DNA from: Methanoculleus sp. | Lineage (GTDB): Archaea > Halobacteriota > Methanomicrobia > Methanomicrobiales > Methanoculleaceae | NCBI RefSeq assembly: GCF_030019085.1 | Contig: NZ_JASEFJ010000010.1 | Location: 1-64,000 of the forward strand | Direction of reading: 5' to 3' | DNA length: 64,000 nucleotides | Shown here: positions 1 to 64,000 of the stretch, piece by piece | Numbering within the stretch: the stretch's first letter is position 1 | How the letters are laid out: every line of letters starts with the position of its first letter | Made by a program: the position numbers and the translations under genes | Notes under the pieces: generated by a model | Seen by the model: only the letters and a program-made list of their open reading frames with translations | What the model was told of the DNA's origin: nothing | The model's database searches: none

Positions 1-243
1 GTTCTCCTGTGTCAACACAACCCCATCACCGAGATCCTGTTTCTGCCCCCGCCCCACGGGGGGTGGAGAAAGGGATCCTTCGCTTTATGCAGCGTTACTG
101 AACCGTGGTGCTCCGGTAGCAGAATATCTGCCGCAATGCCGGGTAGGTGAGAGGGTAAGGTCTCGAAAAGTATGTTTAAACGGCCTATTTACGAGAAATC
201 GGCGGGACATCAGACGGCGGTTGGCACCCACCCAGATCAGGCC

Positions 244-1371
244 TCAAGCCTCTTTCTTCGGCGCAAACAGTTCACCTTCTCTTACCAGTCGGCCCAGGAA
301 CGACTGCAGGTAAACACCAAAGAATGCGCAGAAGAGTCCTCCTATGATCGAGACGACAATGTAGACTACCCCATCCGCGCTCGTTACCGGGAACCCCGGA
401 ATATCGCTGCTGATCGAGAGTATATAGACGCTTGCCCCATAGGCGATGGCCCCTATTGCAAGGATAAAGAACGGCAGGGCAATCACACGCTGGATGGTCT
501 CACGCTCGTTTAAGAAGATATCGATGATCTTTCCCACCGATGCAACCAGGCCTGCCACAACGAACCAGGCCACCGCCCCATAGATGAATGCCAGAACCTG
601 GATGACGATGCCAAAAGGTACGTAATACTCCAGAAGGCTGACAAGCCCCATTATGACACCGACTATGCAGAGCAGTATTGCGGCAATGTATGAGACAAAA
701 GTAAACCTGCCACCATGGAGGGATGCTTTCAACGATTTTACCAGGTAACTAAAGAACTCGTCAATTCCCATCCCCTTAAAGAGCAGGTAGATGCCGATAA
801 CACCGACAACTACGATGATTGCAACCTCAGGGTATCCAAGCAGATAACCCAGCGCATAAAGGAGCATGGCAAGCCCGATCGGAACAAGCACAATCCTTGA
901 GACCTTCGGATCGTCAAGGAAACGTCTCAGGATGTAGTATGTTCCCTCCAGGTTCGGCATCTGGTTGACCACGACCTTCCGCACGCTGCTAACCGGCACC
1001 CGCGACTGGATGACCGGCATAACATACTCATCCTCTGCACCGTCCGTCACGACAATACAGGATGTCGCATCGGTTACCTTGAGGACAGTATCGAGGCCTG
1101 TCGCAACACGTCGGTCACCCTCGATCAGGTTCATGTGATTACCACAGATAATAGCGATGGCAACCTCCTCTCCCCGCGCGGCAAGTTCATCATAGATTTT
1201 GATAGTTTCGAAGAGAGCGTTGACATCGGAATCCTCCGGATCGGCCAGGGCGAGCGATGTCGCTGCATGCAGGCACCCCTCCCTGCCCATGATGGGACCT
1301 TCGATCCCGGCCTTAAAGCCGAGATCATCATCGCGATCGACACAGAGGATAAGCGTCCGCTCTTTTGCCAT
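244..1371 (-). CDS. DUF373 family membrane protein
   Basis: A 375-residue protein that fits the archaeal DUF373 family. The N-terminal third (about residues 1-150) is soluble and begins with a strand followed by an acidic loop (LILCVDRDDDLG). The rest is strongly hydrophobic, with roughly six to eight membrane segments from about residue 155 to 365 and a short charged tail. The family's function is unknown; the acidic N-terminal motif hints at metal or phosphate binding, which is inference. It lies about 60 bases downstream of the coiled-coil gene on the same strand, so the two may be co-transcribed. The ATG at 1371 fits the conserved N-terminus. Confidence 0.85.
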   Translation of the reverse strand: MAKERTLILCVDRDDDLGFKAGIEGPIMGREGCLHAATSLALADPEDSDVNALFETIKIYDELAARGEEVAIAIICGNHMNLIEGDRRVATGLDTVLKVTDATSCIVVTDGAEDEYVMPVIQSRVPVSSVRKVVVNQMPNLEGTYYILRRFLDDPKVSRIVLVPIGLAMLLYALGYLLGYPEVAIIVVVGVIGIYLLFKGMGIDEFFSYLVKSLKASLHGGRFTFVSYIAAILLCIVGVIMGLVSLLEYYVPFGIVIQVLAFIYGAVAWFVVAGLVASVGKIIDIFLNERETIQRVIALPFFILAIGAIAYGASVYILSISSDIPGFPVTSADGVVYIVVSIIGGLFCAFFGVYLQSFLGRLVREGELFAPKKEA

Positions 1372-1430
1372 TCACTAGAACATCTTGCTGGAACTATTAA
1401 ATAATTATCAGGGCACAAAAAAGAAAAGTG

Positions 1431-2291
1431 TTAGATGAGCTTTGCACGCTGTAGCAGGAGCAGATCGTCGGTTGTAATCTTTTCACCGTCGCGGAACTGC
1501 TGGAAGACACGTTCCGCCTCTTTCCGGACGGCTTTCTGCTCCCTGGTAACCTTGGTCTTCTTGGTCTTCTTTCTAAGACCAGATATAACCTTATCGTAAT
1601 CACGGAGTTCCTTCTGACAGGCGATGAACAATCTGTGCTCCTCGTCCGCCGCCTCTTGAGCCTCGACAAATTTCTGATGAGCACGGTCGGCTTCCTCGCG
1701 AGCCTTGTCGGCCTTACGGTAAGCCTCAACCATCAGGTCATGGTGCTGCTGGGCGAGTTCAGCCATCTCTGTGACCTTTTTATGGATCTCAGAGGCCTGC
1801 CTGCGGAGTTCTCTGGCCTCGGCAAGTTTCGCCCGCATCTCTTTGTTCTGCTCGAGTTCGGCCTCCTGTTCCTTCACCAGCGCTTTCAGGTGCTTGATCT
1901 TCTCGATCAGTTCTCGTTCTTTATCGGTGCTGTAGACCTCGGTCTGCTGCTTGAACTCCAGGTGCTCGATCTGCTTCTGCAGTTCTTTGATGCTCCGGTT
2001 CTGGAGGTTGCCATGCTCCCTCTTGAAAGCCTCGATCTCCTCAAAGAGGACGTTTGCACGCTCGTTATACTTGTTTCTCTCATCTTTCAGCGCCTGGACA
2101 TCCTTATTTATCCTGTCCCGCTCTTCCTTGTGTCGTTGCGCCTCCTCTACATATTCGCGGGTCTGGGCATTCAGCTCATTGCGTTCCCGGGCGTTTTTGC
2201 TGGCAAGTGCATTCAACTCGTTACGCCGGTTTTTGTGCTGTTCAGACTCCGCAAGAATTTTTTTTCGTTTTTCAATCAGATCGTTCAGCAT
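1431..2291 (-). CDS. Archaeal coiled-coil protein (COG1340-like)
   Basis: A 286-residue protein made almost entirely of heptad-like charged helix from about residue 5 to 265, rich in Glu, Lys, Arg and Gln and without membrane segments or a signal peptide. This matches the uncharacterised archaeal coiled-coil proteins of COG1340. No enzymatic motif is visible, so a structural or scaffolding role is the most that can be inferred. The ATG at 2291 is preceded by a GAGG-type ribosome site. The gene lies between ftsZ2 and the DUF373 gene on the same strand. Confidence 0.85.
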   Translation of the reverse strand: MLNDLIEKRKKILAESEQHKNRRNELNALASKNARERNELNAQTREYVEEAQRHKEERDRINKDVQALKDERNKYNERANVLFEEIEAFKREHGNLQNRSIKELQKQIEHLEFKQQTEVYSTDKERELIEKIKHLKALVKEQEAELEQNKEMRAKLAEARELRRQASEIHKKVTEMAELAQQHHDLMVEAYRKADKAREEADRAHQKFVEAQEAADEEHRLFIACQKELRDYDKVISGLRKKTKKTKVTREQKAVRKEAERVFQQFRDGEKITTDDLLLLQRAKLI

Positions 2292-2323
2292 TCTTTACCA
2301 ATCCTCGACATTCGGTACCTGTT

Positions 2324-2452
2324 TCATAACCCAACCCGCAGGGGACCACTTCCATACTGCTGCAGGAACGCCTGGACTCGTGTAGCGGTTACATCACAAG
2401 AAAAGACTTTTCCGGACTCGCGATCCTGACCATCGCTCATCTGCCTGCTCAT
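2324..2452 (-). CDS. Possible small protein, 42 residues
   Basis: A short open frame beginning MSRQMSDGQDRESG and ending 32 bases before the coiled-coil gene, on the same strand. It has an ATG and a weak upstream GGGG, and a TATA-like sequence lies about 80 bases upstream. The composition is plausible for a small soluble protein (mixed polar, with a short hydrophobic stretch near VQAFLQQYG), but no family is recognised. It could be a leader peptide or simply part of the untranslated leader of the downstream gene. Confidence 0.3.
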   Translation of the reverse strand: MSRQMSDGQDRESGKVFSCDVTATRVQAFLQQYGSGPLRVGL

Positions 2453-2528
2453 GTGTTCAACCCCGGTACCCTGGCACCGCAGACCTTAGCGGTCTCTGCC
2501 CTGCACAACACACCCCGTGCGGGGGAGG

Positions 2529-2537
2529 ATTATACAA
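2529..2537 (-). promoter_or_regulatory. TATA-like box for the coiled-coil gene
   Basis: On the minus strand this reads TTGTATAAT, a plausible archaeal TATA box. Transcription would start about 25 bases downstream, near 2505, ahead of the small frame at 2452 and the coiled-coil gene. A GC-rich palindrome (CCCCGTGCGGGG, 2513-2524) lies just downstream of the box, around the expected start. It could be a terminator for ftsZ2 or an operator. Confidence 0.35.
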
Positions 2538-2657
2538 GAACGTCTATATCTCAAATGTCATCTGTCGTCTTAAGTATTTCGCAGTGGCGAAAAAAGCCGT
2601 CGTCGCTCTCAACCGACCCGGTTCAAAAGAATATGAAAGAGGGTAGGGGAGGAGTGA

Positions 2658-3782
2658 TCACATAAAATCAATAAGGTGCCCGCTCGCGGCATCCTTTGCC
2701 AGGCGCCTGTTGGCTGATACCACAGGTCTTGACGAGACCTGATCGTAGGCGCGATGGTTTCCGAGGATCTGTGCACTTTTCACACCGGTCATGATCGCCA
2801 TGACACGGACTCTACCTTCGAAGTCGCTGTTCACCCGTGCCCCCCAGATGACGTCGGCGTGGGGGTCAAGTTCGTAGGTCAGGGAGCTTGCGATCTCCTC
2901 TGCGTCCTGGAGGGTCAGGTCGTTGCCACCGGTTATGTGGATGAGACTCCCCGTTGCTCCGCGGTAGTCGATGTCAAGCAATGGGTGGTTGAGACACTCA
3001 TGAACGACGCTCTCTGCCTTGTTCTGTTGCTTGCTCTCACCGACCAGCATCACGGCGACCCCGCCCTTGCTCATGATGGCACGCACATCAGCGTAATCGA
3101 TGTTTATAAGCGACGGTTCGGTGATCGTCTCGCTAATTCCCTTAACGGTCTCCGCGATGAGCTGGTCCATTACAGAGAAGGCCTGACCGAGAGGCAGGTT
3201 GGGGACGAACTTGATAAGACGGTTGTTGTCAAGCACAATCACCGAGTCGGCAGCGCCTGAGAGCGCTTCCATCCCCTCTTCCGCACGGAGAAGCCGGGCT
3301 TTCTCAACCTGGAAGGGATAACTGACCATCCCGACGACAATCGCCCCCTGATCCTTTGCGATCTGTGCGACAACCGGGGCTGTGCCCGTGCCGGTACCTC
3401 CACCCATACCGGCGGTGATGAAGACCAGATCCGCATCACAGAGGAGAGCCTCAAGGGTCGGTCGGGCCATCTCGGCTGCGCGCCTGCCAACATCCGGGAA
3501 ACCGCCAGCCCCGAGGCCCTTGGTGAGCGACTTGCCGACAAGAACCCGCTTGTCGGCGCGGATCATGTCAAGATGCTGCTTGTCCGTATTGATCGCGATG
3601 GTCTCGGCACCGGTAACCTGCATGTGGTAAAGGCGGTTGACTGTGTTGTTCCCCGCACCACCGCACCCCACGATGACAATGCGCGGCTGGCCAAGGATGT
3701 CATCCTCGGCCTCGTCCATTTCTGATTTCAGATATTTTTCACGCTCTGCGTGCTTCAACGCCTCGTTAATGATCGTCTGCAT
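2658..3782 (-). CDS. ftsZ2: Cell division protein FtsZ2
   Basis: A 374-residue tubulin-like GTPase that polymerises at the archaeal division site. The nucleotide loop (GCGGAGNN) lies near residue 40, the tubulin signature [10 protein letters not shown] near residue 125, and the T7-region NIDYADVR follows. The N-terminus ([15 protein letters not shown]) and the GMVSYPF segment resemble haloarchaeal FtsZ2 rather than FtsZ1, as I recall those families. A GGAGGT ribosome site fits the second of two adjacent ATG codons (3782); the frame extends to 3932 but that part overlaps the upstream gene. It forms an operon with the RHH gene 10 bases upstream. Confidence 0.95.
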
Positions 3783-3792
3783 CATATACCTC

Positions 3793-3972
3793 CTAACCGT
3801 TGAATGAGATCTGATCGGCCTCGCGCATGACGCGGTCTCCATGCTTTTCAAGAAGCGCTCTGACAGAATATCGCACGGCCTCCGATACCGTGGGGAACTC
3901 ACCTGCCTCCACCAGCTTCTCGAGCATCTCAACCTGTTGTCGTGGCAATCTGATAGTGATCCGATCCATCAT
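3793..3972 (-). CDS. cdrS: Ribbon-helix-helix regulator, CdrS-like
   Basis: A 59-residue protein with the classic ribbon-helix-helix pattern: a short strand (RITIRLP), a helix with [13 protein letters not shown], then [16 protein letters not shown]. It closely resembles haloarchaeal CdrS, a small RHH transcription factor encoded directly before ftsZ2 and shown to control cell division genes. Here too the gene lies 10 bases before ftsZ2. A GTG at 3981 would add three residues, but the ATG pair at 3972/3969 gives the usual N-terminus. The upstream region carries repeated TCAGACAA-type half sites that could be its own operator. Confidence 0.88.
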
Positions 3973-3986
3973 TCCAATCACTCATA

Positions 3987-4056
3987 TCTGACAATTAGCA
4001 GCCTTTAAGCAGACAACTGTCAGACAATTGTACTCCTTTTGTCTGATTGTATCAGA
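3987..4056. promoter_or_regulatory. Repeated half-sites upstream of cdrS-ftsZ2
   Basis: Within 70 bases the motif TCTGACAATT/CAGACAATT and its complement TTGTCTG occur about five times: TCTGACAATT (3987-3996), CAGACAA (4010-4016), CAGACAATT (4021-4029), TTGTCTG (4039-4045) and TCAGA (4052-4056). The set contains both direct and inverted copies, as expected for a dimeric RHH regulator binding several sites. The region lies between the divergent cdrS-ftsZ2 and cobD genes, so it could affect either. Autoregulation by the CdrS-like protein is inference. Confidence 0.5.
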
Positions 4057-4169
4057 TAAGCCATAATAACATTTGTATTGGATATAAACCTGTCGATATG
4101 TTTCTTTGTTCGGGATAACGATTTTATGGGTTGCAGACGACAAAATATCCTCAAAGGTTTGCCATCGAT

Positions 4170-5171
4170 ATGCGAGAGTATCTTCCCGAGAGAGCGGAAC
4201 ATGGCGGCCGGGTGCGCTGGCATCGCAGCCGTGAGACGACAGAGAATGTAGTTGACTTCAGCGCGAACATGAACCCCTACCCTCCAGATATCCCCTGGAC
4301 TCCTGATCTTTCGGCACTGAAAGACTACCCGGACGACCGGTATGAGGAGCTGAAAGAGGTGATCTCCAGGACGTTCGGGCGTGATGCCGCGGAGGTAACA
4401 GTCGGGAACGGATCGGTCGAGCTGATCCGCGCGTTCTGCTACGCGGTGCTCGGACCTGGTGATGCCGCCTGTATCGAGACACCCACGTTTGCCGAGTATG
4501 AGGTTGCTGTGAGGCTCGCCGGTGGCAGGTGCGTCAGAGGGGACGAAGGCGCCACCGTCCGGTTTCTCTGCAACCCGAACAACCCCACCGGTGCTCTCCT
4601 TTCCCGCATGGAAGTCTGCCGGGCGCTTGATACAGTTGCAAGGCACGGCGGTTACCTGTTCCTTGACGAGGCATTCATAGAGCTCGCCGACCCGCGCCAG
4701 AGCCTTGTAGATCTGCCCCACGAGAACCTCTTCGTGCTGCGATCCCTCACAAAGAGTTTTGCCGTCCCGGGGATCCGGTTTGGCTACGGGTTTGGCAACC
4801 CCGAACTCATCGACCGGATTGAGAGGGTGCGCCTGCCCTGGACGGTGAACACGTTCGCCGAGTCCTTTGCGATCGAGGCCTTCTGCCACTACGATCTCCT
4901 GGAAGAGTCAAGGAAGCGAATTGGAGAAGAACGGGCATGGCTTTCCAGAAGGCTGGAGGAACTCGGTCTCGTCTGCGCGCCACCTTCGGCAAATTACATC
5001 CTGGTCGAGATCCCGATGGAGTCTGGAATGCTCAGCGAACGTCTCCTCTCGAGGGGCATCCTGGTGCGGGACTGCCAGTCTTTCGGGCTCCCCCACCATA
5101 TACGTGTGGCCGTACGAACCCGCGAGGAGAACCGGCAACTCATAGAGGCTCTCGAAGCATGCTTGCACTGA
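4170..5171 (+). CDS. cobD: L-threonine-O-3-phosphate decarboxylase-like aminotransferase
   Basis: A 333-residue fold-type I PLP enzyme of the histidinol-phosphate aminotransferase/CobD group. It has the substrate-loop motif NPNNPTG, the FLDEAF segment and the PLP lysine in SLTKSFAVPG. CobD makes (R)-1-amino-2-propanol phosphate for the cobamide nucleotide loop. The assignment over HisC rests mainly on overlap with cobY, another nucleotide-loop gene, and on an N-terminus (EHGGRVRW) that resembles the HGG motif of CobD proteins. I start at the ATG at 4170; a TTG at 4131 in the same frame is less likely. Confidence 0.8.
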   Translation: MREYLPERAEHGGRVRWHRSRETTENVVDFSANMNPYPPDIPWTPDLSALKDYPDDRYEELKEVISRTFGRDAAEVTVGNGSVELIRAFCYAVLGPGDAACIETPTFAEYEVAVRLAGGRCVRGDEGATVRFLCNPNNPTGALLSRMEVCRALDTVARHGGYLFLDEAFIELADPRQSLVDLPHENLFVLRSLTKSFAVPGIRFGYGFGNPELIDRIERVRLPWTVNTFAESFAIEAFCHYDLLEESRKRIGEERAWLSRRLEELGLVCAPPSANYILVEIPMESGMLSERLLSRGILVRDCQSFGLPHHIRVAVRTREENRQLIEALEACLH

Positions 5172-5767
5172 TCATGGCCGGCGGGGAGGGGTCGCGGCTC
5201 GGGATGGGCGAAAAACCCCTAGTCACCATCTGCGGGCGACCGATGCTCTCCTATGTGATCGATGCCTTCTCCACCGCAGGCCACGAGGTGATTGTTGTGG
5301 CCTCACACAGGACACCGTTCACAAAGAACTGGTGCCGGGCACAGGGCCTCACCATCTACGACGCAAAAGGGCTTGGCTACGTTGAGGACATCAATGCCGC
5401 TGTGGCCGACCTTGAGGAGGAGGGAAGACCTCTCTTCACCTGTGTATCCGATCTGCCATGCCTTGCAGCCGAGATTATTGCGGATATCGAGGCCGCCTGG
5501 CGCCGCTCGGGACTGCCGGCATGCTCCACCTGGGTGCCCCGCGATCTCTGTCTTGAGCATGGTTGCCGCACGCAATACACAGAGATAATCAGCGGTGTTC
5601 CCGCCTGCCCCGCCGGGGTCAACATTCTTACAGCCAGTCGGGAAGCTGGGACGCCAGAGGAGGAGGTGCAGGTTCTCCTGCATGACCGGAGGCTTGCTTT
5701 CAACATAAACACACGCGAGGAACTTGCGGTGGTGCAGCGGTATCTCTGCGGGGATCGTCAGAAGTAG
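5159..5767 (+). CDS. cobY: Adenosylcobinamide-phosphate guanylyltransferase
   Basis: A 202-residue nucleotidyltransferase with the N-terminal GTP-binding signature MAGGEGSRLGMGEKPL. It matches archaeal CobY, which transfers GMP to adenosylcobinamide phosphate in place of bacterial CobU. The conserved segments PMLSYVIDAF and CVSDLPCL fit the family. The ATG at 5159 lies inside the last codons of cobD (13-base overlap), indicating translational coupling. A related mannose- or molybdenum-type transferase is possible, but the cobD overlap favours CobY. Confidence 0.85.
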   Translation: MLALIMAGGEGSRLGMGEKPLVTICGRPMLSYVIDAFSTAGHEVIVVASHRTPFTKNWCRAQGLTIYDAKGLGYVEDINAAVADLEEEGRPLFTCVSDLPCLAAEIIADIEAAWRRSGLPACSTWVPRDLCLEHGCRTQYTEIISGVPACPAGVNILTASREAGTPEEEVQVLLHDRRLAFNINTREELAVVQRYLCGDRQK

Positions 5768-5952
5768 TCCGCGGCGTTTTTCGCCTCTATAACCCACTTC
5801 CTGTACTCAATTCCAGACGTTTCCAGTTCTGACTTCTGTGCAGGTGGTTCTCCAATGGCCTCGCGCCCTCTCGGGTGTCTGGACGCTCTTTTAACTATGC
5901 TCGAAAGAGGGACGGGGAAACCCTATTATCGGACAATTACCCACGTTTATAT

Positions 5953-7182
5953 ATGAGACCCTGCCGGGAAATCGAATTAGAGGGGCATATTATCGATTCA
6001 GGCATCATGACCATGGTTTTTGACAGGATCATGGACATGGGCGGTGAATTTGAGATTGTTACATTCAACGTCGGAAAATTGAAGACCGACACCAGTTACG
6101 CTCGGTTGCGCGTGACCGCTACTACCGATCAACAACTTGATGCCATTCTCTCCGAGCTCCACCGACTGGGCGCGCGCACCCCGGAGGTCGACGATGTCAT
6201 CCTTGTACCGGCAGAGGGTGACCGTATACTCCCGAAAGGGTTCTACTCGACCACCAACCACCCAACTTACGTGAAGTACAAAGGGGAATGGCTGCCTGTA
6301 GAGAATATCGAGATGGACTGCCACATCGTGATCGATGAGACGGAGAAACGTGCGATCTGCACCCCCATATCCAAGATCAGGGCGGGTGATCTCGTCGTGG
6401 TCAGCGAGACCGGTGTCAGGGTTGTCTACCCGGAGCGTCCGCGGAGGTCCAGCACGTTTGAGTTCATGCATGGGACTGTCTCATCTGAGCGACCGAGCAA
6501 GGCGATCATAGCAAAGATCGCTCGCGAGATCCTGAAACTGAAGAAGGAGGGCGGGAAGATCGCGCTTGTAGGTGGCCCTGCCATCGTCCACACAGGGGCG
6601 GCCGATGCCCTCGCGATGATGATCCGGAAGGGATACATCGATGTTCTCTTTGCCGGGAACGCCCTCGCCACCCACGATATAGAGTCAAACCTCTACGGCA
6701 CCTCGCTTGGGATGGACATCAAAACGGGCACGCTCATCACCGGTGGGCACAAGCACCACATACGCGCCATCAGCGAGATTATGAGAGCCGGTTCCATCAA
6801 GAACGCCGTCGAACAGGGGGTTGTCACCGGCGGAATCATGTATGAGTGCATAAAAAATGGCGTCCCGTTTGTGCTTGCCGGTTCCATCAGGGACGACGGC
6901 CCGCTCCCGGATGTGATTAGAGATGTTGTAGAGGCGCAGGACGCCATGCGACGGCATATTCATGATCTCTCGATGGTGGTGATGGTGGGGACGCTCCTCC
7001 ACTCGATCGCCGTCGGGAATTGCCTCCCATCCTATGTCAAGACCGTCTGCGTCGATATCAACCCCGCCTCGGTGACGAAACTGATGGACCGGGGCACGAC
7101 GCAGGCTATTGGCGTTGTAAGCGACGCAGGGACGTTCCTCCCGTTGCTCTGCGAGCAACTTGAGGAACTGGAGGGGCGTTAA
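5953..7182 (+). CDS. Archaeal ornithine cyclodeaminase-family protein (TIGR00300)
   Basis: A 409-residue protein of the TIGR00300 (LOR/SDH region) family. The N-terminus (REIELEGHIIDSG) and the following ferredoxin-like domain (MDMGGEFEIVTFNVGK) are typical. A C-terminal Rossmann-like domain contains ALVGGPAIVHTGA and the segments TGGHKHHIRAI and VCVDINPASVTKL. A methanococcal member has been reported to convert ornithine to proline; here that activity is inferred from family membership. The frame opens at 5875, but the ATG at 5953 matches the family start. Confidence 0.85.
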   Translation: MRPCREIELEGHIIDSGIMTMVFDRIMDMGGEFEIVTFNVGKLKTDTSYARLRVTATTDQQLDAILSELHRLGARTPEVDDVILVPAEGDRILPKGFYSTTNHPTYVKYKGEWLPVENIEMDCHIVIDETEKRAICTPISKIRAGDLVVVSETGVRVVYPERPRRSSTFEFMHGTVSSERPSKAIIAKIAREILKLKKEGGKIALVGGPAIVHTGAADALAMMIRKGYIDVLFAGNALATHDIESNLYGTSLGMDIKTGTLITGGHKHHIRAISEIMRAGSIKNAVEQGVVTGGIMYECIKNGVPFVLAGSIRDDGPLPDVIRDVVEAQDAMRRHIHDLSMVVMVGTLLHSIAVGNCLPSYVKTVCVDINPASVTKLMDRGTTQAIGVVSDAGTFLPLLCEQLEELEGR

Positions 7183-8165
7183 CGGGTAAGCGGCATGCAG
7201 TGAGGCTCCTCCTGCTCAAGCACAAACTTCCACTCTTCTTTGCATTCGCACTCCATCTCCGCAAGTGCGCGCAGGAGACCGACGTCTTTGTTCAGCGAGT
7301 AGTCAACAATCCCCTTCACAATCTGGCCATCGCAGGCACCACAGTTGTGCGGACCACGCATCTGCCCGCCACCGACGGGATCGCAGAGGATGTGCACCGG
7401 TGACTGAATCAGGACGTCCAGGACACTCCAGAGGTATGGCGGCCGGTAGGCATGCTCTCTCCAGAGGCGCTCGAGTTCGGTCCTGCTCTGGACGGTGCAG
7501 AGGTTCATGGAGATACTTTCGACCAGGGGAGCGAGATCCATGATGGAGTGGATCATGTCATCGCGCGCCTCACGTTCCGTCAGAAAAGGCGGTTTCATCA
7601 TCAGGTAGGCCTTAACGCCTGCTCCCGAGGCGTGAGCGATCTCTGTGGCGCGGAGGAAATCGGCATAGGTGAACCCCTTATCAATGCTCTTCTCCCGGAT
7701 GAGGTCGTTTGTGGTCTCAAGACCCATGGCGATTGTAAGAGGCATGGCCAACGTCCCGGTATCGATCGCATCACGAAACTCGCGAACAGGATCGGCCTCA
7801 ACGTATTCCGGCCGTGTCTCGACGATCAAGGCCTTGCCACGGAACGCCTCGGCAACGGCGTCGCGTGCGATTGGAGGTACCTCCATGGGGTCAAAGAAAC
7901 TGCCGGACGTGAATACCTTTACCATCTGGTAGTCGTCGTCGGGAAAGTTCTTTTTCACCCAGCGAACCTGACGGATGATCCGTTCGGCAAGTTCGTCCCC
8001 GGAAAGATCGGCGTAACGCTCGTGTCGGTAGCCGCACATCCGGCAACGGTTCCAGGAGCAGCCTCCGCTTCGAAAGATAACCGTCAGCGTTTCCAGGATC
8101 CGGCCGTTGTGGTGGTCTTTCCCGCGCCAGGATGCCAGCGGTTTCTCGGTCAAATGGGATAGCAT
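7179..8165 (-). CDS. Archaeosine synthase beta subunit, radical SAM
   Basis: A 328-residue radical SAM protein with a cluster-binding motif CSWNRCRMC (C-x4-C-x2-C) near residue 40 and a TIM-barrel-like body containing KVFTSGSFFDP and MGLETTND. A second Cys group near the C-terminus (CGACDG, ECECKE) may bind metal. It fits the RaSEA family, which works with ArcS to make archaeosine at position 15 of archaeal tRNA. The ATG at 8165 is chosen because the extension to 8273 would overlap the divergent neighbour. It converges on the TIGR00300 gene with a 4-base overlap. Confidence 0.85.
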   Translation of the reverse strand: MLSHLTEKPLASWRGKDHHNGRILETLTVIFRSGGCSWNRCRMCGYRHERYADLSGDELAERIIRQVRWVKKNFPDDDYQMVKVFTSGSFFDPMEVPPIARDAVAEAFRGKALIVETRPEYVEADPVREFRDAIDTGTLAMPLTIAMGLETTNDLIREKSIDKGFTYADFLRATEIAHASGAGVKAYLMMKPPFLTEREARDDMIHSIMDLAPLVESISMNLCTVQSRTELERLWREHAYRPPYLWSVLDVLIQSPVHILCDPVGGGQMRGPHNCGACDGQIVKGIVDYSLNKDVGLLRALAEMECECKEEWKFVLEQEEPHCMPLTR

Positions 8166-8193
8166 TATACCCCATATCCGTTGATCTAATGGT

Positions 8194-9279
8194 ATGAAAA
8201 GGATCGCATGGTTGACACTCATCGTAGCGTTGGTGCTCATAACACCCGCATCGGCCGCATACGTCTCTATCAACGCGCCACAGGAGGTCTACGTCGGCGA
8301 CCCGCTCGTCGTCAAGGGGACTTCGACCTTGGAAGGACAGCCGAGACCCTCGCTTAACCCCGGGTTCAGCACCGAGATCGTCCTCTACTACGCCCAGTAC
8401 ACCAAGCGCGAGGTGGACAGGAAGACGATCGTCGTCCAGGAAGACGGGACGTTCTCCGCGACTTTCGAGACAGAGGGGCTTGAACCCGGGCGGTACTCGA
8501 TTGAGATCATCGACCCCACAAAGACCACGTTTGGAGGCAGTTCGAAGACGCAGCAGCTGGTAACGCTGATCGATCGCTCAGGGATTATCACAATAGACTC
8601 TCCTCTCACCCAGGAGTTTGACGGTACTCTGGATATCCGGGGTTCTATCGCGGACCTGGGAGATGCTGGTGTGCAGATCAGGGTTGAACACGGTGGCTTT
8701 ATCGTCTACGGACCAACCTATCTTGCGACCGACAAAAACGGGGCGTTCTCCGTGGAGGTACCAATATCGGTCGGTGGCACCTACGAGGTAACCTTCCACG
8801 ACGCCAGAGGCTACATAGGTAGCCGTGAGTTTGTTGTGAGTGGTGCCGTGCAACCAACAGCAACCCCGGTGGTCCTCTCCGCAACCGCTCCTGCCAGTCG
8901 TTCCGCGCCAGCCTACTTCGAGGTGGAGACACCGGGCGGGACGGTAACAATAACAACCTCGTCCGGGTTCGACTGGGTCTTGGAGTACATCGACGAGAAG
9001 AACGAGCGCCACAGGGTCAACGAGAAAGGCATGCTTGAGCCTGAAAAGGTGGAGATTGCTACAGAGGGCGGCACGATATACCTGAAAGTCTATCCGCTGA
9101 GTTACAGTGATGATGCTACAGTGCAGGTCTTTGCAGCAAACGCCAGGGCAGTCAGGGTGAGTCAGACCGCGCCCTCTCTCTTCGGGGACGCGACCCCAAC
9201 GCCCACGCCGTCAACGCCACTACCGCCTCTCCTTGCGCTCCTCGCCATTTTTCTTCTAGTTCTCGCCCGGCGGGGATGA
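8194..9279 (+). CDS. Secreted, membrane-anchored Ig-like protein
   Basis: A 361-residue exported protein with a clear signal peptide (MKRIAWLTLIVALVLITPASA), two or three beta-rich Ig-like repeats (about residues 22-120, 125-220 and 230-320) and a Thr/Pro stretch before a C-terminal membrane helix ending in ARRG. Such proteins are common on the surface of Methanomicrobiales. No catalytic residues are apparent, so a structural or adhesive role is likely. It is transcribed divergently from the archaeosine gene, with 28 bases between start codons. Confidence 0.75.
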   Translation: MKRIAWLTLIVALVLITPASAAYVSINAPQEVYVGDPLVVKGTSTLEGQPRPSLNPGFSTEIVLYYAQYTKREVDRKTIVVQEDGTFSATFETEGLEPGRYSIEIIDPTKTTFGGSSKTQQLVTLIDRSGIITIDSPLTQEFDGTLDIRGSIADLGDAGVQIRVEHGGFIVYGPTYLATDKNGAFSVEVPISVGGTYEVTFHDARGYIGSREFVVSGAVQPTATPVVLSATAPASRSAPAYFEVETPGGTVTITTSSGFDWVLEYIDEKNERHRVNEKGMLEPEKVEIATEGGTIYLKVYPLSYSDDATVQVFAANARAVRVSQTAPSLFGDATPTPTPSTPLPPLLALLAIFLLVLARRG

Positions 9280-9319
9280 ACAATCTTTTTTTTGTACGCC
9301 GATCAATAGGTTAAGGCAG

Positions 9320-9404
9320 GCCGGGATAGTCTAGTCCGGTAAGGCGGCGGCCTTGAAAGCCGCTGGTGCTCTGCACCTCGGGAGTTCAAATCTCCCTCCC
9401 GGCG
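9320..9404 (+). tRNA. tRNA-Ser (UGA)
   Basis: An 85-base cloverleaf with acceptor arms GCCGGGA and TCCCGGC, a discriminator G, the anticodon loop CTTGAAA giving TGA, a long variable arm (about GGTGCTCTGCACC) as in class II serine tRNAs, and a T-loop TTCAAAT. No intron is seen and CCA is not encoded, as in most archaeal tRNAs. Confidence 0.95.
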
Positions 9405-9647
9405 TTAATTTTATTGCACAAATATCTCCCGGGGTCCGATTACAGGGTGTATTCACTCTCAGGAGAGGGCGTTTCACCAGACTTGCTGCTGAAAGATCCC
9501 CTGGACACTCCCATCGACCGGCGCGCAAAATGCCGGTTGAGGATGAACGCATGATGAACCCTCTCCCGGATTATGGAACGATCACAAAAGAGGCTGTTTT
9601 TCAGGATACCTGGTCGGGAAGGTGCCGATCGTGGTGAAGGTGTAAAA

Positions 9648-9671
9648 CACCCTGCCGGGAATGGCAGGGTG
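9648..9671. terminator. Inverted repeat after the flavin-binding gene
   Basis: A perfect 9-bp stem (CACCCTGCC / GGCAGGGTG) with a 6-base loop, 4 bases beyond the stop of the minus-strand gene at 9676. Its position suggests a terminator or 3'-end stabiliser, although no long T run follows. Confidence 0.45.
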
Positions 9672-9675
9672 TGGT

Positions 9676-10080
9676 TCACAGAATCTTCTCTCCTGCCTTT
9701 GGTCCGGGCGTGCACTCGTAGACCTCCCGGATCTTCATTATGAGCAGGGTCTTTGCCGGTGCCTTTGCCATCTTCGAACGGACGGTAAACTGCATCTTTT
9801 CAAAGTCCGGGCCGCTCGTCCTGATCTCGACCTCGCCCTTGATCTGGAAACAGCCCTTTGTCTCCGGACCCCAGATGTAGATGGCGACCCTGGGGTTCTC
9901 CTGGGCGTTTGCAAGCGTCTTCTTCATGAAGTTGTCCGCTATCCAGATCGTCTCATCATCAACAAGTTCCACGAACGCGATCGGTACCACGTTCGGCCAT
10001 CCTTCTTTTGACGCAGTGGCGACCGGATAGGCCTTCATAGTGCGGAAAGCCGCTTTCATCTCTTCAGTCAGTGCAACCAT
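9676..10080 (-). CDS. Pyridoxamine 5'-phosphate oxidase-fold protein
   Basis: A 134-residue single-domain protein with the split-barrel pattern of the PNPOx-like flavin-binding family: PVATASKEGWPNVVPIAF, then IWIADNFMKKTLANAQENPR and VAIYIWGPETKGCFQIKGE. The spacing is typical of small archaeal FMN- or F420-binding proteins. The substrate is unknown. It stands alone between tRNA-Ser and a long gap. A second member of the same fold lies at 16683. Confidence 0.8.
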   Translation of the reverse strand: MVALTEEMKAAFRTMKAYPVATASKEGWPNVVPIAFVELVDDETIWIADNFMKKTLANAQENPRVAIYIWGPETKGCFQIKGEVEIRTSGPDFEKMQFTVRSKMAKAPAKTLLIMKIREVYECTPGPKAGEKIL

Positions 10081-10172
10081 CGTCTCTCACAGGTATACAC
10101 TCTCAACTGCACATATATAAATGGGATCCCTACAAGAGTTGGGGTAGGGGATGGCCATCATATCAACGATCT

Positions 10173-10200
10173 GGGTTATAAAAAAAACTCCACCTTTTTC
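10173..10200 (+). repeat. Repeat element C, copy 1
   Basis: GGGTTATAAA followed by CTCCACCTTTTTC, preceded by ACGATC. The same ordered blocks occur at 60981-61010. The TTATAAA block resembles a TATA box, while the C-rich block and T run resemble the end of a transcript. Its function is unclear. Confidence 0.5.
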
Positions 10201-10250
10201 CAGCAGCATGCTCGACGATTGCCAGATTACCACTGAACGTCTTTCTTTGA

Positions 10251-10288
10251 CCGCACCCCCCCTCAAGGGGGCGGGCAGTGATCGGCGA
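10251..10288 (+). repeat. Repeat element A, copy 1
   Basis: A C-run/G-run hairpin (CCCCCC-TCAA-GGGGGC) followed by GCAGTGATCGGCGA. The same hairpin-plus-tail is found at 37969-38001. A pyrimidine-rich stretch (CTTTCTTTGACC here, CTCTCTTTCGCTGAACC there) precedes both copies. Confidence 0.55.
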
Positions 10289-10350
10289 TAGCAGGGAAGG
10301 CCGTGCCAGGGAGGGTTTCACCCACATGCTGGAGATACCCACCCTTACAC

Positions 10351-10443
10351 TGTATCCATGGAGTATCGCCCTTTTGTGGAGGGGCTGACGGGGAGAGGAG
10401 GACGGAACGTCCCCCGCTCCTGTCTTAACGTGTTACCAGGGAC
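10351..10443 (+). repeat. Repeat element B, copy 1 (possible structured RNA)
   Basis: A block of about 93 bases that aligns over nearly its whole length with 41119-41209. Shared blocks include GCCCTTTTGT, GAGGGGCTGACGGGGAG, CCCCCGC and TGTCTTAACGTGT (with small changes). GACGGGGAG (10387 onward) can pair with CTCCTGTC (10417-10424), so a strong stem-loop is possible. No protein-like frame is shared between the copies, which favours RNA or a mobile remnant. Confidence 0.6.
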
Positions 10444-10876
10444 ATTTTTCGCTGACCAAACCCGCCACCCGGGATGGCCATGCATGGGTCTTCTCCAGAG
10501 TTCTCTCCCCGTGTTTCTGGCAATTGCCCGCCAACAACGCAGATGATGCACATTTTTAACGGTTTTAAACTACCAGGATCCAATATCAGGCCTCAGAGCG
10601 AGTGTAGTTTTACAAGGAGAGCGATCTTTGAGCCTTGAAGTGCGGATCTAACGGCAAAATAAGGCTGAAGATCCAGATAGTTTTGGAGGGGGCTAGACAG
10701 GAATCTCAGGTTAATTCTACCTGAAAAACTGACAAAGAACAGAATAGAGTCTATCTGGAAAAACAGGTCATCCGGAGATGCAGATAAAAGGCCGGTCTGC
10801 GGGAATGCACATCCCCCTGCCACCAGCCGGGGAGAGGTTTATCGCTGGAGCGGGATGGCATAAAGACCCCATTATA

Positions 10877-11590
10877 TCAGGGATTGCCGGCACACACAAT
10901 AGACCCGGTCTTTGCGCAGCATAACAACTTATGGATCTCACGGATTGGGCAGCGGTCGCAGAGCGGCGACTTTCTGCAGGTGGTCTTTGCCAGGTGGACG
11001 ATCTGGGCATGATAATCGTTGAAGAGGCCCACATCTGGCTCCAGGTTCTCCGCGAAAAGACGCTGCGTCCGGTCGTATGACGCGCCTTCCGGCAGCAGAC
11101 CGTAGCGCGAGAATACCCGTCGGGTGTAGGCATCGACAACAAAGACCGGTTTTTCGCAGGCATACAAGAGGATGGTGTCCACCGTCTCCTTCCCGAGGCC
11201 ACGGATGGCAAGGAGACGCCTGCGCAGTTCGTCGGTATCCATGGCCGCCATAACCTCTGGGTCTGCTCCGAACTCTGCAACGTAGATCCGGGAGAACTCG
11301 CGGATCCGCTCCGACTTCTGGTTGTAGTAGCGGGATGAGACTATCTGGCGGGCGATCTCGGAGGTCTTGGCCGTGGCAAGGGCGTGGGGGTCGAGCAGTC
11401 CCGCCTCATCCAGGTTCCGAACTGCCTGCGCCGCATTCGTCCAGGAGACGTTCTGGGTGAGTATGGCCCCGATCATCGTCTCAAAGGGCGTCTCTGCGGG
11501 CCACCAATGCTGGTGGCCGAAAGCTGAACGGAGGGCGTTGTATATTGCGAGGAGGTCGTCGGCCAGGCTCGATCTCATCATCTCCACCAT
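10877..11590 (-). CDS. HhH-GPD DNA glycosylase (endonuclease III-like)
   Basis: A 237-residue base-excision repair protein. The helix-hairpin-helix and GPD region reads LLAIRGLGKETVDTILLYAC and is followed by the catalytic-region Asp in VFVVDAYTRRV. The C-terminal cysteines (CRKSPLCDRC and a later Cys) fit a 4Fe-4S cluster. It resembles the thermophile endonuclease III-related group (COG2231); the exact damaged base is not predictable. The start at 11590 overlaps the end of nadE by 13 bases, so the two are probably co-translated. Confidence 0.88.
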   Translation of the reverse strand: MVEMMRSSLADDLLAIYNALRSAFGHQHWWPAETPFETMIGAILTQNVSWTNAAQAVRNLDEAGLLDPHALATAKTSEIARQIVSSRYYNQKSERIREFSRIYVAEFGADPEVMAAMDTDELRRRLLAIRGLGKETVDTILLYACEKPVFVVDAYTRRVFSRYGLLPEGASYDRTQRLFAENLEPDVGLFNDYHAQIVHLAKTTCRKSPLCDRCPIREIHKLLCCAKTGSIVCAGNP

Positions 11591-13170
11591 GGTCGTGCAG
11601 CGATCGGCATCTGCCAGTCCGTCCCGAACGCCCGGTCGGTCACACGGATCCCTGGCGGCGCCTGCCTGCGCTTGAACTCAGCCAGTTCAACCATCCGGAC
11701 AACCTTCCAGACGGTCTCTTGCGGGTAGCCAGCATCGATAATCTCATCAGGAGACTCGAGTCGTTCGATGTAGCGCTGCAGGATTGCGTCCATGAGATCG
11801 TAAGGTGGAAGGGTCTCCTGATCCACCTGCCCGGGCCGTAGTTCCGCGGAAGGCGGTTTCTCGAGAACACGCTGCGGGATGACCGGGTGCCCGGCATTCA
11901 ACCAGCGAGCAATACGGTATACCATCACCTTCGGAACGTCGGCGATAACGGCAAGCCCGCCCGCCATGTCGCCATAAAGTGTACAGTAACCCACCGCAAT
12001 CTCCGATTTGTTCCCGGTCGCAAGGAGCATGAAACCAAACTTGTTCGCCATGGCCATCAATACCGTCGCCCGGATCCTGGCCTGCAGATTCTCCTCGGTG
12101 ATGTCCCGGGACATGCCTGAGAATACGCCGGCAAGTCTGGTAGAGAACGTCTCCATCATCGGCGTTATCGGTATACAGCATCTCCGGATCCCCAGGTTCT
12201 CCGCAAGTTGTTCTGCATCCTCTATGTTCGCAGCGGAGGTGTAGGGGGATGGTAAAAGCACCCCGAGAACGTTCTCTGGCCCGAGCGCACTGGCTGCTAT
12301 GGCGGCTACAAGCGATGAGTCAATCCCACCGGAGATGCCGATGACAACCGAGGTAAACCCGCATTTCAGGACATAGTCCCTGGTACCGAGAACCAGCGCC
12401 CGCCATATCTCCGATTCAGGCACATGGTCATCCGGAGCAAGAGACTCTGGAGAGGGGCTGGCGAGATCAGCGGTAACGATATCGATGTCAAATGGCGCAC
12501 CGCGGGCAACGAGCCTGCCGGCGGCATTGAAGATGGCACTCCGGCCGTCGAAGACAACGTCATCGTTCCCGCCGACAGAGTTCACAAACGCGACTGCAAC
12601 CCCGTGCTCTCTGGCAAACCTTGAGAGGTACTCCTCCCGCAGGCGTGCTTTCCCGACGGTGAACGGCGATGCGACGGGGTTAATGATCACCTCCGGCATC
12701 GGGCCCTCGTAGCAGATTCTCTCGCCGATGACCACGCCGACAGTCTTTCCGCCAACGTGGATAAACGGGACCTCCCGGTCTGCAGTCTCAAAGTAACGAT
12801 CCTCATTCAGGACGCCTGGAGAAGGGGAGGATTTTCGGAATATCTCTGCGACCTCTCCACCCCTGATAATAGCGGCGGCGTTAAATAGGGGGCGACCACT
12901 ACCTGCTGGATTCGGTACCGGGAGGCCGATGATGACCGGTGGCGCGTCGGCGAGGCTTGCAGCAAGTTCATCCAACACAGAGAGACCTCGCGCAACAAAC
13001 CCTGGTTGCAGCAGCAGATCCCGTGGAGGGCACCCCGTCAGCGAGAGTTCCGGTGTGACAATAATGTCCGGTCGATCCCGGGCCGCTTCCCGGACACCTG
13101 CTGCTATCTGCCCCGCGTTCCCGACAAGGTCGCCAACAACGGCATTCAGCTGGAGGAGTGAGATCTTCAT
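11578..13170 (-). CDS. nadE: NAD+ synthetase with N-terminal nitrilase-like domain
   Basis: A 530-residue protein with the architecture of glutamine-dependent NAD synthetase: an N-terminal carbon-nitrogen hydrolase domain (about 1-245) and a C-terminal synthetase domain with the ATP P-loop SGGIDSS near 285 and ATGNKSEIAVGY. It amidates deamido-NAD. In the amidase domain Glu41 and Lys113 are present, but the position normally holding the nucleophilic Cys (GVTICED-type motif) reads GVVIGER, with Gly149. A Cys lies four residues later (Cys153). The enzyme may therefore use free ammonia. The ATG at 13170 gives the usual MKISLLQLN start; the frame continues to 13215. Confidence 0.92.
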   Translation of the reverse strand: MKISLLQLNAVVGDLVGNAGQIAAGVREAARDRPDIIVTPELSLTGCPPRDLLLQPGFVARGLSVLDELAASLADAPPVIIGLPVPNPAGSGRPLFNAAAIIRGGEVAEIFRKSSPSPGVLNEDRYFETADREVPFIHVGGKTVGVVIGERICYEGPMPEVIINPVASPFTVGKARLREEYLSRFAREHGVAVAFVNSVGGNDDVVFDGRSAIFNAAGRLVARGAPFDIDIVTADLASPSPESLAPDDHVPESEIWRALVLGTRDYVLKCGFTSVVIGISGGIDSSLVAAIAASALGPENVLGVLLPSPYTSAANIEDAEQLAENLGIRRCCIPITPMMETFSTRLAGVFSGMSRDITEENLQARIRATVLMAMANKFGFMLLATGNKSEIAVGYCTLYGDMAGGLAVIADVPKVMVYRIARWLNAGHPVIPQRVLEKPPSAELRPGQVDQETLPPYDLMDAILQRYIERLESPDEIIDAGYPQETVWKVVRMVELAEFKRRQAPPGIRVTDRAFGTDWQMPIAARPWWR

Positions 13171-13376
13171 GGGGGTTCCTGGACGTCTGATCATTAATGG
13201 CAGAACGATTGGCATATGTCTTTTCCTGCCCCTCTTCCCGTGGAACGGTATGCAGGCACCGCGCTACGCCCGATGACCAGGACAGATCATATACCTTTTA
13301 TGCAGCAAAGATCATAGCGCCCTCTAGAGAGTATGCAGAGAACATACCATGGAATGGTATTCAAGACTGGTCGGGG

Positions 13377-14726
13377 GTGGGCGGACTGACCCCCCGGCGT
13401 CGGACTGCAGCAAGGGAGACACGCCGTCTCCTTCTGCTCACCGCATCGGTAATCGTTGTCTTTGCCGCAAACGTCGCCGGCCTCTTTTCAGGCATCTCCA
13501 CTGTCCTTCCGCACCTCTTCTACCTGCCGATAGTCCTCGGCGCCTACTGGTACCCCCGCCGGGGTGTCCCCTTCTCGCTTGGCCTTGCCCTTGGATACCT
13601 GGTGATAAGCGTCCCATTTATCAGCGGAGAGGCGGGTCTGCTGGTCCAGGCGATTGCAAGGGCGGTTGTCTTTGTCGCCATCGGTGCTGTCATATCGCTT
13701 CTCTCTATACAGCTGCGAGAACGCGAAGAACGGTATAGAGGCATCTTCGATAACTCAGAGGCCGGAACGTTTATTATCGCAACGGAGGCAGACGGAGAGC
13801 ATATTGAGGAGGTGAACTACGTTGGCGCCTCGCTCTTTGGCTCCACAACAGATAAACTAAAGGGCGAACCAATCAACCGGTTCTTTGATGACCCCGCTAT
13901 CTGGGAGAGCCTGAAGTCGGATATTGACCTGAGAGGCGCCGTCTACGGTTTTGAGACAACCCTGCGCCGAACCGACGGTGGTACCGTCCACGCGCTCCTC
14001 TCGGCCGGCCGGCTCCATGGAGGGGGGATCGTCCTCACCTTGGTAGATATCACAGCTCTTAAGAACGCCAAGGAGACGCTCCGTCGAACAAACGCCAAAC
14101 TTAACATGCTCGGGAGGCTCACTCACAGGGACCTTGCTGCAGCGGTCTCGCAACTCCTGGGGCAGATCACCCAGGGAATGCGGCAGTTCGACGACCCGGC
14201 GTTCCACCACTACCTTGAGGATCTGGAGGAGAGTGCACGACTGGTGCAACGTCGGGTGGAGATCGCACGGGATTACCAGGACCTCGGTCTCCGGCCAGCG
14301 GACTGGCAACCGTTGCAGGAGGTGATCAGGCGGGCGACATCGTGTCTGCTGATACCTCCAGGAGTATCCATCCGCTCCTGGGTGGAACGGCTTGAGGTCT
14401 TTGCCGACCCTATGCTGGATCGGGTCTTTTCAAACCTGATCGAGAACGCCATCCAGCACGGGAAGACCGTATCCTCGGTCGTTATCACGTATCAGATCCT
14501 GGACGACGGGCTTGCCATCTACGTCGAGGATGATGGTGTGGGCGTTCCAGAGGAAAATAAAGAACGTATCTTTGAGTATGGCTTCGGCAGCGGTGGCGGG
14601 CTCGGGCTCTTCCTGACAAAGGAGATCCTCGCCATCACAAACATGACGATCCGGGAGACGGGGACGCCTGGCGAGGGTGCCAGGTTTGTGATCCACGTGC
14701 CGCCGGACGGCTACAGGATAACCTGA
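13377..14726 (+). CDS. Membrane PAS-domain histidine kinase
   Basis: About 449 residues from a GTG start. Four hydrophobic segments occupy roughly residues 18-110, followed by a PAS domain starting at EERYRGIFDNSEAG (about 120-225), a phosphoacceptor-type helix containing LGRLTHRDLAAAVSQLLGQ, and an HATPase domain with NLIENAIQHG, VEDDGVGVP and GGGLGLFLTKEIL. This is the usual plan of methanogen sensor kinases. The ligand is unknown, and no response regulator is next to it. The frame is open from an ATG at 13197, but that segment overlaps the nadE start, so the start is uncertain. Confidence 0.85.
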   Translation: MGGLTPRRRTAARETRRLLLLTASVIVVFAANVAGLFSGISTVLPHLFYLPIVLGAYWYPRRGVPFSLGLALGYLVISVPFISGEAGLLVQAIARAVVFVAIGAVISLLSIQLREREERYRGIFDNSEAGTFIIATEADGEHIEEVNYVGASLFGSTTDKLKGEPINRFFDDPAIWESLKSDIDLRGAVYGFETTLRRTDGGTVHALLSAGRLHGGGIVLTLVDITALKNAKETLRRTNAKLNMLGRLTHRDLAAAVSQLLGQITQGMRQFDDPAFHHYLEDLEESARLVQRRVEIARDYQDLGLRPADWQPLQEVIRRATSCLLIPPGVSIRSWVERLEVFADPMLDRVFSNLIENAIQHGKTVSSVVITYQILDDGLAIYVEDDGVGVPEENKERIFEYGFGSGGGLGLFLTKEILAITNMTIRETGTPGEGARFVIHVPPDGYRIT

Positions 14727-14739
14727 AAGAGGCTGGAAG

Positions 14740-15969
14740 ATGTTTCCAGAAGTGCTTATTCCGACAGACCTCTCAGAGACTTCCGCCACAATGGTGGAGA
14801 GGATCGGCGAGGTTCCTGGCGTTCGTGAGGTAATCCTCTTTCACGCCCTGCGAGGATCGACCGACCTCTCGCCGGCGGGGGAGGAGGCGCTCAACCGGAT
14901 GAAGGAGACCGTGCAGAGCCAGGGCTGCACCGCAAGGGTGGTGGTGGAAGAGGTGAAGACGGATATCCCGGCGCGGATCCTCCAGATCGCCAGAGAGAAT
15001 AATGTGGACCTGATCGCTATAGGAGTTCGCGACCCCGGACTCTTCCGGAACCTCTTCTCCGGGAACATCGCGGCCACTTTGCTTCGGGATGCCGTGGTGG
15101 ACGTCCTGATCATGCCTCAGTCGGCAAGGAACGGCCCACCCCTTTGGGCAAGGCTGCTGGTACCGACAGATCTTGCAGACCCCGCACCCGAGATCCGCAC
15201 GCTTCTGCGCGACTCTGGCGGAGTGGGGGGGGCGTTGCTCCTAAATGTAATGGAGCCAGGGCGTACGGAACAGGAGGTGGCCGATCGGCTCGCAGCCATA
15301 AGGGTGGAACTTGCAACCCCCAGTCGAGAGGTTGAGGTGCTGACACGCACCGGTGATCCGGCGCGCACTATCTGTGCCGTGGCTGAGGAGTTCGAGGCCT
15401 CCATGGTAGTTATGCCGCGCATAGGTAGGCGTGACGCCGCGGGAGCGGCCACGCTCGGAAGCGTCACTGGCGCTGTTGCCACCTGCGTTAAAAGACCGCT
15501 GCTTGTGCTCGCGATCCCTATACACGTACAGATCGAGACCCGCGAACTGCGGAGCGAGGAGTTTAGGCTTGCAGAGGAGATCTGGGTGGACTATCATGGG
15601 TTGAAGGCCGACCCAAAGACCGATCGGATATTCGGGGTCTTTGCCGATGGCAGACTGGTCTCCGTCGCCAGGTGCCGGAGGCATCCGGACGGATACGAGG
15701 TGGACGGTGTATTCACGCCGATCAGGTTCCGTGGCAGGGGGTATGCCAGGCGCGCGATGAACGCGCTGGTCGAGGCATGTCAGCATGACACCCTCTACAT
15801 GCACGCTGTCAGGGAACTTGTCGACTTCTATGGCCAGTATGGGTTTGTCTCGATACCGGAGAGCGATCTCCCGCCCACCATCTGGGAGAGGTATGCGTTT
15901 GCTATGGGGGAGATGGAGGGGGTAAATGTACAGCCGATGCGCCGCCCCCCTGTCCGTTTTATCCAGTGA
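14740..15969 (+). CDS. Tandem universal stress protein fused to GNAT acetyltransferase
   Basis: A 409-residue three-part protein. Residues 1-130 and 135-265 are two UspA-like domains (FPEVLIPTDLSETS; RLLVPTDLADPA) with VDLIAIGVRDPG and MVVMPRIGRRD segments. Residues about 270-405 form a GNAT acyltransferase domain with the CoA loop RFRGRGYARRAMNALVEA and a C-terminal FYGQYGFV. The fusion suggests stress- or nucleotide-linked acetylation, which is inference. It follows the histidine kinase by 13 bases and has a good ribosome site, so the pair may form an operon. Confidence 0.85.
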   Translation: MFPEVLIPTDLSETSATMVERIGEVPGVREVILFHALRGSTDLSPAGEEALNRMKETVQSQGCTARVVVEEVKTDIPARILQIARENNVDLIAIGVRDPGLFRNLFSGNIAATLLRDAVVDVLIMPQSARNGPPLWARLLVPTDLADPAPEIRTLLRDSGGVGGALLLNVMEPGRTEQEVADRLAAIRVELATPSREVEVLTRTGDPARTICAVAEEFEASMVVMPRIGRRDAAGAATLGSVTGAVATCVKRPLLVLAIPIHVQIETRELRSEEFRLAEEIWVDYHGLKADPKTDRIFGVFADGRLVSVARCRRHPDGYEVDGVFTPIRFRGRGYARRAMNALVEACQHDTLYMHAVRELVDFYGQYGFVSIPESDLPPTIWERYAFAMGEMEGVNVQPMRRPPVRFIQ

Positions 15970-16064
15970 GGCACCCCCCTCCCTCAGCCACAGAACCCCC
16001 CATGATAGCACACAGCGTCAGGGCAGGCAACCATATATCACGTGCGAGCGCCAGGAGATACTTA

Positions 16065-16577
16065 ATGCTGGTAGGAATCCTCGCTGACACCCACGACAAC
16101 CTTGAGAAGGTGGATGCAGCCGTAAGAACCCTGAACGCGAAAGGAGTGGATCTGGTGCTCCACGCCGGTGATTACGTCTCCCCATTTGTCATCCCGCGGT
16201 TTGCTGATCTGCAATCGCCGATGATCGGCGTCCTCGGGAACAACGACGGCGACCATCGACTTCTGCAGAGACGGTTTGACGAGCACGACCAACTCAGCCT
16301 GCGTGGACGTTTCGCCTGCGTAAGCGCTGGCGACCTGGCAATTGGGCTGCTTCACGGCGACGAAGAGGAACTCCTGGAAGTGCTCATCAGGCGGAAAACC
16401 TTCGATGTTATCGTCCACGGCCACACGCATCAGGCCGCGGTGAGCAGACTCTCGGGGACGCTTATCATCAACCCCGGTGAGGCCTGCGGTTACCTGACCG
16501 GCCGGTCGACCATCGCCGTGCTGGATACGGTGACCAGGAACGTCGAACTGCTCACACCCGGCCACGAAGGGCCGTAG
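16065..16577 (+). CDS. MJ0936/YfcE-type phosphodiesterase
   Basis: A 170-residue calcineurin-like metallophosphoesterase. The metal ligands are visible in order: LADTHDN, HAGDY, GNNDGD, LLHGD and HGHTH. Members of this family are Mn- or Ni-dependent phosphodiesterases of unknown physiological substrate. A GGAG ribosome site precedes the ATG at 16065. The frame is open from 15966, but that extension lacks family sequence. Confidence 0.9.
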   Translation: MLVGILADTHDNLEKVDAAVRTLNAKGVDLVLHAGDYVSPFVIPRFADLQSPMIGVLGNNDGDHRLLQRRFDEHDQLSLRGRFACVSAGDLAIGLLHGDEEELLEVLIRRKTFDVIVHGHTHQAAVSRLSGTLIINPGEACGYLTGRSTIAVLDTVTRNVELLTPGHEGP

Positions 16578-16682
16578 AAGTGTGGTGCGTTCTGGCAGGA
16601 GGCAAGGACCTGGTTATCCCGGTAGGCCAGTAAGAAACATATATGTGGTTTCGCAGGTTACCGCCATAAGAGGGCTGACCCC

Positions 16683-17159
16683 ATGGAGATTGTGAAGATA
16701 CCCAACATGGAGAGGGCGGAGTATGATAGACTCATCGAGGAGGGATTTCTCAGTCGTATCGCATTCCAGGGCGCAAAATACCCCTATATCGCCCCATTCC
16801 TGTATGTGTTTGATGGAAAATTTCTCTACTTCATGGCAACCAGATACGGCCGGAAGAATGATCTTTTCCGGCAGCACCCCTACGTATCCGTAGAGATCGA
16901 AAAGTATTCAAGCGACCTCTCCTGCTACACCTTCGTGACAATGCAGGGCTACCTGGTTCAGGTCGAGGACGCTATCGAGAAGAAGATCATCCGGGAGAGG
17001 TTTGTGGAGATGATCAGAGAGCACAACCTCTCACGCAACATCCTTGCGGCGCTCGGCCACAAGCCCGAGGAACCGATCGAGGCTATTGCATCCGAGGAGC
17101 GCTCGAACATCTGGAAACTGACCGGTGTGAAGGATATAGTCGCCTTAAAGAACCTCTGA
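16683..17159 (+). CDS. Pyridoxamine 5'-phosphate oxidase-related flavoprotein
   Basis: A 158-residue protein with the split-barrel pattern of the PNPOx-like/heme-utilisation family: LIEEGFLSRIAFQG, YPYIAPFLYVFDGKFLYFM and DLFRQHPYVSVEIE. A cofactor such as FMN or F420 is likely. A TATA-like CATATATG lies about 45 bases upstream, so it probably has its own promoter. It differs from the fold-mate at 9676 in length and motif detail. Confidence 0.82.
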   Translation: MEIVKIPNMERAEYDRLIEEGFLSRIAFQGAKYPYIAPFLYVFDGKFLYFMATRYGRKNDLFRQHPYVSVEIEKYSSDLSCYTFVTMQGYLVQVEDAIEKKIIRERFVEMIREHNLSRNILAALGHKPEEPIEAIASEERSNIWKLTGVKDIVALKNL

Positions 17160-17288
17160 CCCAGACGGCGAAAAAATTGCGGCCACTCTTAGGTTGCCGA
17201 CCGCTTTCAGAGTTCCAGGGATAGCGGTTATTGCGTCAGGCATTATACTCCATGAACGCAACAGTTCTTCCATGGGGGCGCAAATGCC

Positions 17289-18181
17289 GTGATCTGTATC
17301 AGCGAAGATTGGGGAGGGCTTGCTGCAGCACTCCTGGAGTCGGATCTCAGTGAGAGCGTCTATATCGTGGGGGCGACGGACACAGGAAAGACTACGCTCT
17401 GCCGCCACCTCCTCGGAAAGGCGGCAGCAGAGACGCGGACTGCCTGCGTCGACTGCGAGCGGGGCAGTCCTGGATAGGCCCTCCAACGACCGGGGGTTGA
17501 TCCTCCACCCCGGGCCCAACACACCCTGTCCAGACACTTACCGGGGCGAAACGCCTCGTTGAGATGGCCCTGGAGGAAGGTGCTCGTAGAACCCTGATCG
17601 ACTCTCCTGGCCTTCTCCATGGGGGGATGGGCCTCGAGTTCCAGATCCAGTTGATCGACCTTCTCCGCCCCGATCACATCGTCGCTCTCCAGCACGGCCG
17701 GGAACTTGAACAGGTGCTTGCAAACTTCGCGCGCCGTCCCGATATCCAGACTCACCGAATCCCCGTCTATCTCGTGGTCGTCCCCAGGACAGCGTCAGAA
17801 CGGCGGCGTTACCGTGAGGAGTGGTTCCCCTCCTATTTTGCCGGTGCATGGGTGCAGCAGATCGCGCTCAGGGGGCAGGGGTTACAGGGGAGGGTGCCCG
17901 ACCCTGACAACCTGTCAGGGGCTTCCGGAGGGCTGGTCTCCTTCAACGACCCGGAGAACTATGTCATCGTGCTCGGGATCTTCAACGAGTTTGACCCAAA
18001 AGAACACATTCTTACAGTCTTAGCCCCGCCTTTCGACCCGACTTCCGTTGCGTCCGTCAGATTCGGTTCGGTCTCCCTTGACCTTGAGGCACCACCTGGA
18101 TCGATGGAATGCCACAGGTTCGAGACCTCTAAACGGGGACAACCGAGAGCCAGACCGCATACACCACCGCCTGGGCTATAG
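17289..18181 (+). pseudogene. Broken Clp1/Grc3-type polynucleotide kinase
   Basis: The first part (17289-17477, GTG start) carries a Walker A motif GATDTGKTTLCR and ACVDCERG, then stops. From about 17465 the +2 frame continues with WIGPPTT, a TGA at 17498-17500, THPVQTLTGAKRLVEMALEEG, and a long open tail to 18181 with LIDSPGLLHGG, QLIDLLRPDHIVALQHG and RRYREEWF. The segment GLILHPG lies in yet another frame. These blocks together match archaeal polynucleotide 5'-hydroxyl kinases of the Clp1 family. At least one frameshift plus a stop break the gene; sequencing errors in this G-run-rich stretch are the alternative. The tail overlaps the convergent transporter. Confidence 0.75.
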
Positions 18182-19382
18182 TGAGCGGGACGCCGACTCG
18201 CGCGAACCCGGCAAACGTCAGCGTCTCCCCTTCACGCTCCGCACACTGGATTATGATGACGTTGCTTGCCGCCCCCAGGATCAGCATGTTTCCGGCGATT
18301 GTGCTGCCGGCCGCAAGCGCCATCATACCCACGGTGGAAACTCCTGCATGTGATATGGCCGGGAGGAACAGGGCAACAAAGGGGACGTTCGAGATAAACT
18401 GAGAGACTATGACGCCCAGAGCGATGATAACAGGGACGGTGCCCATGCTGAGTGTTCCCCCTTCCATTAACGGCTGGAAGACGCCTGAATCCCAGACACT
18501 TGCCGTAAGGACGAACAGGGCTGCGAAGAAGACCAGTGTCGGCCAGTCGATCCGGCGGAGGATCTCAAACCGCCGTCTGCTACCCACCAGGATGGGGATG
18601 GCCGCAATCGCCGCGACCCAGGTCAGCGGGATCTCAAATCCCGGGACGAGCATGACGACGGCGATCCTGGCGGCGATCATAAGGACGAGCAGAACGAGCG
18701 AGAGACGGGTAAGGGCTGCAAGAGCGGGGTCATGGATCTCCTCCTCACAGTGGATGAGCTGACTGGTGGATTTAAATTCATCGGGGAACGCCTGGCGGAG
18801 AAACCAGTACGTAAGCAGGAGTGAGATCACCGTCGGGATGCCAAGGTAGAGCGGGAAAGTGATGAACGGATTTGTAACGCCGCCCCAGAGCGCGATAAGG
18901 AGGTTCTGGGGGTTCCCGATGGGGCTTGCAACACTCCCGGTTGTTATGGCGAAAGCAAGCGTAAGAAGCATGAGTTTCGGCGAGATCCCGTGCCGCCGTG
19001 CGAAGTAGATCATCAGCGGGGTGCCAACGACCGCGAGGGTATCGTTCATCAGGAGCGCCGAGAGCGCCCCCGCGCCGATAAGGATGAGGAAGACCAGACT
19101 CCGGACAGATCCTGCCCTGCAGAGGAGGCGAACGGAGAGGTGGTAGAGGTAACCACTTGAGACGAGCGCCTCACCGATAATGAACATAAAAAAGAGGAAG
19201 AGTATCACATCGGTGTTTATGGACGCAAGCGCATCGCGCGGCGTGATCGATCCCGTCAGCACTACCACAACCGCGCCAAAGAGCATCACCTGCCAGATCC
19301 GGAGATCGACGTTCCCGATCCTCCGAACAGCGATCAGGATGAAGACGATGATGAGAACGATAAGTGGTATAAGTGTGCCCAT
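18129..19382 (-). CDS. Anion/sodium permease of the ArsB/NhaD-SLC13 superfamily
   Basis: A 417-residue integral membrane protein with about 11 hydrophobic segments. The conserved motifs LMNDTLAVVGTPLM and TTGSVASPIGNPQNLL in the first half and FISNVPFVALFLPAI in the second are characteristic of the ion transporter superfamily that includes ArsB, NhaD and DASS carriers. The substrate cannot be told from sequence. The stop lies inside the tail of the convergent Clp1 pseudogene. Confidence 0.88.
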   Translation of the reverse strand: MGTLIPLIVLIIVFILIAVRRIGNVDLRIWQVMLFGAVVVVLTGSITPRDALASINTDVILFLFFMFIIGEALVSSGYLYHLSVRLLCRAGSVRSLVFLILIGAGALSALLMNDTLAVVGTPLMIYFARRHGISPKLMLLTLAFAITTGSVASPIGNPQNLLIALWGGVTNPFITFPLYLGIPTVISLLLTYWFLRQAFPDEFKSTSQLIHCEEEIHDPALAALTRLSLVLLVLMIAARIAVVMLVPGFEIPLTWVAAIAAIPILVGSRRRFEILRRIDWPTLVFFAALFVLTASVWDSGVFQPLMEGGTLSMGTVPVIIALGVIVSQFISNVPFVALFLPAISHAGVSTVGMMALAAGSTIAGNMLILGAASNVIIIQCAEREGETLTFAGFARVGVPLTIAQAVVYAVWLSVVPV

Positions 19383-19457
19383 GGCATCACCGGGAGAGGG
19401 GGACCCTCGCGCGATCGATGGTTTGCCTGCTTCCCGGAAAAAGATCTACTTTTGAGA

Positions 19458-20432
19458 TCACTCCGCCATGATCAGGGTGATCCAGAGGAGGAGGACAAAT
19501 AGCAGCACGATCAGGGCGACCGACCGCTTCAGGTAACGCTGTGCAATCGCCCGGTCGCGGCTACTCCTTGGCCTTATCTTCAGCATGGCCACAGCCAGAA
19601 GCGCACCGACTATCAGCCCAACAACCTGCCCGCCAACCAGGAGCGCGGAGGCGATCAGGCTCAGTGGCTGGATTACAAGAACGATACCCATAACGGCCAT
19701 CGGCGGTATGATGGCGGCAGCGATGGCAACCCCGGCAATCACCTCCGAAGTACCACGGTTGAACGCCAGCACCGCCGCAAATCCGAGGAGAACTGCCATC
19801 AGCGTGTAGATGGGGTTCACCACAACCCGTGAGGCAATCTCCCCAGTCATGGTGAGGGGTATGGCAAGATTTATCAGAAATGTGGCAACCGCGGAGAGGG
19901 CAAAGACGCTCAGGAGCAGCGCAGCGAGGACACCGAGGCATCGCAGAGACTCCCGGACCATGCCGAGAGCAACATATATACTGAACCCATAGATCGGGCC
20001 TATGATCGGGGAGAGCAGCATCGCCCCGATGATGATCACAGGGTTGTTGAGAAGCAGCCCGGAGAGAGCGATCAGCCCGGCAATGGAGGTCAGCGCAAGT
20101 TTCTCAAGGTCGAGTTCTCCATACGGCCTTATACTGTCAAGCAGTTTCTCGACCGGCGTCTTCTCCTCTTTCTTCTCTATGCTCTTCACGGCGCGTTTGA
20201 GGCGGGAAGAGATGACAAAATCCGGTGTGGACACCTCGATCAGGTTCTCGTTGTAGCGTAGATCGATAACCTTCTGGATCTTTTCAATCAGATCATCCAG
20301 GTGCTCATCGGGCGCGTATATGGTGAACTCGTGAACGTCCTGAATTAGCACTTCTGTGTAGTGAACCCCCTCCAGAACCTCCTTTACTTTCTCGTAGCCG
20401 TCTTTCCGTACATGAACGACAATCTTCTTCAT
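19458..20432 (-). CDS. DUF389 membrane protein (TIGR00341 type)
   Basis: A 324-residue protein with an N-terminal soluble domain of about 75 residues (MKKIVVHVRKDGYEKVKEVL), a charged linker and then about six membrane segments from residue 115. The signature VIIIGAMLLSPIIGPIYG and VIAGVAIAAAIIPPMAV mark the DUF389 family, which includes the TIGR00341 archaeal group. The function is unknown. It is encoded 75 bases upstream of the permease on the same strand and could share its transcript. Confidence 0.88.
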   Translation of the reverse strand: MKKIVVHVRKDGYEKVKEVLEGVHYTEVLIQDVHEFTIYAPDEHLDDLIEKIQKVIDLRYNENLIEVSTPDFVISSRLKRAVKSIEKKEEKTPVEKLLDSIRPYGELDLEKLALTSIAGLIALSGLLLNNPVIIIGAMLLSPIIGPIYGFSIYVALGMVRESLRCLGVLAALLLSVFALSAVATFLINLAIPLTMTGEIASRVVVNPIYTLMAVLLGFAAVLAFNRGTSEVIAGVAIAAAIIPPMAVMGIVLVIQPLSLIASALLVGGQVVGLIVGALLAVAMLKIRPRSSRDRAIAQRYLKRSVALIVLLFVLLLWITLIMAE

Positions 20433-20937
20433 ACGTCTGCTTCATTGATCTCGGTTCTGTCGAACGGAGGTGAATCTCCGGAAATAAACTTTAAGATCGA
20501 CCAATCGACCCGGTAGGTGGTATTCATATATTGTTACCGATCGAGCTCGAACACGGGGGTCACAAGACCGCCACACGCTTATGTGGAGGACTTGAGACGA
20601 AAGATCTCGCCATTCATACCAGTGCTGCCTGTACAGGGTCTTATCCCCAGAGTTCGGTGCGATCCAGGGCAGCATCATTCTATGTGACGTGTACAATGAT
20701 CGTGGATGACGTTAAACTTTCGCGGCTGCGCTTCAGGGGAGATGCGATACCAGCAGATCAACGATCTGAACTACAAACTCGCTATCTTTTCCCGGCAATA
20801 TGTGCTGGACTATCAGATCGCTCCCGCTGATCGTCCTTCGTCGATCGCCCCACCATCTGGTCGCTCACCGGACTCCAGATCTCCCGCTCACTTCCAGTCG
20901 GGGTTTACGCTGCGATAACCCTTACTCGCACCCCGGA
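20433..20937. other. Intergenic region, nothing recognised
   Basis: About 500 bases between two minus-strand genes. Several short open frames exist on both strands but none has a family pattern, a good ribosome site or consistent codon use. No tRNA-like fold or obvious repeat is seen. It probably includes the promoter of the DUF389 gene near 20433-20530. Confidence 0.5.
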
Positions 20938-21600
20938 TCACTCGGGGTTGACCTCGATGCTCTCCCCTGGCGAGAGTATAGCGACCCGGATCGGCGTCGT
21001 CCGCTCGATCGTCTTCTTGAACTCATCCAGGTTCTGCTGGATTGCAGGGAAGGTGTTGTAGTGCATAGGGATAACCAGTCGCGCCCCTGTATATCTCGCC
21101 GCGATCATCGCCTCCTCTGGCCCCATCGTGTAACACCCACCTACAGGGAGGAGTGCCACATCCGGTCGGTAGAGGTCGCGAATAAGTTGCATATCCGAGA
21201 AGAGCGCAGTATCCCCGGCGTGGTAGACGCTGACGCCGTCCATTGTGATGACAAAACCGGCGGGTGCACCGCCATAAAACCCGCCCCCCTCACTATCCAG
21301 TCCGGATGAGTGAAGCGCAGGCGTCATTGTGAAACGGACACCGTCAACGGTGATGCTACCCCCGATGTTCATCGGTTCAGCAGGGACTCCCTTCGTCGTC
21401 AGGTATTGTGCAAGTTCAGCGATGGCGACCGTCTTTTTCTTCAACTGCGCAGCGATGCCCAGGTGATCCCCATGAGCATGCGTCACGGCAACTATGTCAG
21501 GCTCCTTACTGAGGCTACCTCCAGGCATGAACGGATCGATGAGGACACGCTTCGATCCATCCAGTAGAAAACATGCATGACCTACCCAGGTTACCTTCAT
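20938..21600 (-). CDS. Metal-dependent hydrolase, UPF0173 family
   Basis: A 220-residue metallo-beta-lactamase-fold protein. The metal site is shown by THAHGDHLG near residue 44, the later HAGDTALF and the terminal PMHYNTFP. The short, single-domain form and the start MKVTWVGHACFLLDG match UPF0173 hydrolases, whose substrate is unknown. The ATG at 21600 is the family start; the frame reaches 21696 without similar sequence. The next gene on the strand, a Cmi4-like regulator, ends 58 bases upstream. Confidence 0.88.
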   Translation of the reverse strand: MKVTWVGHACFLLDGSKRVLIDPFMPGGSLSKEPDIVAVTHAHGDHLGIAAQLKKKTVAIAELAQYLTTKGVPAEPMNIGGSITVDGVRFTMTPALHSSGLDSEGGGFYGGAPAGFVITMDGVSVYHAGDTALFSDMQLIRDLYRPDVALLPVGGCYTMGPEEAMIAARYTGARLVIPMHYNTFPAIQQNLDEFKKTIERTTPIRVAILSPGESIEVNPE

Positions 21601-21658
21601 GAAGAAGAGATAGATCTGAGGCCTGAAAAATGTTAAGTGAGGTGGGGGCGGATGAGGG

Positions 21659-22267
21659 TCAGAACTCACCCATGTCGATCGCTTCGGTGATATCAATCGC
21701 CTCGCTCAGGCCATCGTTCGCGACACCGCGCGTCATCGCCTCAGATAGATCTCTGTCCTCCATCACATCCCGGATCCGTTCCAGGTAGGGAACGAGCGTG
21801 GTATCGCTCTTCTGCTCGATCACGTGGCGATACTCACGGAGCGTCGATGGGCTTACATTTAACTCCTCGCTGATCTCTTTCATGGTCTTGCCGGACTCAA
21901 GGAGTTTCAGCAACTTCTCCTGGTCAAACGGCATCTTGAAATCAAGGTCCCGGAAGAGTTTGAGTCGAACCCTGGCACGTGCCACGGTCTTGCTCAACTT
22001 CTCATCGCCCAGCGCCCTGGCTATCTCGGTGTCGTTCATACCATCGTAGTACGCAACCACAAGTTTTGCAAGCTGCCGCGGGGTGAGTTTGGTCTTAAAA
22101 TAACCCCGATCGAGTATCTCTCGCATGATCAGGGCAATCTCACGCTCAACAGCATCACGATCCCGCAGAGTCCCGTGAACCTTTCTCATCGGTTCGACGA
22201 TTGCTTTCTTGTTTGTTATTGTCGTAAACAGCTCCAGGAGCTGCTGCTTGCGGGTGTCTTCTGCCAT
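21659..22267 (-). CDS. Cmi4-like helix-turn-helix protein
   Basis: A 202-residue soluble protein. Two HTH-like segments are visible: LVVAYYDGMNDTEIARALGDEKLSKTVARARV (split here into motif DGMNDTEIARALG) and KTMKEISEELNVSPSTLREY. The C-terminus (LSEAMTRGVANDGLSEA) strongly resembles haloarchaeal conditioned-medium-induced protein 4. A DNA-binding regulatory role is inferred. A GGGAG site fits the ATG at 22267 better than the one at 22273. Its upstream region holds a perfect 14-base palindrome. Confidence 0.78.
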   Translation of the reverse strand: MAEDTRKQQLLELFTTITNKKAIVEPMRKVHGTLRDRDAVEREIALIMREILDRGYFKTKLTPRQLAKLVVAYYDGMNDTEIARALGDEKLSKTVARARVRLKLFRDLDFKMPFDQEKLLKLLESGKTMKEISEELNVSPSTLREYRHVIEQKSDTTLVPYLERIRDVMEDRDLSEAMTRGVANDGLSEAIDITEAIDMGEF

Positions 22268-22329
22268 GTCCATCTCCCTAAGTTCTGTAAATCCGCTGTC
22301 TGGTCAATGAGGTTACTCATGATAACCCT

Positions 22330-22356
22330 GATATATACTTTGCCCCAATATTGGGG
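22330..22356 (-). promoter_or_regulatory. Promoter region with 14-base palindrome
   Basis: CCCCAATATTGGGG (22343-22356) is a perfect palindrome. On the minus strand it lies immediately upstream of a TATA-like AAGTATATATCA (about 22329-22340), roughly 65 bases before the Cmi4-like start. This is the place of a BRE or activator site. It could also serve the divergent glyS gene, 210 bases away. The binding protein is unknown; autoregulation by the HTH protein is a guess. Confidence 0.45.
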
Positions 22357-22566
22357 TGCAATGTTCCCTACATTACAACCTTTAACATTTAAAACTTGTC
22401 ATATAACCCGCAAACTGCGGGAATTTTTTCCGGCAGGTGACCTCCCACCTTTGCGTTCGTCTCGATAACAGAACACACACTCCCCCCTCCGGCACTGTGA
22501 GAGGAGATCTCCCGCGTCGGGGGACTATTCTTTATTAGCATCGCCGCGCAATTTTATATTAATACT

Positions 22567-24300
22567 ATGGCCGAGACGAGCGATATTTACGAAAAAGTCA
22601 TGGATGTTGCCAGGAGACGCGGTTTTGTCTGGCCATCATCCGAGATCTACGGGTCGGTCGCCGGGTTTATCGATTACGGTCCTCTCGGGGCGATGTTAAA
22701 GCGGAACATTGAGAATCTCTGGCGTTCATTCTACGTCTTTCAGGAAGGTTACTACGAGATCGAGTGCCCCACAATAGGAACCGAGGCGATCTTTGTCGCA
22801 TCCGGCCATGTGAAAGAGTTCGCCGACAAGATGGTGCAGTGCCCGCACTGCGGTGAGTACCTCCGCGCGGATCACATTGCGCAGGAGCACGGTATCGAGA
22901 ACGCCGGCACCCTTTCAAGTGAAGCGCTCCGGGCGACGCTCCGCGACCTGCCATGCCCGTCCTGTAACGAACCGCTGGGCGAAGCAGACGTCTTTGCGTT
23001 CAACCTGATGTTCCAGACGACCATAGGCCCGGGTTCCCAGCGAAAGGGTTACCTTCGCCCGGAGACCGCCCAGGGCATATTCACCGATTTTCCCAGACTC
23101 CTCCGCTTCTACCGGGACAAACTTCCTTTCGGCGCTGTCCAGATAGGGAAGTCCTACCGCAACGAGATCTCACCCCGGCAGGGGATGATCCGTCTGCGCG
23201 AGTTCTCCCAGGCGGAGGCCGAGATCTTTGTCCACCCCGAAGAGAAGAACCACCCATCTTTCCACCGCTATGCCGATTACACCGTGCCCCTCCTCACCAT
23301 GGAAAGGCAGGCGGAGAACGTTGAACCGGTCACGATGACGATGCGTGCCGCTGTGGACATGGGGTTGATAGCAAACGAGTATGTTGCCTACTACATAGCG
23401 TTGACACACGAGATCCTGACATACATCGGGGTCGATCCAGCAAAACTCCGGTTCCGACAGCACCTGACAGAGGAACGGGCGCACTACGCGGCCGACTGCT
23501 GGGACGCCGAGGTATACTCCGAACGTTTCGGATGGGTCGAGATCGTCGGGATCGCCGACCGCACCGATTACGACCTGCGCTCTCACGCGGAACACTCGGG
23601 CACCTCGATGACCATCTTTATCCCCTACGGGGAGCCTCGTGTGGTTAAAAAGCGCCGGATTGTGCCTGATATGGGCGTGATCGGCCCCAGGTTCCGCGAT
23701 AAGGCGAAAGCCATTGTGGAGGCCCTGGCGGTCTCAGAGCCCGGCGAGGACGGCGTCCGCATCACCATCGACGGCGAAGAGATCTTTATTTCCGCCGACC
23801 TCTACCAGGTCCGAGAAGAGGAGGTGGAAATCAGGGGTGAAGAGGTGATGCCCCATGTCATCGAACCGTCATACGGCATCGACCGGATGCTCTATGTCGC
23901 CCTTGAGCATAGCTACGCTGAGGATGAGGTTGATGGCGAGACCCGACGTCTGCTCAGACTCCCGCCGGCAGTGGCACCCATCCAGGTCGCTGTCTTCCCT
24001 CTGATGAACCGCGACGGACTCGATACAATCGCGCGGAAGATCACGGATACACTGCTGCAACACCGTATCCTCGCCCAGTATGATGATTCCGGTGCAATCG
24101 GCCGTCGTTACCGGAGACAGGACGAGATCGGGACACCATTTGCCGTCACCGTCGATCACGACACGCTGGAGAACAACACGGTGACCATTCGAGACCGTGA
24201 CAGTATGGAGCAGGTCAGGGTGCCGATCGAGCGGTTGCCCGGGACACTCTCTGCCCTCATCGCCGGCAACGTTACGTTCCACGAACTCAGTAAGGTATGA
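22567..24300 (+). CDS. glyS: Glycyl-tRNA synthetase
   Basis: A 577-residue class II aminoacyl-tRNA synthetase of the archaeal/eukaryal alpha2 type. Motif 2 is seen around AVQIGKSYRNEISPRQGMIRLREFSQAE, split as GKSYRNEISPRQG and RLREFSQAE, and motif 3 around PSYGIDRMLYVALEH. A zinc-binding cysteine set (CPHCGEY and CPSCNEP) lies near residues 95-140. The C-terminal anticodon-binding domain contains APIQVAVFPL and GAIGRRYRRQDEIGTP. A TATA-like TTTATATTAA lies just before the ATG. It overlaps hef by 4 bases. Confidence 0.97.
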   Translation: MAETSDIYEKVMDVARRRGFVWPSSEIYGSVAGFIDYGPLGAMLKRNIENLWRSFYVFQEGYYEIECPTIGTEAIFVASGHVKEFADKMVQCPHCGEYLRADHIAQEHGIENAGTLSSEALRATLRDLPCPSCNEPLGEADVFAFNLMFQTTIGPGSQRKGYLRPETAQGIFTDFPRLLRFYRDKLPFGAVQIGKSYRNEISPRQGMIRLREFSQAEAEIFVHPEEKNHPSFHRYADYTVPLLTMERQAENVEPVTMTMRAAVDMGLIANEYVAYYIALTHEILTYIGVDPAKLRFRQHLTEERAHYAADCWDAEVYSERFGWVEIVGIADRTDYDLRSHAEHSGTSMTIFIPYGEPRVVKKRRIVPDMGVIGPRFRDKAKAIVEALAVSEPGEDGVRITIDGEEIFISADLYQVREEEVEIRGEEVMPHVIEPSYGIDRMLYVALEHSYAEDEVDGETRRLLRLPPAVAPIQVAVFPLMNRDGLDTIARKITDTLLQHRILAQYDDSGAIGRRYRRQDEIGTPFAVTVDHDTLENNTVTIRDRDSMEQVRVPIERLPGTLSALIAGNVTFHELSKV

Positions 24301-26528
24301 ACTACGTCTCCCACCCGCTGATCCGACCGCAGAGCATCGAGGAGCGGCGCTATCAGATCTCAATCGCGCTGAGGGCGCTCGATATGAACACAATGGTTGT
24401 CCTCCCGACAGGGCTCGGGAAGACCGCCGTAGCGCTCATAGTCGCGGCGTCCCGACTCTACTCTCACCAGGGGAAGGTGCTTGTGCTTGCACCAACAAAG
24501 CCCCTGGTCGAGCAGCATCTCCGTTTTTTCAGGCAACACCTTCTTTTTCGCGAGGCGACCGAACCGGAGGAGTCAGATTTTGCGATGTTCACCGGGGCCA
24601 CCCCTCCGGCAGAGCGGGCGCAGGCGTGGGAAGCGTGCCGGATCTGTTTTGCCACGCCACAGGTGATCAAGAACGACTGTCTGTCAGGGAGGTACAGCCT
24701 CACCGACGTCGTGCTGCTGGTCGTGGATGAGTGCCATCGGGCGGTCGGTAACTACGCTTACGTCTTCATCGCCAACCATTACTGCAACACGGCAAAGAGC
24801 CCGCTGGTTCTTGCGATGACCGCATCACCCGGCGGTGACCGACTGAAGGTGCAGGAGGTCTGCGAGAACCTGCGCATCGAGGCGGTCGAGACAAGGGTGG
24901 AGACAGATGAGGATGTCCTCCCTTACATCCACGAACGCGAGATCCATTACATAAACGTCGACCTTCCGCCAGAACTCCAGGAGGCGCTCGCGACCCTCAG
25001 GCGACTTCTGGAGTCACGGCTTGAGAAACTTGCAAAACTCAATTACCAGGTTCCAAAAGTCGATAAACTCTCGATAAAAGCTTTAAACGCATTGAACGCT
25101 CAGATCCAGCAGCGAATACAGTCTCGCGACCCTTCCGGGTTCATTGCGGCATCACTGCATGCGGAGTGCATGAAACTCCGCCATGCCATATCTCTTGCCG
25201 AGACGCAGGGAAGCGAGGCGCTTAAACTCTACCTTGCAAGGCTCGGCGCGGAGGGCGCCTCGAACTCCGGGAGCAAGGCAAGCAAACGACTTGTCTCAGA
25301 TCCAGCATATCGGAGACTGGTCGAGACCGTGGCGGGGTGGAAAGAGGAACTTCACCCCAAGGCCTCGATCGTCCGCGAACTCGTCCAGGCACAGCTGGCA
25401 GTGCATCCGGATAGCCGGATCATTGTTTTTGCCACCTACCGCGACACTGTCCAGACGCTGGTCGATACTCTCACTGCGGCAGGTATTCCCTGCGAGCGGT
25501 TCGTCGGCCAGGCGTCCAGGGACGCGGAGCGTGGACTCTCGCAGAAAGAGCAGATCGCGACCCTGGCCCGGTTCCGGGCAGGGGAACTTAAATGCCTGAT
25601 CGCAACCTCTGTGGGGGAGGAGGGACTCGACGTTCCATCGACCGATATGGTGATCTTTTACGAGGCCGTCCCCTCGGAGATCAGGAGCATCCAGCGCAAA
25701 GGCCGGACAGGAAGGAGCGGCAGCGGCACGATCATCGTCCTGGTGACGAAAGGAACCTCTGATGAGACGTTTCGTTACGTGAGCCAGAACAGGGAACGGG
25801 CTATGATGAGGGGCATAAAGATGATGAGTGCGGCTCCAGTTCATAGCCCCACCACCCGGCAGACGGAGATCCTGACGTTCACATCGTCCGGGCCTGCTAT
25901 AACAGTCGATGACCGGGAGACCTCATCCAGGGTTGTCGAGCGCCTGCACGAACTCGGGGCATCGATCTCGCTGGAAAGACTCGATCTCGGTGATTACGCC
26001 ATAGGGGATCGAATACTAATTGAACGAAAGACGGTGCAGGACTTCGTGACAACCCTCGTTGAACGTGACCTGTTCGGGCAGATTCATGCGATGGCCGATG
26101 CCGTGCCACGCCCCGTCCTGATCATCGAGGGGTCCGACGACCTCTACGCGGTTAGAAACATCCACCCGAACGCGATCAGGGGGACGCTTGCCGCCATAAT
26201 GGTTGATATGGGTGTGGCACTGATCCGCACGCGTGATCCGGATGACACCGCTGAGACGCTCTATGTCCTTGCACAGCGCGAGGGAGGTGAGCGGGGGGAG
26301 CGAAAGGCGCACCCGAAGAAGTCCTACCGATCGAGCCGGGAAGAACAGGAGTATGTGCTTGCAGCGTTCCCTAACGTCGGTTTAAAGAGTGCAAGACTCC
26401 TCCTTGAGCATTTCGGCTCGCTCAAGGCGGTAATCGAGGCTGAACCAGAGGAATTGATGGCGGTGGACGGGATCGGGGAGAAGACCGCCAGCGCCATATG
26501 GGATCTCGCCCGCAGACCTTACCGCTGA
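24297..26528 (+). CDS. hef: Hef, XPF-family helicase-nuclease
   Basis: A 743-residue protein acting on stalled replication forks. The N-terminal SF2 helicase has LPTGLGKTA (motif I), DECHRAVG (motif II, a DECH instead of the usual DEAH), MTASPGG (III) and QRKGRTGRSG (VI). An XPF nuclease domain follows from about residue 535 with VDDRETSSR and LIERKTVQDF, then a tandem HhH region near the C-terminus (FPNVGLKSARLLLEHFG; VDGIGEKTA). Domain order and length match euryarchaeal Hef. It is translationally coupled to glyS through ATGA. Confidence 0.95.
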   Translation: MNYVSHPLIRPQSIEERRYQISIALRALDMNTMVVLPTGLGKTAVALIVAASRLYSHQGKVLVLAPTKPLVEQHLRFFRQHLLFREATEPEESDFAMFTGATPPAERAQAWEACRICFATPQVIKNDCLSGRYSLTDVVLLVVDECHRAVGNYAYVFIANHYCNTAKSPLVLAMTASPGGDRLKVQEVCENLRIEAVETRVETDEDVLPYIHEREIHYINVDLPPELQEALATLRRLLESRLEKLAKLNYQVPKVDKLSIKALNALNAQIQQRIQSRDPSGFIAASLHAECMKLRHAISLAETQGSEALKLYLARLGAEGASNSGSKASKRLVSDPAYRRLVETVAGWKEELHPKASIVRELVQAQLAVHPDSRIIVFATYRDTVQTLVDTLTAAGIPCERFVGQASRDAERGLSQKEQIATLARFRAGELKCLIATSVGEEGLDVPSTDMVIFYEAVPSEIRSIQRKGRTGRSGSGTIIVLVTKGTSDETFRYVSQNRERAMMRGIKMMSAAPVHSPTTRQTEILTFTSSGPAITVDDRETSSRVVERLHELGASISLERLDLGDYAIGDRILIERKTVQDFVTTLVERDLFGQIHAMADAVPRPVLIIEGSDDLYAVRNIHPNAIRGTLAAIMVDMGVALIRTRDPDDTAETLYVLAQREGGERGERKAHPKKSYRSSREEQEYVLAAFPNVGLKSARLLLEHFGSLKAVIEAEPEELMAVDGIGEKTASAIWDLARRPYR

Positions 26529-26893
26529 CCGAGTCTTGCGAGGGCCCTGGCCCCACGCTCGACCGCCTTCATTAGCGTCAGGCAGTCTTCAGCCCTCTGT
26601 TCACCCCTGACACGTTCACAGAGGTGGACGATCGTCCGCTCGATCTCGGCTGCCACCAGACCGTCCGGTTCGCCGGGTTTTGTCGCAATTTGCGGGATCT
26701 GAACCGGGGCAGGTGCGGTGGGTTCGGAGGCAGGATGGGGTTCCCCTGACTCCATAAGAGGGCAGACGACACACTGCGTCTCTCCCTTGTATTCAAAGAG
26801 AGGGTAGCCGCAGACCTTACAGGATTTTGCAAGCATCTTCCCTCCTTTGAGGAGATACTCTGCCATGACTTCATCGGCCCGCTCAACCGTCAT
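26519..26893 (-). CDS. ZNRD2/SSSCA1-like zinc-ribbon protein
   Basis: A 124-residue protein with an N-terminal [20 protein letters not shown] and a second cysteine pair CVVCP, giving a CxxC...CxxC zinc ribbon at about residues 24-45. This matches the Sjogren autoantigen p27 family (PF06677). A Pro-rich linker leads to a C-terminal helical pair. The archaeal role is unknown. An AGGAG site precedes the ATG. It converges on hef with a 10-base overlap. Confidence 0.85.
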
Positions 26894-26955
26894 TTTGCTT
26901 AACTCCTTTAACCTATATATGTCTGGATGGCATTAATAATAGAGGGGTTATTCTC

Positions 26956-27219
26956 ATGGCAAGTCCAGACGAAACAATACAGATCTGCATCCAGATGTTG
27001 CAGAATATCAGCGAAGATTCCACCATACCACGAAACATCCGGCGTGTTGCAGACTCGACAAAATCTGTTCTCCTTGACGCGTCGCAGAGTATCGGTCTTC
27101 GTGCCGCAACCGCGATCTCCATGATCGACGAGGTCAGTAACGACCCGAACATGCCCGTCCATGCACGGACAAGGATCTGGGAACTGGTATCTCAACTTGA
27201 AACGGTACCTCTTGACTGA
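26956..27219 (+). CDS. UPF0147 family protein
   Basis: An 87-residue helical protein with the family pattern [31 protein letters not shown] and [24 protein letters not shown]0147 is a small, widely conserved archaeal family of unknown role. It is divergent from the zinc-ribbon gene, with about 60 bases between. An AGGGG site precedes the ATG. Confidence 0.9.
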
Positions 27220-27307
27220 ATCGTCCAAATTAATTGATCCCGGCAGAGTCATAACGGAAAAGGGGATTAGCCGGCTTTGCCGACCGGAACCCTCTATCTG
27301 CCCTCTC

Positions 27308-27733
27308 TTAGTGGTTTTCATCCATGATGGTGACGTGAACGGTGCGCTGGCGATGCGACCGGACGTCGAGCTCCAGGAGGACGATCTGCTGCCATGTCCC
27401 GCACGCAAGTTTGCCTCCGATGATCGGGACGGTGAGTGATGGGCCGACGATCGCCGCTCTGACGTGCGATCGACCGTTACCATCGCCCCAGGCTGCATCG
27501 TGGGCGTAGGGGATGCCCTCTGGTGCGATGACCGAGAGCGCCCGGCAAAGGTCAGAGAGCACGCCGGGCTCATACTCGATGGTGGTGATGGCGGCGGTCG
27601 AACCCGAGACAAAGATGTTTGCAATGCCTTCCCGCACGCCGCTCCCGTCGACAACCTCTGCGATCCGTGGTGTGAGGTTGACGATCTCCCCCTCTCCGTG
27701 TGTATCTATCTGGATTGTCCGGCGGTACATCAT
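27308..27733 (-). CDS. YjbQ/UPF0047 family protein
   Basis: A 141-residue protein of the YjbQ family, showing the pattern GIANIFVSGSTAAITTIEYEP, then HDAAWGDGNGRSHVRAAIVG and GTWQQIVLLELD. Some members have weak thiamin-phosphate synthase activity, but the native role is uncertain. A GTG at 27742 would add three residues; I choose the ATG at 27733 because a GGTG site precedes it at suitable distance. Confidence 0.87.
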   Translation of the reverse strand: MMYRRTIQIDTHGEGEIVNLTPRIAEVVDGSGVREGIANIFVSGSTAAITTIEYEPGVLSDLCRALSVIAPEGIPYAHDAAWGDGNGRSHVRAAIVGPSLTVPIIGGKLACGTWQQIVLLELDVRSHRQRTVHVTIMDENH

Positions 27734-27837
27734 CGCTGACACCTACCTCTTTGACATGCTCCGTTATATTCCTGCAACGTGATAAATGCGGCGGGGGCTT
27801 TAAGGAGATCGGGGCCACAAACCGTATATGGAGGACG

Positions 27838-28083
27838 GTGAACATCTCTTCTCAGGAGATGGTGGACGTGCCCTATCGGTGGAACAACAGAAAGGATGTG
27901 GACGAGGCGGTTGTCGTCGTGCTGAATGCGATGGATTCAGAGCAGGAGATTGAGGGGTGGTTGATACACACCCTTGAAGAGGCGATCAACGACTCCGATC
28001 CAGAACTCGTGAAGCACTTCTTCAACGAACTTGAAAGGCACCGACCTGAGGCGCTCCGCTACTTCGCAAAGCACGAATTTTGA
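27838..28083 (+). CDS. Small acidic hypothetical protein
   Basis: About 81 residues from a GTG preceded by GGAGG; an ATG seven codons later (27859) is also possible. The protein is helical and acidic: NRKDVDEAVVVVLNAMDSEQ, then EGWLIHTLEEAINDSDPELV and FFNELERHRPEALRY. No family is recognised. The composition and tight start context suggest a real gene. A second unrecognised small gene follows 200 bases later, before gyrB. Confidence 0.6.
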   Translation: MNISSQEMVDVPYRWNNRKDVDEAVVVVLNAMDSEQEIEGWLIHTLEEAINDSDPELVKHFFNELERHRPEALRYFAKHEF

Positions 28084-28287
28084 GTTTAGGCTATACCGGC
28101 AGCGGGGGGTTCGGCCGGGTTTAAATAGCCGGGGAGAGGTTTTTCACCATGACCTGGAGAAAACCCTCTTCCATTCCCGGTGGAACTGTAAAGGTTTCGC
28201 CATCGGTAGAAAATGAAGATCCGATGAGATCCGATCCTGTGCACAAAAAACGGATCTTTCATATTGCCCCGCGGCACATAGGGTATC

Positions 28288-28602
28288 ATGCCCGCCAAAA
28301 GCGAATTTGGTAGAGGATTCATCGTCAACCTTATGCTGCTTTCGCGGCATTTTGGCCTTCCACCGGAAAGAGCATTCTATGGCGCTGCAGACCACCTGAA
28401 TGACTTTATCCTTCCGGAACGATTCAGAGGGACTGAGATCGAGGAACTTGTCGAGCGGCTCCGTAAGGCGGTGATCTGGCATCAGCCAGGCATCATGGAC
28501 AAAGAGGATGCAGCGGACATAAAGCACCTCCTCAACCGTCTCGCGATCGCGATCGACCGGGAACTCGGGATCGCCGAGCCTGACGTGGGGAAGTACGACT
28601 GA
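28288..28602 (+). CDS. Hypothetical protein upstream of gyrBA
   Basis: A 104-residue soluble, mostly helical protein (NLMLLSRHFGLPPERAFYGA; LVERLRKAVIWHQPGIMD; LLNRLAIAIDRELG). No domain is recognised. Codon use fits neighbouring genes. It ends 200 bases before gyrB on the same strand and could share regulation with it, which is inference. The gap at 28603-28802 shows only AT-rich, promoter-like sequence. Confidence 0.65.
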   Translation: MPAKSEFGRGFIVNLMLLSRHFGLPPERAFYGAADHLNDFILPERFRGTEIEELVERLRKAVIWHQPGIMDKEDAADIKHLLNRLAIAIDRELGIAEPDVGKYD

Positions 28603-28715
28603 TGAACGGAGGTGTACCTCCAGGCGGGGCACAGGCGCAAGGACCTGCTGTAGTGGTGCGATCTTCTGGACCGCTGAGCAACGGGATATGCGTGAATGAC
28701 GGCAATTTCCCCTGA

Positions 28716-33192
<4,477 letters not shown>

Positions 33193-33520
33193 GCGCCCAC
33201 ACGTTCATTTTAGGATCAGAATAGGGCTAATTCCCAGCATTCAGGAACTCCTGCTACTTATTTGTGACCGCCGGAATCATCAGAGAAGGGTTCAAAACCC
33301 AAATACCGTTATTCTCTGGATAGGCGGCACTGCGCGAATCTTCATGAAATACCTGCACCCACGCATCCTGCGAATTTCGTGGAATTATTTGACCCTTTTG
33401 ATAGTGTCCTTGCTCTATCTGTTGAGGGACTTGAATGCCTCCCAGGTTGGAGAACTGATTCTTGAATGTTCACTCAAAACACTGGACCATTCTTACCGTA
33501 GAGATATAAACACAATCAGA
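33193..33520. other. Intergenic region after gyrA with possible gene remnant
   Basis: An AT-richer stretch between gyrA and tRNA-Gln. On the minus strand 33254-33469 is open for 71 codons and reads like protein (for example AWVQVFHEDSRSAAYPENN), but it has no start codon near its beginning and no recognised family. The plus strand is also open over most of this stretch. It may be a decayed gene end. Nothing else is seen. Confidence 0.3.
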
Positions 33521-33593
33521 TACCCCCGGGCGGATTCGAACCGCCGTCGCCGGATCCAAAGTCCTGCATGATTGACCACTACACTACGGGGGT
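33521..33593 (-). tRNA. tRNA-Gln (UUG)
   Basis: A 73-base cloverleaf on the minus strand: acceptor ACCCCCG pairing with CGGGGGT, discriminator A, anticodon loop CTTTGGA giving TTG, and a T arm GGCGG-TTCGAAT-CCGCC. No intron and no encoded CCA. It lies downstream of the gyrase operon on the opposite strand. Confidence 0.94.
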
Positions 33594-33689
33594 AGGAGAA
33601 CCAGACCGGGGCAGCATCTACCTCTGGCTGCCGGCCCATATTGGTATGCATCATGGGATTATATCGGTTTTTGTGGGTGCCTGCCGGCA

Positions 33690-35045
33690 CTATCTCCTAT
33701 CAAAATCGTCTTCGAACCGGACTATGTCGTCCTCGCCGGTATACTCCCCGATCTGAACCTCGATCAGCTCGAGCGGCAGTATACCAGGGTTTGCAAGCCG
33801 ATGAACCTTTCCCGCCGGGACGAAGGTGGACTCGCCGTTCCTGACCAGGAAGGTCTTATCGCCGATCGTCACCTCAGCGCATCCGGTGACGACCACCCAG
33901 TGCTCCGAACGGTGGTGGTGCATCTGGAGCGATAACCGTCGTTTTGGCGGGACGGTAACCCGCTTGATCTTGTACGACCGCCCCACCTCCAGGTTCGTGT
34001 AGGAACCCCAGGGGCGGTGAACCTGCGTGTGAAATAGCGCACGTGTATCCCCCCTATCGCGGAGGGCTTTCACGATCTCGCCGACCCTCTGCGCCTCTTT
34101 GCGTGCGGTAACCAGGATTGCGTCCTTCGTCTCGACGATGGCAATATCATGGACACCGACGGTGGCCACAAGGCTGTCGGCGATGATCAGGTTCCCGGAG
34201 GAGTCGATCCCGATATGCTCACCGCGGACGGCGTTACCATCACCGTTCTTTGGCAGGGCGGCGTAGACCGCATCGAAGTTCCCAACATCATTCCAGTCAG
34301 ATTCGAGCGGCACAACCACCGCCCGCCGGGTCTTCTCCATTACCCCGTAGTCGATGGAGAGGGCAGGTGTCTTGTTGTAGGCATCCTCAAGTGGTTGCTC
34401 AAACGCCCTGACAACTTCCGGTGCGCAGACCTCGCACTCGGAGAGGAAGAGCCCTGCATCAAAGCAGAACATCCCGGAGTTCCAGAGGTAACCCTCGGTG
34501 ACGTATCTCATGGCGGTCTCAAGGTCGGGCTTCTCGACAAAGGCATCCACCCTCGATCCATCGTCACCGAGAGACTCACCGGGCCGGATATAGCCGTATC
34601 CGGTGTGTGGTGAGGTCGGCCGCACCCCGAAGACCACAAGATAATCCTTTGCAAACCGCTCTGCCCGGCGGAAAGCCTCCTGAAACTCCCTCGTTGCGGT
34701 GATCAGGTGATCCGAGGGGAGGACGGCGACAGTGTCAGGACCATCCTCCCGGACTATCTCCTGAACACCGTAATAGATCGCCGGGAGGGTGTTCCTGCCC
34801 ACCGGCTCCACCAGGACGCGACAGTTGCACCCGATGGCGGCGAGCTGGTCTCTGACCAGGAAGCGGTGTTCGGCGTTCGTGACTATCGTGATCTCCTGGG
34901 GGGTGGAGAGGAGGAGCGCTCTTTTCACGGTATTCTGGAAGAGTGAATCGTTGTCGAGCAGATGGATGAACTGTTTTGGATAGTGCTCACGCGAGAGCGG
35001 GAAGAGACGGGTGCCGCTCCCGCCTGCAAGTATGATCGTCTTCAT
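33690..35045 (-). CDS. manC: Mannose-1-phosphate guanylyltransferase / mannose-6-phosphate isomerase
   Basis: A 451-residue bifunctional-type enzyme. The N-terminal nucleotidyltransferase (about 1-285) starts with LAGGSGTRLFPLSREHYPKQ and has VLPSDH and FVEKPD. The C-terminal cupin-like isomerase domain (about 335-450) shows RPWGSYTNLE, QMHHHRSEHWVVV and FVPAGKVHRL. It supplies GDP-mannose for surface glycans. The ATG at 35045 begins the conserved MKTIILAGG; the frame extends seven codons further. A same-strand epimerase gene ends 110 bases upstream. Confidence 0.93.
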   Translation of the reverse strand: MKTIILAGGSGTRLFPLSREHYPKQFIHLLDNDSLFQNTVKRALLLSTPQEITIVTNAEHRFLVRDQLAAIGCNCRVLVEPVGRNTLPAIYYGVQEIVREDGPDTVAVLPSDHLITATREFQEAFRRAERFAKDYLVVFGVRPTSPHTGYGYIRPGESLGDDGSRVDAFVEKPDLETAMRYVTEGYLWNSGMFCFDAGLFLSECEVCAPEVVRAFEQPLEDAYNKTPALSIDYGVMEKTRRAVVVPLESDWNDVGNFDAVYAALPKNGDGNAVRGEHIGIDSSGNLIIADSLVATVGVHDIAIVETKDAILVTARKEAQRVGEIVKALRDRGDTRALFHTQVHRPWGSYTNLEVGRSYKIKRVTVPPKRRLSLQMHHHRSEHWVVVTGCAEVTIGDKTFLVRNGESTFVPAGKVHRLANPGILPLELIEVQIGEYTGEDDIVRFEDDFDRR

Positions 35046-35154
35046 GGAATCGACCCCGTGCCGCAAGGCATGGTTGTTGTAGTCTAATTTATACTTACTG
35101 AGGATAAAGACCTGAGGTTTTGCCGCGCAGACTGATTGGTGAGACCTTACCGTA

Positions 35155-36090
35155 TTATCTCATCATCTTCCGGAACCAGGCCACCGTCTCCCGGAGACCA
35201 TCATCGAGGGTGTAGGCGGGAGAGAAACCAAAAGCCTCCCTGGCACTGGATATCGCGGCGACCGAGTCGCGCACGTCCCCCACTCGAGGCGGATCATAAA
35301 CCGGCCGGTGGTTTACACCGGTAACCGTCGAGAGGATGGATGCAAGTTGATTGAGGCTGATCCTGCTTCCGCCGGCGATGTTAAAGACCCCTGATGCGCT
35401 GCTTTCCATCGCCATGATGTTTGCACGCACCACATCGGCGACGAAGATGAAGTCACGGGTCTGCTCTCCGTCGCCGTAGATTATCGGCGGGTTACCCTTG
35501 AGCAACCGGGTGATAAACTTCGGGATCACTGCGGCATACTCAGAGTTCGGGTCCTGCCGGGGCCCGTAGACGTTGAAGTAACGCAGGAACACCGTCCTGA
35601 TGCCGTAGAGGTCAGAAAAGACCCTGCCGTAATGTTCACCCGCGAGTTTTGAGACAGCATAGGGGGAGAGCGGTTCTGGTGTCATGCTCTCCTCTTTGGG
35701 AAATACCGGGCTGTTGCCGTAGATCGCCGACGTGGAGGCGGCCACGACCGCCGGGACACCGCACTCTTTTGCGGCCCAGAGCAGGTTCACCGTCCCTGTC
35801 ACGTTCACTTCGTTTGTCTCCAGTGGGTCTGCAACAGAACGGGGGACGGACGCGATGGCCGCCTGATGGAATATTCCGTCTGCACCAACAGAGACATCGA
35901 GGAGCAGATCCAGGTCGGTGATGCTCCCCTCCACAAACGTCACTCCGGGATGGTCGAGGAGGTGCTCGATGTTCTCCCGACGTCCAGAAGAGAGGTCATC
36001 TATTATCACAACATCATGATCGTCGGCCACCAGTCGATCTGCGAGACTGGAACCGATGAACCCCGCCCCTCCGGTGACGATGTAACGCAT
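35155..36090 (-). CDS. UDP-sugar 4-epimerase-like SDR
   Basis: A 311-residue extended short-chain dehydrogenase with the NAD motif GGAGFIGSSLA, the ASTSAIYG segment and the catalytic YAVSK. The downstream RYFNVYGPRQDPNSEYAAVIP is typical of UDP-glucose or UDP-N-acetylglucosamine 4-epimerases. The exact sugar cannot be decided. Along with manC it points to surface polysaccharide or N-glycan precursor synthesis. Confidence 0.88.
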   Translation of the reverse strand: MRYIVTGGAGFIGSSLADRLVADDHDVVIIDDLSSGRRENIEHLLDHPGVTFVEGSITDLDLLLDVSVGADGIFHQAAIASVPRSVADPLETNEVNVTGTVNLLWAAKECGVPAVVAASTSAIYGNSPVFPKEESMTPEPLSPYAVSKLAGEHYGRVFSDLYGIRTVFLRYFNVYGPRQDPNSEYAAVIPKFITRLLKGNPPIIYGDGEQTRDFIFVADVVRANIMAMESSASGVFNIAGGSRISLNQLASILSTVTGVNHRPVYDPPRVGDVRDSVAAISSAREAFGFSPAYTLDDGLRETVAWFRKMMR

Positions 36091-36236
36091 ACCGGTATGT
36101 TAGGCGCTCTTCTGATTTGAGCGTTGCCGGGAAGCGGCCAAAACCAGGAGTGGGCCGGAGGTATGGGCCAGTCTCTTCCTGGTTGTTGCATATAGCATCA
36201 TATGGTTTATCTGTCCCTCTGGCAAGGATCATTCCG

Positions 36237-37154
36237 CTACTCATCTTTCCCGTTCGAGAGCGGGAAATACTGCTGATAGACGCGTTTACGTTCATCTATG
36301 TCGGTATGCAGGTAGATCTCGGTCGTCTTGATGGATGTGTGCCCCAGGTTCTCCTGCACGACACGGAGGTTCCTTGAACGCCGGTAGAGTTCGCTTGCAT
36401 AGGAATGCCGGATCTTGTGCGGTGTTATCCCTGGAGGAGCGTATTGCCTGAATATGTGCTGGACGGTCCTGGGCGAGAGGTGCTTTCCCTGCTGACCAGG
36501 GAGGAGCGGGCCTGCGATCTTGTTGCCTATAAACTGCTCGATCTCCTCAAGAGTCTCGTCGTCTACGAATACCATCCTTATCTTGTCCCCCTTTCCCCTG
36601 ACCCGGATCGTGTGCTCCTCAAAATCGATATCCTCGATGTTTATGGAACAGAGTTCCGATACCCGGACGCCGGTTGCATATATCAAGCGAACTATGAGGT
36701 GGTCGCGCTCGTCCTCTATAGTGTTTAGCAGGCGGATAACCTGACTGTGTTTGAGGTATTTTAACTCCTGATTCTTGATCCGGGGGCGCTCTACCCCGAT
36801 CATGGGGTCTGCGGCAACAGCGCCCTGAACATAGAGGTAGCGGTAGAACGATGATAACGTCGAGATCATCCGGTGGAGCGTCCGCGGCCTGTAATTCCGC
36901 TTTTCGGTGATGTATGAGAAGAAATCGGTTACAAGCGCTGTGGATACGTTGACATCTGCATCCAGCGGGGCGTCGTCGAGAAGATCCGCATCGAAACCAG
37001 TGCCATCGGGATCCAGGTTTTTCCGGATCCAGGCGTAGCGTGCGAAACGCCTGATGGTCTGGAGGTATTTCTCGATGGTTCGGGGAGAGTAGTTCCGCAT
37101 CCGGAGGTAACCCCCGAACCGATCCATCCATTCTGAGAAATAGGCGTTTTCCAT
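36237..37154 (-). CDS. xerA: XerA-type tyrosine recombinase
   Basis: A 305-residue site-specific recombinase. An N-terminal SAM-like DNA-binding domain (about 1-125) is followed by the catalytic domain with Arg in ATGVRVSEL, Lys in GKGDK, the H-x-x-R in TPHKIRHSYA, His in LGHTSIKT and the nucleophile Tyr in TEIYLHT. XerA resolves chromosome dimers at dif in archaea. No phage or integrative-element genes are nearby, which favours a housekeeping role. The ATG at 37154 is the likely start; it lies within a 27-base inverted repeat. Confidence 0.9.
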   Translation of the reverse strand: MENAYFSEWMDRFGGYLRMRNYSPRTIEKYLQTIRRFARYAWIRKNLDPDGTGFDADLLDDAPLDADVNVSTALVTDFFSYITEKRNYRPRTLHRMISTLSSFYRYLYVQGAVAADPMIGVERPRIKNQELKYLKHSQVIRLLNTIEDERDHLIVRLIYATGVRVSELCSINIEDIDFEEHTIRVRGKGDKIRMVFVDDETLEEIEQFIGNKIAGPLLPGQQGKHLSPRTVQHIFRQYAPPGITPHKIRHSYASELYRRSRNLRVVQENLGHTSIKTTEIYLHTDIDERKRVYQQYFPLSNGKDE

Positions 37155-37178
37155 TGGAAAATTAATTAAATACCAATG
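37152..37178. promoter_or_regulatory. Xer-like inverted repeat over the xerA start codon
   Basis: CATTGG (37152-37157) and CCAATG (37173-37178) form perfect 6-base arms around an AT-rich centre. Read as 11-base arms with a 5-base spacer (TAATT), the arms match at 8 of 11 positions, close to the layout of Xer recombination sites. It includes the xerA start codon. It could be an operator, a recombination site or both. Confidence 0.4.
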
Positions 37179-37383
37179 TATATCAAAATTGCGGTAAATG
37201 CCTATTCCGCGCAACCTGTCTCTGACACCGACGCGACCGGGAACGGATCCGGTGACGCTCCTTTGGTCAGGCAGTTGAGACAACCTCGATCCACAGTCAG
37301 AACGCCCCGGACTGTTCGACTCTCTAAAAAAGATTATTGGAGTGGTGCTGATTGGTTCGGAGTTAGGAGGTATGATGAGGGTC

Positions 37384-37408
37384 GCCCCCCTCTGGTGGAA
37401 GAGGGGGC
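37384..37408. terminator. GC-rich hairpin
   Basis: GCCCCCCTCT and AGAGGGGGC form a stem around a short GGTGGA loop. It lies in an intergenic stretch with no gene ending close by, so the terminator label is tentative; it may be a structured leader. Confidence 0.3.
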
Positions 37409-37664
37409 AGAACCCTGTTGAATACATTACCCTGAAGGCATATGAACCCTTTACCGCGCGGTGTGAAAGTAAAAAGTGATATATAAAAAAATATCTCTAT
37501 ACCAGTCGTCGATTTCTGTCGCACATAAACAATCTCCACAAATGAGCATAGGCGTCAGATCTCTTCATCTGGTGACCATCTTATTCAACAAGGGGTATGA
37601 TCCTGGCTTAAAAGTGCGATATGAAGGTGCCCTGGATCGAAGATCACAGGGAAATGCGCTCTGC

Positions 37665-37814
37665 TCATCGGATTGCGGGTTGCCCCACCCAATTTTGCAA
37701 TTCAGGGTCATGGGACGGAAGAACAACCAGTTGATCCTCTCCGTAGTAGTCCTCCATTATTGAGAGCCAGAACGCCGGGAACCAGAGGGTTCCAGCGCTG
37801 ATAGAATGGTATAC
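37665..37814 (-). pseudogene. Possible C-terminal gene remnant
   Basis: A minus-strand frame of 49 codons ending at 37665 reads LWFPAFWLSIMEDYYGEDQL and continues with VVLPSHDPELQNWVGQPAIR, which looks like the end of a real protein. There is no start codon apart from one internal Met, and a stop lies at 37815-37817. Protein-like sequence continues in other frames just upstream (RAIFCFWRSGRVFEY or LTRYILFLAFRESV). It is probably the decayed end of an unidentified gene. Confidence 0.3.
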
Positions 37815-37968
37815 TCAAACACTCTCCCGGAACGCCAGAAACAGAATATAGCGCGTCAGGACGCCTTCTTACCCTGCGGAACAGTACCGGGGGAGGTAAC
37901 CACAAAGTTACGCATAAACCATATGTTGCTATATATCTGACTTAGACCATCCACTCTCTTTCGCTGAA

Positions 37969-38001
37969 CCACCTCCCCCCATCGGGGGCAGTGATCGGCG
38001 A
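37969..38001 (+). repeat. Repeat element A, copy 2
   Basis: CCACCTCCCCCC-ATC-GGGGGCAGTGATCGGCGA. It shares the C-run/G-run hairpin and the tail CAGTGATCGGCGA with 10251-10288, and is preceded by a similar pyrimidine-rich stretch. Both copies lie in long gaps. Confidence 0.55.
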
Positions 38002-38336
38002 CTGACCCAAGAAGTTTTGCAAGGAAGTGGAAACGAGAACTTCAGAGCGGACCCGCTGAAACTTGAAGACGACATCCTTTCTCGTCTCGTATCGGTGTAG
38101 TATCACACCCCTTAGAGGAGGAGGCGTAACGTCCCTTTATATCGTCTGCCGCTCAACCGGATCCGCTTTCGCCGAAAACGCTGGGCTACCGTACCTCAAA
38201 AAGTGGGCGGCAATAATCTGAGACCCGCTCCCCCAAACCATATCCTGGTTGAAAAACCAGTGAAGAATTGAATTTCCGGCCCACCCTTTCAGACCAGACT
38301 TATTGAAATAGCAAAACCAACAAGAGGATAGGTAAA

Positions 38337-38897
38337 ATGGATGATCCTGAGAACTTCAAAGACCCTAACCGTTACCAGAAATTCAAGAAAGTAGACGGCG
38401 CCACCTACCAGCGGGTCAACCAGTTCCTGCGCAAGCACACTTACATCACCGCCCGTGAATGGGCTATCGCGCGCCTCTGTGCAGACTTTAAGACCGCTGG
38501 AGGCTCGGAGATGACGTTTATCGGCGAAAACCTTCCAGAACTCTGCCCGTTCATGATCGACACCTACACCCCGCAGGCGGTCAACCAGGCACGGAGTTCG
38601 TTCAAGAAGAAGGTGAAGAAATCCGGTGCCACATTCTTCTACGGCGCAATGTGCGGTTTCTTCACCGCTGAAGAACTCGACGAGATCCTCTTCGAGGCAA
38701 GCGAGGTTGCCCGGTTTCTGCTGGAGGTTGAAGGGACAAGTCTGAACCTCGACGACGAGATCGATATCGAGGACCGTATAACCGAAGTGATGCGTGGCGT
38801 GGCCGAGGCCGCCTCGGTAATCCTGAAGGCGCGACCCGGTCAGGAAGATGAGCAGGAAGCAGAGAGCGACAGGGAAGAGAAGGAGGAGGAGAATTGA
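38337..38897 (+). CDS. DUF5806 family protein
   Basis: A 186-residue soluble protein whose core (KVDGATYQRVNQFLRKHTYI, TAREWAIARLCADFKT, ENLPELCPFMIDTYTPQAVN) matches DUF5806, found in haloarchaea and methanogens. The C-terminal 30 residues are very acidic (EDEQEAESDREEKEEE). The function is unknown. It overlaps the MobB-MoaE fusion by 4 bases and starts an operon that continues to glmM. Confidence 0.85.
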   Translation: MDDPENFKDPNRYQKFKKVDGATYQRVNQFLRKHTYITAREWAIARLCADFKTAGGSEMTFIGENLPELCPFMIDTYTPQAVNQARSSFKKKVKKSGATFFYGAMCGFFTAEELDEILFEASEVARFLLEVEGTSLNLDDEIDIEDRITEVMRGVAEAASVILKARPGQEDEQEAESDREEKEEEN

Positions 38898-39643
38898 AGA
38901 TCATACAGGTCGTCGGTGCCTCAAACGCCGGGAAGACCACCTTCATAAAGCGGTTGATCGGTGCGCTCTCCGCAGACGGGCCCGTTGGCGTGGTTAAACA
39001 CCTTGGGCATCACGGTTTCTTTATCGAGCCCGGCAAGGACACCACGGCATACTATGAATCAGATGCTGCTATATCCTGTGGCATCGATGAGGAGAAGTCG
39101 GTCTTCATCATGCAGGAGACCGATCTCAACGCCGCCCTCGAGATCCTCTGCAACGCCGGTGTCAGGTATGCCATCCTTGAGGGGTTCAAGACCAGGGTGT
39201 TCCCGCGGATCGTGATAGGCGACATCGAATGTGAGAACACCGTGCTACGCAACCCCTCCGTCGACGACTTGCTCGCCGCCCTCGATAGGTTCGAGGATTT
39301 CTACACCATGGAAGGACTTGTCAGGGAACTCAAGCGCGACTGCGATATCTCACATGCAGGGGCAGTCCTCACGTTCAACGGTATCGTCAGGGAGTGGATG
39401 GGGGAGGAGCGCACCGATCACCTCGAGTTTGATGAGAGCCTCGATGACCTGGCAGAAAGGGTCCAGAGAGAGATCGAGAGCGTTCCCGGAGTCCTTGGTG
39501 CCAGGGTTTACCACAGAAAAGGGCGGCTCTATGCTGGAGAAGATATAACATATGTTGCTATACTCGCAGAACACGGGCAGGAGGCGTTTGCGGCGGCAGC
39601 GAGTGCCATTGACCGTCTGAAACGAGGGTTACACGGTGTTTGA
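38894..39643 (+). CDS. MobB-MoaE fusion protein
   Basis: A 249-residue protein with two parts. Residues 1-135 form a MobB-like GTPase (P-loop GASNAGKTTF, VVKHLGHHGF, DTTAYYESDA). Residues 155-249 resemble MoaE, the large subunit of molybdopterin synthase (HAGAVLTFNGIVREW, VYHRKGRLYAGE, AIDRLK). The usual MoaE ending with P-x-W-K-x-E is missing: the protein stops at GLHGV. One catalytic-type Lys remains in RLK, but the second would be absent. The TTG start follows an AAGGAGGAGG site and overlaps the previous stop. Confidence 0.87.
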   Translation: MKIIQVVGASNAGKTTFIKRLIGALSADGPVGVVKHLGHHGFFIEPGKDTTAYYESDAAISCGIDEEKSVFIMQETDLNAALEILCNAGVRYAILEGFKTRVFPRIVIGDIECENTVLRNPSVDDLLAALDRFEDFYTMEGLVRELKRDCDISHAGAVLTFNGIVREWMGEERTDHLEFDESLDDLAERVQREIESVPGVLGARVYHRKGRLYAGEDITYVAILAEHGQEAFAAAASAIDRLKRGLHGV

Positions 39644-39658
39644 GGAGTGATGAAGTAG

Positions 39659-41038
39659 ATGCAAAAGAAGAAGCGGATGTTTGGAACAAACGGTGTGCGC
39701 GGAGTGACGGGGGAGACGATGACACCCACGCTCGTCTATAAGATCGGCGCAGCGCTTGGATCGATGAGGAAGGGGACTATCGCGGTCGGCAGGGACACAC
39801 GGACGTCCGGCGAGGCCCTGAGCCACGCCCTAAAGGCGGGGCTGCTGATGACAGGCTGCGACGTGCTGGATCTCGGTATCCTCCCGACCCCGGCGCTGCA
39901 GTACATCATAAAGAGCGGTCGGTTCTCCGGTGGTGCCATGATCACCGCATCACACAACCCGCCGGAGTATAACGGCGTGAAGGTGATCGAACCGGACGGC
40001 ACCGAGATGTCGGATGAGGAGACCATCAAGCTCGAGGAGAGATTCTTTACCGAAGAGTTCGATCTGGCCACCTGGGACACGGTAGGCAGAGAGACCATCG
40101 CTCCAGAAAGGTTTGAGAACTACATAGAGGCTGTTACGTCTCATTTCCCCCCCGGTATCGGAGAGGGGATGACCGTTGTCGTCGATCCCGGTTCGGGGCC
40201 GGCAGCGCTCACGACCCCGATCATACTCGCCAGACTGGGTTGCCGGGTTCACACGATCAACGCCCGTCTCGACGGCACGTTCCCGGGCCGGATGCCCGAA
40301 CCGAGCCCTCAGGGTCTGCAACCGCTAGCTGAGATGGTCGTTGCCACCGGCGCCGATTTCGGGGTCGCGCACGACGGTGACGCTGATCGGGCGGCCTTTA
40401 TCGACGAAATAGGTCGTTATGTCGAGGAGAACTGCGAGTTCGGGCTGATCGAGGATTATATCTGCTCGAAAAAGACCGGCGGCATCATCGTCACCCCGGT
40501 TGCCACATCCAGCCTTATCAGGGAGATCGCAGAGAGGCACGGTTGCAGCGTTGATTACACACCCGTGGGGAGCATCTATGTCGCAAGGAGGATGATCGAA
40601 CTGATAGCCGCAGGAAAGGATGTCGTCTTTGGGGGTGAAGGAAACGGAGGTCTGATATACCCCGACCACCAGTTCTGCCGGGACGGCGGGATGACCGCCG
40701 CCATGATGGTGGCGGTTCTCGCGACCCATAAAGGCAGAAAACTCTCTGAGATCATAGACGACCTTCCCGCATACCACCTGATCAAAGAGAAGTATCATAC
40801 CAACGATCCCCATACGGTCGTTCGCGCTGTCGAGGAGGCATTCTCCGGGGAGAAGATCGAGAAGATCGACGGAATAAAGATCCTTAGAGAGAACGCCTGG
40901 GCACTGGTGCGGGCATCGGGCACAGAACCGATGATCAGGATAATGGTCGAGGCAAAGGATCCGCGCGTTGCAGACGGCCTCTACCAGGAGATTGCGCGGG
41001 TGCTAACGAAGAGAGTTCCCACTGCTGATAGATCGTAA
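39659..41038 (+). CDS. glmM: Phosphoglucosamine mutase-like phosphohexomutase
   Basis: A 459-residue alpha-D-phosphohexomutase. The phosphoserine loop is ITASHNPPEYNG near residue 95, the metal loop AHDGDADRAAF near 240, the sugar loop GGEGNGGLIYP near 320 and the phosphate-binding loop RASGTEPMIRI near 420. The EGNGG loop is what I expect for archaeal GlmM-type enzymes rather than phosphomannomutases (EMSGH). It probably feeds UDP-N-acetylglucosamine synthesis. It follows the MobB-MoaE gene by 15 bases. Confidence 0.87.
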   Translation: MQKKKRMFGTNGVRGVTGETMTPTLVYKIGAALGSMRKGTIAVGRDTRTSGEALSHALKAGLLMTGCDVLDLGILPTPALQYIIKSGRFSGGAMITASHNPPEYNGVKVIEPDGTEMSDEETIKLEERFFTEEFDLATWDTVGRETIAPERFENYIEAVTSHFPPGIGEGMTVVVDPGSGPAALTTPIILARLGCRVHTINARLDGTFPGRMPEPSPQGLQPLAEMVVATGADFGVAHDGDADRAAFIDEIGRYVEENCEFGLIEDYICSKKTGGIIVTPVATSSLIREIAERHGCSVDYTPVGSIYVARRMIELIAAGKDVVFGGEGNGGLIYPDHQFCRDGGMTAAMMVAVLATHKGRKLSEIIDDLPAYHLIKEKYHTNDPHTVVRAVEEAFSGEKIEKIDGIKILRENAWALVRASGTEPMIRIMVEAKDPRVADGLYQEIARVLTKRVPTADRS

Positions 41039-41118
41039 ATGCCGCGGAGCGTATCGGGGAGTTAGTGGTGACTGTCTGAGGGTCTCACTCTAAACGCTGG
41101 AGGTGCGCTCCTGGAGAT

Positions 41119-41209
41119 TGTATCGATGGCAACTTGCCCTTTTGTTGAGGGGCTGACGGGGAGGGTGGTTTAGCATCCCCCGCCCCCGTCTTGACGTGTC
41201 CTCTGGCAC
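41119..41209 (+). repeat. Repeat element B, copy 2 (possible structured RNA)
   Basis: The second copy of the block at 10351-10443, in the gap after glmM. GACGGGG (41155-41161) pairs perfectly with CCCCGTC (41184-41190), and the stem can be extended by G-C pairs inward. One base pair that is G-U in copy 1 is G-C here, which keeps the stem. The rest of the 450-base gap is an AT-rich leader with a TATA-like TTTATATT near 41325. Confidence 0.6.
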
Positions 41210-41487
41210 TCTCTTCCGTGGATACAGAACACCCCCACCAACCGGCGATACCACGCCCCACCCAACCCGATCTTCCTGCAATTTTCCGTAACGGGATTGG
41301 TGAATTTTTTTTAATTTCTCGATTTATATTGGTCATTATTTTTCACGCAACCAGCCATTTTAATCACTAAATCACTTTCAATACGAAACAATGTGGAACA
41401 TCAAGAAAAAATATTCATATAGTGGCATGACAATCTTATGTCTGGTGACGGCCTGGCAGGACAGACCACCGCGGAGGTCTAGAGGAG

Positions 41488-44400
41488 ATGGATAGGAGCA
41501 TACCGATAGAAGAGATGGTAAAATCCGCCATAACCTCCGGCGATCCTGAGGAACTTGAAGAAGCCGTCCGTGAGATCTCAACGACCCGCACCAGGAAAGG
41601 AAAGCGACAGTTCTATGCGCAGGTAAACGCCGCTATCACGGGAGTGGCATTTGAGAGAGGAGAACCAGATATACTGAACCTGGTCACCGAACCGACAGAA
41701 GAAGAGGTTACCGAAGCATCCCGCCGCGCAATAACCCGGTATATCGATAGCGCAGACGAAGCCTGGATCTCTGCTATCTTTACCCTGGTTGGCAAACTCA
41801 ATCGAAAGGGCCAGCAATCAGAAATACTCGCCAGGATCTCAGGTGAACTGGTTCTTCGCGGAATAGACACGGGTAAGGAGCAGTACATCGAGAGAGCGCT
41901 AAATACTCTCGAGGCCATCAGCATCCGCAAATACCGCTCGGAGATTCTCTCTGAGATCATCCCCCACCTGATCCGTTACGGCGAGGAGCACCGCAACGTC
42001 GAGATCCTGCAGCACGTTCTCGCGATGCTCCCAGAGATCAGCACCCTCTCGGAGCGAGCGAAGCTCAGCGCCGGGCTGGCCCGGGCGATCGCCACGGTCG
42101 GTATGGTGTCGAAAGACCGGGGCCTCCTGATCCAGGGGCTATCGATCGCCGCCGGAATTGAACAGAAGATCCAGCGCACCGGCACTATCTCCGATATCGT
42201 GAACGGCGCCTGGCGTTCTCCCCTCAAAGCAGAGATCGCTGATATAGCGAATATTCTGGACTCAATTCGCGAGATCCGACAGGAACGAATGGCAGAGATC
42301 CTGGCGATCCTGACCGTAGGGCTCCTCGACCACCAGAAGGACAGGAAAGATACATACAGACGGCTCACGGAACTTGCCGATAAAAAACCGTGGGCAGGCC
42401 AGGTAATCGCCCATGAACTCCTGGCAAAGGCGGAAAGAAGCGGGGACTACTGGTTCCTTGAGAAGATGTTTGAGTTTGTCGCCCGCCATGGAGAGAGCAC
42501 CCCTCCACCCATCGAGGATATCGTCAACGCCGGGATCGCCATCGCCACCAGGAGCGGCAACCCGGCCGTTCTCTCCGATATCGTGCCGCTGGTCGATGAA
42601 TACAGCGACGGGGCGAAGGCCGCCAGGCTTTACCACCAGATCAGCGAGACTCTATACCGGGTTGACGACTTCCGGCAGGCGGTTCTCGTCCTGAAGAAGG
42701 CGGGTAACCCGCAAGGCAACTCTTTGTTATTCCAGACAGCCATCAAACTGGTCATAGAAGCTATCCGACGCGACGAGATAGAGTTCATACGCGAGATCCT
42801 CCTCGCCGGAGAGGAGACCCGGATCGCCGACACACTGATCCAGCAGGCACTGACCGACTTCTGCAGGAAGTGCAGTCTCGATGAGGTTGCCGGGCATATA
42901 CCGGCCATAAAGGAACTCGCAGCGTTGCACCAATCACAGGACACACTTCTCCTCGAGTGCAGCATCGTCCTGCTCGACCGCGGTTTCATCAAGGATAAAG
43001 GACCCGCCGCACTGCTGGACCTTCTGAGCCAGATCACGGATCATGGTCTGCGAGAGGAGGCGTTCTCAAAGATCGCAATCGATATGGCGCGGATCGGCGC
43101 CGACAGGAACGACCGTCATCTCCTCCAGGCCTCAATCGCTCTCGCCTGCAAGATCATAGAACAGAAGAGACTGGCCAGTACGCTTGCCGGTATCGCGAAC
43201 CAGGTGACCGCGCTTGCCGTCCAGGAAGCCTACCCTGACCTGCTCCGGGGTATGCGGATCCTCTTGACCTCTCTGCTTGCACAGGATCTGTGTATGATCG
43301 CGATGGAGAGCATTATTCAGGGACTGATCACATATGGGGTAGAGCACGGTTCACTCCAGGCGCTGGATGAATCGGCCCGCATCCTGGTTGAGACCCACGA
43401 TCCCTCTCTCCAGCACCTCTTCGCGACCCTCATCGAGGGCTACGTCCGGGTCGGTTGCATCCGGATCGTGGACAACCGCTCAAGTGCCAGACCCGCGTTA
43501 TTCGAGGGCGTCCTGGATCCTTTTGAGACTGCGCTCAGCCTCCTCAAGACCAGAACACCGGATGCGGCGTTCCAGATAAGGATAGGAGACTGCATCGATA
43601 TCATGCTCGAACAGATGCAGGAGTCCAGGGACGCCGTCCTGGTGATCCCAATGGCTCTATTCTCCCTGGAGATCGAGAACGAGTATGAACGGACCGCGAT
43701 GATCCAGAGGATCCTCACACCCTTCACAGAGCGGACACAGGAGTTCGACTCCGCCGACCCCTATGAGGCAACAGCATACCTCCTTGAGGGACTCAATGGG
43801 GCTACGGCTTCATTGCCGGTGCTCGACCTGATGCACCGTCTATTCGAGCACACATCCGATCTTTATGCACGCTACTCCGGGATCTACCGTGTTGCGAGCG
43901 CCTACCTTGTTCTCGACGAGAGAGAGCGGGCTGAGAGTACCATAAGGAGGCTACATGAGACCATCAACGAGACCCCCGACCCGGCGGTTCGTGCGATCAT
44001 GCTCTCCGACCTCGCAGGCCTCATGGCCGGTATCGACCCCAGAGAGGCCAGAGACTACCTTGATGAGGCAGAAGATATGGTCGGGTCCGTCGGAGAGGAG
44101 AGAGAAGATCTCGTCAGAAAGCATCTGATCCATGCCTTCAGGGAGATCTGTGCTGCAAACGGTGAGGAAAAAGATCTCCAATGGGCGATCGAGCAGGCCC
44201 AGAGAATAGGCAACCCGGTCGACTACGTGGACGCGCTTTCAGTGGTCTATGACATGGCTGACGAACCTGCGGCGAGAAAGGAGATCCTCTCTATAATCTC
44301 TCAGACTGTAGCAGGCATACCTTCCGTTTACGTCAGGCTCCCGTTGCTATTTCATGTAGCGCGGTTTGCTGAGACATCTGGCGATGAGGATGCGATCGAA

Positions 44401-45045
44401 CTGATCCTGGAGAGCATGGAGAGTGCCGCTGGTTCTATCCGGATTCCGTTCATTATTGCCATGACGCAACTGTGGGTGGCCGGTTTGCTCTACTCACTCT
44501 ACCGCGCAACCGGCAACTCCTCCGCCAGGGAACGCGCAACCGCTATCGCTTCCTCAATCGAGGATGAGCGAATCCGCTATATTCTCACGGTTCAGGTGGA
44601 TCAGATCGCTCCCGGGTCATGGGAGGGCACCGTCTATGGCAGGATCCTGGAGTTCCGCGAGCGGTTACGGCGTGGCAACTGCACCACAAAAGATCTGGTG
44701 GCACTCGACCGCGCAGTAGGCGCAACACACGACCGGCTGAAGAGGGTGATCTACTACACCGAGGTCTATGTGTTCGCCCGTGACGCCGGACAGCATGAGA
44801 TAGCGGAGAGGATGCTGGAATGTGCGCTAAAGGAGGCTGGCGGGATCAGACCTCTCTCACGACGAGCGATCGCGCTAGGAGATATGGCCTGCCGTCTCCA
44901 TTCAGCGCGCTACGAGGACCACGCAGGCGATCTCCTGGATCTGGCAGTGGGCGTGGTGGTGAACATCCGTGACCAGGCAACAAGAGAATCGATATATGAC
45001 GAACTGGATATGTCCATAAGGATCATTCAGGAGTACTGGCTGTGA
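41488..45045 (+). CDS. Giant helical-repeat protein, 1185 residues
   Basis: An all-helical soluble protein without a signal peptide or membrane segment. It consists of degenerate units of about 45 residues that recall HEAT/TPR solenoids: a pattern such as R-x-x-IL-x-x-I-x-x-x-L-x-x-x-G, then a variable loop, then L-x-x-x-L-x-x-L-x-x-I recurs (for example RSEILSEIIPHLIRYGEE and LARAIATVGMVSKDRGLLI). No catalytic motif is seen. It is translationally coupled to an acylphosphatase: the GTG of that gene lies in its last codons. A scaffold role is inferred. The family is not recognised. Confidence 0.8.
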   Translation: MDRSIPIEEMVKSAITSGDPEELEEAVREISTTRTRKGKRQFYAQVNAAITGVAFERGEPDILNLVTEPTEEEVTEASRRAITRYIDSADEAWISAIFTLVGKLNRKGQQSEILARISGELVLRGIDTGKEQYIERALNTLEAISIRKYRSEILSEIIPHLIRYGEEHRNVEILQHVLAMLPEISTLSERAKLSAGLARAIATVGMVSKDRGLLIQGLSIAAGIEQKIQRTGTISDIVNGAWRSPLKAEIADIANILDSIREIRQERMAEILAILTVGLLDHQKDRKDTYRRLTELADKKPWAGQVIAHELLAKAERSGDYWFLEKMFEFVARHGESTPPPIEDIVNAGIAIATRSGNPAVLSDIVPLVDEYSDGAKAARLYHQISETLYRVDDFRQAVLVLKKAGNPQGNSLLFQTAIKLVIEAIRRDEIEFIREILLAGEETRIADTLIQQALTDFCRKCSLDEVAGHIPAIKELAALHQSQDTLLLECSIVLLDRGFIKDKGPAALLDLLSQITDHGLREEAFSKIAIDMARIGADRNDRHLLQASIALACKIIEQKRLASTLAGIANQVTALAVQEAYPDLLRGMRILLTSLLAQDLCMIAMESIIQGLITYGVEHGSLQALDESARILVETHDPSLQHLFATLIEGYVRVGCIRIVDNRSSARPALFEGVLDPFETALSLLKTRTPDAAFQIRIGDCIDIMLEQMQESRDAVLVIPMALFSLEIENEYERTAMIQRILTPFTERTQEFDSADPYEATAYLLEGLNGATASLPVLDLMHRLFEHTSDLYARYSGIYRVASAYLVLDERERAESTIRRLHETINETPDPAVRAIMLSDLAGLMAGIDPREARDYLDEAEDMVGSVGEEREDLVRKHLIHAFREICAANGEEKDLQWAIEQAQRIGNPVDYVDALSVVYDMADEPAARKEILSIISQTVAGIPSVYVRLPLLFHVARFAETSGDEDAIELILESMESAAGSIRIPFIIAMTQLWVAGLLYSLYRATGNSSARERATAIASSIEDERIRYILTVQVDQIAPGSWEGTVYGRILEFRERLRRGNCTTKDLVALDRAVGATHDRLKRVIYYTEVYVFARDAGQHEIAERMLECALKEAGGIRPLSRRAIALGDMACRLHSARYEDHAGDLLDLAVGVVVNIRDQATRESIYDELDMSIRIIQEYWL

Positions 45046-45314
45046 AGACGATCGAGATAAGTGTTGCAGGACGGGTTCAGGGCGTTGGGTTTCGCGCATG
45101 CGTCAAAAGGATCGCTACAAATCTCGGTGTCGTGGGTGAGGTGATGAACCTGCCGGACGGCAGGGTTCGCGTTATCGCAACCGCCGATCCAGGTATCCTG
45201 GATAAGTTCGTCTCCATGCTCTACAGTTGCCCGCATGTTATAATCCGTGAGATCGTCCAGCGGGAGATCCCTCTCATCAACTTCTCAGAGTTCAGCATCC
45301 TGCGGAGCGGTTAA
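45042..45314 (+). CDS. acyP: Acylphosphatase
   Basis: A 90-residue small alpha/beta protein with the catalytic signature GRVQGVGFRACV (phosphate loop and Arg) and the Asn-containing motif VMNLPDGRVRV. Acylphosphatases hydrolyse carboxyl-phosphate mixed anhydrides. The start is a GTG overlapping the stop of the giant repeat protein by 4 bases, an unusual partner. The end overlaps the convergent cas1 by 4 bases. Confidence 0.92.
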   Translation: MKTIEISVAGRVQGVGFRACVKRIATNLGVVGEVMNLPDGRVRVIATADPGILDKFVSMLYSCPHVIIREIVQREIPLINFSEFSILRSG

Positions 45315-46249
45315 TACCAGTAGAGCACCTGAAATTCAGCGTTTGAGAGTAGAGCGTCGCGCAGGATGCGTACCTGGGCGTCAAGACGGTTCTGGTCGAT
45401 GGACTCGCGGAGCGCTGCGGTCAGCAGGTTCACAATAGCAGGATCGAGGTAACATCTCTTCTCCCCGCACTCGTAATCGTCAGTGGACACACCCTCCCTT
45501 GCGAACCGAAGTACGATACGGTCTACCATCGAGGCTTTCTGCGGTTCTATGAGGTCATACACAAGACCCCCGGGGCCTTCATGGAGCATACCGCGGTCGG
45601 GATTGAGATGTGCGCCGACCACCGAGACGCAGCAGTTTCCATACAGCATCGCGTAGCCGAGCGAGAACATGGTGTTGACAGGGTCGGTGTGCGGAGGTTT
45701 TGTTCTGCGCCGGAACCCGAGTTCTGGCGGGATTGTGCGGGCCAGGATCTCATAGTACATGTCGGCGGTCAGGCGTGAGAGTCTCCGAAGTTCTTCCATC
45801 GTGACCGAGACCTCGAGTTCCTCCCTGACCTGGTGAAGGAACTCGAGTTCCCCGGAATAAAAGATCGTCTCCCCACGGTGGTCAGAGAGTTCTCCAAGCA
45901 GAAGGAGCCTGGACTGGAGGGCTGCCCGGGCGAGTGGCTGGGCGAACCTGTGTGGCGCGGCCCGTTCCTGCGCAAGCCTTACCTCCTCGTCCTGGCGGTA
46001 GCCGTATGGGTAGAGACATCCGACGGGTGTGCCGTCGATATCGAAGAATGTGATGGCAGCGCCGGATTTGAGGAGATTTGTCACCGCGGAGGTATGGAGG
46101 GTATGGCCGCCGACTATGAGGAGGTGTTTCACTTTGTCGAGGGGGTAACGCCAGGTCTCGCTCCCACGTGATATAATGACCTCCTGTGCCGTTGCCTTTA
46201 TGTGCCCTCCATATCCGAAGACAGGGAGCCAGGTTCCCGTTGCTGCCAT
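45311..46249 (-). CDS. cas1: Stand-alone Cas1 homologue
   Basis: A 312-residue Cas1-fold protein: an N-terminal beta domain (about 1-95; LLIVGGHTLHTSAVTNLL) and a helical catalytic domain with RRTKPPHTDPVNTMFSLGYA, RGMLHEGPGG and VYDLIEPQKASMVDRIVL. His223, Asp232 and Glu235 align with the metal-binding residues of Cas1. The position of the first catalytic Glu (normally in an L-E-G motif about 65 residues before the His) reads LSRLTADMYY, so Ser158 seems to replace it. No other cas gene, CRISPR array or casposon polymerase lies in the window. Its role is unknown. Confidence 0.88.
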   Translation of the reverse strand: MAATGTWLPVFGYGGHIKATAQEVIISRGSETWRYPLDKVKHLLIVGGHTLHTSAVTNLLKSGAAITFFDIDGTPVGCLYPYGYRQDEEVRLAQERAAPHRFAQPLARAALQSRLLLLGELSDHRGETIFYSGELEFLHQVREELEVSVTMEELRRLSRLTADMYYEILARTIPPELGFRRRTKPPHTDPVNTMFSLGYAMLYGNCCVSVVGAHLNPDRGMLHEGPGGLVYDLIEPQKASMVDRIVLRFAREGVSTDDYECGEKRCYLDPAIVNLLTAALRESIDQNRLDAQVRILRDALLSNAEFQVLYWY

Positions 46250-46472
46250 CCAGTCACTCCGGAAATGAGTATTGGAGTGTTTTTGATGATTAATGCATCG
46301 ATTGGGCGGATATGGTGAGGTCTTTACGATGCTGGAGGGGACCCTGGTATAATCTGGTTAACTTATGCGGGTTAATTAACTGTAAAATATTTACATGGCC
46401 CGGTTCCAGTTTAAATCGTTACTTTTCTGGAATGGGTCCAGGAAAGGGGATGACTCAAAAAGGGTTGATTCC

Positions 46473-49400
46473 ATGAATGAAAAGGCGAAAAAGATTCAGT
46501 ACGCTCTTTTCGTACTGCTGTTATGCTCGCTGCTGGTACTGCCGGCAGTCGGGGAGACTCTCCCGGGTGTGAGCGCGAGCCCCGGAGATGGTATCGCGGA
46601 TGCCACTCTGATTTCTGAAGTGGCGCCAGACGACGACCTGACGGTAACTACCGACGGGGAACCTGGGGTAACACCTGAGGAAGAACCGCTGGTGACACCG
46701 GATGAAGAATCCGCCGGTATCCTCTCTGACGAGACCGTTCTCTTCAAAGGAACAGTTGCGCTGGATGAGGGCACTTTCGAGTGCACAGCATACAACTCCG
46801 GAGAGACCTACACCGTCAGCAACCGGACACCTCTTGGCGCCCTCCAGAAGGTCTCGGAACTGAAGGGCTTCACCTACAACGTCACCGACAAGCGATGGGC
46901 ATATGATGAAGTCCTCCTGCTCGATGACATCGATGGATACCTTTACATCAAAAGCAAGGCCAAGTGGGCGTGTTACGTCAACGGCGACCTGAAGGATGGA
47001 TATGGCAACCACGATGGCGGCATCAACGTCGTGGCACTTGCCGAAGGCGATCAGGTCGTCTTCTGCTACGGCGGTGACCCGACGCCGGAGGATGCAACAG
47101 CGCTGATCACGATCACTGTGGGTCTCGAGGACTCGGATGAGACACCGGTGGAACCAGCCACATGGAGCGTCGCTCTTATCGGTGCACGGACGGAGGAGGT
47201 CGACCAGGACTACTTTGAGGACGGTGTGGCCTGCGGACATGCCGCCACATACACCGACGGTAACGGTGATGTGTGGAGCGGAATGCCTCTCTGGTACCTC
47301 ATTGGCCTAGTCGACGACGATGTAAGGCACGGTTCCGGCGCCTTCAACGACGACCTCGCTGCGCAGGGTTACTCGATCAAGGTCACCTCAATCGACAATT
47401 ACGATATCAACTTTGATAGCGCAAGCGTCGCGAGGAACAACGGGATAATCGTCGCAAACACCTTAAACGGCGAGCCACTCCCTGCAACCATCGGCGATAA
47501 GAACAAACCCTGCTGGCCGCTCCGGATCGTCGGTCCGAGCGTCGGTTCAGGGCAGTTGATCGGTGGCATCACCACGATCGAACTCATAGGCCTCCCTGAA
47601 CCTTCCGAAGGCTGGGAGATCACGCTTGTGGGCGCTTTCAACCGGACGCTCACCCAGGCAGAGTTCGAGGAGGGTGTTGCATGTCACGGCAAGAGTTACA
47701 CCGATGACAAAGATCAGGTCTGGACCGGTATCCCGCTCTGGTACCTGGTAGCCGTTGTCGACGACGTGGCGACCGGGAATCACTGGGCGTTGAACGATAC
47801 ACGAGCGGCCGCGGGCTACACCGTGCGTGTGAGTGCGATTGATGGTTTCAACGCCACCTTCAGCAGCGCCGATATCGCCCGTAACGATTCGTTCATCGTT
47901 GCAAATAAGATGAACGCAGCCCCGCTCACCGAGGATAACGGTGCACCCCTGAAACTTGTCGGGAAGGGCGTGACCTCAGGGAAACAGCGGGTCGGCAATA
48001 TCGCCACGATCTCCCTTGAGGGGCTCCCGGATGAGATCACGGAGTCGGAGTGGACGCTCAGTCTTGAGGGACCAAAGATCACCGATCTCCTGACAAAGGA
48101 AGAGTTCGAGGAGTGCGGCTACCACGCCGTGACGTATAACGATGGTGTCAGCACATGGAGCGGCGTCCCGTTGAGGGTCCTCTGTGGCTGGGTCGACGAC
48201 GATGTCATGCACGGTTCTGGAGCCTTCAACGTCCCCCTTGCAGAGACCGGCTACACCGTGATCGTCTCCTCCGGCGGGGATAACCCCTACAGCAAGGAGT
48301 TCTCAAGCCAGGATATTCTGGCAAAACCGAACAACTACATCGTTGCAAACAAGGTCAACGGCACCCCGATCACCGGGAACGCCTATCCGCTCCAGCTGGT
48401 CGGCGCGGGGGTTACAGGGAGCCTGAGCGTGAAGAACGTCCAGCGGATCCAGCTCGTCGACTTCCAGGAGCCCGAGGAGCCGCCATCCATACATATCGTC
48501 CGCTACGCCTCCGACGAAGTGACCGTTCTGAACGAGACGACAAAGACCATCCAGTGGATGGAGGAGAACCTGGAGGTATACGGCGCACCCAACGGTGTTA
48601 GACTCGGGTTCCAGGGCCCCACCTTCGATCCAGACGACCTCTGGAACCCGGATGAGAACATCAACGTGGACCCGGCCAAAGTCGATGACGTAGTGAAAGG
48701 AACGGCGATCCGCGACCTCTGTGACCTGGTTGGTGGTATCCCAGTTGGTGGTGAGATCGAACTTATCGCCTCTGATGGTTACAGTGTCAAACTCAACTAC
48801 ACCAACATCTACGAACCGCTCGAACGCCAGGGTGAGGCCATCGTCGCGTGGTGGGCAGAGGGACGGGGGTATGTCCCCGACTACCGTGACGGCCCGCGCC
48901 TCTTCTTCAACACGCCCGACGGGATCTTTGGAAACGATGACATGCGGACATGCCTGGCTGAAGAATACTGGCACTACTACTGGGCTGACGGTATCCAGTA
49001 CCCATCGGCTGCCGGTCTTTCCAACAAGAACATCGCAACCATTGCGATCAAACCCGGCGCACGAGAGGACTGGACGCTTCTCCTGAGAGGTGCAATCACC
49101 GATAACATCAGTCGCTCCTACTTCGAGTCGGGCAAGGCCTGCGCGTTGGGCGGGCACGGTGCCACCTGGACGGATGATGAGGGACATGTCTGGTCAGGGA
49201 TGCCGCTCTGGCTCCTATGCGGCTGGGTTGACGATGCAAACAAGCACGATTACGGCACGGATCCATTCCGTGACGATCTCGCGGCGGCGGGTTACAACGT
49301 GACCGTCATCGACTACGGCAAGGACGGCATAAAGGGCACTGATGACGACTTCTCCGCCACATTCAACAGTTCGTTTGTGGCGCGGAACAACAACATCATC

Positions 49401-50078
49401 GTCGCCGACGAGATCGACGGCGCTCCACTACCGAAGGACGGCAAGACCTGGCCGCTCAAACTCGTCGGCTCCGCCTTGACCTCCAACAAGCAGAGGGTAG
49501 GGAGCATCGATGAGATCGAGCTTACCGGCGTGCCGATCGTCGAGGAACCCTCTGAAGCCGATGCTACGATCAGCCTTGAAGAGGGCTGGAACTTCGTCTC
49601 CACGCCGAAACGTCTCATGGATGGTGCAAACACGTTCGCGATCTTCTACGACAACGTTGGTACCGCCGGCCACTCGATCCTGCTCTATGACGGGATCACG
49701 CAGGAGTGGAAAGCGGCGGCCTCGGCCGATGCCTTCAAGCCGCTTGACGGCGTCTGGGTCTATGCAAACGAGGCCTGCACCGTCCAGCTGACATTCGCTC
49801 AGGGTGGTCCGCAGGTCCCGCCCACAAAGGACCTTGGCATGGGCTGGAACGCGATCGGGTTCACGGACACCGTTCCCGAGTCCGCTGCAACCACCCTGCT
49901 CTCTCTGGGTGATCACTGGACCACCCTGATCGGGTTTGATGCGGAGAACCAGGAGTATGAGGTCTCTATCATCCGGGGTGCAAGCGGCCGACATGGAGAT
50001 GAACGCACGATGCAGCCGATGCAGGGTTACTGGGTCTACATGACCGATGCCGACACGCTCGCTGCCATCGGGGCCTGA
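46473..50078 (+). CDS. Giant exported protein with SUOX-fold-like repeats
   Basis: A 1201-residue exported protein (signal IQYALFVLLLCSLLVLPAVG). After an acidic stretch comes a DUF4430-like domain (about 46740-47110). Four repeated modules of about 140 residues follow, starting near 47160, 47610, 48045 and 49068. Each has a Cys/His segment (ACGHAATYTD, ACHGKSYTD, CGYHAVTYND, GGHGATWTD), W-x-G-x-P-L, VDDD-type acidic loops, and IVAN-x-x-NG-x-P. This resembles the Oxidored_molyb/sulfite-oxidase fold. A different module (about 48481-49060) is shared with two later proteins. The C-terminus is a beta domain with EEGWNFVSTP and GMGWNAIGF. ATG 46473 fits the signal peptide; the frame opens at 46395. 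Confidence 0.82.
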   Translation: MNEKAKKIQYALFVLLLCSLLVLPAVGETLPGVSASPGDGIADATLISEVAPDDDLTVTTDGEPGVTPEEEPLVTPDEESAGILSDETVLFKGTVALDEGTFECTAYNSGETYTVSNRTPLGALQKVSELKGFTYNVTDKRWAYDEVLLLDDIDGYLYIKSKAKWACYVNGDLKDGYGNHDGGINVVALAEGDQVVFCYGGDPTPEDATALITITVGLEDSDETPVEPATWSVALIGARTEEVDQDYFEDGVACGHAATYTDGNGDVWSGMPLWYLIGLVDDDVRHGSGAFNDDLAAQGYSIKVTSIDNYDINFDSASVARNNGIIVANTLNGEPLPATIGDKNKPCWPLRIVGPSVGSGQLIGGITTIELIGLPEPSEGWEITLVGAFNRTLTQAEFEEGVACHGKSYTDDKDQVWTGIPLWYLVAVVDDVATGNHWALNDTRAAAGYTVRVSAIDGFNATFSSADIARNDSFIVANKMNAAPLTEDNGAPLKLVGKGVTSGKQRVGNIATISLEGLPDEITESEWTLSLEGPKITDLLTKEEFEECGYHAVTYNDGVSTWSGVPLRVLCGWVDDDVMHGSGAFNVPLAETGYTVIVSSGGDNPYSKEFSSQDILAKPNNYIVANKVNGTPITGNAYPLQLVGAGVTGSLSVKNVQRIQLVDFQEPEEPPSIHIVRYASDEVTVLNETTKTIQWMEENLEVYGAPNGVRLGFQGPTFDPDDLWNPDENINVDPAKVDDVVKGTAIRDLCDLVGGIPVGGEIELIASDGYSVKLNYTNIYEPLERQGEAIVAWWAEGRGYVPDYRDGPRLFFNTPDGIFGNDDMRTCLAEEYWHYYWADGIQYPSAAGLSNKNIATIAIKPGAREDWTLLLRGAITDNISRSYFESGKACALGGHGATWTDDEGHVWSGMPLWLLCGWVDDANKHDYGTDPFRDDLAAAGYNVTVIDYGKDGIKGTDDDFSATFNSSFVARNNNIIVADEIDGAPLPKDGKTWPLKLVGSALTSNKQRVGSIDEIELTGVPIVEEPSEADATISLEEGWNFVSTPKRLMDGANTFAIFYDNVGTAGHSILLYDGITQEWKAAASADAFKPLDGVWVYANEACTVQLTFAQGGPQVPPTKDLGMGWNAIGFTDTVPESAATTLLSLGDHWTTLIGFDAENQEYEVSIIRGASGRHGDERTMQPMQGYWVYMTDADTLAAIGA

Positions 50079-50080
50079 GG

Positions 50081-51193
50081 ATGAAGGGTATGTGGTTGAA
50101 GCAACACGGTATCGTGCTCCTGCTCCTCCTCGGCCTTGTCGCCGGGGCAGCGGCAGCAACGGAGGGGTCTCCCCCCGTTCTGCCGCACGAGTTCTACGGG
50201 AACGTGATGGTAGGCGGATCCGCGGCACCGGTAGGGACCGAGATCACCGCCACGATCGATGGTGTGGAGTGCGGTTCTGTCGTGATTGTGGAACCGGGAC
50301 GCTACGGTGGTCCCGACCCGAGCATCGGGAACCGACTGATCGTGACGGCAACCGCGGACCAGGAAGGAGCGCCGATAACCTTCCTGGTCAACGGCAGGGT
50401 TGCCGGCGAGACCGCAAACTTCACCTCCGGTGCGGTAACGGCCCTTGATCTGAGCGTTGCCGCGGAGGCCACACCCACCACGCCACCGGCAGGCGGTGGC
50501 GGTGGCGGGAGCACCGGCGGCGGAGGAGGCGGGGGTGGGAGCAGCACCTCCGGTTCTTCTGGTTCAGAGGTCGTCTACGAACCCGGGGCCCCCATCGCCC
50601 CCCTGGCCTTCACAGAAGAGGCCACCCTGACCGCATCGAGCGACGGCGTGGTGCTAGAACCGGTGTTGGTCAGGACGGAGGACGGGGTTGCCGCATTGAC
50701 GATACCTGAAGGCACAACCGCCCTTGACGCGGCCGGCAACCCTCTCACCGCGGTCATCTGCACAAAGGCTGACCCGGCCGAAGTCCCGCCGGCACCACCT
50801 GGAGCGAGTATCGCAATCGCCCTCTCATGCGGCCCTGACGGTGCAACCTTCGACCCGCCGATCAGCCTCACCTATACCCTCTCTGAGGACGAGTGGGCGC
50901 GGATCGACGAAGGTCTCAGGCCAGTGGTCATGTGGTACAACCCCGAGAGCGGCGAATGGCAGGAGATAGCGGCTACGGTCGATCCTGCGACCCGAACCAT
51001 CACGGCCAAGGTCTCGCATTTCAGCATATTCGCGCTTGCGTGGACATCCCCGGAGGCTACACCGGCACCTGAAACGGAGGCTACACCTGTATCTGAAGAA
51101 GAACCGGCTGCGTTTCCGATCGGGGTGATCGTTACCATCGTTATCATCCTGGTCATCGTGGTTGCAGCATACGTCCTGATGAGGAGGAGATAG
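50081..51193 (+). CDS. Mucin-like membrane-anchored surface protein
   Basis: A 370-residue exported protein: signal peptide (IVLLLLLGLVAGAAAA), a beta domain with HEFYGNVMVGGSAAPVGTEI, a Gly/Ser linker around residues 130-165, a second beta-rich region (about 175-330; ISLTYTLSEDEWARI) and a C-terminal anchor helix ending MRRR after a Thr/Pro/Glu stretch. It starts two bases after the giant exported protein, so both are probably co-translated. No enzyme motif is visible. Confidence 0.78.
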   Translation: MKGMWLKQHGIVLLLLLGLVAGAAAATEGSPPVLPHEFYGNVMVGGSAAPVGTEITATIDGVECGSVVIVEPGRYGGPDPSIGNRLIVTATADQEGAPITFLVNGRVAGETANFTSGAVTALDLSVAAEATPTTPPAGGGGGGSTGGGGGGGGSSTSGSSGSEVVYEPGAPIAPLAFTEEATLTASSDGVVLEPVLVRTEDGVAALTIPEGTTALDAAGNPLTAVICTKADPAEVPPAPPGASIAIALSCGPDGATFDPPISLTYTLSEDEWARIDEGLRPVVMWYNPESGEWQEIAATVDPATRTITAKVSHFSIFALAWTSPEATPAPETEATPVSEEEPAAFPIGVIVTIVIILVIVVAAYVLMRRR

Positions 51194-51239
51194 CCAGAAG
51201 GTTATCTGTATGATAGTTTGAGTTTAAGGACGGAGAATT

Positions 51240-54137
51240 ATGATACCTGAACATTCAGTCCGGTACCAGGCGATCCTTGCGCTCTGTCTGTTGCTGGCAC
51301 TGGCAGCACCTGCTGCCATGGCAGCGACAACCGAACTTCATGTCGTCAGGTATGCAGCAGATGGCGTGACCATCTTAAACGAGACAACGGTCGACTACCG
51401 ATGGCTTGAGTCAAACCTCCCTGTTCAGGGAGATGGTGTGACCCACTACTACCATCAGGGACCCGTATTTGAGGGCGACCCCTGGAACCCGGAAGAGGAT
51501 ACAAACGTCCTCGAGAAGGATATGGGCGCGGTGAAGGGAACCGACCTCAAGGATATCTGTGACCTCGTCGGCGGGATGAAGGAAGGAGAGACTGTCAGGA
51601 TCAAGGCATCGGACGGACTCTCAAGGGTGTTTCCCTACCGTAACGTCTACGAACCTGAATCCCGACAGGGTCCGATGGTGATAACCTGGTATCACGACAA
51701 AGACGGATACGTCCCCGATTACCGTTCGGGCATGCGTCTTGTCTTCTTTGCGGATACCTCGACAAACCCCTACGGTGTCCATGCGTTCGGTGTCTGGGAC
51801 ATGCACGAGTGCTTTGACGAGGAGTACTGGTACTTCTACAACGGCAAGTATCCAACAACAACCGGGCTTTCCGTCCAGTACATAAGCGAGATCATCATCT
51901 ACAGCGAGGAAGAGCCCACAGGGAGTATCCACGTGACCTCAACTCCATCGGGGGCCAAAATCTTTCTCGATGATGAAGATACCGGGCATGAAACCCCGCA
52001 CACCCTCGTCGGCCTTGAGGTGGGGAGCCACTCCGTCGTGGTCGAGAAGGAGGGTTACATCCGACCGGATGAGAGATGGGTTATGGTCGCAGCAAACAGG
52101 GTTGAGGAGGTTGAGTTCAACCTCACCCCCATCACCGGGAGCATCGCAGTCTCTTCCGTTCCAAGCAACGCCAGCATCATCCTTGACGGAGAGGTGACCG
52201 GATTGTTCACCGACACGATCCTTGATGAGGTGCCGGTCGGTGAGCACACGATCGAACTTGTGCTGCCTGGTTACTGGAACGTCAGCCGGACGGTCGTTGT
52301 TGAGGAGGACGAATGCAGCATTCTGGATCTCGTTCTCACCTCCATAAACGAGAACGTGCCTGAGACCCTCTCGGAGACAGCGATGAATGCAACGCCGGGT
52401 AACGCCACCCTGTTTTCACTGCTCGGGCCGTTTGAGTTTCGCGGCAGGCTTGACGTTCTCCCGGCAAACACCTCTGCGACCTCCAACGGGAGCGTTGTTA
52501 GTTACCACCTTCCCGACGGGGCGAAGGGACGCTGTTACCTCTACATTGATAACAGCAGCGCCGGTGAACCGGAGTTTGAGGGGGTCGCCCTGGATCGGCG
52601 ATACGCCACCGCCACGGCCGCGACTTTTGCTGCAAACCTCACCGGCGACAACGCCACGTTTACCGTGCATTGCCCGCCAGGGATCACCGCCGATGGTCTC
52701 CTCCTTACAGCGGAAATGGACGAGAACGCATCCTCCTCCATCATCTGCTGGATAGGTGAGGGCGTTATCATCCTGGATGAGGCGACCTCTTTAAGGTTTG
52801 AACCGATGCCTGAAACCTCCAGGGTCTCCGATGCCAGGTTGCTGATCGTGGGCAGCGGGAATATCACTGCCTCGTTCAACGGCCACAGCATAACCGGGAT
52901 CCCGCAAGACGAACCCGTTGTCACGGAGTATGACGTGCTGTCCTGTCTGAATGGTTCATCAAACGAACTCCGCCTGGAAGGGGAGGGTGCGGTGATCAGG
53001 AACATCATCCTCTGCCTGACAACCGCCGGGGTGACCTCTGGACCTCCGCCAGGATCGGGAGAGACTCCGAAGTCTTTGATCGAGAGGATACTCGACTTCC
53101 TGTATAGGATCTTCGGGTTCTCGGTCGAACCGGAGCAGAACACGACCACCGTCCCTGAGGTTGAGGAGACCCACGTCCCCGAAGAGACCCGACCAACCCC
53201 GGTTGCGACACCCACCTATGGCCGGGTCGAGAAGAACCACTCGGGCGGGGTCTATGTCACCTCCTACCCGCCCGGGATGACGATCATACTCGACAACAAG
53301 AACCTCTTACGCCAGACACCCCGGGTGATTTACGGTCTCCGTGAAGGGCTGCACACCATCCAGGTCGAGGCGAGCAAAGGTTCTGCAGGAGAGGTGGATC
53401 CCGGTTACCGGTTCGAGACCGTCCAGACCTGGGTCTACCCGGACGCTATCACGCCCGTCCATCTCGACGGCGTGGCGCCATCGTATAAAAAGACCGTCCG
53501 TGTCGAGTCGGAGGTCTACAGCGGAGAGAGGTTCACCTTAAACGGACTCTTCCCCGCCGGCACCATACCGGGCGAGGGAGAGATTGAGGGCGGCGGTGTG
53601 GCCTGGGCAACCGTCCTCCACGACGGGCAATACCTCTCGTATAACATGCCTTCGTCTGTTGAGAACGGCATGAAATTCGTGATCGAACCCTGGAAGGGCG
53701 AGACCGTATCCCTCAATGTCAGGTCGAACCCACCTGGTGCCATCGTTATCATCGATGGTTTCCCAACAGGCGAGAGAACCCCCTGCCGGATAGACGGTCT
53801 CTCCCCCGGGCGTCACCGCATTCTGGTCTCAATGCCGGGCTACCTCCCCGCCGAAGAGGTGATCACGATACCGGAAGGCTCGAGAACCGGTGGCGTCATA
53901 ACCTGCACACTCAAGGAATACACCAGCGGCGATCTCCTGGTCGAGAGTAACGTCCCGGACGCCCGGATATACCTCTACGGCCGCTACACAGGTGAGAAGA
54001 CGCCGCACACCTTTACCGGGATGAGTATCGGCACCTACGAGGTCAGGGTAGTCTCGGAGAACGATTCCAGAACCATGGAGGACGTCCTGGTGAAACCCGG
54101 GACAACGACCCGCTGCCTGGTAACTCTGAAGGAGTGA
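51240..54137 (+). CDS. Exported PEGA-domain protein with shared N-terminal module
   Basis: A 965-residue exported protein. After the signal peptide, residues about 27-215 form the module shared with 46473 and 55317 (LHVVRYAADGVTILNETTVD, YYHQGPVFEGDPWNP, GYVPDYRSGMRLVFFAD). Two PEGA domains follow (STPSGAKIFLDDEDTG; SVPSNASIILDGEVTG), then a DUF3344-like beta region (FEFRGRLDVLPAN to about residue 590), a Pro/Thr linker and three more PEGA-like units near the C-terminus. No anchor helix is seen at the end. PEGA domains are common in surface proteins and bind unknown ligands. Confidence 0.8.
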   Translation: MIPEHSVRYQAILALCLLLALAAPAAMAATTELHVVRYAADGVTILNETTVDYRWLESNLPVQGDGVTHYYHQGPVFEGDPWNPEEDTNVLEKDMGAVKGTDLKDICDLVGGMKEGETVRIKASDGLSRVFPYRNVYEPESRQGPMVITWYHDKDGYVPDYRSGMRLVFFADTSTNPYGVHAFGVWDMHECFDEEYWYFYNGKYPTTTGLSVQYISEIIIYSEEEPTGSIHVTSTPSGAKIFLDDEDTGHETPHTLVGLEVGSHSVVVEKEGYIRPDERWVMVAANRVEEVEFNLTPITGSIAVSSVPSNASIILDGEVTGLFTDTILDEVPVGEHTIELVLPGYWNVSRTVVVEEDECSILDLVLTSINENVPETLSETAMNATPGNATLFSLLGPFEFRGRLDVLPANTSATSNGSVVSYHLPDGAKGRCYLYIDNSSAGEPEFEGVALDRRYATATAATFAANLTGDNATFTVHCPPGITADGLLLTAEMDENASSSIICWIGEGVIILDEATSLRFEPMPETSRVSDARLLIVGSGNITASFNGHSITGIPQDEPVVTEYDVLSCLNGSSNELRLEGEGAVIRNIILCLTTAGVTSGPPPGSGETPKSLIERILDFLYRIFGFSVEPEQNTTTVPEVEETHVPEETRPTPVATPTYGRVEKNHSGGVYVTSYPPGMTIILDNKNLLRQTPRVIYGLREGLHTIQVEASKGSAGEVDPGYRFETVQTWVYPDAITPVHLDGVAPSYKKTVRVESEVYSGERFTLNGLFPAGTIPGEGEIEGGGVAWATVLHDGQYLSYNMPSSVENGMKFVIEPWKGETVSLNVRSNPPGAIVIIDGFPTGERTPCRIDGLSPGRHRILVSMPGYLPAEEVITIPEGSRTGGVITCTLKEYTSGDLLVESNVPDARIYLYGRYTGEKTPHTFTGMSIGTYEVRVVSENDSRTMEDVLVKPGTTTRCLVTLKE

Positions 54138-54144
54138 ATGGGAG

Positions 54145-55320
54145 ATGAAACGTTACTGTAATCTACTTGCAACTGTGACGGTTGCGCTGTTACTCATTCA
54201 GACAGTGTCGGCAGGGATCGTATGGGGCCCCTATGTCACCAGCACCGCGAGCGACTCGGCAGTGGTCTCCTGGAAGGCGACCGGTGAGACCGGTGGATGG
54301 GTGGAGTACACCCCGGTTGAGGGCGGCGAGACCCGCCGTGTCCCATCATCCGGGACTGAGAAAGGCATCCAGCACGCCCATCTCAGCGAACTCTCCCCGG
54401 CAACGACCTACCATTATCGTGTGGTCAGCGGGAACGAGACAACAGGAGACTGCAGGTTCAGGACGTTCGGTGACCCGGAGTTTACCTGTATCATATACGG
54501 TGACACCCGTGGCCAGAAACCTCTCTTCACCCAGACCGAGAGGCACCGCCTTGTGGCAGAGAGGATCGCCGAAGAGGAAGAGATCCTCTTTCTTATCCAC
54601 ACGGGGGATTTCGTCTGCGATGACTCAGAGTGGGATGAGTTCTTCGCTGTGGCAGGACCGGTGCTCAGAAACACAACCCTGGTACCGGTGGCAGGCAACC
54701 ATGACGGCACGGCGGAGGAGTTCACCAGGATCTTTGCCCTCCCTCCATACTACTCGTTTGACGCCGGGAGCCTCCACGTGACCGTCCTCGACAGCAATGA
54801 TCGCGCCTGGGCGGATATGCCGACCCAGACGGCCTGGCTCAAGGAAGACCTCAGATCCCCGCTGCCACGAAAGATCGTGGCGTTCCACCACCCGCCTTTC
54901 AGCGCCGACCGTAGCCATCCCGGCGGTGATCTGGCGATCAGGGGCGAGTGGGCTGACATCTTCTCAGAGAACGGTGTTGACGCGGTCTTCAGCGCGCACA
55001 CCCACGCTTACGAGCGCTACAGCGTGAACGGGACAGACTACTTTGTTATCGGCTGTGGTGGCGCCCCCCTCTACCCGCTTGCGGATGAGAAGCCTCAAGG
55101 GTATCGGATGGGGTGCGAGGGGACGCTCGGGTATCTCCGGGCGAGAGTCAGCCCTGAATCGATCATCATGGATATGATACCGGTTGCAAGGGTTATCGAG
55201 GATGAGGTTAAGCTCTACCCGCGGGGGACTGTCATTGAGACCGTCCGCCTCCCGCCCGGGTGGTGGAGTGTCTTCCCATCAGTTGCAGGTGTGACGAGAC
55301 TACCAGAATTATGGAGATGA
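54145..55320 (+). CDS. Exported purple-acid-phosphatase-like metallophosphoesterase
   Basis: A 391-residue exported protein with a signal peptide (LLATVTVALLLIQTVSA), an N-terminal fibronectin-like domain (about 25-110; WGPYVTSTASDSAVVSW) and a metallophosphoesterase domain with all ligand motifs: YGDTRG, HTGDF, GNHDG, FHHPPFS and SAHTHAYERY. The plan is that of purple acid phosphatases, suggesting an extracellular phosphoesterase. It lies seven bases after the PEGA gene and overlaps the next start, so it belongs to the same operon. Confidence 0.9.
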   Translation: MKRYCNLLATVTVALLLIQTVSAGIVWGPYVTSTASDSAVVSWKATGETGGWVEYTPVEGGETRRVPSSGTEKGIQHAHLSELSPATTYHYRVVSGNETTGDCRFRTFGDPEFTCIIYGDTRGQKPLFTQTERHRLVAERIAEEEEILFLIHTGDFVCDDSEWDEFFAVAGPVLRNTTLVPVAGNHDGTAEEFTRIFALPPYYSFDAGSLHVTVLDSNDRAWADMPTQTAWLKEDLRSPLPRKIVAFHHPPFSADRSHPGGDLAIRGEWADIFSENGVDAVFSAHTHAYERYSVNGTDYFVIGCGGAPLYPLADEKPQGYRMGCEGTLGYLRARVSPESIIMDMIPVARVIEDEVKLYPRGTVIETVRLPPGWWSVFPSVAGVTRLPELWR

Positions 55321-56156
55321 TGGTTTTGCATGCAGAGATCAGACGGATTCTGCTCGCGCTCCTCTGCGTGAGCGTGGTATTGATTGCCGCCGTATCGGCG
55401 GCACCGACGACCGAACTGCGGATAGTAAAGATCGGAGACGATGGTAAGACCATCCTGAACGAGACAACGGTTGACTATCGCTGGATGGAAGAGAACCTCC
55501 CGGTCCTTGGGGACGGGGTGACCCGCTACTATCATCAGGGCCCAGTATTTGAGGGGGACAAGTGGGACCCGAACGAGACGACCAACTTCAAGGACAGGGG
55601 GGCCGTTAAGGGGACGAACCTTCGTGACCTTGTCGAACTGGTCGGCGGCGCAAACCCCGGTGATGAGATCATGGTAAAGGCGGTCGACGGCTACCACGTC
55701 GAGTTCCCATACGAGAACATCTACGAACCCGATCCCCGTCAGGGGCCAATAGGGATCTGCTGGTACAACGGCGCCGATCCTGAGGTCGGCGAGAGACAGG
55801 GGGTTGGCTACGTTCCCGACTACTACACAGGGATGAGGATCGTCTTCTTTGCGGACAACTCCACCAACCCTGAAGGGCTTCATGTCTACGGGAATTGGGA
55901 TATGCATGAGACGCTCCCGGCTGCCGCCCAGCACTTCTACGACGGTCTATACCCCTCGACCAGCGGTCTTACGGTGAAGTGGGTGGACGAGATCAGGGTT
56001 TACACCGGTGGATACCAGGGTGAGAGAGGAGCACTGGCGGGATCCCTCACCACCCCGGCGGGGACGGTCAAACCGACAGAGGCCCCGCTCTCCTTGCTGG
56101 TGACCGCTCTCGCGGTCGCTGGAGCAGCAATCCTCTGCGCCAGGAGAGGAGCGTGA
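55317..56156 (+). CDS. Small anchored protein with shared surface module
   Basis: A 279-residue protein with a signal peptide (ILLALLCVSVVLIAAVSA), one copy of the module seen in 46473 and 51240 (LRIVKIGDDGKTILNETTVD, YYHQGPVFEGDKWDP, GYVPDYYTGMRIVFFAD, NWDMHETLP) and a C-terminal anchor helix ending ARRGA. GTNLRDLVELVGG and KAVDGYHVEFPYENIYEP recall part of the Oxidored_molyb fold. A GGAG site precedes two adjacent ATG codons (55317, 55320). It overlaps both neighbours by 4 bases. Confidence 0.8.
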   Translation: MMVLHAEIRRILLALLCVSVVLIAAVSAAPTTELRIVKIGDDGKTILNETTVDYRWMEENLPVLGDGVTRYYHQGPVFEGDKWDPNETTNFKDRGAVKGTNLRDLVELVGGANPGDEIMVKAVDGYHVEFPYENIYEPDPRQGPIGICWYNGADPEVGERQGVGYVPDYYTGMRIVFFADNSTNPEGLHVYGNWDMHETLPAAAQHFYDGLYPSTSGLTVKWVDEIRVYTGGYQGERGALAGSLTTPAGTVKPTEAPLSLLVTALAVAGAAILCARRGA

Positions 56157-56725
56157 TTCCGGTGCGCCGCCGGGTATACCCCGCCCTCCTCCTGCTCTCC
56201 ATCGGCCTTCTGGCTCTCGCGGCCGGATGCCTCGGTACGACGACCGGCGGTGACGACTACCCGGCCTGGAACCTGACAATTATCGGCGATACCGAGATTG
56301 TGCTCAGCCTCGATGAGATCAGGGCTATGGACGCCGTCGAGGGTTACGGCTACGCGGTCTCCACTGTCGGAATCAGATACGGCCCGAACCGTTACCGGGG
56401 TGTGCTCCTGACCGACCTGCTCGATATGGTGGGCGGGGTCGGGGAGGACGATCTCGTCTACGTCTCAGCGCCGGACGGCTACATGTGGGTCTTTGATGGC
56501 GTTCAGGTGAGGGGTGTGGAACTCTTCACGTTCGATGAGAACCTCCACGAGATCCCTTCACCGCCGCTCCAGGTCATCCTGGCCTACGACTGTGACGGCA
56601 AACCCCTGGCCTACGACAACGGCGGTCCGCTCAGGCTGGTTGTCATCTCAGAAACGCCAGATGTTATCACCGAGGGAAGCCCCTGGGTGAAGTGGGTAGA
56701 GAAGATCGAGGTTAAGAGGCGATGA
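56153..56725 (+). CDS. Lipoprotein with Oxidored_molyb-like domain
   Basis: A 190-residue lipoprotein: hydrophobic leader with lipobox LALAAGC, then a single domain with SLDEIRAMDAVEGYGYAV, RGVLLTDLLDMVGG, YVSAPDGYMWVF and ILAYDCDGKPLAYDNGGPLR. This order matches the Oxidored_molyb (sulfite-oxidase-like) fold, but the Cys that binds molybdopterin in true enzymes is not at its usual place. It overlaps both neighbours by 4 bases and directly precedes the tungstate-binding protein. Enzymatic activity is doubtful; ligand binding is possible. Confidence 0.82.
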   Translation: MIPVRRRVYPALLLLSIGLLALAAGCLGTTTGGDDYPAWNLTIIGDTEIVLSLDEIRAMDAVEGYGYAVSTVGIRYGPNRYRGVLLTDLLDMVGGVGEDDLVYVSAPDGYMWVFDGVQVRGVELFTFDENLHEIPSPPLQVILAYDCDGKPLAYDNGGPLRLVVISETPDVITEGSPWVKWVEKIEVKRR

Positions 56726-57747
56726 CCCGCGGTGTAGCCCTCCTGGCGGTGATCGGTCTCCTCGTCATCCTTGCATCCACTGCAGGGTGCATGGGTTCCG
56801 ATCAGGAACGCACAGTCCTCAAGGTTGTCCCGGCCGGGAGCCTGCTCTACCCTTTTGAGCAGATTGAGGCCGAGTTTGAGAGTCAGCACCCCGAAATCGA
56901 CGTCCAGCTCGAGGGGCACGGGAGTATCCAGGCCATTCGACAGGTGACAGACCTCGGGAGACCCATAGATGTCGTCGCGGTCGCAGATGCATCCCTCATC
57001 CCGGATATGATGTACATCCCGATGGGCGAGGGGGAGGAGAACTACACCGACTGGTACATCCCTTTTGCCGAGAACGAGATCGTGATCGCCTACACCGACC
57101 GGAGTAAGGGCGCAGACGAGATCACGCCTGAGAACTGGTATCACATCCTGGCCAGGCCGGATGTGCGGGTGGGTTTCTCAAATCCGATGCTCGATTCCTG
57201 CGGTTACCGGGCGCTGATGGTGACAGCGCTTGCAGAGGATTACTACAACGAACCAGGGCTCTTTGAGGCGATCATCGGTGGTGCATTTAACCCCCCGATC
57301 AGACCTTTCGTCTCCGACGGGATGACCACGATCACCCTTCCCGAACGGATGAGACCCGCAACCGAGAAGGTCGCTATACGGGACGGGAGCATCTACCTCC
57401 TCTCGCTCCTTGATGCCGGCGGGATCGACTACGCTTTTGAGTATCGGAGCGTCGCTGAGGAACACGGACTCCACTGGATCGATCTTCCGCCTGAGATCGA
57501 TCTCGGCTCAGCGGAACACGCCGGTTACTACAGGACGGTGCGCGTGAACCTGGGGTTCCAGCGGTTCCAGTCCATCGGTAGCGAGCGGATCGGCCAGCCG
57601 ATAGTCTACGCAATCACCGTGCCGCGCAACGCCCCACACCCAAAAGAGGCGCATATGTTTGTGGAGTTCGTTCTTGAGGCGTTCCGCGAGGAGAGACCCG
57701 GATGGCCCGACCCCCTCAGCCCGGAGATGAGGGCTGTCAGCGTGTAG
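56722..57747 (+). CDS. wtpA: WtpA-type tungstate/molybdate-binding lipoprotein
   Basis: A 341-residue periplasmic-binding-type lipoprotein (lipobox ILASTAGC). Family motifs are PAGSLLYPFEQIEAEFE, PIDVVAVADASLIPDMM, WYIPFAENEIVIAYTDRSK, SNPMLDSCGYRALMV and DYAFEYRSVA. It would bind tungstate or molybdate for an ABC importer. Two positions differ from the common motif as I recall it (GHGS for aGS, and SNPMLDSCGYR for a DPN..DPCGYR-type segment). No permease or ATPase gene is next to it: the following operon encodes CoA ligases. It closes the surface operon. Confidence 0.88.
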   Translation: MTRGVALLAVIGLLVILASTAGCMGSDQERTVLKVVPAGSLLYPFEQIEAEFESQHPEIDVQLEGHGSIQAIRQVTDLGRPIDVVAVADASLIPDMMYIPMGEGEENYTDWYIPFAENEIVIAYTDRSKGADEITPENWYHILARPDVRVGFSNPMLDSCGYRALMVTALAEDYYNEPGLFEAIIGGAFNPPIRPFVSDGMTTITLPERMRPATEKVAIRDGSIYLLSLLDAGGIDYAFEYRSVAEEHGLHWIDLPPEIDLGSAEHAGYYRTVRVNLGFQRFQSIGSERIGQPIVYAITVPRNAPHPKEAHMFVEFVLEAFREERPGWPDPLSPEMRAVSV

Positions 57748-57806
57748 CGTGCCATCCATTGACAAACCTTTTCCGCACCGCACTCAAACCTAAAAGAGAG
57801 ACTATG

Positions 57807-57837
57807 CCCGGCGGTGCGGCTCTGGCATCCCGCCGGG
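57807..57837 (+). promoter_or_regulatory. Hairpin in the leader of the CoA-ligase operon
   Basis: CCCGGCGG (57807-57814) and CCGCCGGG (57830-57837) form a perfect 8-bp stem with a 15-base loop, between wtpA and the first CoA ligase. It may terminate the surface operon or be part of a structured leader. Confidence 0.4.
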
Positions 57838-57904
57838 GAGTAACAGAGTCGGGATGAAGGGGGAGAACCCTTTCTGCCGGCAAAAGACCGATGGGATACT
57901 AACT

Positions 57905-59197
57905 ATGTTCTGGAACAGGGCGATGGAGACGATCCGTGGCGACGAGCTTGCGGATCTCCAGCTTAAACGGCTGAAGTGGTCACTGCATCAGGCCGGTAAG
58001 ACCGGGCTATACCAGAGAAAGATGAGAGAGGCGGGCGTCTCGCCAGACGACATAAAGACGCTTGAGGACGTGGAGAGACTTCCTTTAACCACAAAGAAGG
58101 ATCTCCAGGCCGGTTACCCGTTCGGGCTCTTTGCCGTCCCCTTGAGAGAGGTCGTCCGGATCCACACCACCTCAGGGACGACCGGGAAACCTACCGTTGT
58201 CGGCTACACCCGAAATGACCTGGATAACTGGTCGGAACTGATCGCGCGGAACATGACGATGATCGGGCTGGGGGAAGACGACATCTTTCAGAATGCGGTA
58301 AATTACGGGCTCTTCACGGGAGGACTCGGGTTCCACTACGGTGCTGAGAAGATCGGTATGACCGTGATCCCGAGCGCGACCGGGAACACCCGCCGTCAGA
58401 TCGAGATGATCGAAGACTTCGGGGTGACCGTCATCCACTGCACCCCGAGTTATGCCCTCCATCTCGCCGAGGTGGCGGAATCTATGGGGAAGAGTCTGGA
58501 TTCTCTAAGGACCGGGATATTTGGGGCGGAACCCTGGTCGGAGAGCATGCGAAGCGAACTCGAACGCCGTCTTGGAGTGAAGGCCTACGACAGTTACGGG
58601 CTCTCCGAGATGTATGGTCCCGGTGTGGCGTTTGAGTGCCCGGAGAGGGATGGGCTTCATATCTGGCATGACTCTTACCTGGTGGAGATCGTCGATCCCG
58701 CGACGGGTGAACGTCTCGCTCCAGGGGAACGCGGCGAACTAGTCATAACGCCGCTTGTCAAGGAGGCTATGCCACTCATCCGTTACCGCACTGGCGACAT
58801 TACCCGGTTGATGGATGAGGACGGGTGCGTCTGCGGCCGCGGGCAGAAGATCGAGCGGATCACCGGCCGGTGCGACGATATGATGGTCATCCGGGGGATC
58901 AACGTCTTTCCGTCCCAGATCGAGCACGTGCTGCGATCACTTCCGGAGGTCGGGGACCAGTTCATGGTATATATCGACCGCGTCAAACATCTTGATGAGA
59001 TGACGATCGAGGTAGAGATGAGCAAGGCTGCGTTCTCCGGCGAACTCCAGGACCTGGCCCGGATGCAGAAGAAAATCTCGGCCGAACTTCAGAACACGCT
59101 AGGGCTGCGAACGGCGGTGAGACTGGTGGAACCGGGGTCTCTGCCACGGTTCGAAGGAAAGGCAAGACATGTCATAGACCGGCGGGGGGATGCCTGA
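57905..59197 (+). CDS. paaK: Phenylacetate-CoA ligase-like enzyme 1
   Basis: A 430-residue AMP-forming ligase of the PaaK type. The adenylation motifs are HTTSGTTGKPTVVGYT, SYGLSEMYGPG and RYRTGD, and the C-terminal domain has IRGINVFPSQIE. The family activates arylacetates such as phenylacetate or indoleacetate; in methanogens this salvages aromatic acids for amino acid synthesis with indolepyruvate oxidoreductase. The substrate here is inferred. The ATG at 57905 gives the family start; the frame opens at 57854. It overlaps the second ligase by 8 bases. Confidence 0.92.
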   Translation: MFWNRAMETIRGDELADLQLKRLKWSLHQAGKTGLYQRKMREAGVSPDDIKTLEDVERLPLTTKKDLQAGYPFGLFAVPLREVVRIHTTSGTTGKPTVVGYTRNDLDNWSELIARNMTMIGLGEDDIFQNAVNYGLFTGGLGFHYGAEKIGMTVIPSATGNTRRQIEMIEDFGVTVIHCTPSYALHLAEVAESMGKSLDSLRTGIFGAEPWSESMRSELERRLGVKAYDSYGLSEMYGPGVAFECPERDGLHIWHDSYLVEIVDPATGERLAPGERGELVITPLVKEAMPLIRYRTGDITRLMDEDGCVCGRGQKIERITGRCDDMMVIRGINVFPSQIEHVLRSLPEVGDQFMVYIDRVKHLDEMTIEVEMSKAAFSGELQDLARMQKKISAELQNTLGLRTAVRLVEPGSLPRFEGKARHVIDRRGDA

Positions 59198-60500
59198 GAT
59201 GCCGCCCTGGAACCCGCGGATCGAGGAGATGCCGATTGACGAACTCCAGCGGCTTCAGTTCAAACTCCTCAAATCCCAGATATACCGGCTTTACAGTTTC
59301 AACGAGTTCTACAAGCGCCGAATGAAGGAGCACGGCGTCCACCCTGACGATATCAGGACGCTTGGAGATCTTGCGAAACTTCCGTTCATGTACAAGTCAG
59401 ACCTGCGCGATGGTTACCCTGACAGGATATTCACCGCCGAACGGAGCGAACTGGTCAGGTACCACGTTTCATCCGGGACGACGGGAAAACCAACCGTTGT
59501 TGGGTATACGGAGCGCGATATCGCGAACTGGAGCGAGTCTCTTGCGCGGGCGTTCTCCTCCTGCGGTCTTGGCCGTGGAGACGTCGTCCAGGTGAGTTAC
59601 GGCTACGGGCTCTTCACCGGGGGGCTCGGTGCACACTACGGTGCCGAGCGTCTCGGGGCGACAGTCCTCCCGACAAGCGTCGGGAACACCGAGCGCCAGG
59701 TGGAACTGATGCAGGATCTCCACGTCACCGCCATCGCCTGTACCCCATCCTACCTCCTCCATATCGCGGAGGTGGCGGAGAAGATGGGCGTCTCGATACG
59801 GAACGATACCGACCTCCGGATGGGTTTCCTGGGCGCCGAGGCCTGGTCGGAGCAGATGCGAACGCGGATCCAGGACTGGCTCGGGATCCGCGCTTACGAC
59901 ATCTACGGGACAAGCGAACTCTCAGGGCCGATGTTCACCGAGTGCAGCGAGCAGAAAGGGATCCATGTCTGGGGAGACCTGGCGCTGCTGGAGGTTGTTG
60001 ACCCCGCTACTGGCGAGGTTCTCGAGCCCGGCGAGGAGGGGGAACTCACCGTCACGATGCTCCAGAAAGAGGCGCTCCCAATGGTCCGATACCGGACAGG
60101 CGACCTCACCGCCATCGATACGGATCCCTGCACCTGTGGTCGGACGCATCCACGTATCGGCCGGATACGCGGCAGGGTTGACGATATGCTGATCATCCGG
60201 GGGATAAACGTCTTCCCATCACAGGTGGAACATACATTGCTCGGGATACCGGATGTCGGGAAACATTTCCAGATCGTCGTCGACCGGAAGGGTGCGCTCG
60301 ACTCGATGCTCGTGAGGGTGGAGGTGAGCGAGGAGGCATTCTCCGACAAAATTCCTGATCTCATGGAGATCAAGAGGAAGGTGGAGCACCGTCTCCGGAG
60401 TTCGCTCAACGTGAGCGTGGAGGTTGAACTTGTTGAACCCGGGAGTCTTCCGCGGTTTGAGGGCAAATCCAGAAAGGTTATAGACAGGAGGTCGTTGTAA
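59190..60500 (+). CDS. Phenylacetate-CoA ligase-like enzyme 2
   Basis: A 436-residue paralogue of the preceding ligase with the same motif order: HVSSGTTGKPTVVGYTERD, YDIYGTSELSGP, RYRTGDL and IRGINVFPSQVE. A CTCGRTHPRIGR segment replaces the CVCGRGQKIERI of the first copy. The two differ widely enough to suggest different arylacetate substrates. An ATG at 59199 is an alternative start. It overlaps the ACT gene by one base. Confidence 0.92.
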   Translation: MPEMPPWNPRIEEMPIDELQRLQFKLLKSQIYRLYSFNEFYKRRMKEHGVHPDDIRTLGDLAKLPFMYKSDLRDGYPDRIFTAERSELVRYHVSSGTTGKPTVVGYTERDIANWSESLARAFSSCGLGRGDVVQVSYGYGLFTGGLGAHYGAERLGATVLPTSVGNTERQVELMQDLHVTAIACTPSYLLHIAEVAEKMGVSIRNDTDLRMGFLGAEAWSEQMRTRIQDWLGIRAYDIYGTSELSGPMFTECSEQKGIHVWGDLALLEVVDPATGEVLEPGEEGELTVTMLQKEALPMVRYRTGDLTAIDTDPCTCGRTHPRIGRIRGRVDDMLIIRGINVFPSQVEHTLLGIPDVGKHFQIVVDRKGALDSMLVRVEVSEEAFSDKIPDLMEIKRKVEHRLRSSLNVSVEVELVEPGSLPRFEGKSRKVIDRRSL

Positions 60501-60934
60501 TGGAGAAGTCATCTTATATAATCAAACAGATCTCGGTCTTCTCGGAGAACCGGCCGGGACGGCTTGCGGCAATCGCTGCTGCGCTGCGAGATGCGGAGAT
60601 AAACATCCTGGCGTTCAGCATCGCTGAGGCGGACGGGTTCGGGGTTGTAAGGGCGCTTGTAGACCGCCCGGACGATGCCTACCGGACGTTGACCGATCTC
60701 GGGTTTCGCGTCTCGTTTACAGATGTCATCGGGGTGAAGATGCGCGATGAGCCTGGTGGGCTCTCAGAGATAGCCTCGGTGCTCGGGGATGCCGGGATCA
60801 ACATCGAGTACGCCTACGCCTACTCGGGGAAGGACGCAGCCGTCCTGATCCTTCGCGTGGATCAGGTCGAGGATGCCGTCCGAAAGATCCTGGACCACGG
60901 CGGGGAGCTCCTGAGACTTCCAATCAAGTCGTGA
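60500..60934 (+). CDS. Tandem ACT-domain protein
   Basis: A 144-residue protein with two ACT domains: about 8-70 (QISVFSENRPGRLAAIAAAL) and 78-140 (VKMRDEPGGLSEIASVLGDA). Such proteins often follow aryl-CoA ligase genes and are thought to sense amino acids. It probably tunes the two ligases according to aromatic amino acid supply, which is inference. It begins at the last base of the second ligase. Confidence 0.92.
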   Translation: MEKSSYIIKQISVFSENRPGRLAAIAAALRDAEINILAFSIAEADGFGVVRALVDRPDDAYRTLTDLGFRVSFTDVIGVKMRDEPGGLSEIASVLGDAGINIEYAYAYSGKDAAVLILRVDQVEDAVRKILDHGGELLRLPIKS

Positions 60935-60980
60935 AAGGGCCACGGAACGGGTTAATCGAGGCCGTCGAATAAACGATCCG

Positions 60981-61010
60981 GGGTTATAAACCCTCCACCT
61001 TTTTCGGGGT
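60981..61010 (+). repeat. Repeat element C, copy 2
   Basis: GGGTTATAAA then CCCTCCACCTTTTTCGGGGT, preceded by ACGATCCG. It shares both blocks, in the same order and spacing class, with 10173-10200. CCACC and GGTGG at its end can form a small stem around the T run. It lies after the ACT gene, in a 250-base gap that is otherwise without a recognised feature. Confidence 0.5.
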
Positions 61011-61181
61011 GGTTTGCGTGGAGATGGCCTGATCGCTCCCTCCCGCATCCCTTTTCCATTTCCCTCCGGACGTGGGGCAAGCTGCGGCGATTGCACATAC
61101 TTCCATTCACCCGAATCCGTGTCCCGGGCGAGGGTCATCATTAAGCCAGGGCACAGCCCGAAATTACCGGTTTGATATTCT

Positions 61182-61526
61182 CTACTCTCCTACCTCATTC
61201 TTGCGAAACATGTGAACCCTTCCTGCAACACGTCGGATAGGTATGACAAAGACTATACCCATACCTGGCTGGTCAAGTTCGCCAGCGGCGATGATTGCAT
61301 CGAGCACCGTATCCGTCCGCTCGGCGGCTACGACCGTTAAGATCACCTCTTTCTCGGGTTCGATGGCAAGCCCGAAGAGAGTCTTTCCTTCATGAATACC
61401 GGTTCCGCGGCCGAGGAGGATGGTCGCCCCCTCAGCCCCGGCGCCGCGGGCCGCCTCGAGCACAGGCTCGGACCAGCCCCGTTTTACAATCGTGACGATC
61501 AGTTCGTTAGCATAATCGTTACTCAT
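61182..61526 (-). CDS. PII-like nitrogen-regulatory family protein
   Basis: A 114-residue protein with the ferredoxin-like PII pattern: LIVTIVKRGWSEPVLEAARGAGAEG (motif KRGWSEPVLEAARGAGAEGA), EPEKEVILTVVAAERTDTVL and GMGIVFVIPIRRVAG. It is encoded 4 bases overlapping the second DUF1538 gene, an arrangement seen for PII-like proteins that control membrane transporters. The effector is unknown. Confidence 0.85.
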   Translation of the reverse strand: MSNDYANELIVTIVKRGWSEPVLEAARGAGAEGATILLGRGTGIHEGKTLFGLAIEPEKEVILTVVAAERTDTVLDAIIAAGELDQPGMGIVFVIPIRRVAGRVHMFRKNEVGE

Positions 61527-62194
61527 CTTGTTTCACCTCTTTTTCTCCTGTAGAGTATGCCAAGCAGCAGCACCGAGATTATGGGGGCGAGCGCTATCAG
61601 CGCTATCAGCCCGAACCCGTCCACGACAGGGTCTCGCCCCTCGATCCCTGTCGCAACACCGATGGCAAGTGAGAGGAGGAATGTTACCGCCATCGGGCCG
61701 GTGGCGACACCCCCTGAGTCGAACGCCACCCCGATGAAATCCGCATCCGAAAATTTGAGGAGGATGAGGGCCAGCAGGTAGCCCGGCATAACGAAGTAGA
61801 GGAGCGAGACGCCGTATACAAGGCGGAGCATCCCGCACGCGACCGAGACGGCGACACCGATGGAGAGGGAGTAGAGGATGACAGACTGCCGGATTGAACC
61901 GCTCGAGGCCTCCTCGACCTGGTAGCAGAGGACACGGACGGCGGGCTCGGCATAGGTTGTGAGAAAACCCAGGAAAAACCCGAACGGGACGAGGAGCCAC
62001 CTCTGGTCGAGTGTGGCGAGTGTCTCCCCGATCTCGTGCCCCGCCGGTAGGAACGCAACTCGCACGCCCTGAAGAAGGAGGATCATCCCGAGAGCGGCAA
62101 AGATGATGCCGCGTATCAGGTTTTTGATGTAGCTGCGCGGGAGTTTGAGATAGAAGAACTGGAATCCCAGGAAGAAGACAAGCAGCGGGATCAA
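61523..62194 (-). CDS. DUF1538 membrane protein, second copy
   Basis: About 223 residues from a TTG start, with six hydrophobic segments and the DUF1538 motif VAFDSGGVATGPMAVTFLLS. The open frame extends upstream with protein-like sequence (LLEGLDGVIIEVTQ) but no standard start codon before the previous gene's stop, so translation may begin at a rare start such as CTG near 62250, or the N-terminus may be short. It pairs with the copy at 62251 and overlaps the PII-like gene. Confidence 0.82.
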   Translation of the reverse strand: MIPLLVFFLGFQFFYLKLPRSYIKNLIRGIIFAALGMILLLQGVRVAFLPAGHEIGETLATLDQRWLLVPFGFFLGFLTTYAEPAVRVLCYQVEEASSGSIRQSVILYSLSIGVAVSVACGMLRLVYGVSLLYFVMPGYLLALILLKFSDADFIGVAFDSGGVATGPMAVTFLLSLAIGVATGIEGRDPVVDGFGLIALIALAPIISVLLLGILYRRKRGETR

Positions 62195-62250
62195 CGCCTG
62201 CGTAACCTCAATGATTACTCCGTCCAGGCCCTCAAGTAGTCCCTGTGTTA

Positions 62251-62943
62251 TCAGAAGAAGAACACCCCCATCGCCATGACGCCGAGTATCGGCCCGATCG
62301 AGGCCAGACCGATCAGCCCGAACCCGTCTGTGATCGGCGATCTGCCCGCAAGGACCCTACTTACCCCCGCTCCGAGCGCCAGGATAACCGGCACCGTAAG
62401 TGGTCCTGTTGTGACCCCGCCCGCATCAAAGGCGACAGCAAGGAACGCCGGTGGGGTTATGAACGCAAGGAGGAGGACAAGACCGTATCCGGCGGCAAAG
62501 AGGTAGCCTATGGGTACCCCTGCAACTATCCGGAGAACGCCCACGGCGGCAAAGAACCCGACGCTGACGCCGATGACGACTATCAGGGGGCCCTGAGCGA
62601 TCCCGCCACCGGAGACGGTATCTACCATATTGCTGAGTACACGGACGTCAGGTTCTGCCACCGTGGCAAAGAACCCAAAGAGGAAGACCGCAATGACTAC
62701 CAGTGTAAGCGATCCTCGAGCGGGCAGTTCTGAGCCGATCGCCTCACCCATGGGCAGGATCCCCGACTTGACACCGAAGAGGAAGAGTGCGATCCCGAGG
62801 ATCACCATGCCGCTGCCGAGCAGGAAGTGAAGGAGTTCGGCAGGCGATGCCCGGAGCACAAAAATCTCGAGGAGGACGATAACGAGGACTATCGGGATGA
62901 CCGCCTGCAGAACCTCGAGCAGTTCGTCTCTTAACCGCTGCAT
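62251..62943 (-). CDS. DUF1538 membrane protein, first copy
   Basis: A 230-residue membrane protein with six or seven hydrophobic segments and the motif VAFDAGGVTTGPLTVPVILA shared with the next copy. DUF1538 proteins come as adjacent pairs or fused doubles and are presumed transporters of unknown substrate. The PII-like gene at the end of the operon suggests control by nitrogen, energy or carbon status. The ATG at 62943 begins MQRLRDELLEVLQAVIPIV. Confidence 0.87.
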   Translation of the reverse strand: MQRLRDELLEVLQAVIPIVLVIVLLEIFVLRASPAELLHFLLGSGMVILGIALFLFGVKSGILPMGEAIGSELPARGSLTLVVIAVFLFGFFATVAEPDVRVLSNMVDTVSGGGIAQGPLIVVIGVSVGFFAAVGVLRIVAGVPIGYLFAAGYGLVLLLAFITPPAFLAVAFDAGGVTTGPLTVPVILALGAGVSRVLAGRSPITDGFGLIGLASIGPILGVMAMGVFFF

Positions 62944-62986
62944 ATCTGGATTACGTTCCTCCAGGAATCGTGGTTATTCCATTAAT

Positions 62987-64000
62987 TCAGCGCCGTTTCT
63001 CCCATTTCAGGAGTTCGGAGACCTCTGAGAGTGTCCGGCCGCGCCGGATCTCCTCGCGGATCCGCTCTTCGGTCTTCCTGACCTCCATCGCCCGGCGGGC
63101 GATCTCGTAGGCCCGCTCCCGGGGGACTACCACGACACCGCTCTCGTCGGCGATGATCCAGTCGCCGGGCCGGACCTCCTGGCCGCAACAGAGGATCTCG
63201 GTATTGATCTCTCCGAGACCCACGGGTTCTCCGGCGTTAGGGACGGTTGCGGTGGCAAAGACAGGGAACCCCATCTCGCGGATATCGTCAACGTCCCGCA
63301 CTGCGCCGTCGATGACGATGCCTGCAAGGCTGCGGTTCTTCGCGGAGTGGGTGGCAAGTTCGCCCCAGGGTGAGATATCCTTTCGGCCGTCGTTACTGAT
63401 GACAAGGACATCACCCGGTCTGGCGATATCGATCGCCTCGACGGGTTTTGCCCAGTCGCCGGAAACTGTCCGGACGGTCACGGCCGGGCCGACAGCCCTG
63501 ACCCTGCCACAGATGGAGACCACGCCCGCCATCGCGCCTTTCCGGTGCATGGCGTCGGTGACGTTGGGCGCAGAGACGCCTTCAAGGAGACGGCGGATGA
63601 CAGTATCGGGACTCTCTTTCTCCCGCGGCCGAACTTCCGGGCGGTCGATGGCCTCCCTGACCCGGCGGGTCGCTGCGGTCACGTCGGCGGCCTTGACGAT
63701 GTTGCTGCCCACGATGACGATCGAGGCTCCGGCGGCAACTGCGGCGGATGCGGTCTCTGCGTTCAGCCCTCCAGCGACAGCGATGGGGACGTTCACCTCG
63801 CCAGTGAGGCGGTGGAGGAGGTCAAGTGAGGATCTGCCGATCATCTGCTGGTCGATCCCGACGTGGGCGTTGATGTAGTCGACACCGAGCCCGGCAACTT
63901 CGCTGGCTCTGGAGACGGGGTCGCTGACGTTGATAAGGTCAGCCATTAGACGGACGCCATACTTGCGGGCCGAGCGGACAGCCTCGGCGATCACGGCATC
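62987..64000 (-). CDS. 3-hexulose-6-phosphate synthase fused to RraA-like domain (partial)
   Basis: The gene runs off the right edge; about 337 C-terminal residues are visible. The first part is the HPS barrel of the OMP decarboxylase superfamily (LMADLINVSDPVSRASEVAG, DYINAHVGIDQQM, VAGGLNAETASAA). It is followed by an RraA-like domain from about residue 135 (GVVSICGRVRAVG, IDGAVRDVDDIREMGFPVFA, GDWIIADESGVVVVPRE). HPS makes or splits hexulose-6-phosphate, used by many archaea to form ribulose-5-phosphate. The RraA-like part has an uncertain role; related folds act as aldolases or decarboxylases. Confidence 0.9.
   Translation of the reverse strand, partial: DAVIAEAVRSARKYGVRLMADLINVSDPVSRASEVAGLGVDYINAHVGIDQQMIGRSSLDLLHRLTGEVNVPIAVAGGLNAETASAAVAAGASIVIVGSNIVKAADVTAATRRVREAIDRPEVRPREKESPDTVIRRLLEGVSAPNVTDAMHRKGAMAGVVSICGRVRAVGPAVTVRTVSGDWAKPVEAIDIARPGDVLVISNDGRKDISPWGELATHSAKNRSLAGIVIDGAVRDVDDIREMGFPVFATATVPNAGEPVGLGEINTEILCCGQEVRPGDWIIADESGVVVVPRERAYEIARRAMEVRKTEERIREEIRRGRTLSEVSELLKWEKRR

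Follow-up and report, generated by a model that had tools for sequence, protein, structure and literature searches.

A conserved archaeal surface gene cluster with SUOX-fold modules that probably forms the outer part of a WtpABC-type tungstate/molybdate importer

Import of tungstate and molybdate through the ABC system WtpABC has been described for Pyrococcus furiosus and Archaeoglobus fulgidus, with a lipoprotein, WtpA, whose binding residues include two Ser, an Asp and a Tyr. A further residue, AF E218, is the second metal ligand of WtpA and completes the octahedral site. In Pyrococcus WtpA, selectivity for tungstate is set by the Asp (PMC10221389). The SUOX fold is shared by sulfite oxidase, YedY (MsrP) and PruR, the last of which lacks the Mo-binding Cys and binds small pterins (PMC13259868). 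Here, we analyzed a gene cluster that combines a WtpA with many SUOX-fold modules, located at positions 46473–57747 of a 64,000-nucleotide stretch (the window) of a Methanoculleus sp. contig. Whereas the WtpABC importer itself is known, the extracellular apparatus studied here probably has not been described, and a search of open-licence papers found no description of the cluster; new are the tie to WtpABC, a core of three genes (E-F-G), the modules' SUOX fold and the wide distribution of the cluster.

The cluster consists of seven genes (A to G) that all lie on the + strand, with gaps of 2, 46 and 7 bases followed by three 4-base overlaps. All seven products begin with a hydrophobic segment and are predicted to be secreted or lipoproteins, with the lipoboxes AAGC in F and TAGC in G and an additional C-terminal hydrophobic segment in B and E. 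An earlier note on this DNA had described the same co-directional arrangement and export signals, which the coordinates and N-terminal segments confirm, and domain searches agree with it on the repeated Oxidored_molyb-like modules, the PEGA domains, the purple-acid-phosphatase-like enzyme and WtpA.

Gene A (46473–50078; 1201 aa) encodes a secreted multidomain protein with a DUF4430-like domain (46758–47093), three modules of one kind, S1 (47154–47594, 47610–48032 and 48048–48467), one of a second kind, S2 (48486–49058), a fourth and last S1 module (49059–49529) and two C-terminal repeats (49560–50075). The product of gene B (50081–51193; 370 aa), the position of which is kept within the genus, carries a signal segment and a C-terminal transmembrane segment ending in MRRR, features that predict a membrane-anchored surface protein. 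Gene C (51240–54137; 965 aa) encodes a secreted protein with an S2 module (51330–51905), PEGA domains, a middle domain and more PEGA domains (E 3.6e-57, five stretches). The secreted product of gene D (54145–55320; 391 aa) resembles purple acid phosphatases in its N-terminal domain and metal-binding motifs, but it belongs to a transport-linked surface cluster; it matches Metallophos (E 1.6e-15), Pur_ac_phosph_N (E 6.8e-10) and purple acid phosphatases in the PDB (E 7e-10), and the motif set GDTRG (119), GDFVCD (154), GNHD (184), HHPPF (248) and AHTH (284) is present. The three core genes follow: E (55317–56156; 279 aa), with a signal segment, one S2 module (55410–56012) and a C-terminal transmembrane segment; F (56153–56725; 190 aa), a lipoprotein with a single Oxidored_molyb (SUOX-fold) domain (PF00174, E 3.1e-14); and G (56722–57747; 341 aa), a lipoprotein WtpA of a distinct subfamily.

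Two kinds of module thus recur in the cluster: S1, with four copies in A and a relative in F, and S2, the shared second module of the earlier note, found once each in A, C and E. PF00174 was matched in A and F, and Oxidored_molyb in 18 of 34 S1 members, while no Pfam family was matched by S2. In profile comparisons, F was linked to both modules, to S2 with a probability of 96 over 42 columns and to S1 with a probability of 95 over 124 columns; the direct link between S2 and S1 was weak. The S2-S1 pair of gene A, built from 33 relatives, gave an AlphaFold model with a mean pLDDT of 91, and PDB matches 1 to 18 of this pair, searched as one unit and assigned to the pair as a whole, all have the SUOX fold. 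They comprise sulfite oxidases and other Mo enzymes related to them (best E 8e-5) as well as YedY and PruR (TM-score 0.61–0.72 by target length). A model of S2 alone, built from a shallow alignment, also had PruR proteins on top, but with a pLDDT of 65 and Foldseek E values of 0.03 or worse it is weak and serves as support only. The F family profile matched plant sulfite oxidase 1ogp (E 2.8e-7), the alignable part being the C-terminal half, and a sequence search of S1 against the PDB gave no significant match. The repeated modules are therefore, as modelled, SUOX folds; the S2-S1 matches rule out an unrelated beta sandwich, and the comparison with sulfite oxidase that the earlier note had proposed comes out in favor of its Oxidored_molyb assignment.

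The molybdopterin binding to which the earlier note had linked this fold fares less well. Of the two Cys in F, position 26 belongs to the lipobox and position 147 is not conserved, and no invariant Cys was found in the F-domain and S2 alignments; with F left without a usable Cys and S2 without an invariant one, binding of molybdopterin by the cluster modules is doubtful. A sulfite-oxidase-like enzyme is ruled out for F and S2 by the same missing Cys, a ruling that does not cover S1. Unlike sulfite oxidase and YedY, moreover, the cluster shows no gene for an electron-transfer partner. In S1, Cys is present in 29 of 34 modules and a C-x0-5-H motif in 28 of 34 (e.g., 47154–47594 and 49059–49529), a possible metal site; Cys and His alike are invariant in the last S1 module among 33 sequences, one of them from a bacterium. 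PruR, with the pterin-binding residues Trp160 and Tyr104, is comparable as an extracytoplasmic SUOX fold that, like F and S2, lacks the Mo-binding Cys, and it is among the top fold matches. However, PruR is a single domain that goes with DcpA-type regulators, whereas the cluster has many modules and an ABC binding protein, and no DcpA or sensor-kinase gene was found among its seven genes.

Gene G passes the curated cut-off of the WtpA family TIGR03730 (351 bits against 242.75, E 3.6e-105). Like the described WtpA proteins it is a lipoprotein with the binding residues conserved (S40, S68, D158 and Y241), and its D158, which corresponds to the selectivity Asp (AF D153, Pf D160), is kept in all 102 cluster-type sequences. 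In contrast, the AF Glu218 position, identified by alignment and a numbering check, is occupied by Ser223 in G and by Ser in 97 of 102 cluster-type sequences, as well as in 22 of the 25 canonical copies from the order; E240, one residue before the Tyr, is Glu in most cluster-type copies and in all canonical copies of the order. A WtpA search across 61 genomes of the order separated two classes, one that mostly adjoins wtpB and never F, and another that adjoins F in 27 of 28 copies, the remaining copy being cut by a contig end. In a tree, the cluster-type WtpAs fall on one side of a branch (SH-aLRT 99), apart from the canonical copies and three solved WtpAs. Single lipoproteins of ~640 aa that fuse TupA-like (named by eye) and WtpA-like binding proteins were also observed (L102:9348-11267, L137:6851-8800 and L140:6846-8795).

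About 20 relatives belonging to several families share all or most of the order A-B-C-D-E-F-G, and the arrangement is conserved across Methanomicrobiales, where the earlier note had proposed to look for it; the full order is found in the genus and, with differing domain numbers, in other families. Judged from these comparisons, the recurrence goes beyond chance. Querying public genomes with the S2 module of E yielded 72 loci, with archaeal loci from Methanomicrobiales, Methanosarcinales and ANME relatives, Methanophagales and Methanosaeta and bacterial records from Peptococcaceae, Bacillota, Anaerolineales and Dehalococcoidia; two more records, labelled Clostridiaceae and Omnitrophota, also appeared and may be mis-binned. 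E adjoins F in 70 of the 70 loci that contain F, in which E is present by construction since it was the query, and G adjoins 67 of the 70 F genes, an F-G link that is independent of the query because it was also recovered starting from WtpA. The E-F and F-G gene overlaps are kept at most loci, and gene D is missing from some clusters. Gene neighborhoods thus define E-F-G, i.e., an SUOX module, an SUOX lipoprotein and a WtpA, as the conserved core.

The earlier note had regarded WtpA as lacking its ABC partners, which holds within the window. It does not hold for the genome, since a wtpB-wtpC pair is encoded elsewhere (from C6:25361 onward), adjoining a Mot1-like gene, and wtpBC lies directly downstream of the cluster in many relatives; an orphan WtpA is accordingly rejected at the level of the whole genome. 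At this locus wtpA itself is absent, whereas it is found there in other members of the genus. The split between G and wtpBC, which sets this genome apart from the described systems, was found in six genomes of the genus in which the only full WtpA lies in the cluster (this one, G000, and G006, G009, G015, G021 and G023), and the WtpB orthologues of genomes with the split arrangement are 80–96% identical. Where enough sequence was available, wtpB directly follows G in 21 of 59 loci, usually with wtpC next, and such joined loci include archaeal and four bacterial contigs; NCBIfam best matches of the downstream genes were WtpB in L179 and L184 and WtpC in L184. Among 41 genomes, this WtpB occurs in 21 of the 22 with the cluster against 8 of the 19 without it (Fisher p 3e-4, which ignores shared ancestry and is therefore only a guide), and all eight cluster-less genomes with this WtpB have a canonical wtpA. 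The one exception (G013) has the cluster and no detected wtpB in an assembly that is 80% complete. The WtpB and WtpC of this genome score below their equivalog cut-offs (230 vs 340 and 362 vs 440 bits, respectively), and the genome also encodes TupABC-like and ModABC-like systems.

Upstream of gene A lies a tandem element, GTTAACTTA-N5-GTTAATTAA (46357–46379, +), a candidate operator or promoter element. Its strict pattern occurs 11 times in 2.09 Mb of related loci, against 0 expected from shuffled sequence, with the copies lying 5' of the first gene of the cluster; in Methanocalculus, it separates the cluster from a divergent canonical wtpA. This placement suggests a dedicated promoter or operator of the cluster. 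A wider W/Mo regulon was rejected, as the strict motif occurs only once in the whole genome and is absent at wtpBC. Directly after the tandem element, a dyad, TGTAAA-N3-TTTACA (46381–46395), was read from the sequence, and variants (TGTAA...TTACA) precede gene A in L033, L036 and L048. The start of gene A at 46473 agrees with the conserved start region of relatives; an in-frame ATG is also present at 46395, among the upstream motifs. Divergent from gene A is an apparently lone Cas1 gene (45311–46249, −; PF01867, E 1e-49) that keeps its place across the genus and is replaced there by canonical wtpA in Methanocalculus. Further upstream, a 1185-aa alpha-repeat protein (41488–45045, +; weak TPR_12) is conserved in the genus. 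On the other side (57854–60934, +) lie two neighboring genes that resemble phenylacetate-CoA ligases and one for an ACT-domain-like protein, all identified by eye, and the ligase-like pair trails the cluster across the genus. On a Methanophagales contig, a gene that appears MobB-like by eye (L135:713-1138) lies upstream of the cluster.

We consider it probable, with a good deal of room for doubt, that the cluster encodes accessory extracellular components of a WtpABC-type tungstate/molybdate importer. This reading is supported by the score of G above the WtpA cut-off with the selectivity Asp conserved, the separate WtpA branch, the position of F beside cluster-type WtpA, the joining of G to wtpB, the wtpBC loci without wtpA, the co-occurrence of the cluster with WtpB and the E-F and F-G overlaps. 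It is weakened by the TupABC-like and ModABC-like systems, the sub-cut-off scores of WtpB and WtpC, the Ser in place of Glu218 and the G013 genome. In such an importer, G would act as the binding protein, anchored in the membrane, and deliver the oxyanion, presumably tungstate or molybdate, to the WtpB and WtpC encoded elsewhere in the genome, a pairing to which the evidence points indirectly. Its constant partners would be the lipoprotein F and the membrane-anchored S2 module of E, which, usually together with giant surface proteins, distinguish the cluster from the described WtpABC systems. A, B and C would be the larger surface proteins, two of which (A and C) contain additional modules of these kinds; the SUOX modules may capture or concentrate tungsten or molybdenum species at the surface and pass them to G, and the secreted metallophosphoesterase D might, as a guess, free the metal from a phosphorylated ligand. 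A more specific form, in which the surface SUOX arrays bind complexed W or Mo, e.g., a pterin complex, and relay it via F to WtpA, is speculative and on balance rather unlikely.

Other readings account for part of these data. The SUOX modules might bind pterins as PruR does, the complex then scavenging or sensing a released metal-pterin cofactor, such as tungstopterin, from which WtpA takes the metal. In both models, PruR proteins rank among the best fold matches; PruR binds small pterins and has no Mo-binding Cys (PMC13259868), a residue that F lacks as well, and the MobB-like gene of L135 lies near the cluster; yet the PruR matches speak for the fold and not the ligand, and the cluster has no pterin transporter or PruR-type regulator, and we regard this explanation as unlikely. 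Import of another oxyanion, or of an organophosphate-derived anion that phosphoesterase D would make available, could use the same architecture and would fit the intact metallophosphoesterase motif set and the replaced Glu218. It is nevertheless the least probable of the explanations considered, given that some clusters lack D, that the selectivity Asp is conserved and that the best family matches of the downstream transporter are WtpB and WtpC.

A structural or adhesive surface complex, with the WtpA-fold lipoprotein co-opted for a role outside transport, would account for the very large repeat proteins, their PEGA and DUF4430-like domains and the many genomes in which wtpBC is not adjacent. 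We nonetheless hold it to be quite improbable: wtpBC directly adjoins the cluster in contigs of Methanomicrobiales, of Methanosarcinales type and of bacteria, six genus genomes lack a separate wtpA, and the binding-site residues of G are kept. The earlier note had left the choice between a metal- or cofactor-related and an adhesion complex open; with a conserved gene order and modules of the SUOX fold, its picture of a conserved, extracellular, metal-related assembly stands, whereas adhesion gained no specific support.

CO2-reducing methanogenesis depends on tungsten or molybdenum for its first step, catalyzed by formylmethanofuran dehydrogenase. To our knowledge, hardly anything has been described of how such archaea collect these scarce metals outside the cell. 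The cluster also suggests a role as non-enzymatic binding modules for many proteins that are annotated as molybdopterin oxidoreductases, and an SUOX-array relay, if true, would represent receptor-and-relay capture of a metal cofactor in cells without an outer membrane. The co-occurrence of these surface proteins with one branch of WtpA in archaea and some bacteria makes them probably the outer part of a W/Mo uptake machine, and a surface apparatus tied to that branch in methanogens, ANME relatives and a few bacteria offers a concrete, testable gene set.
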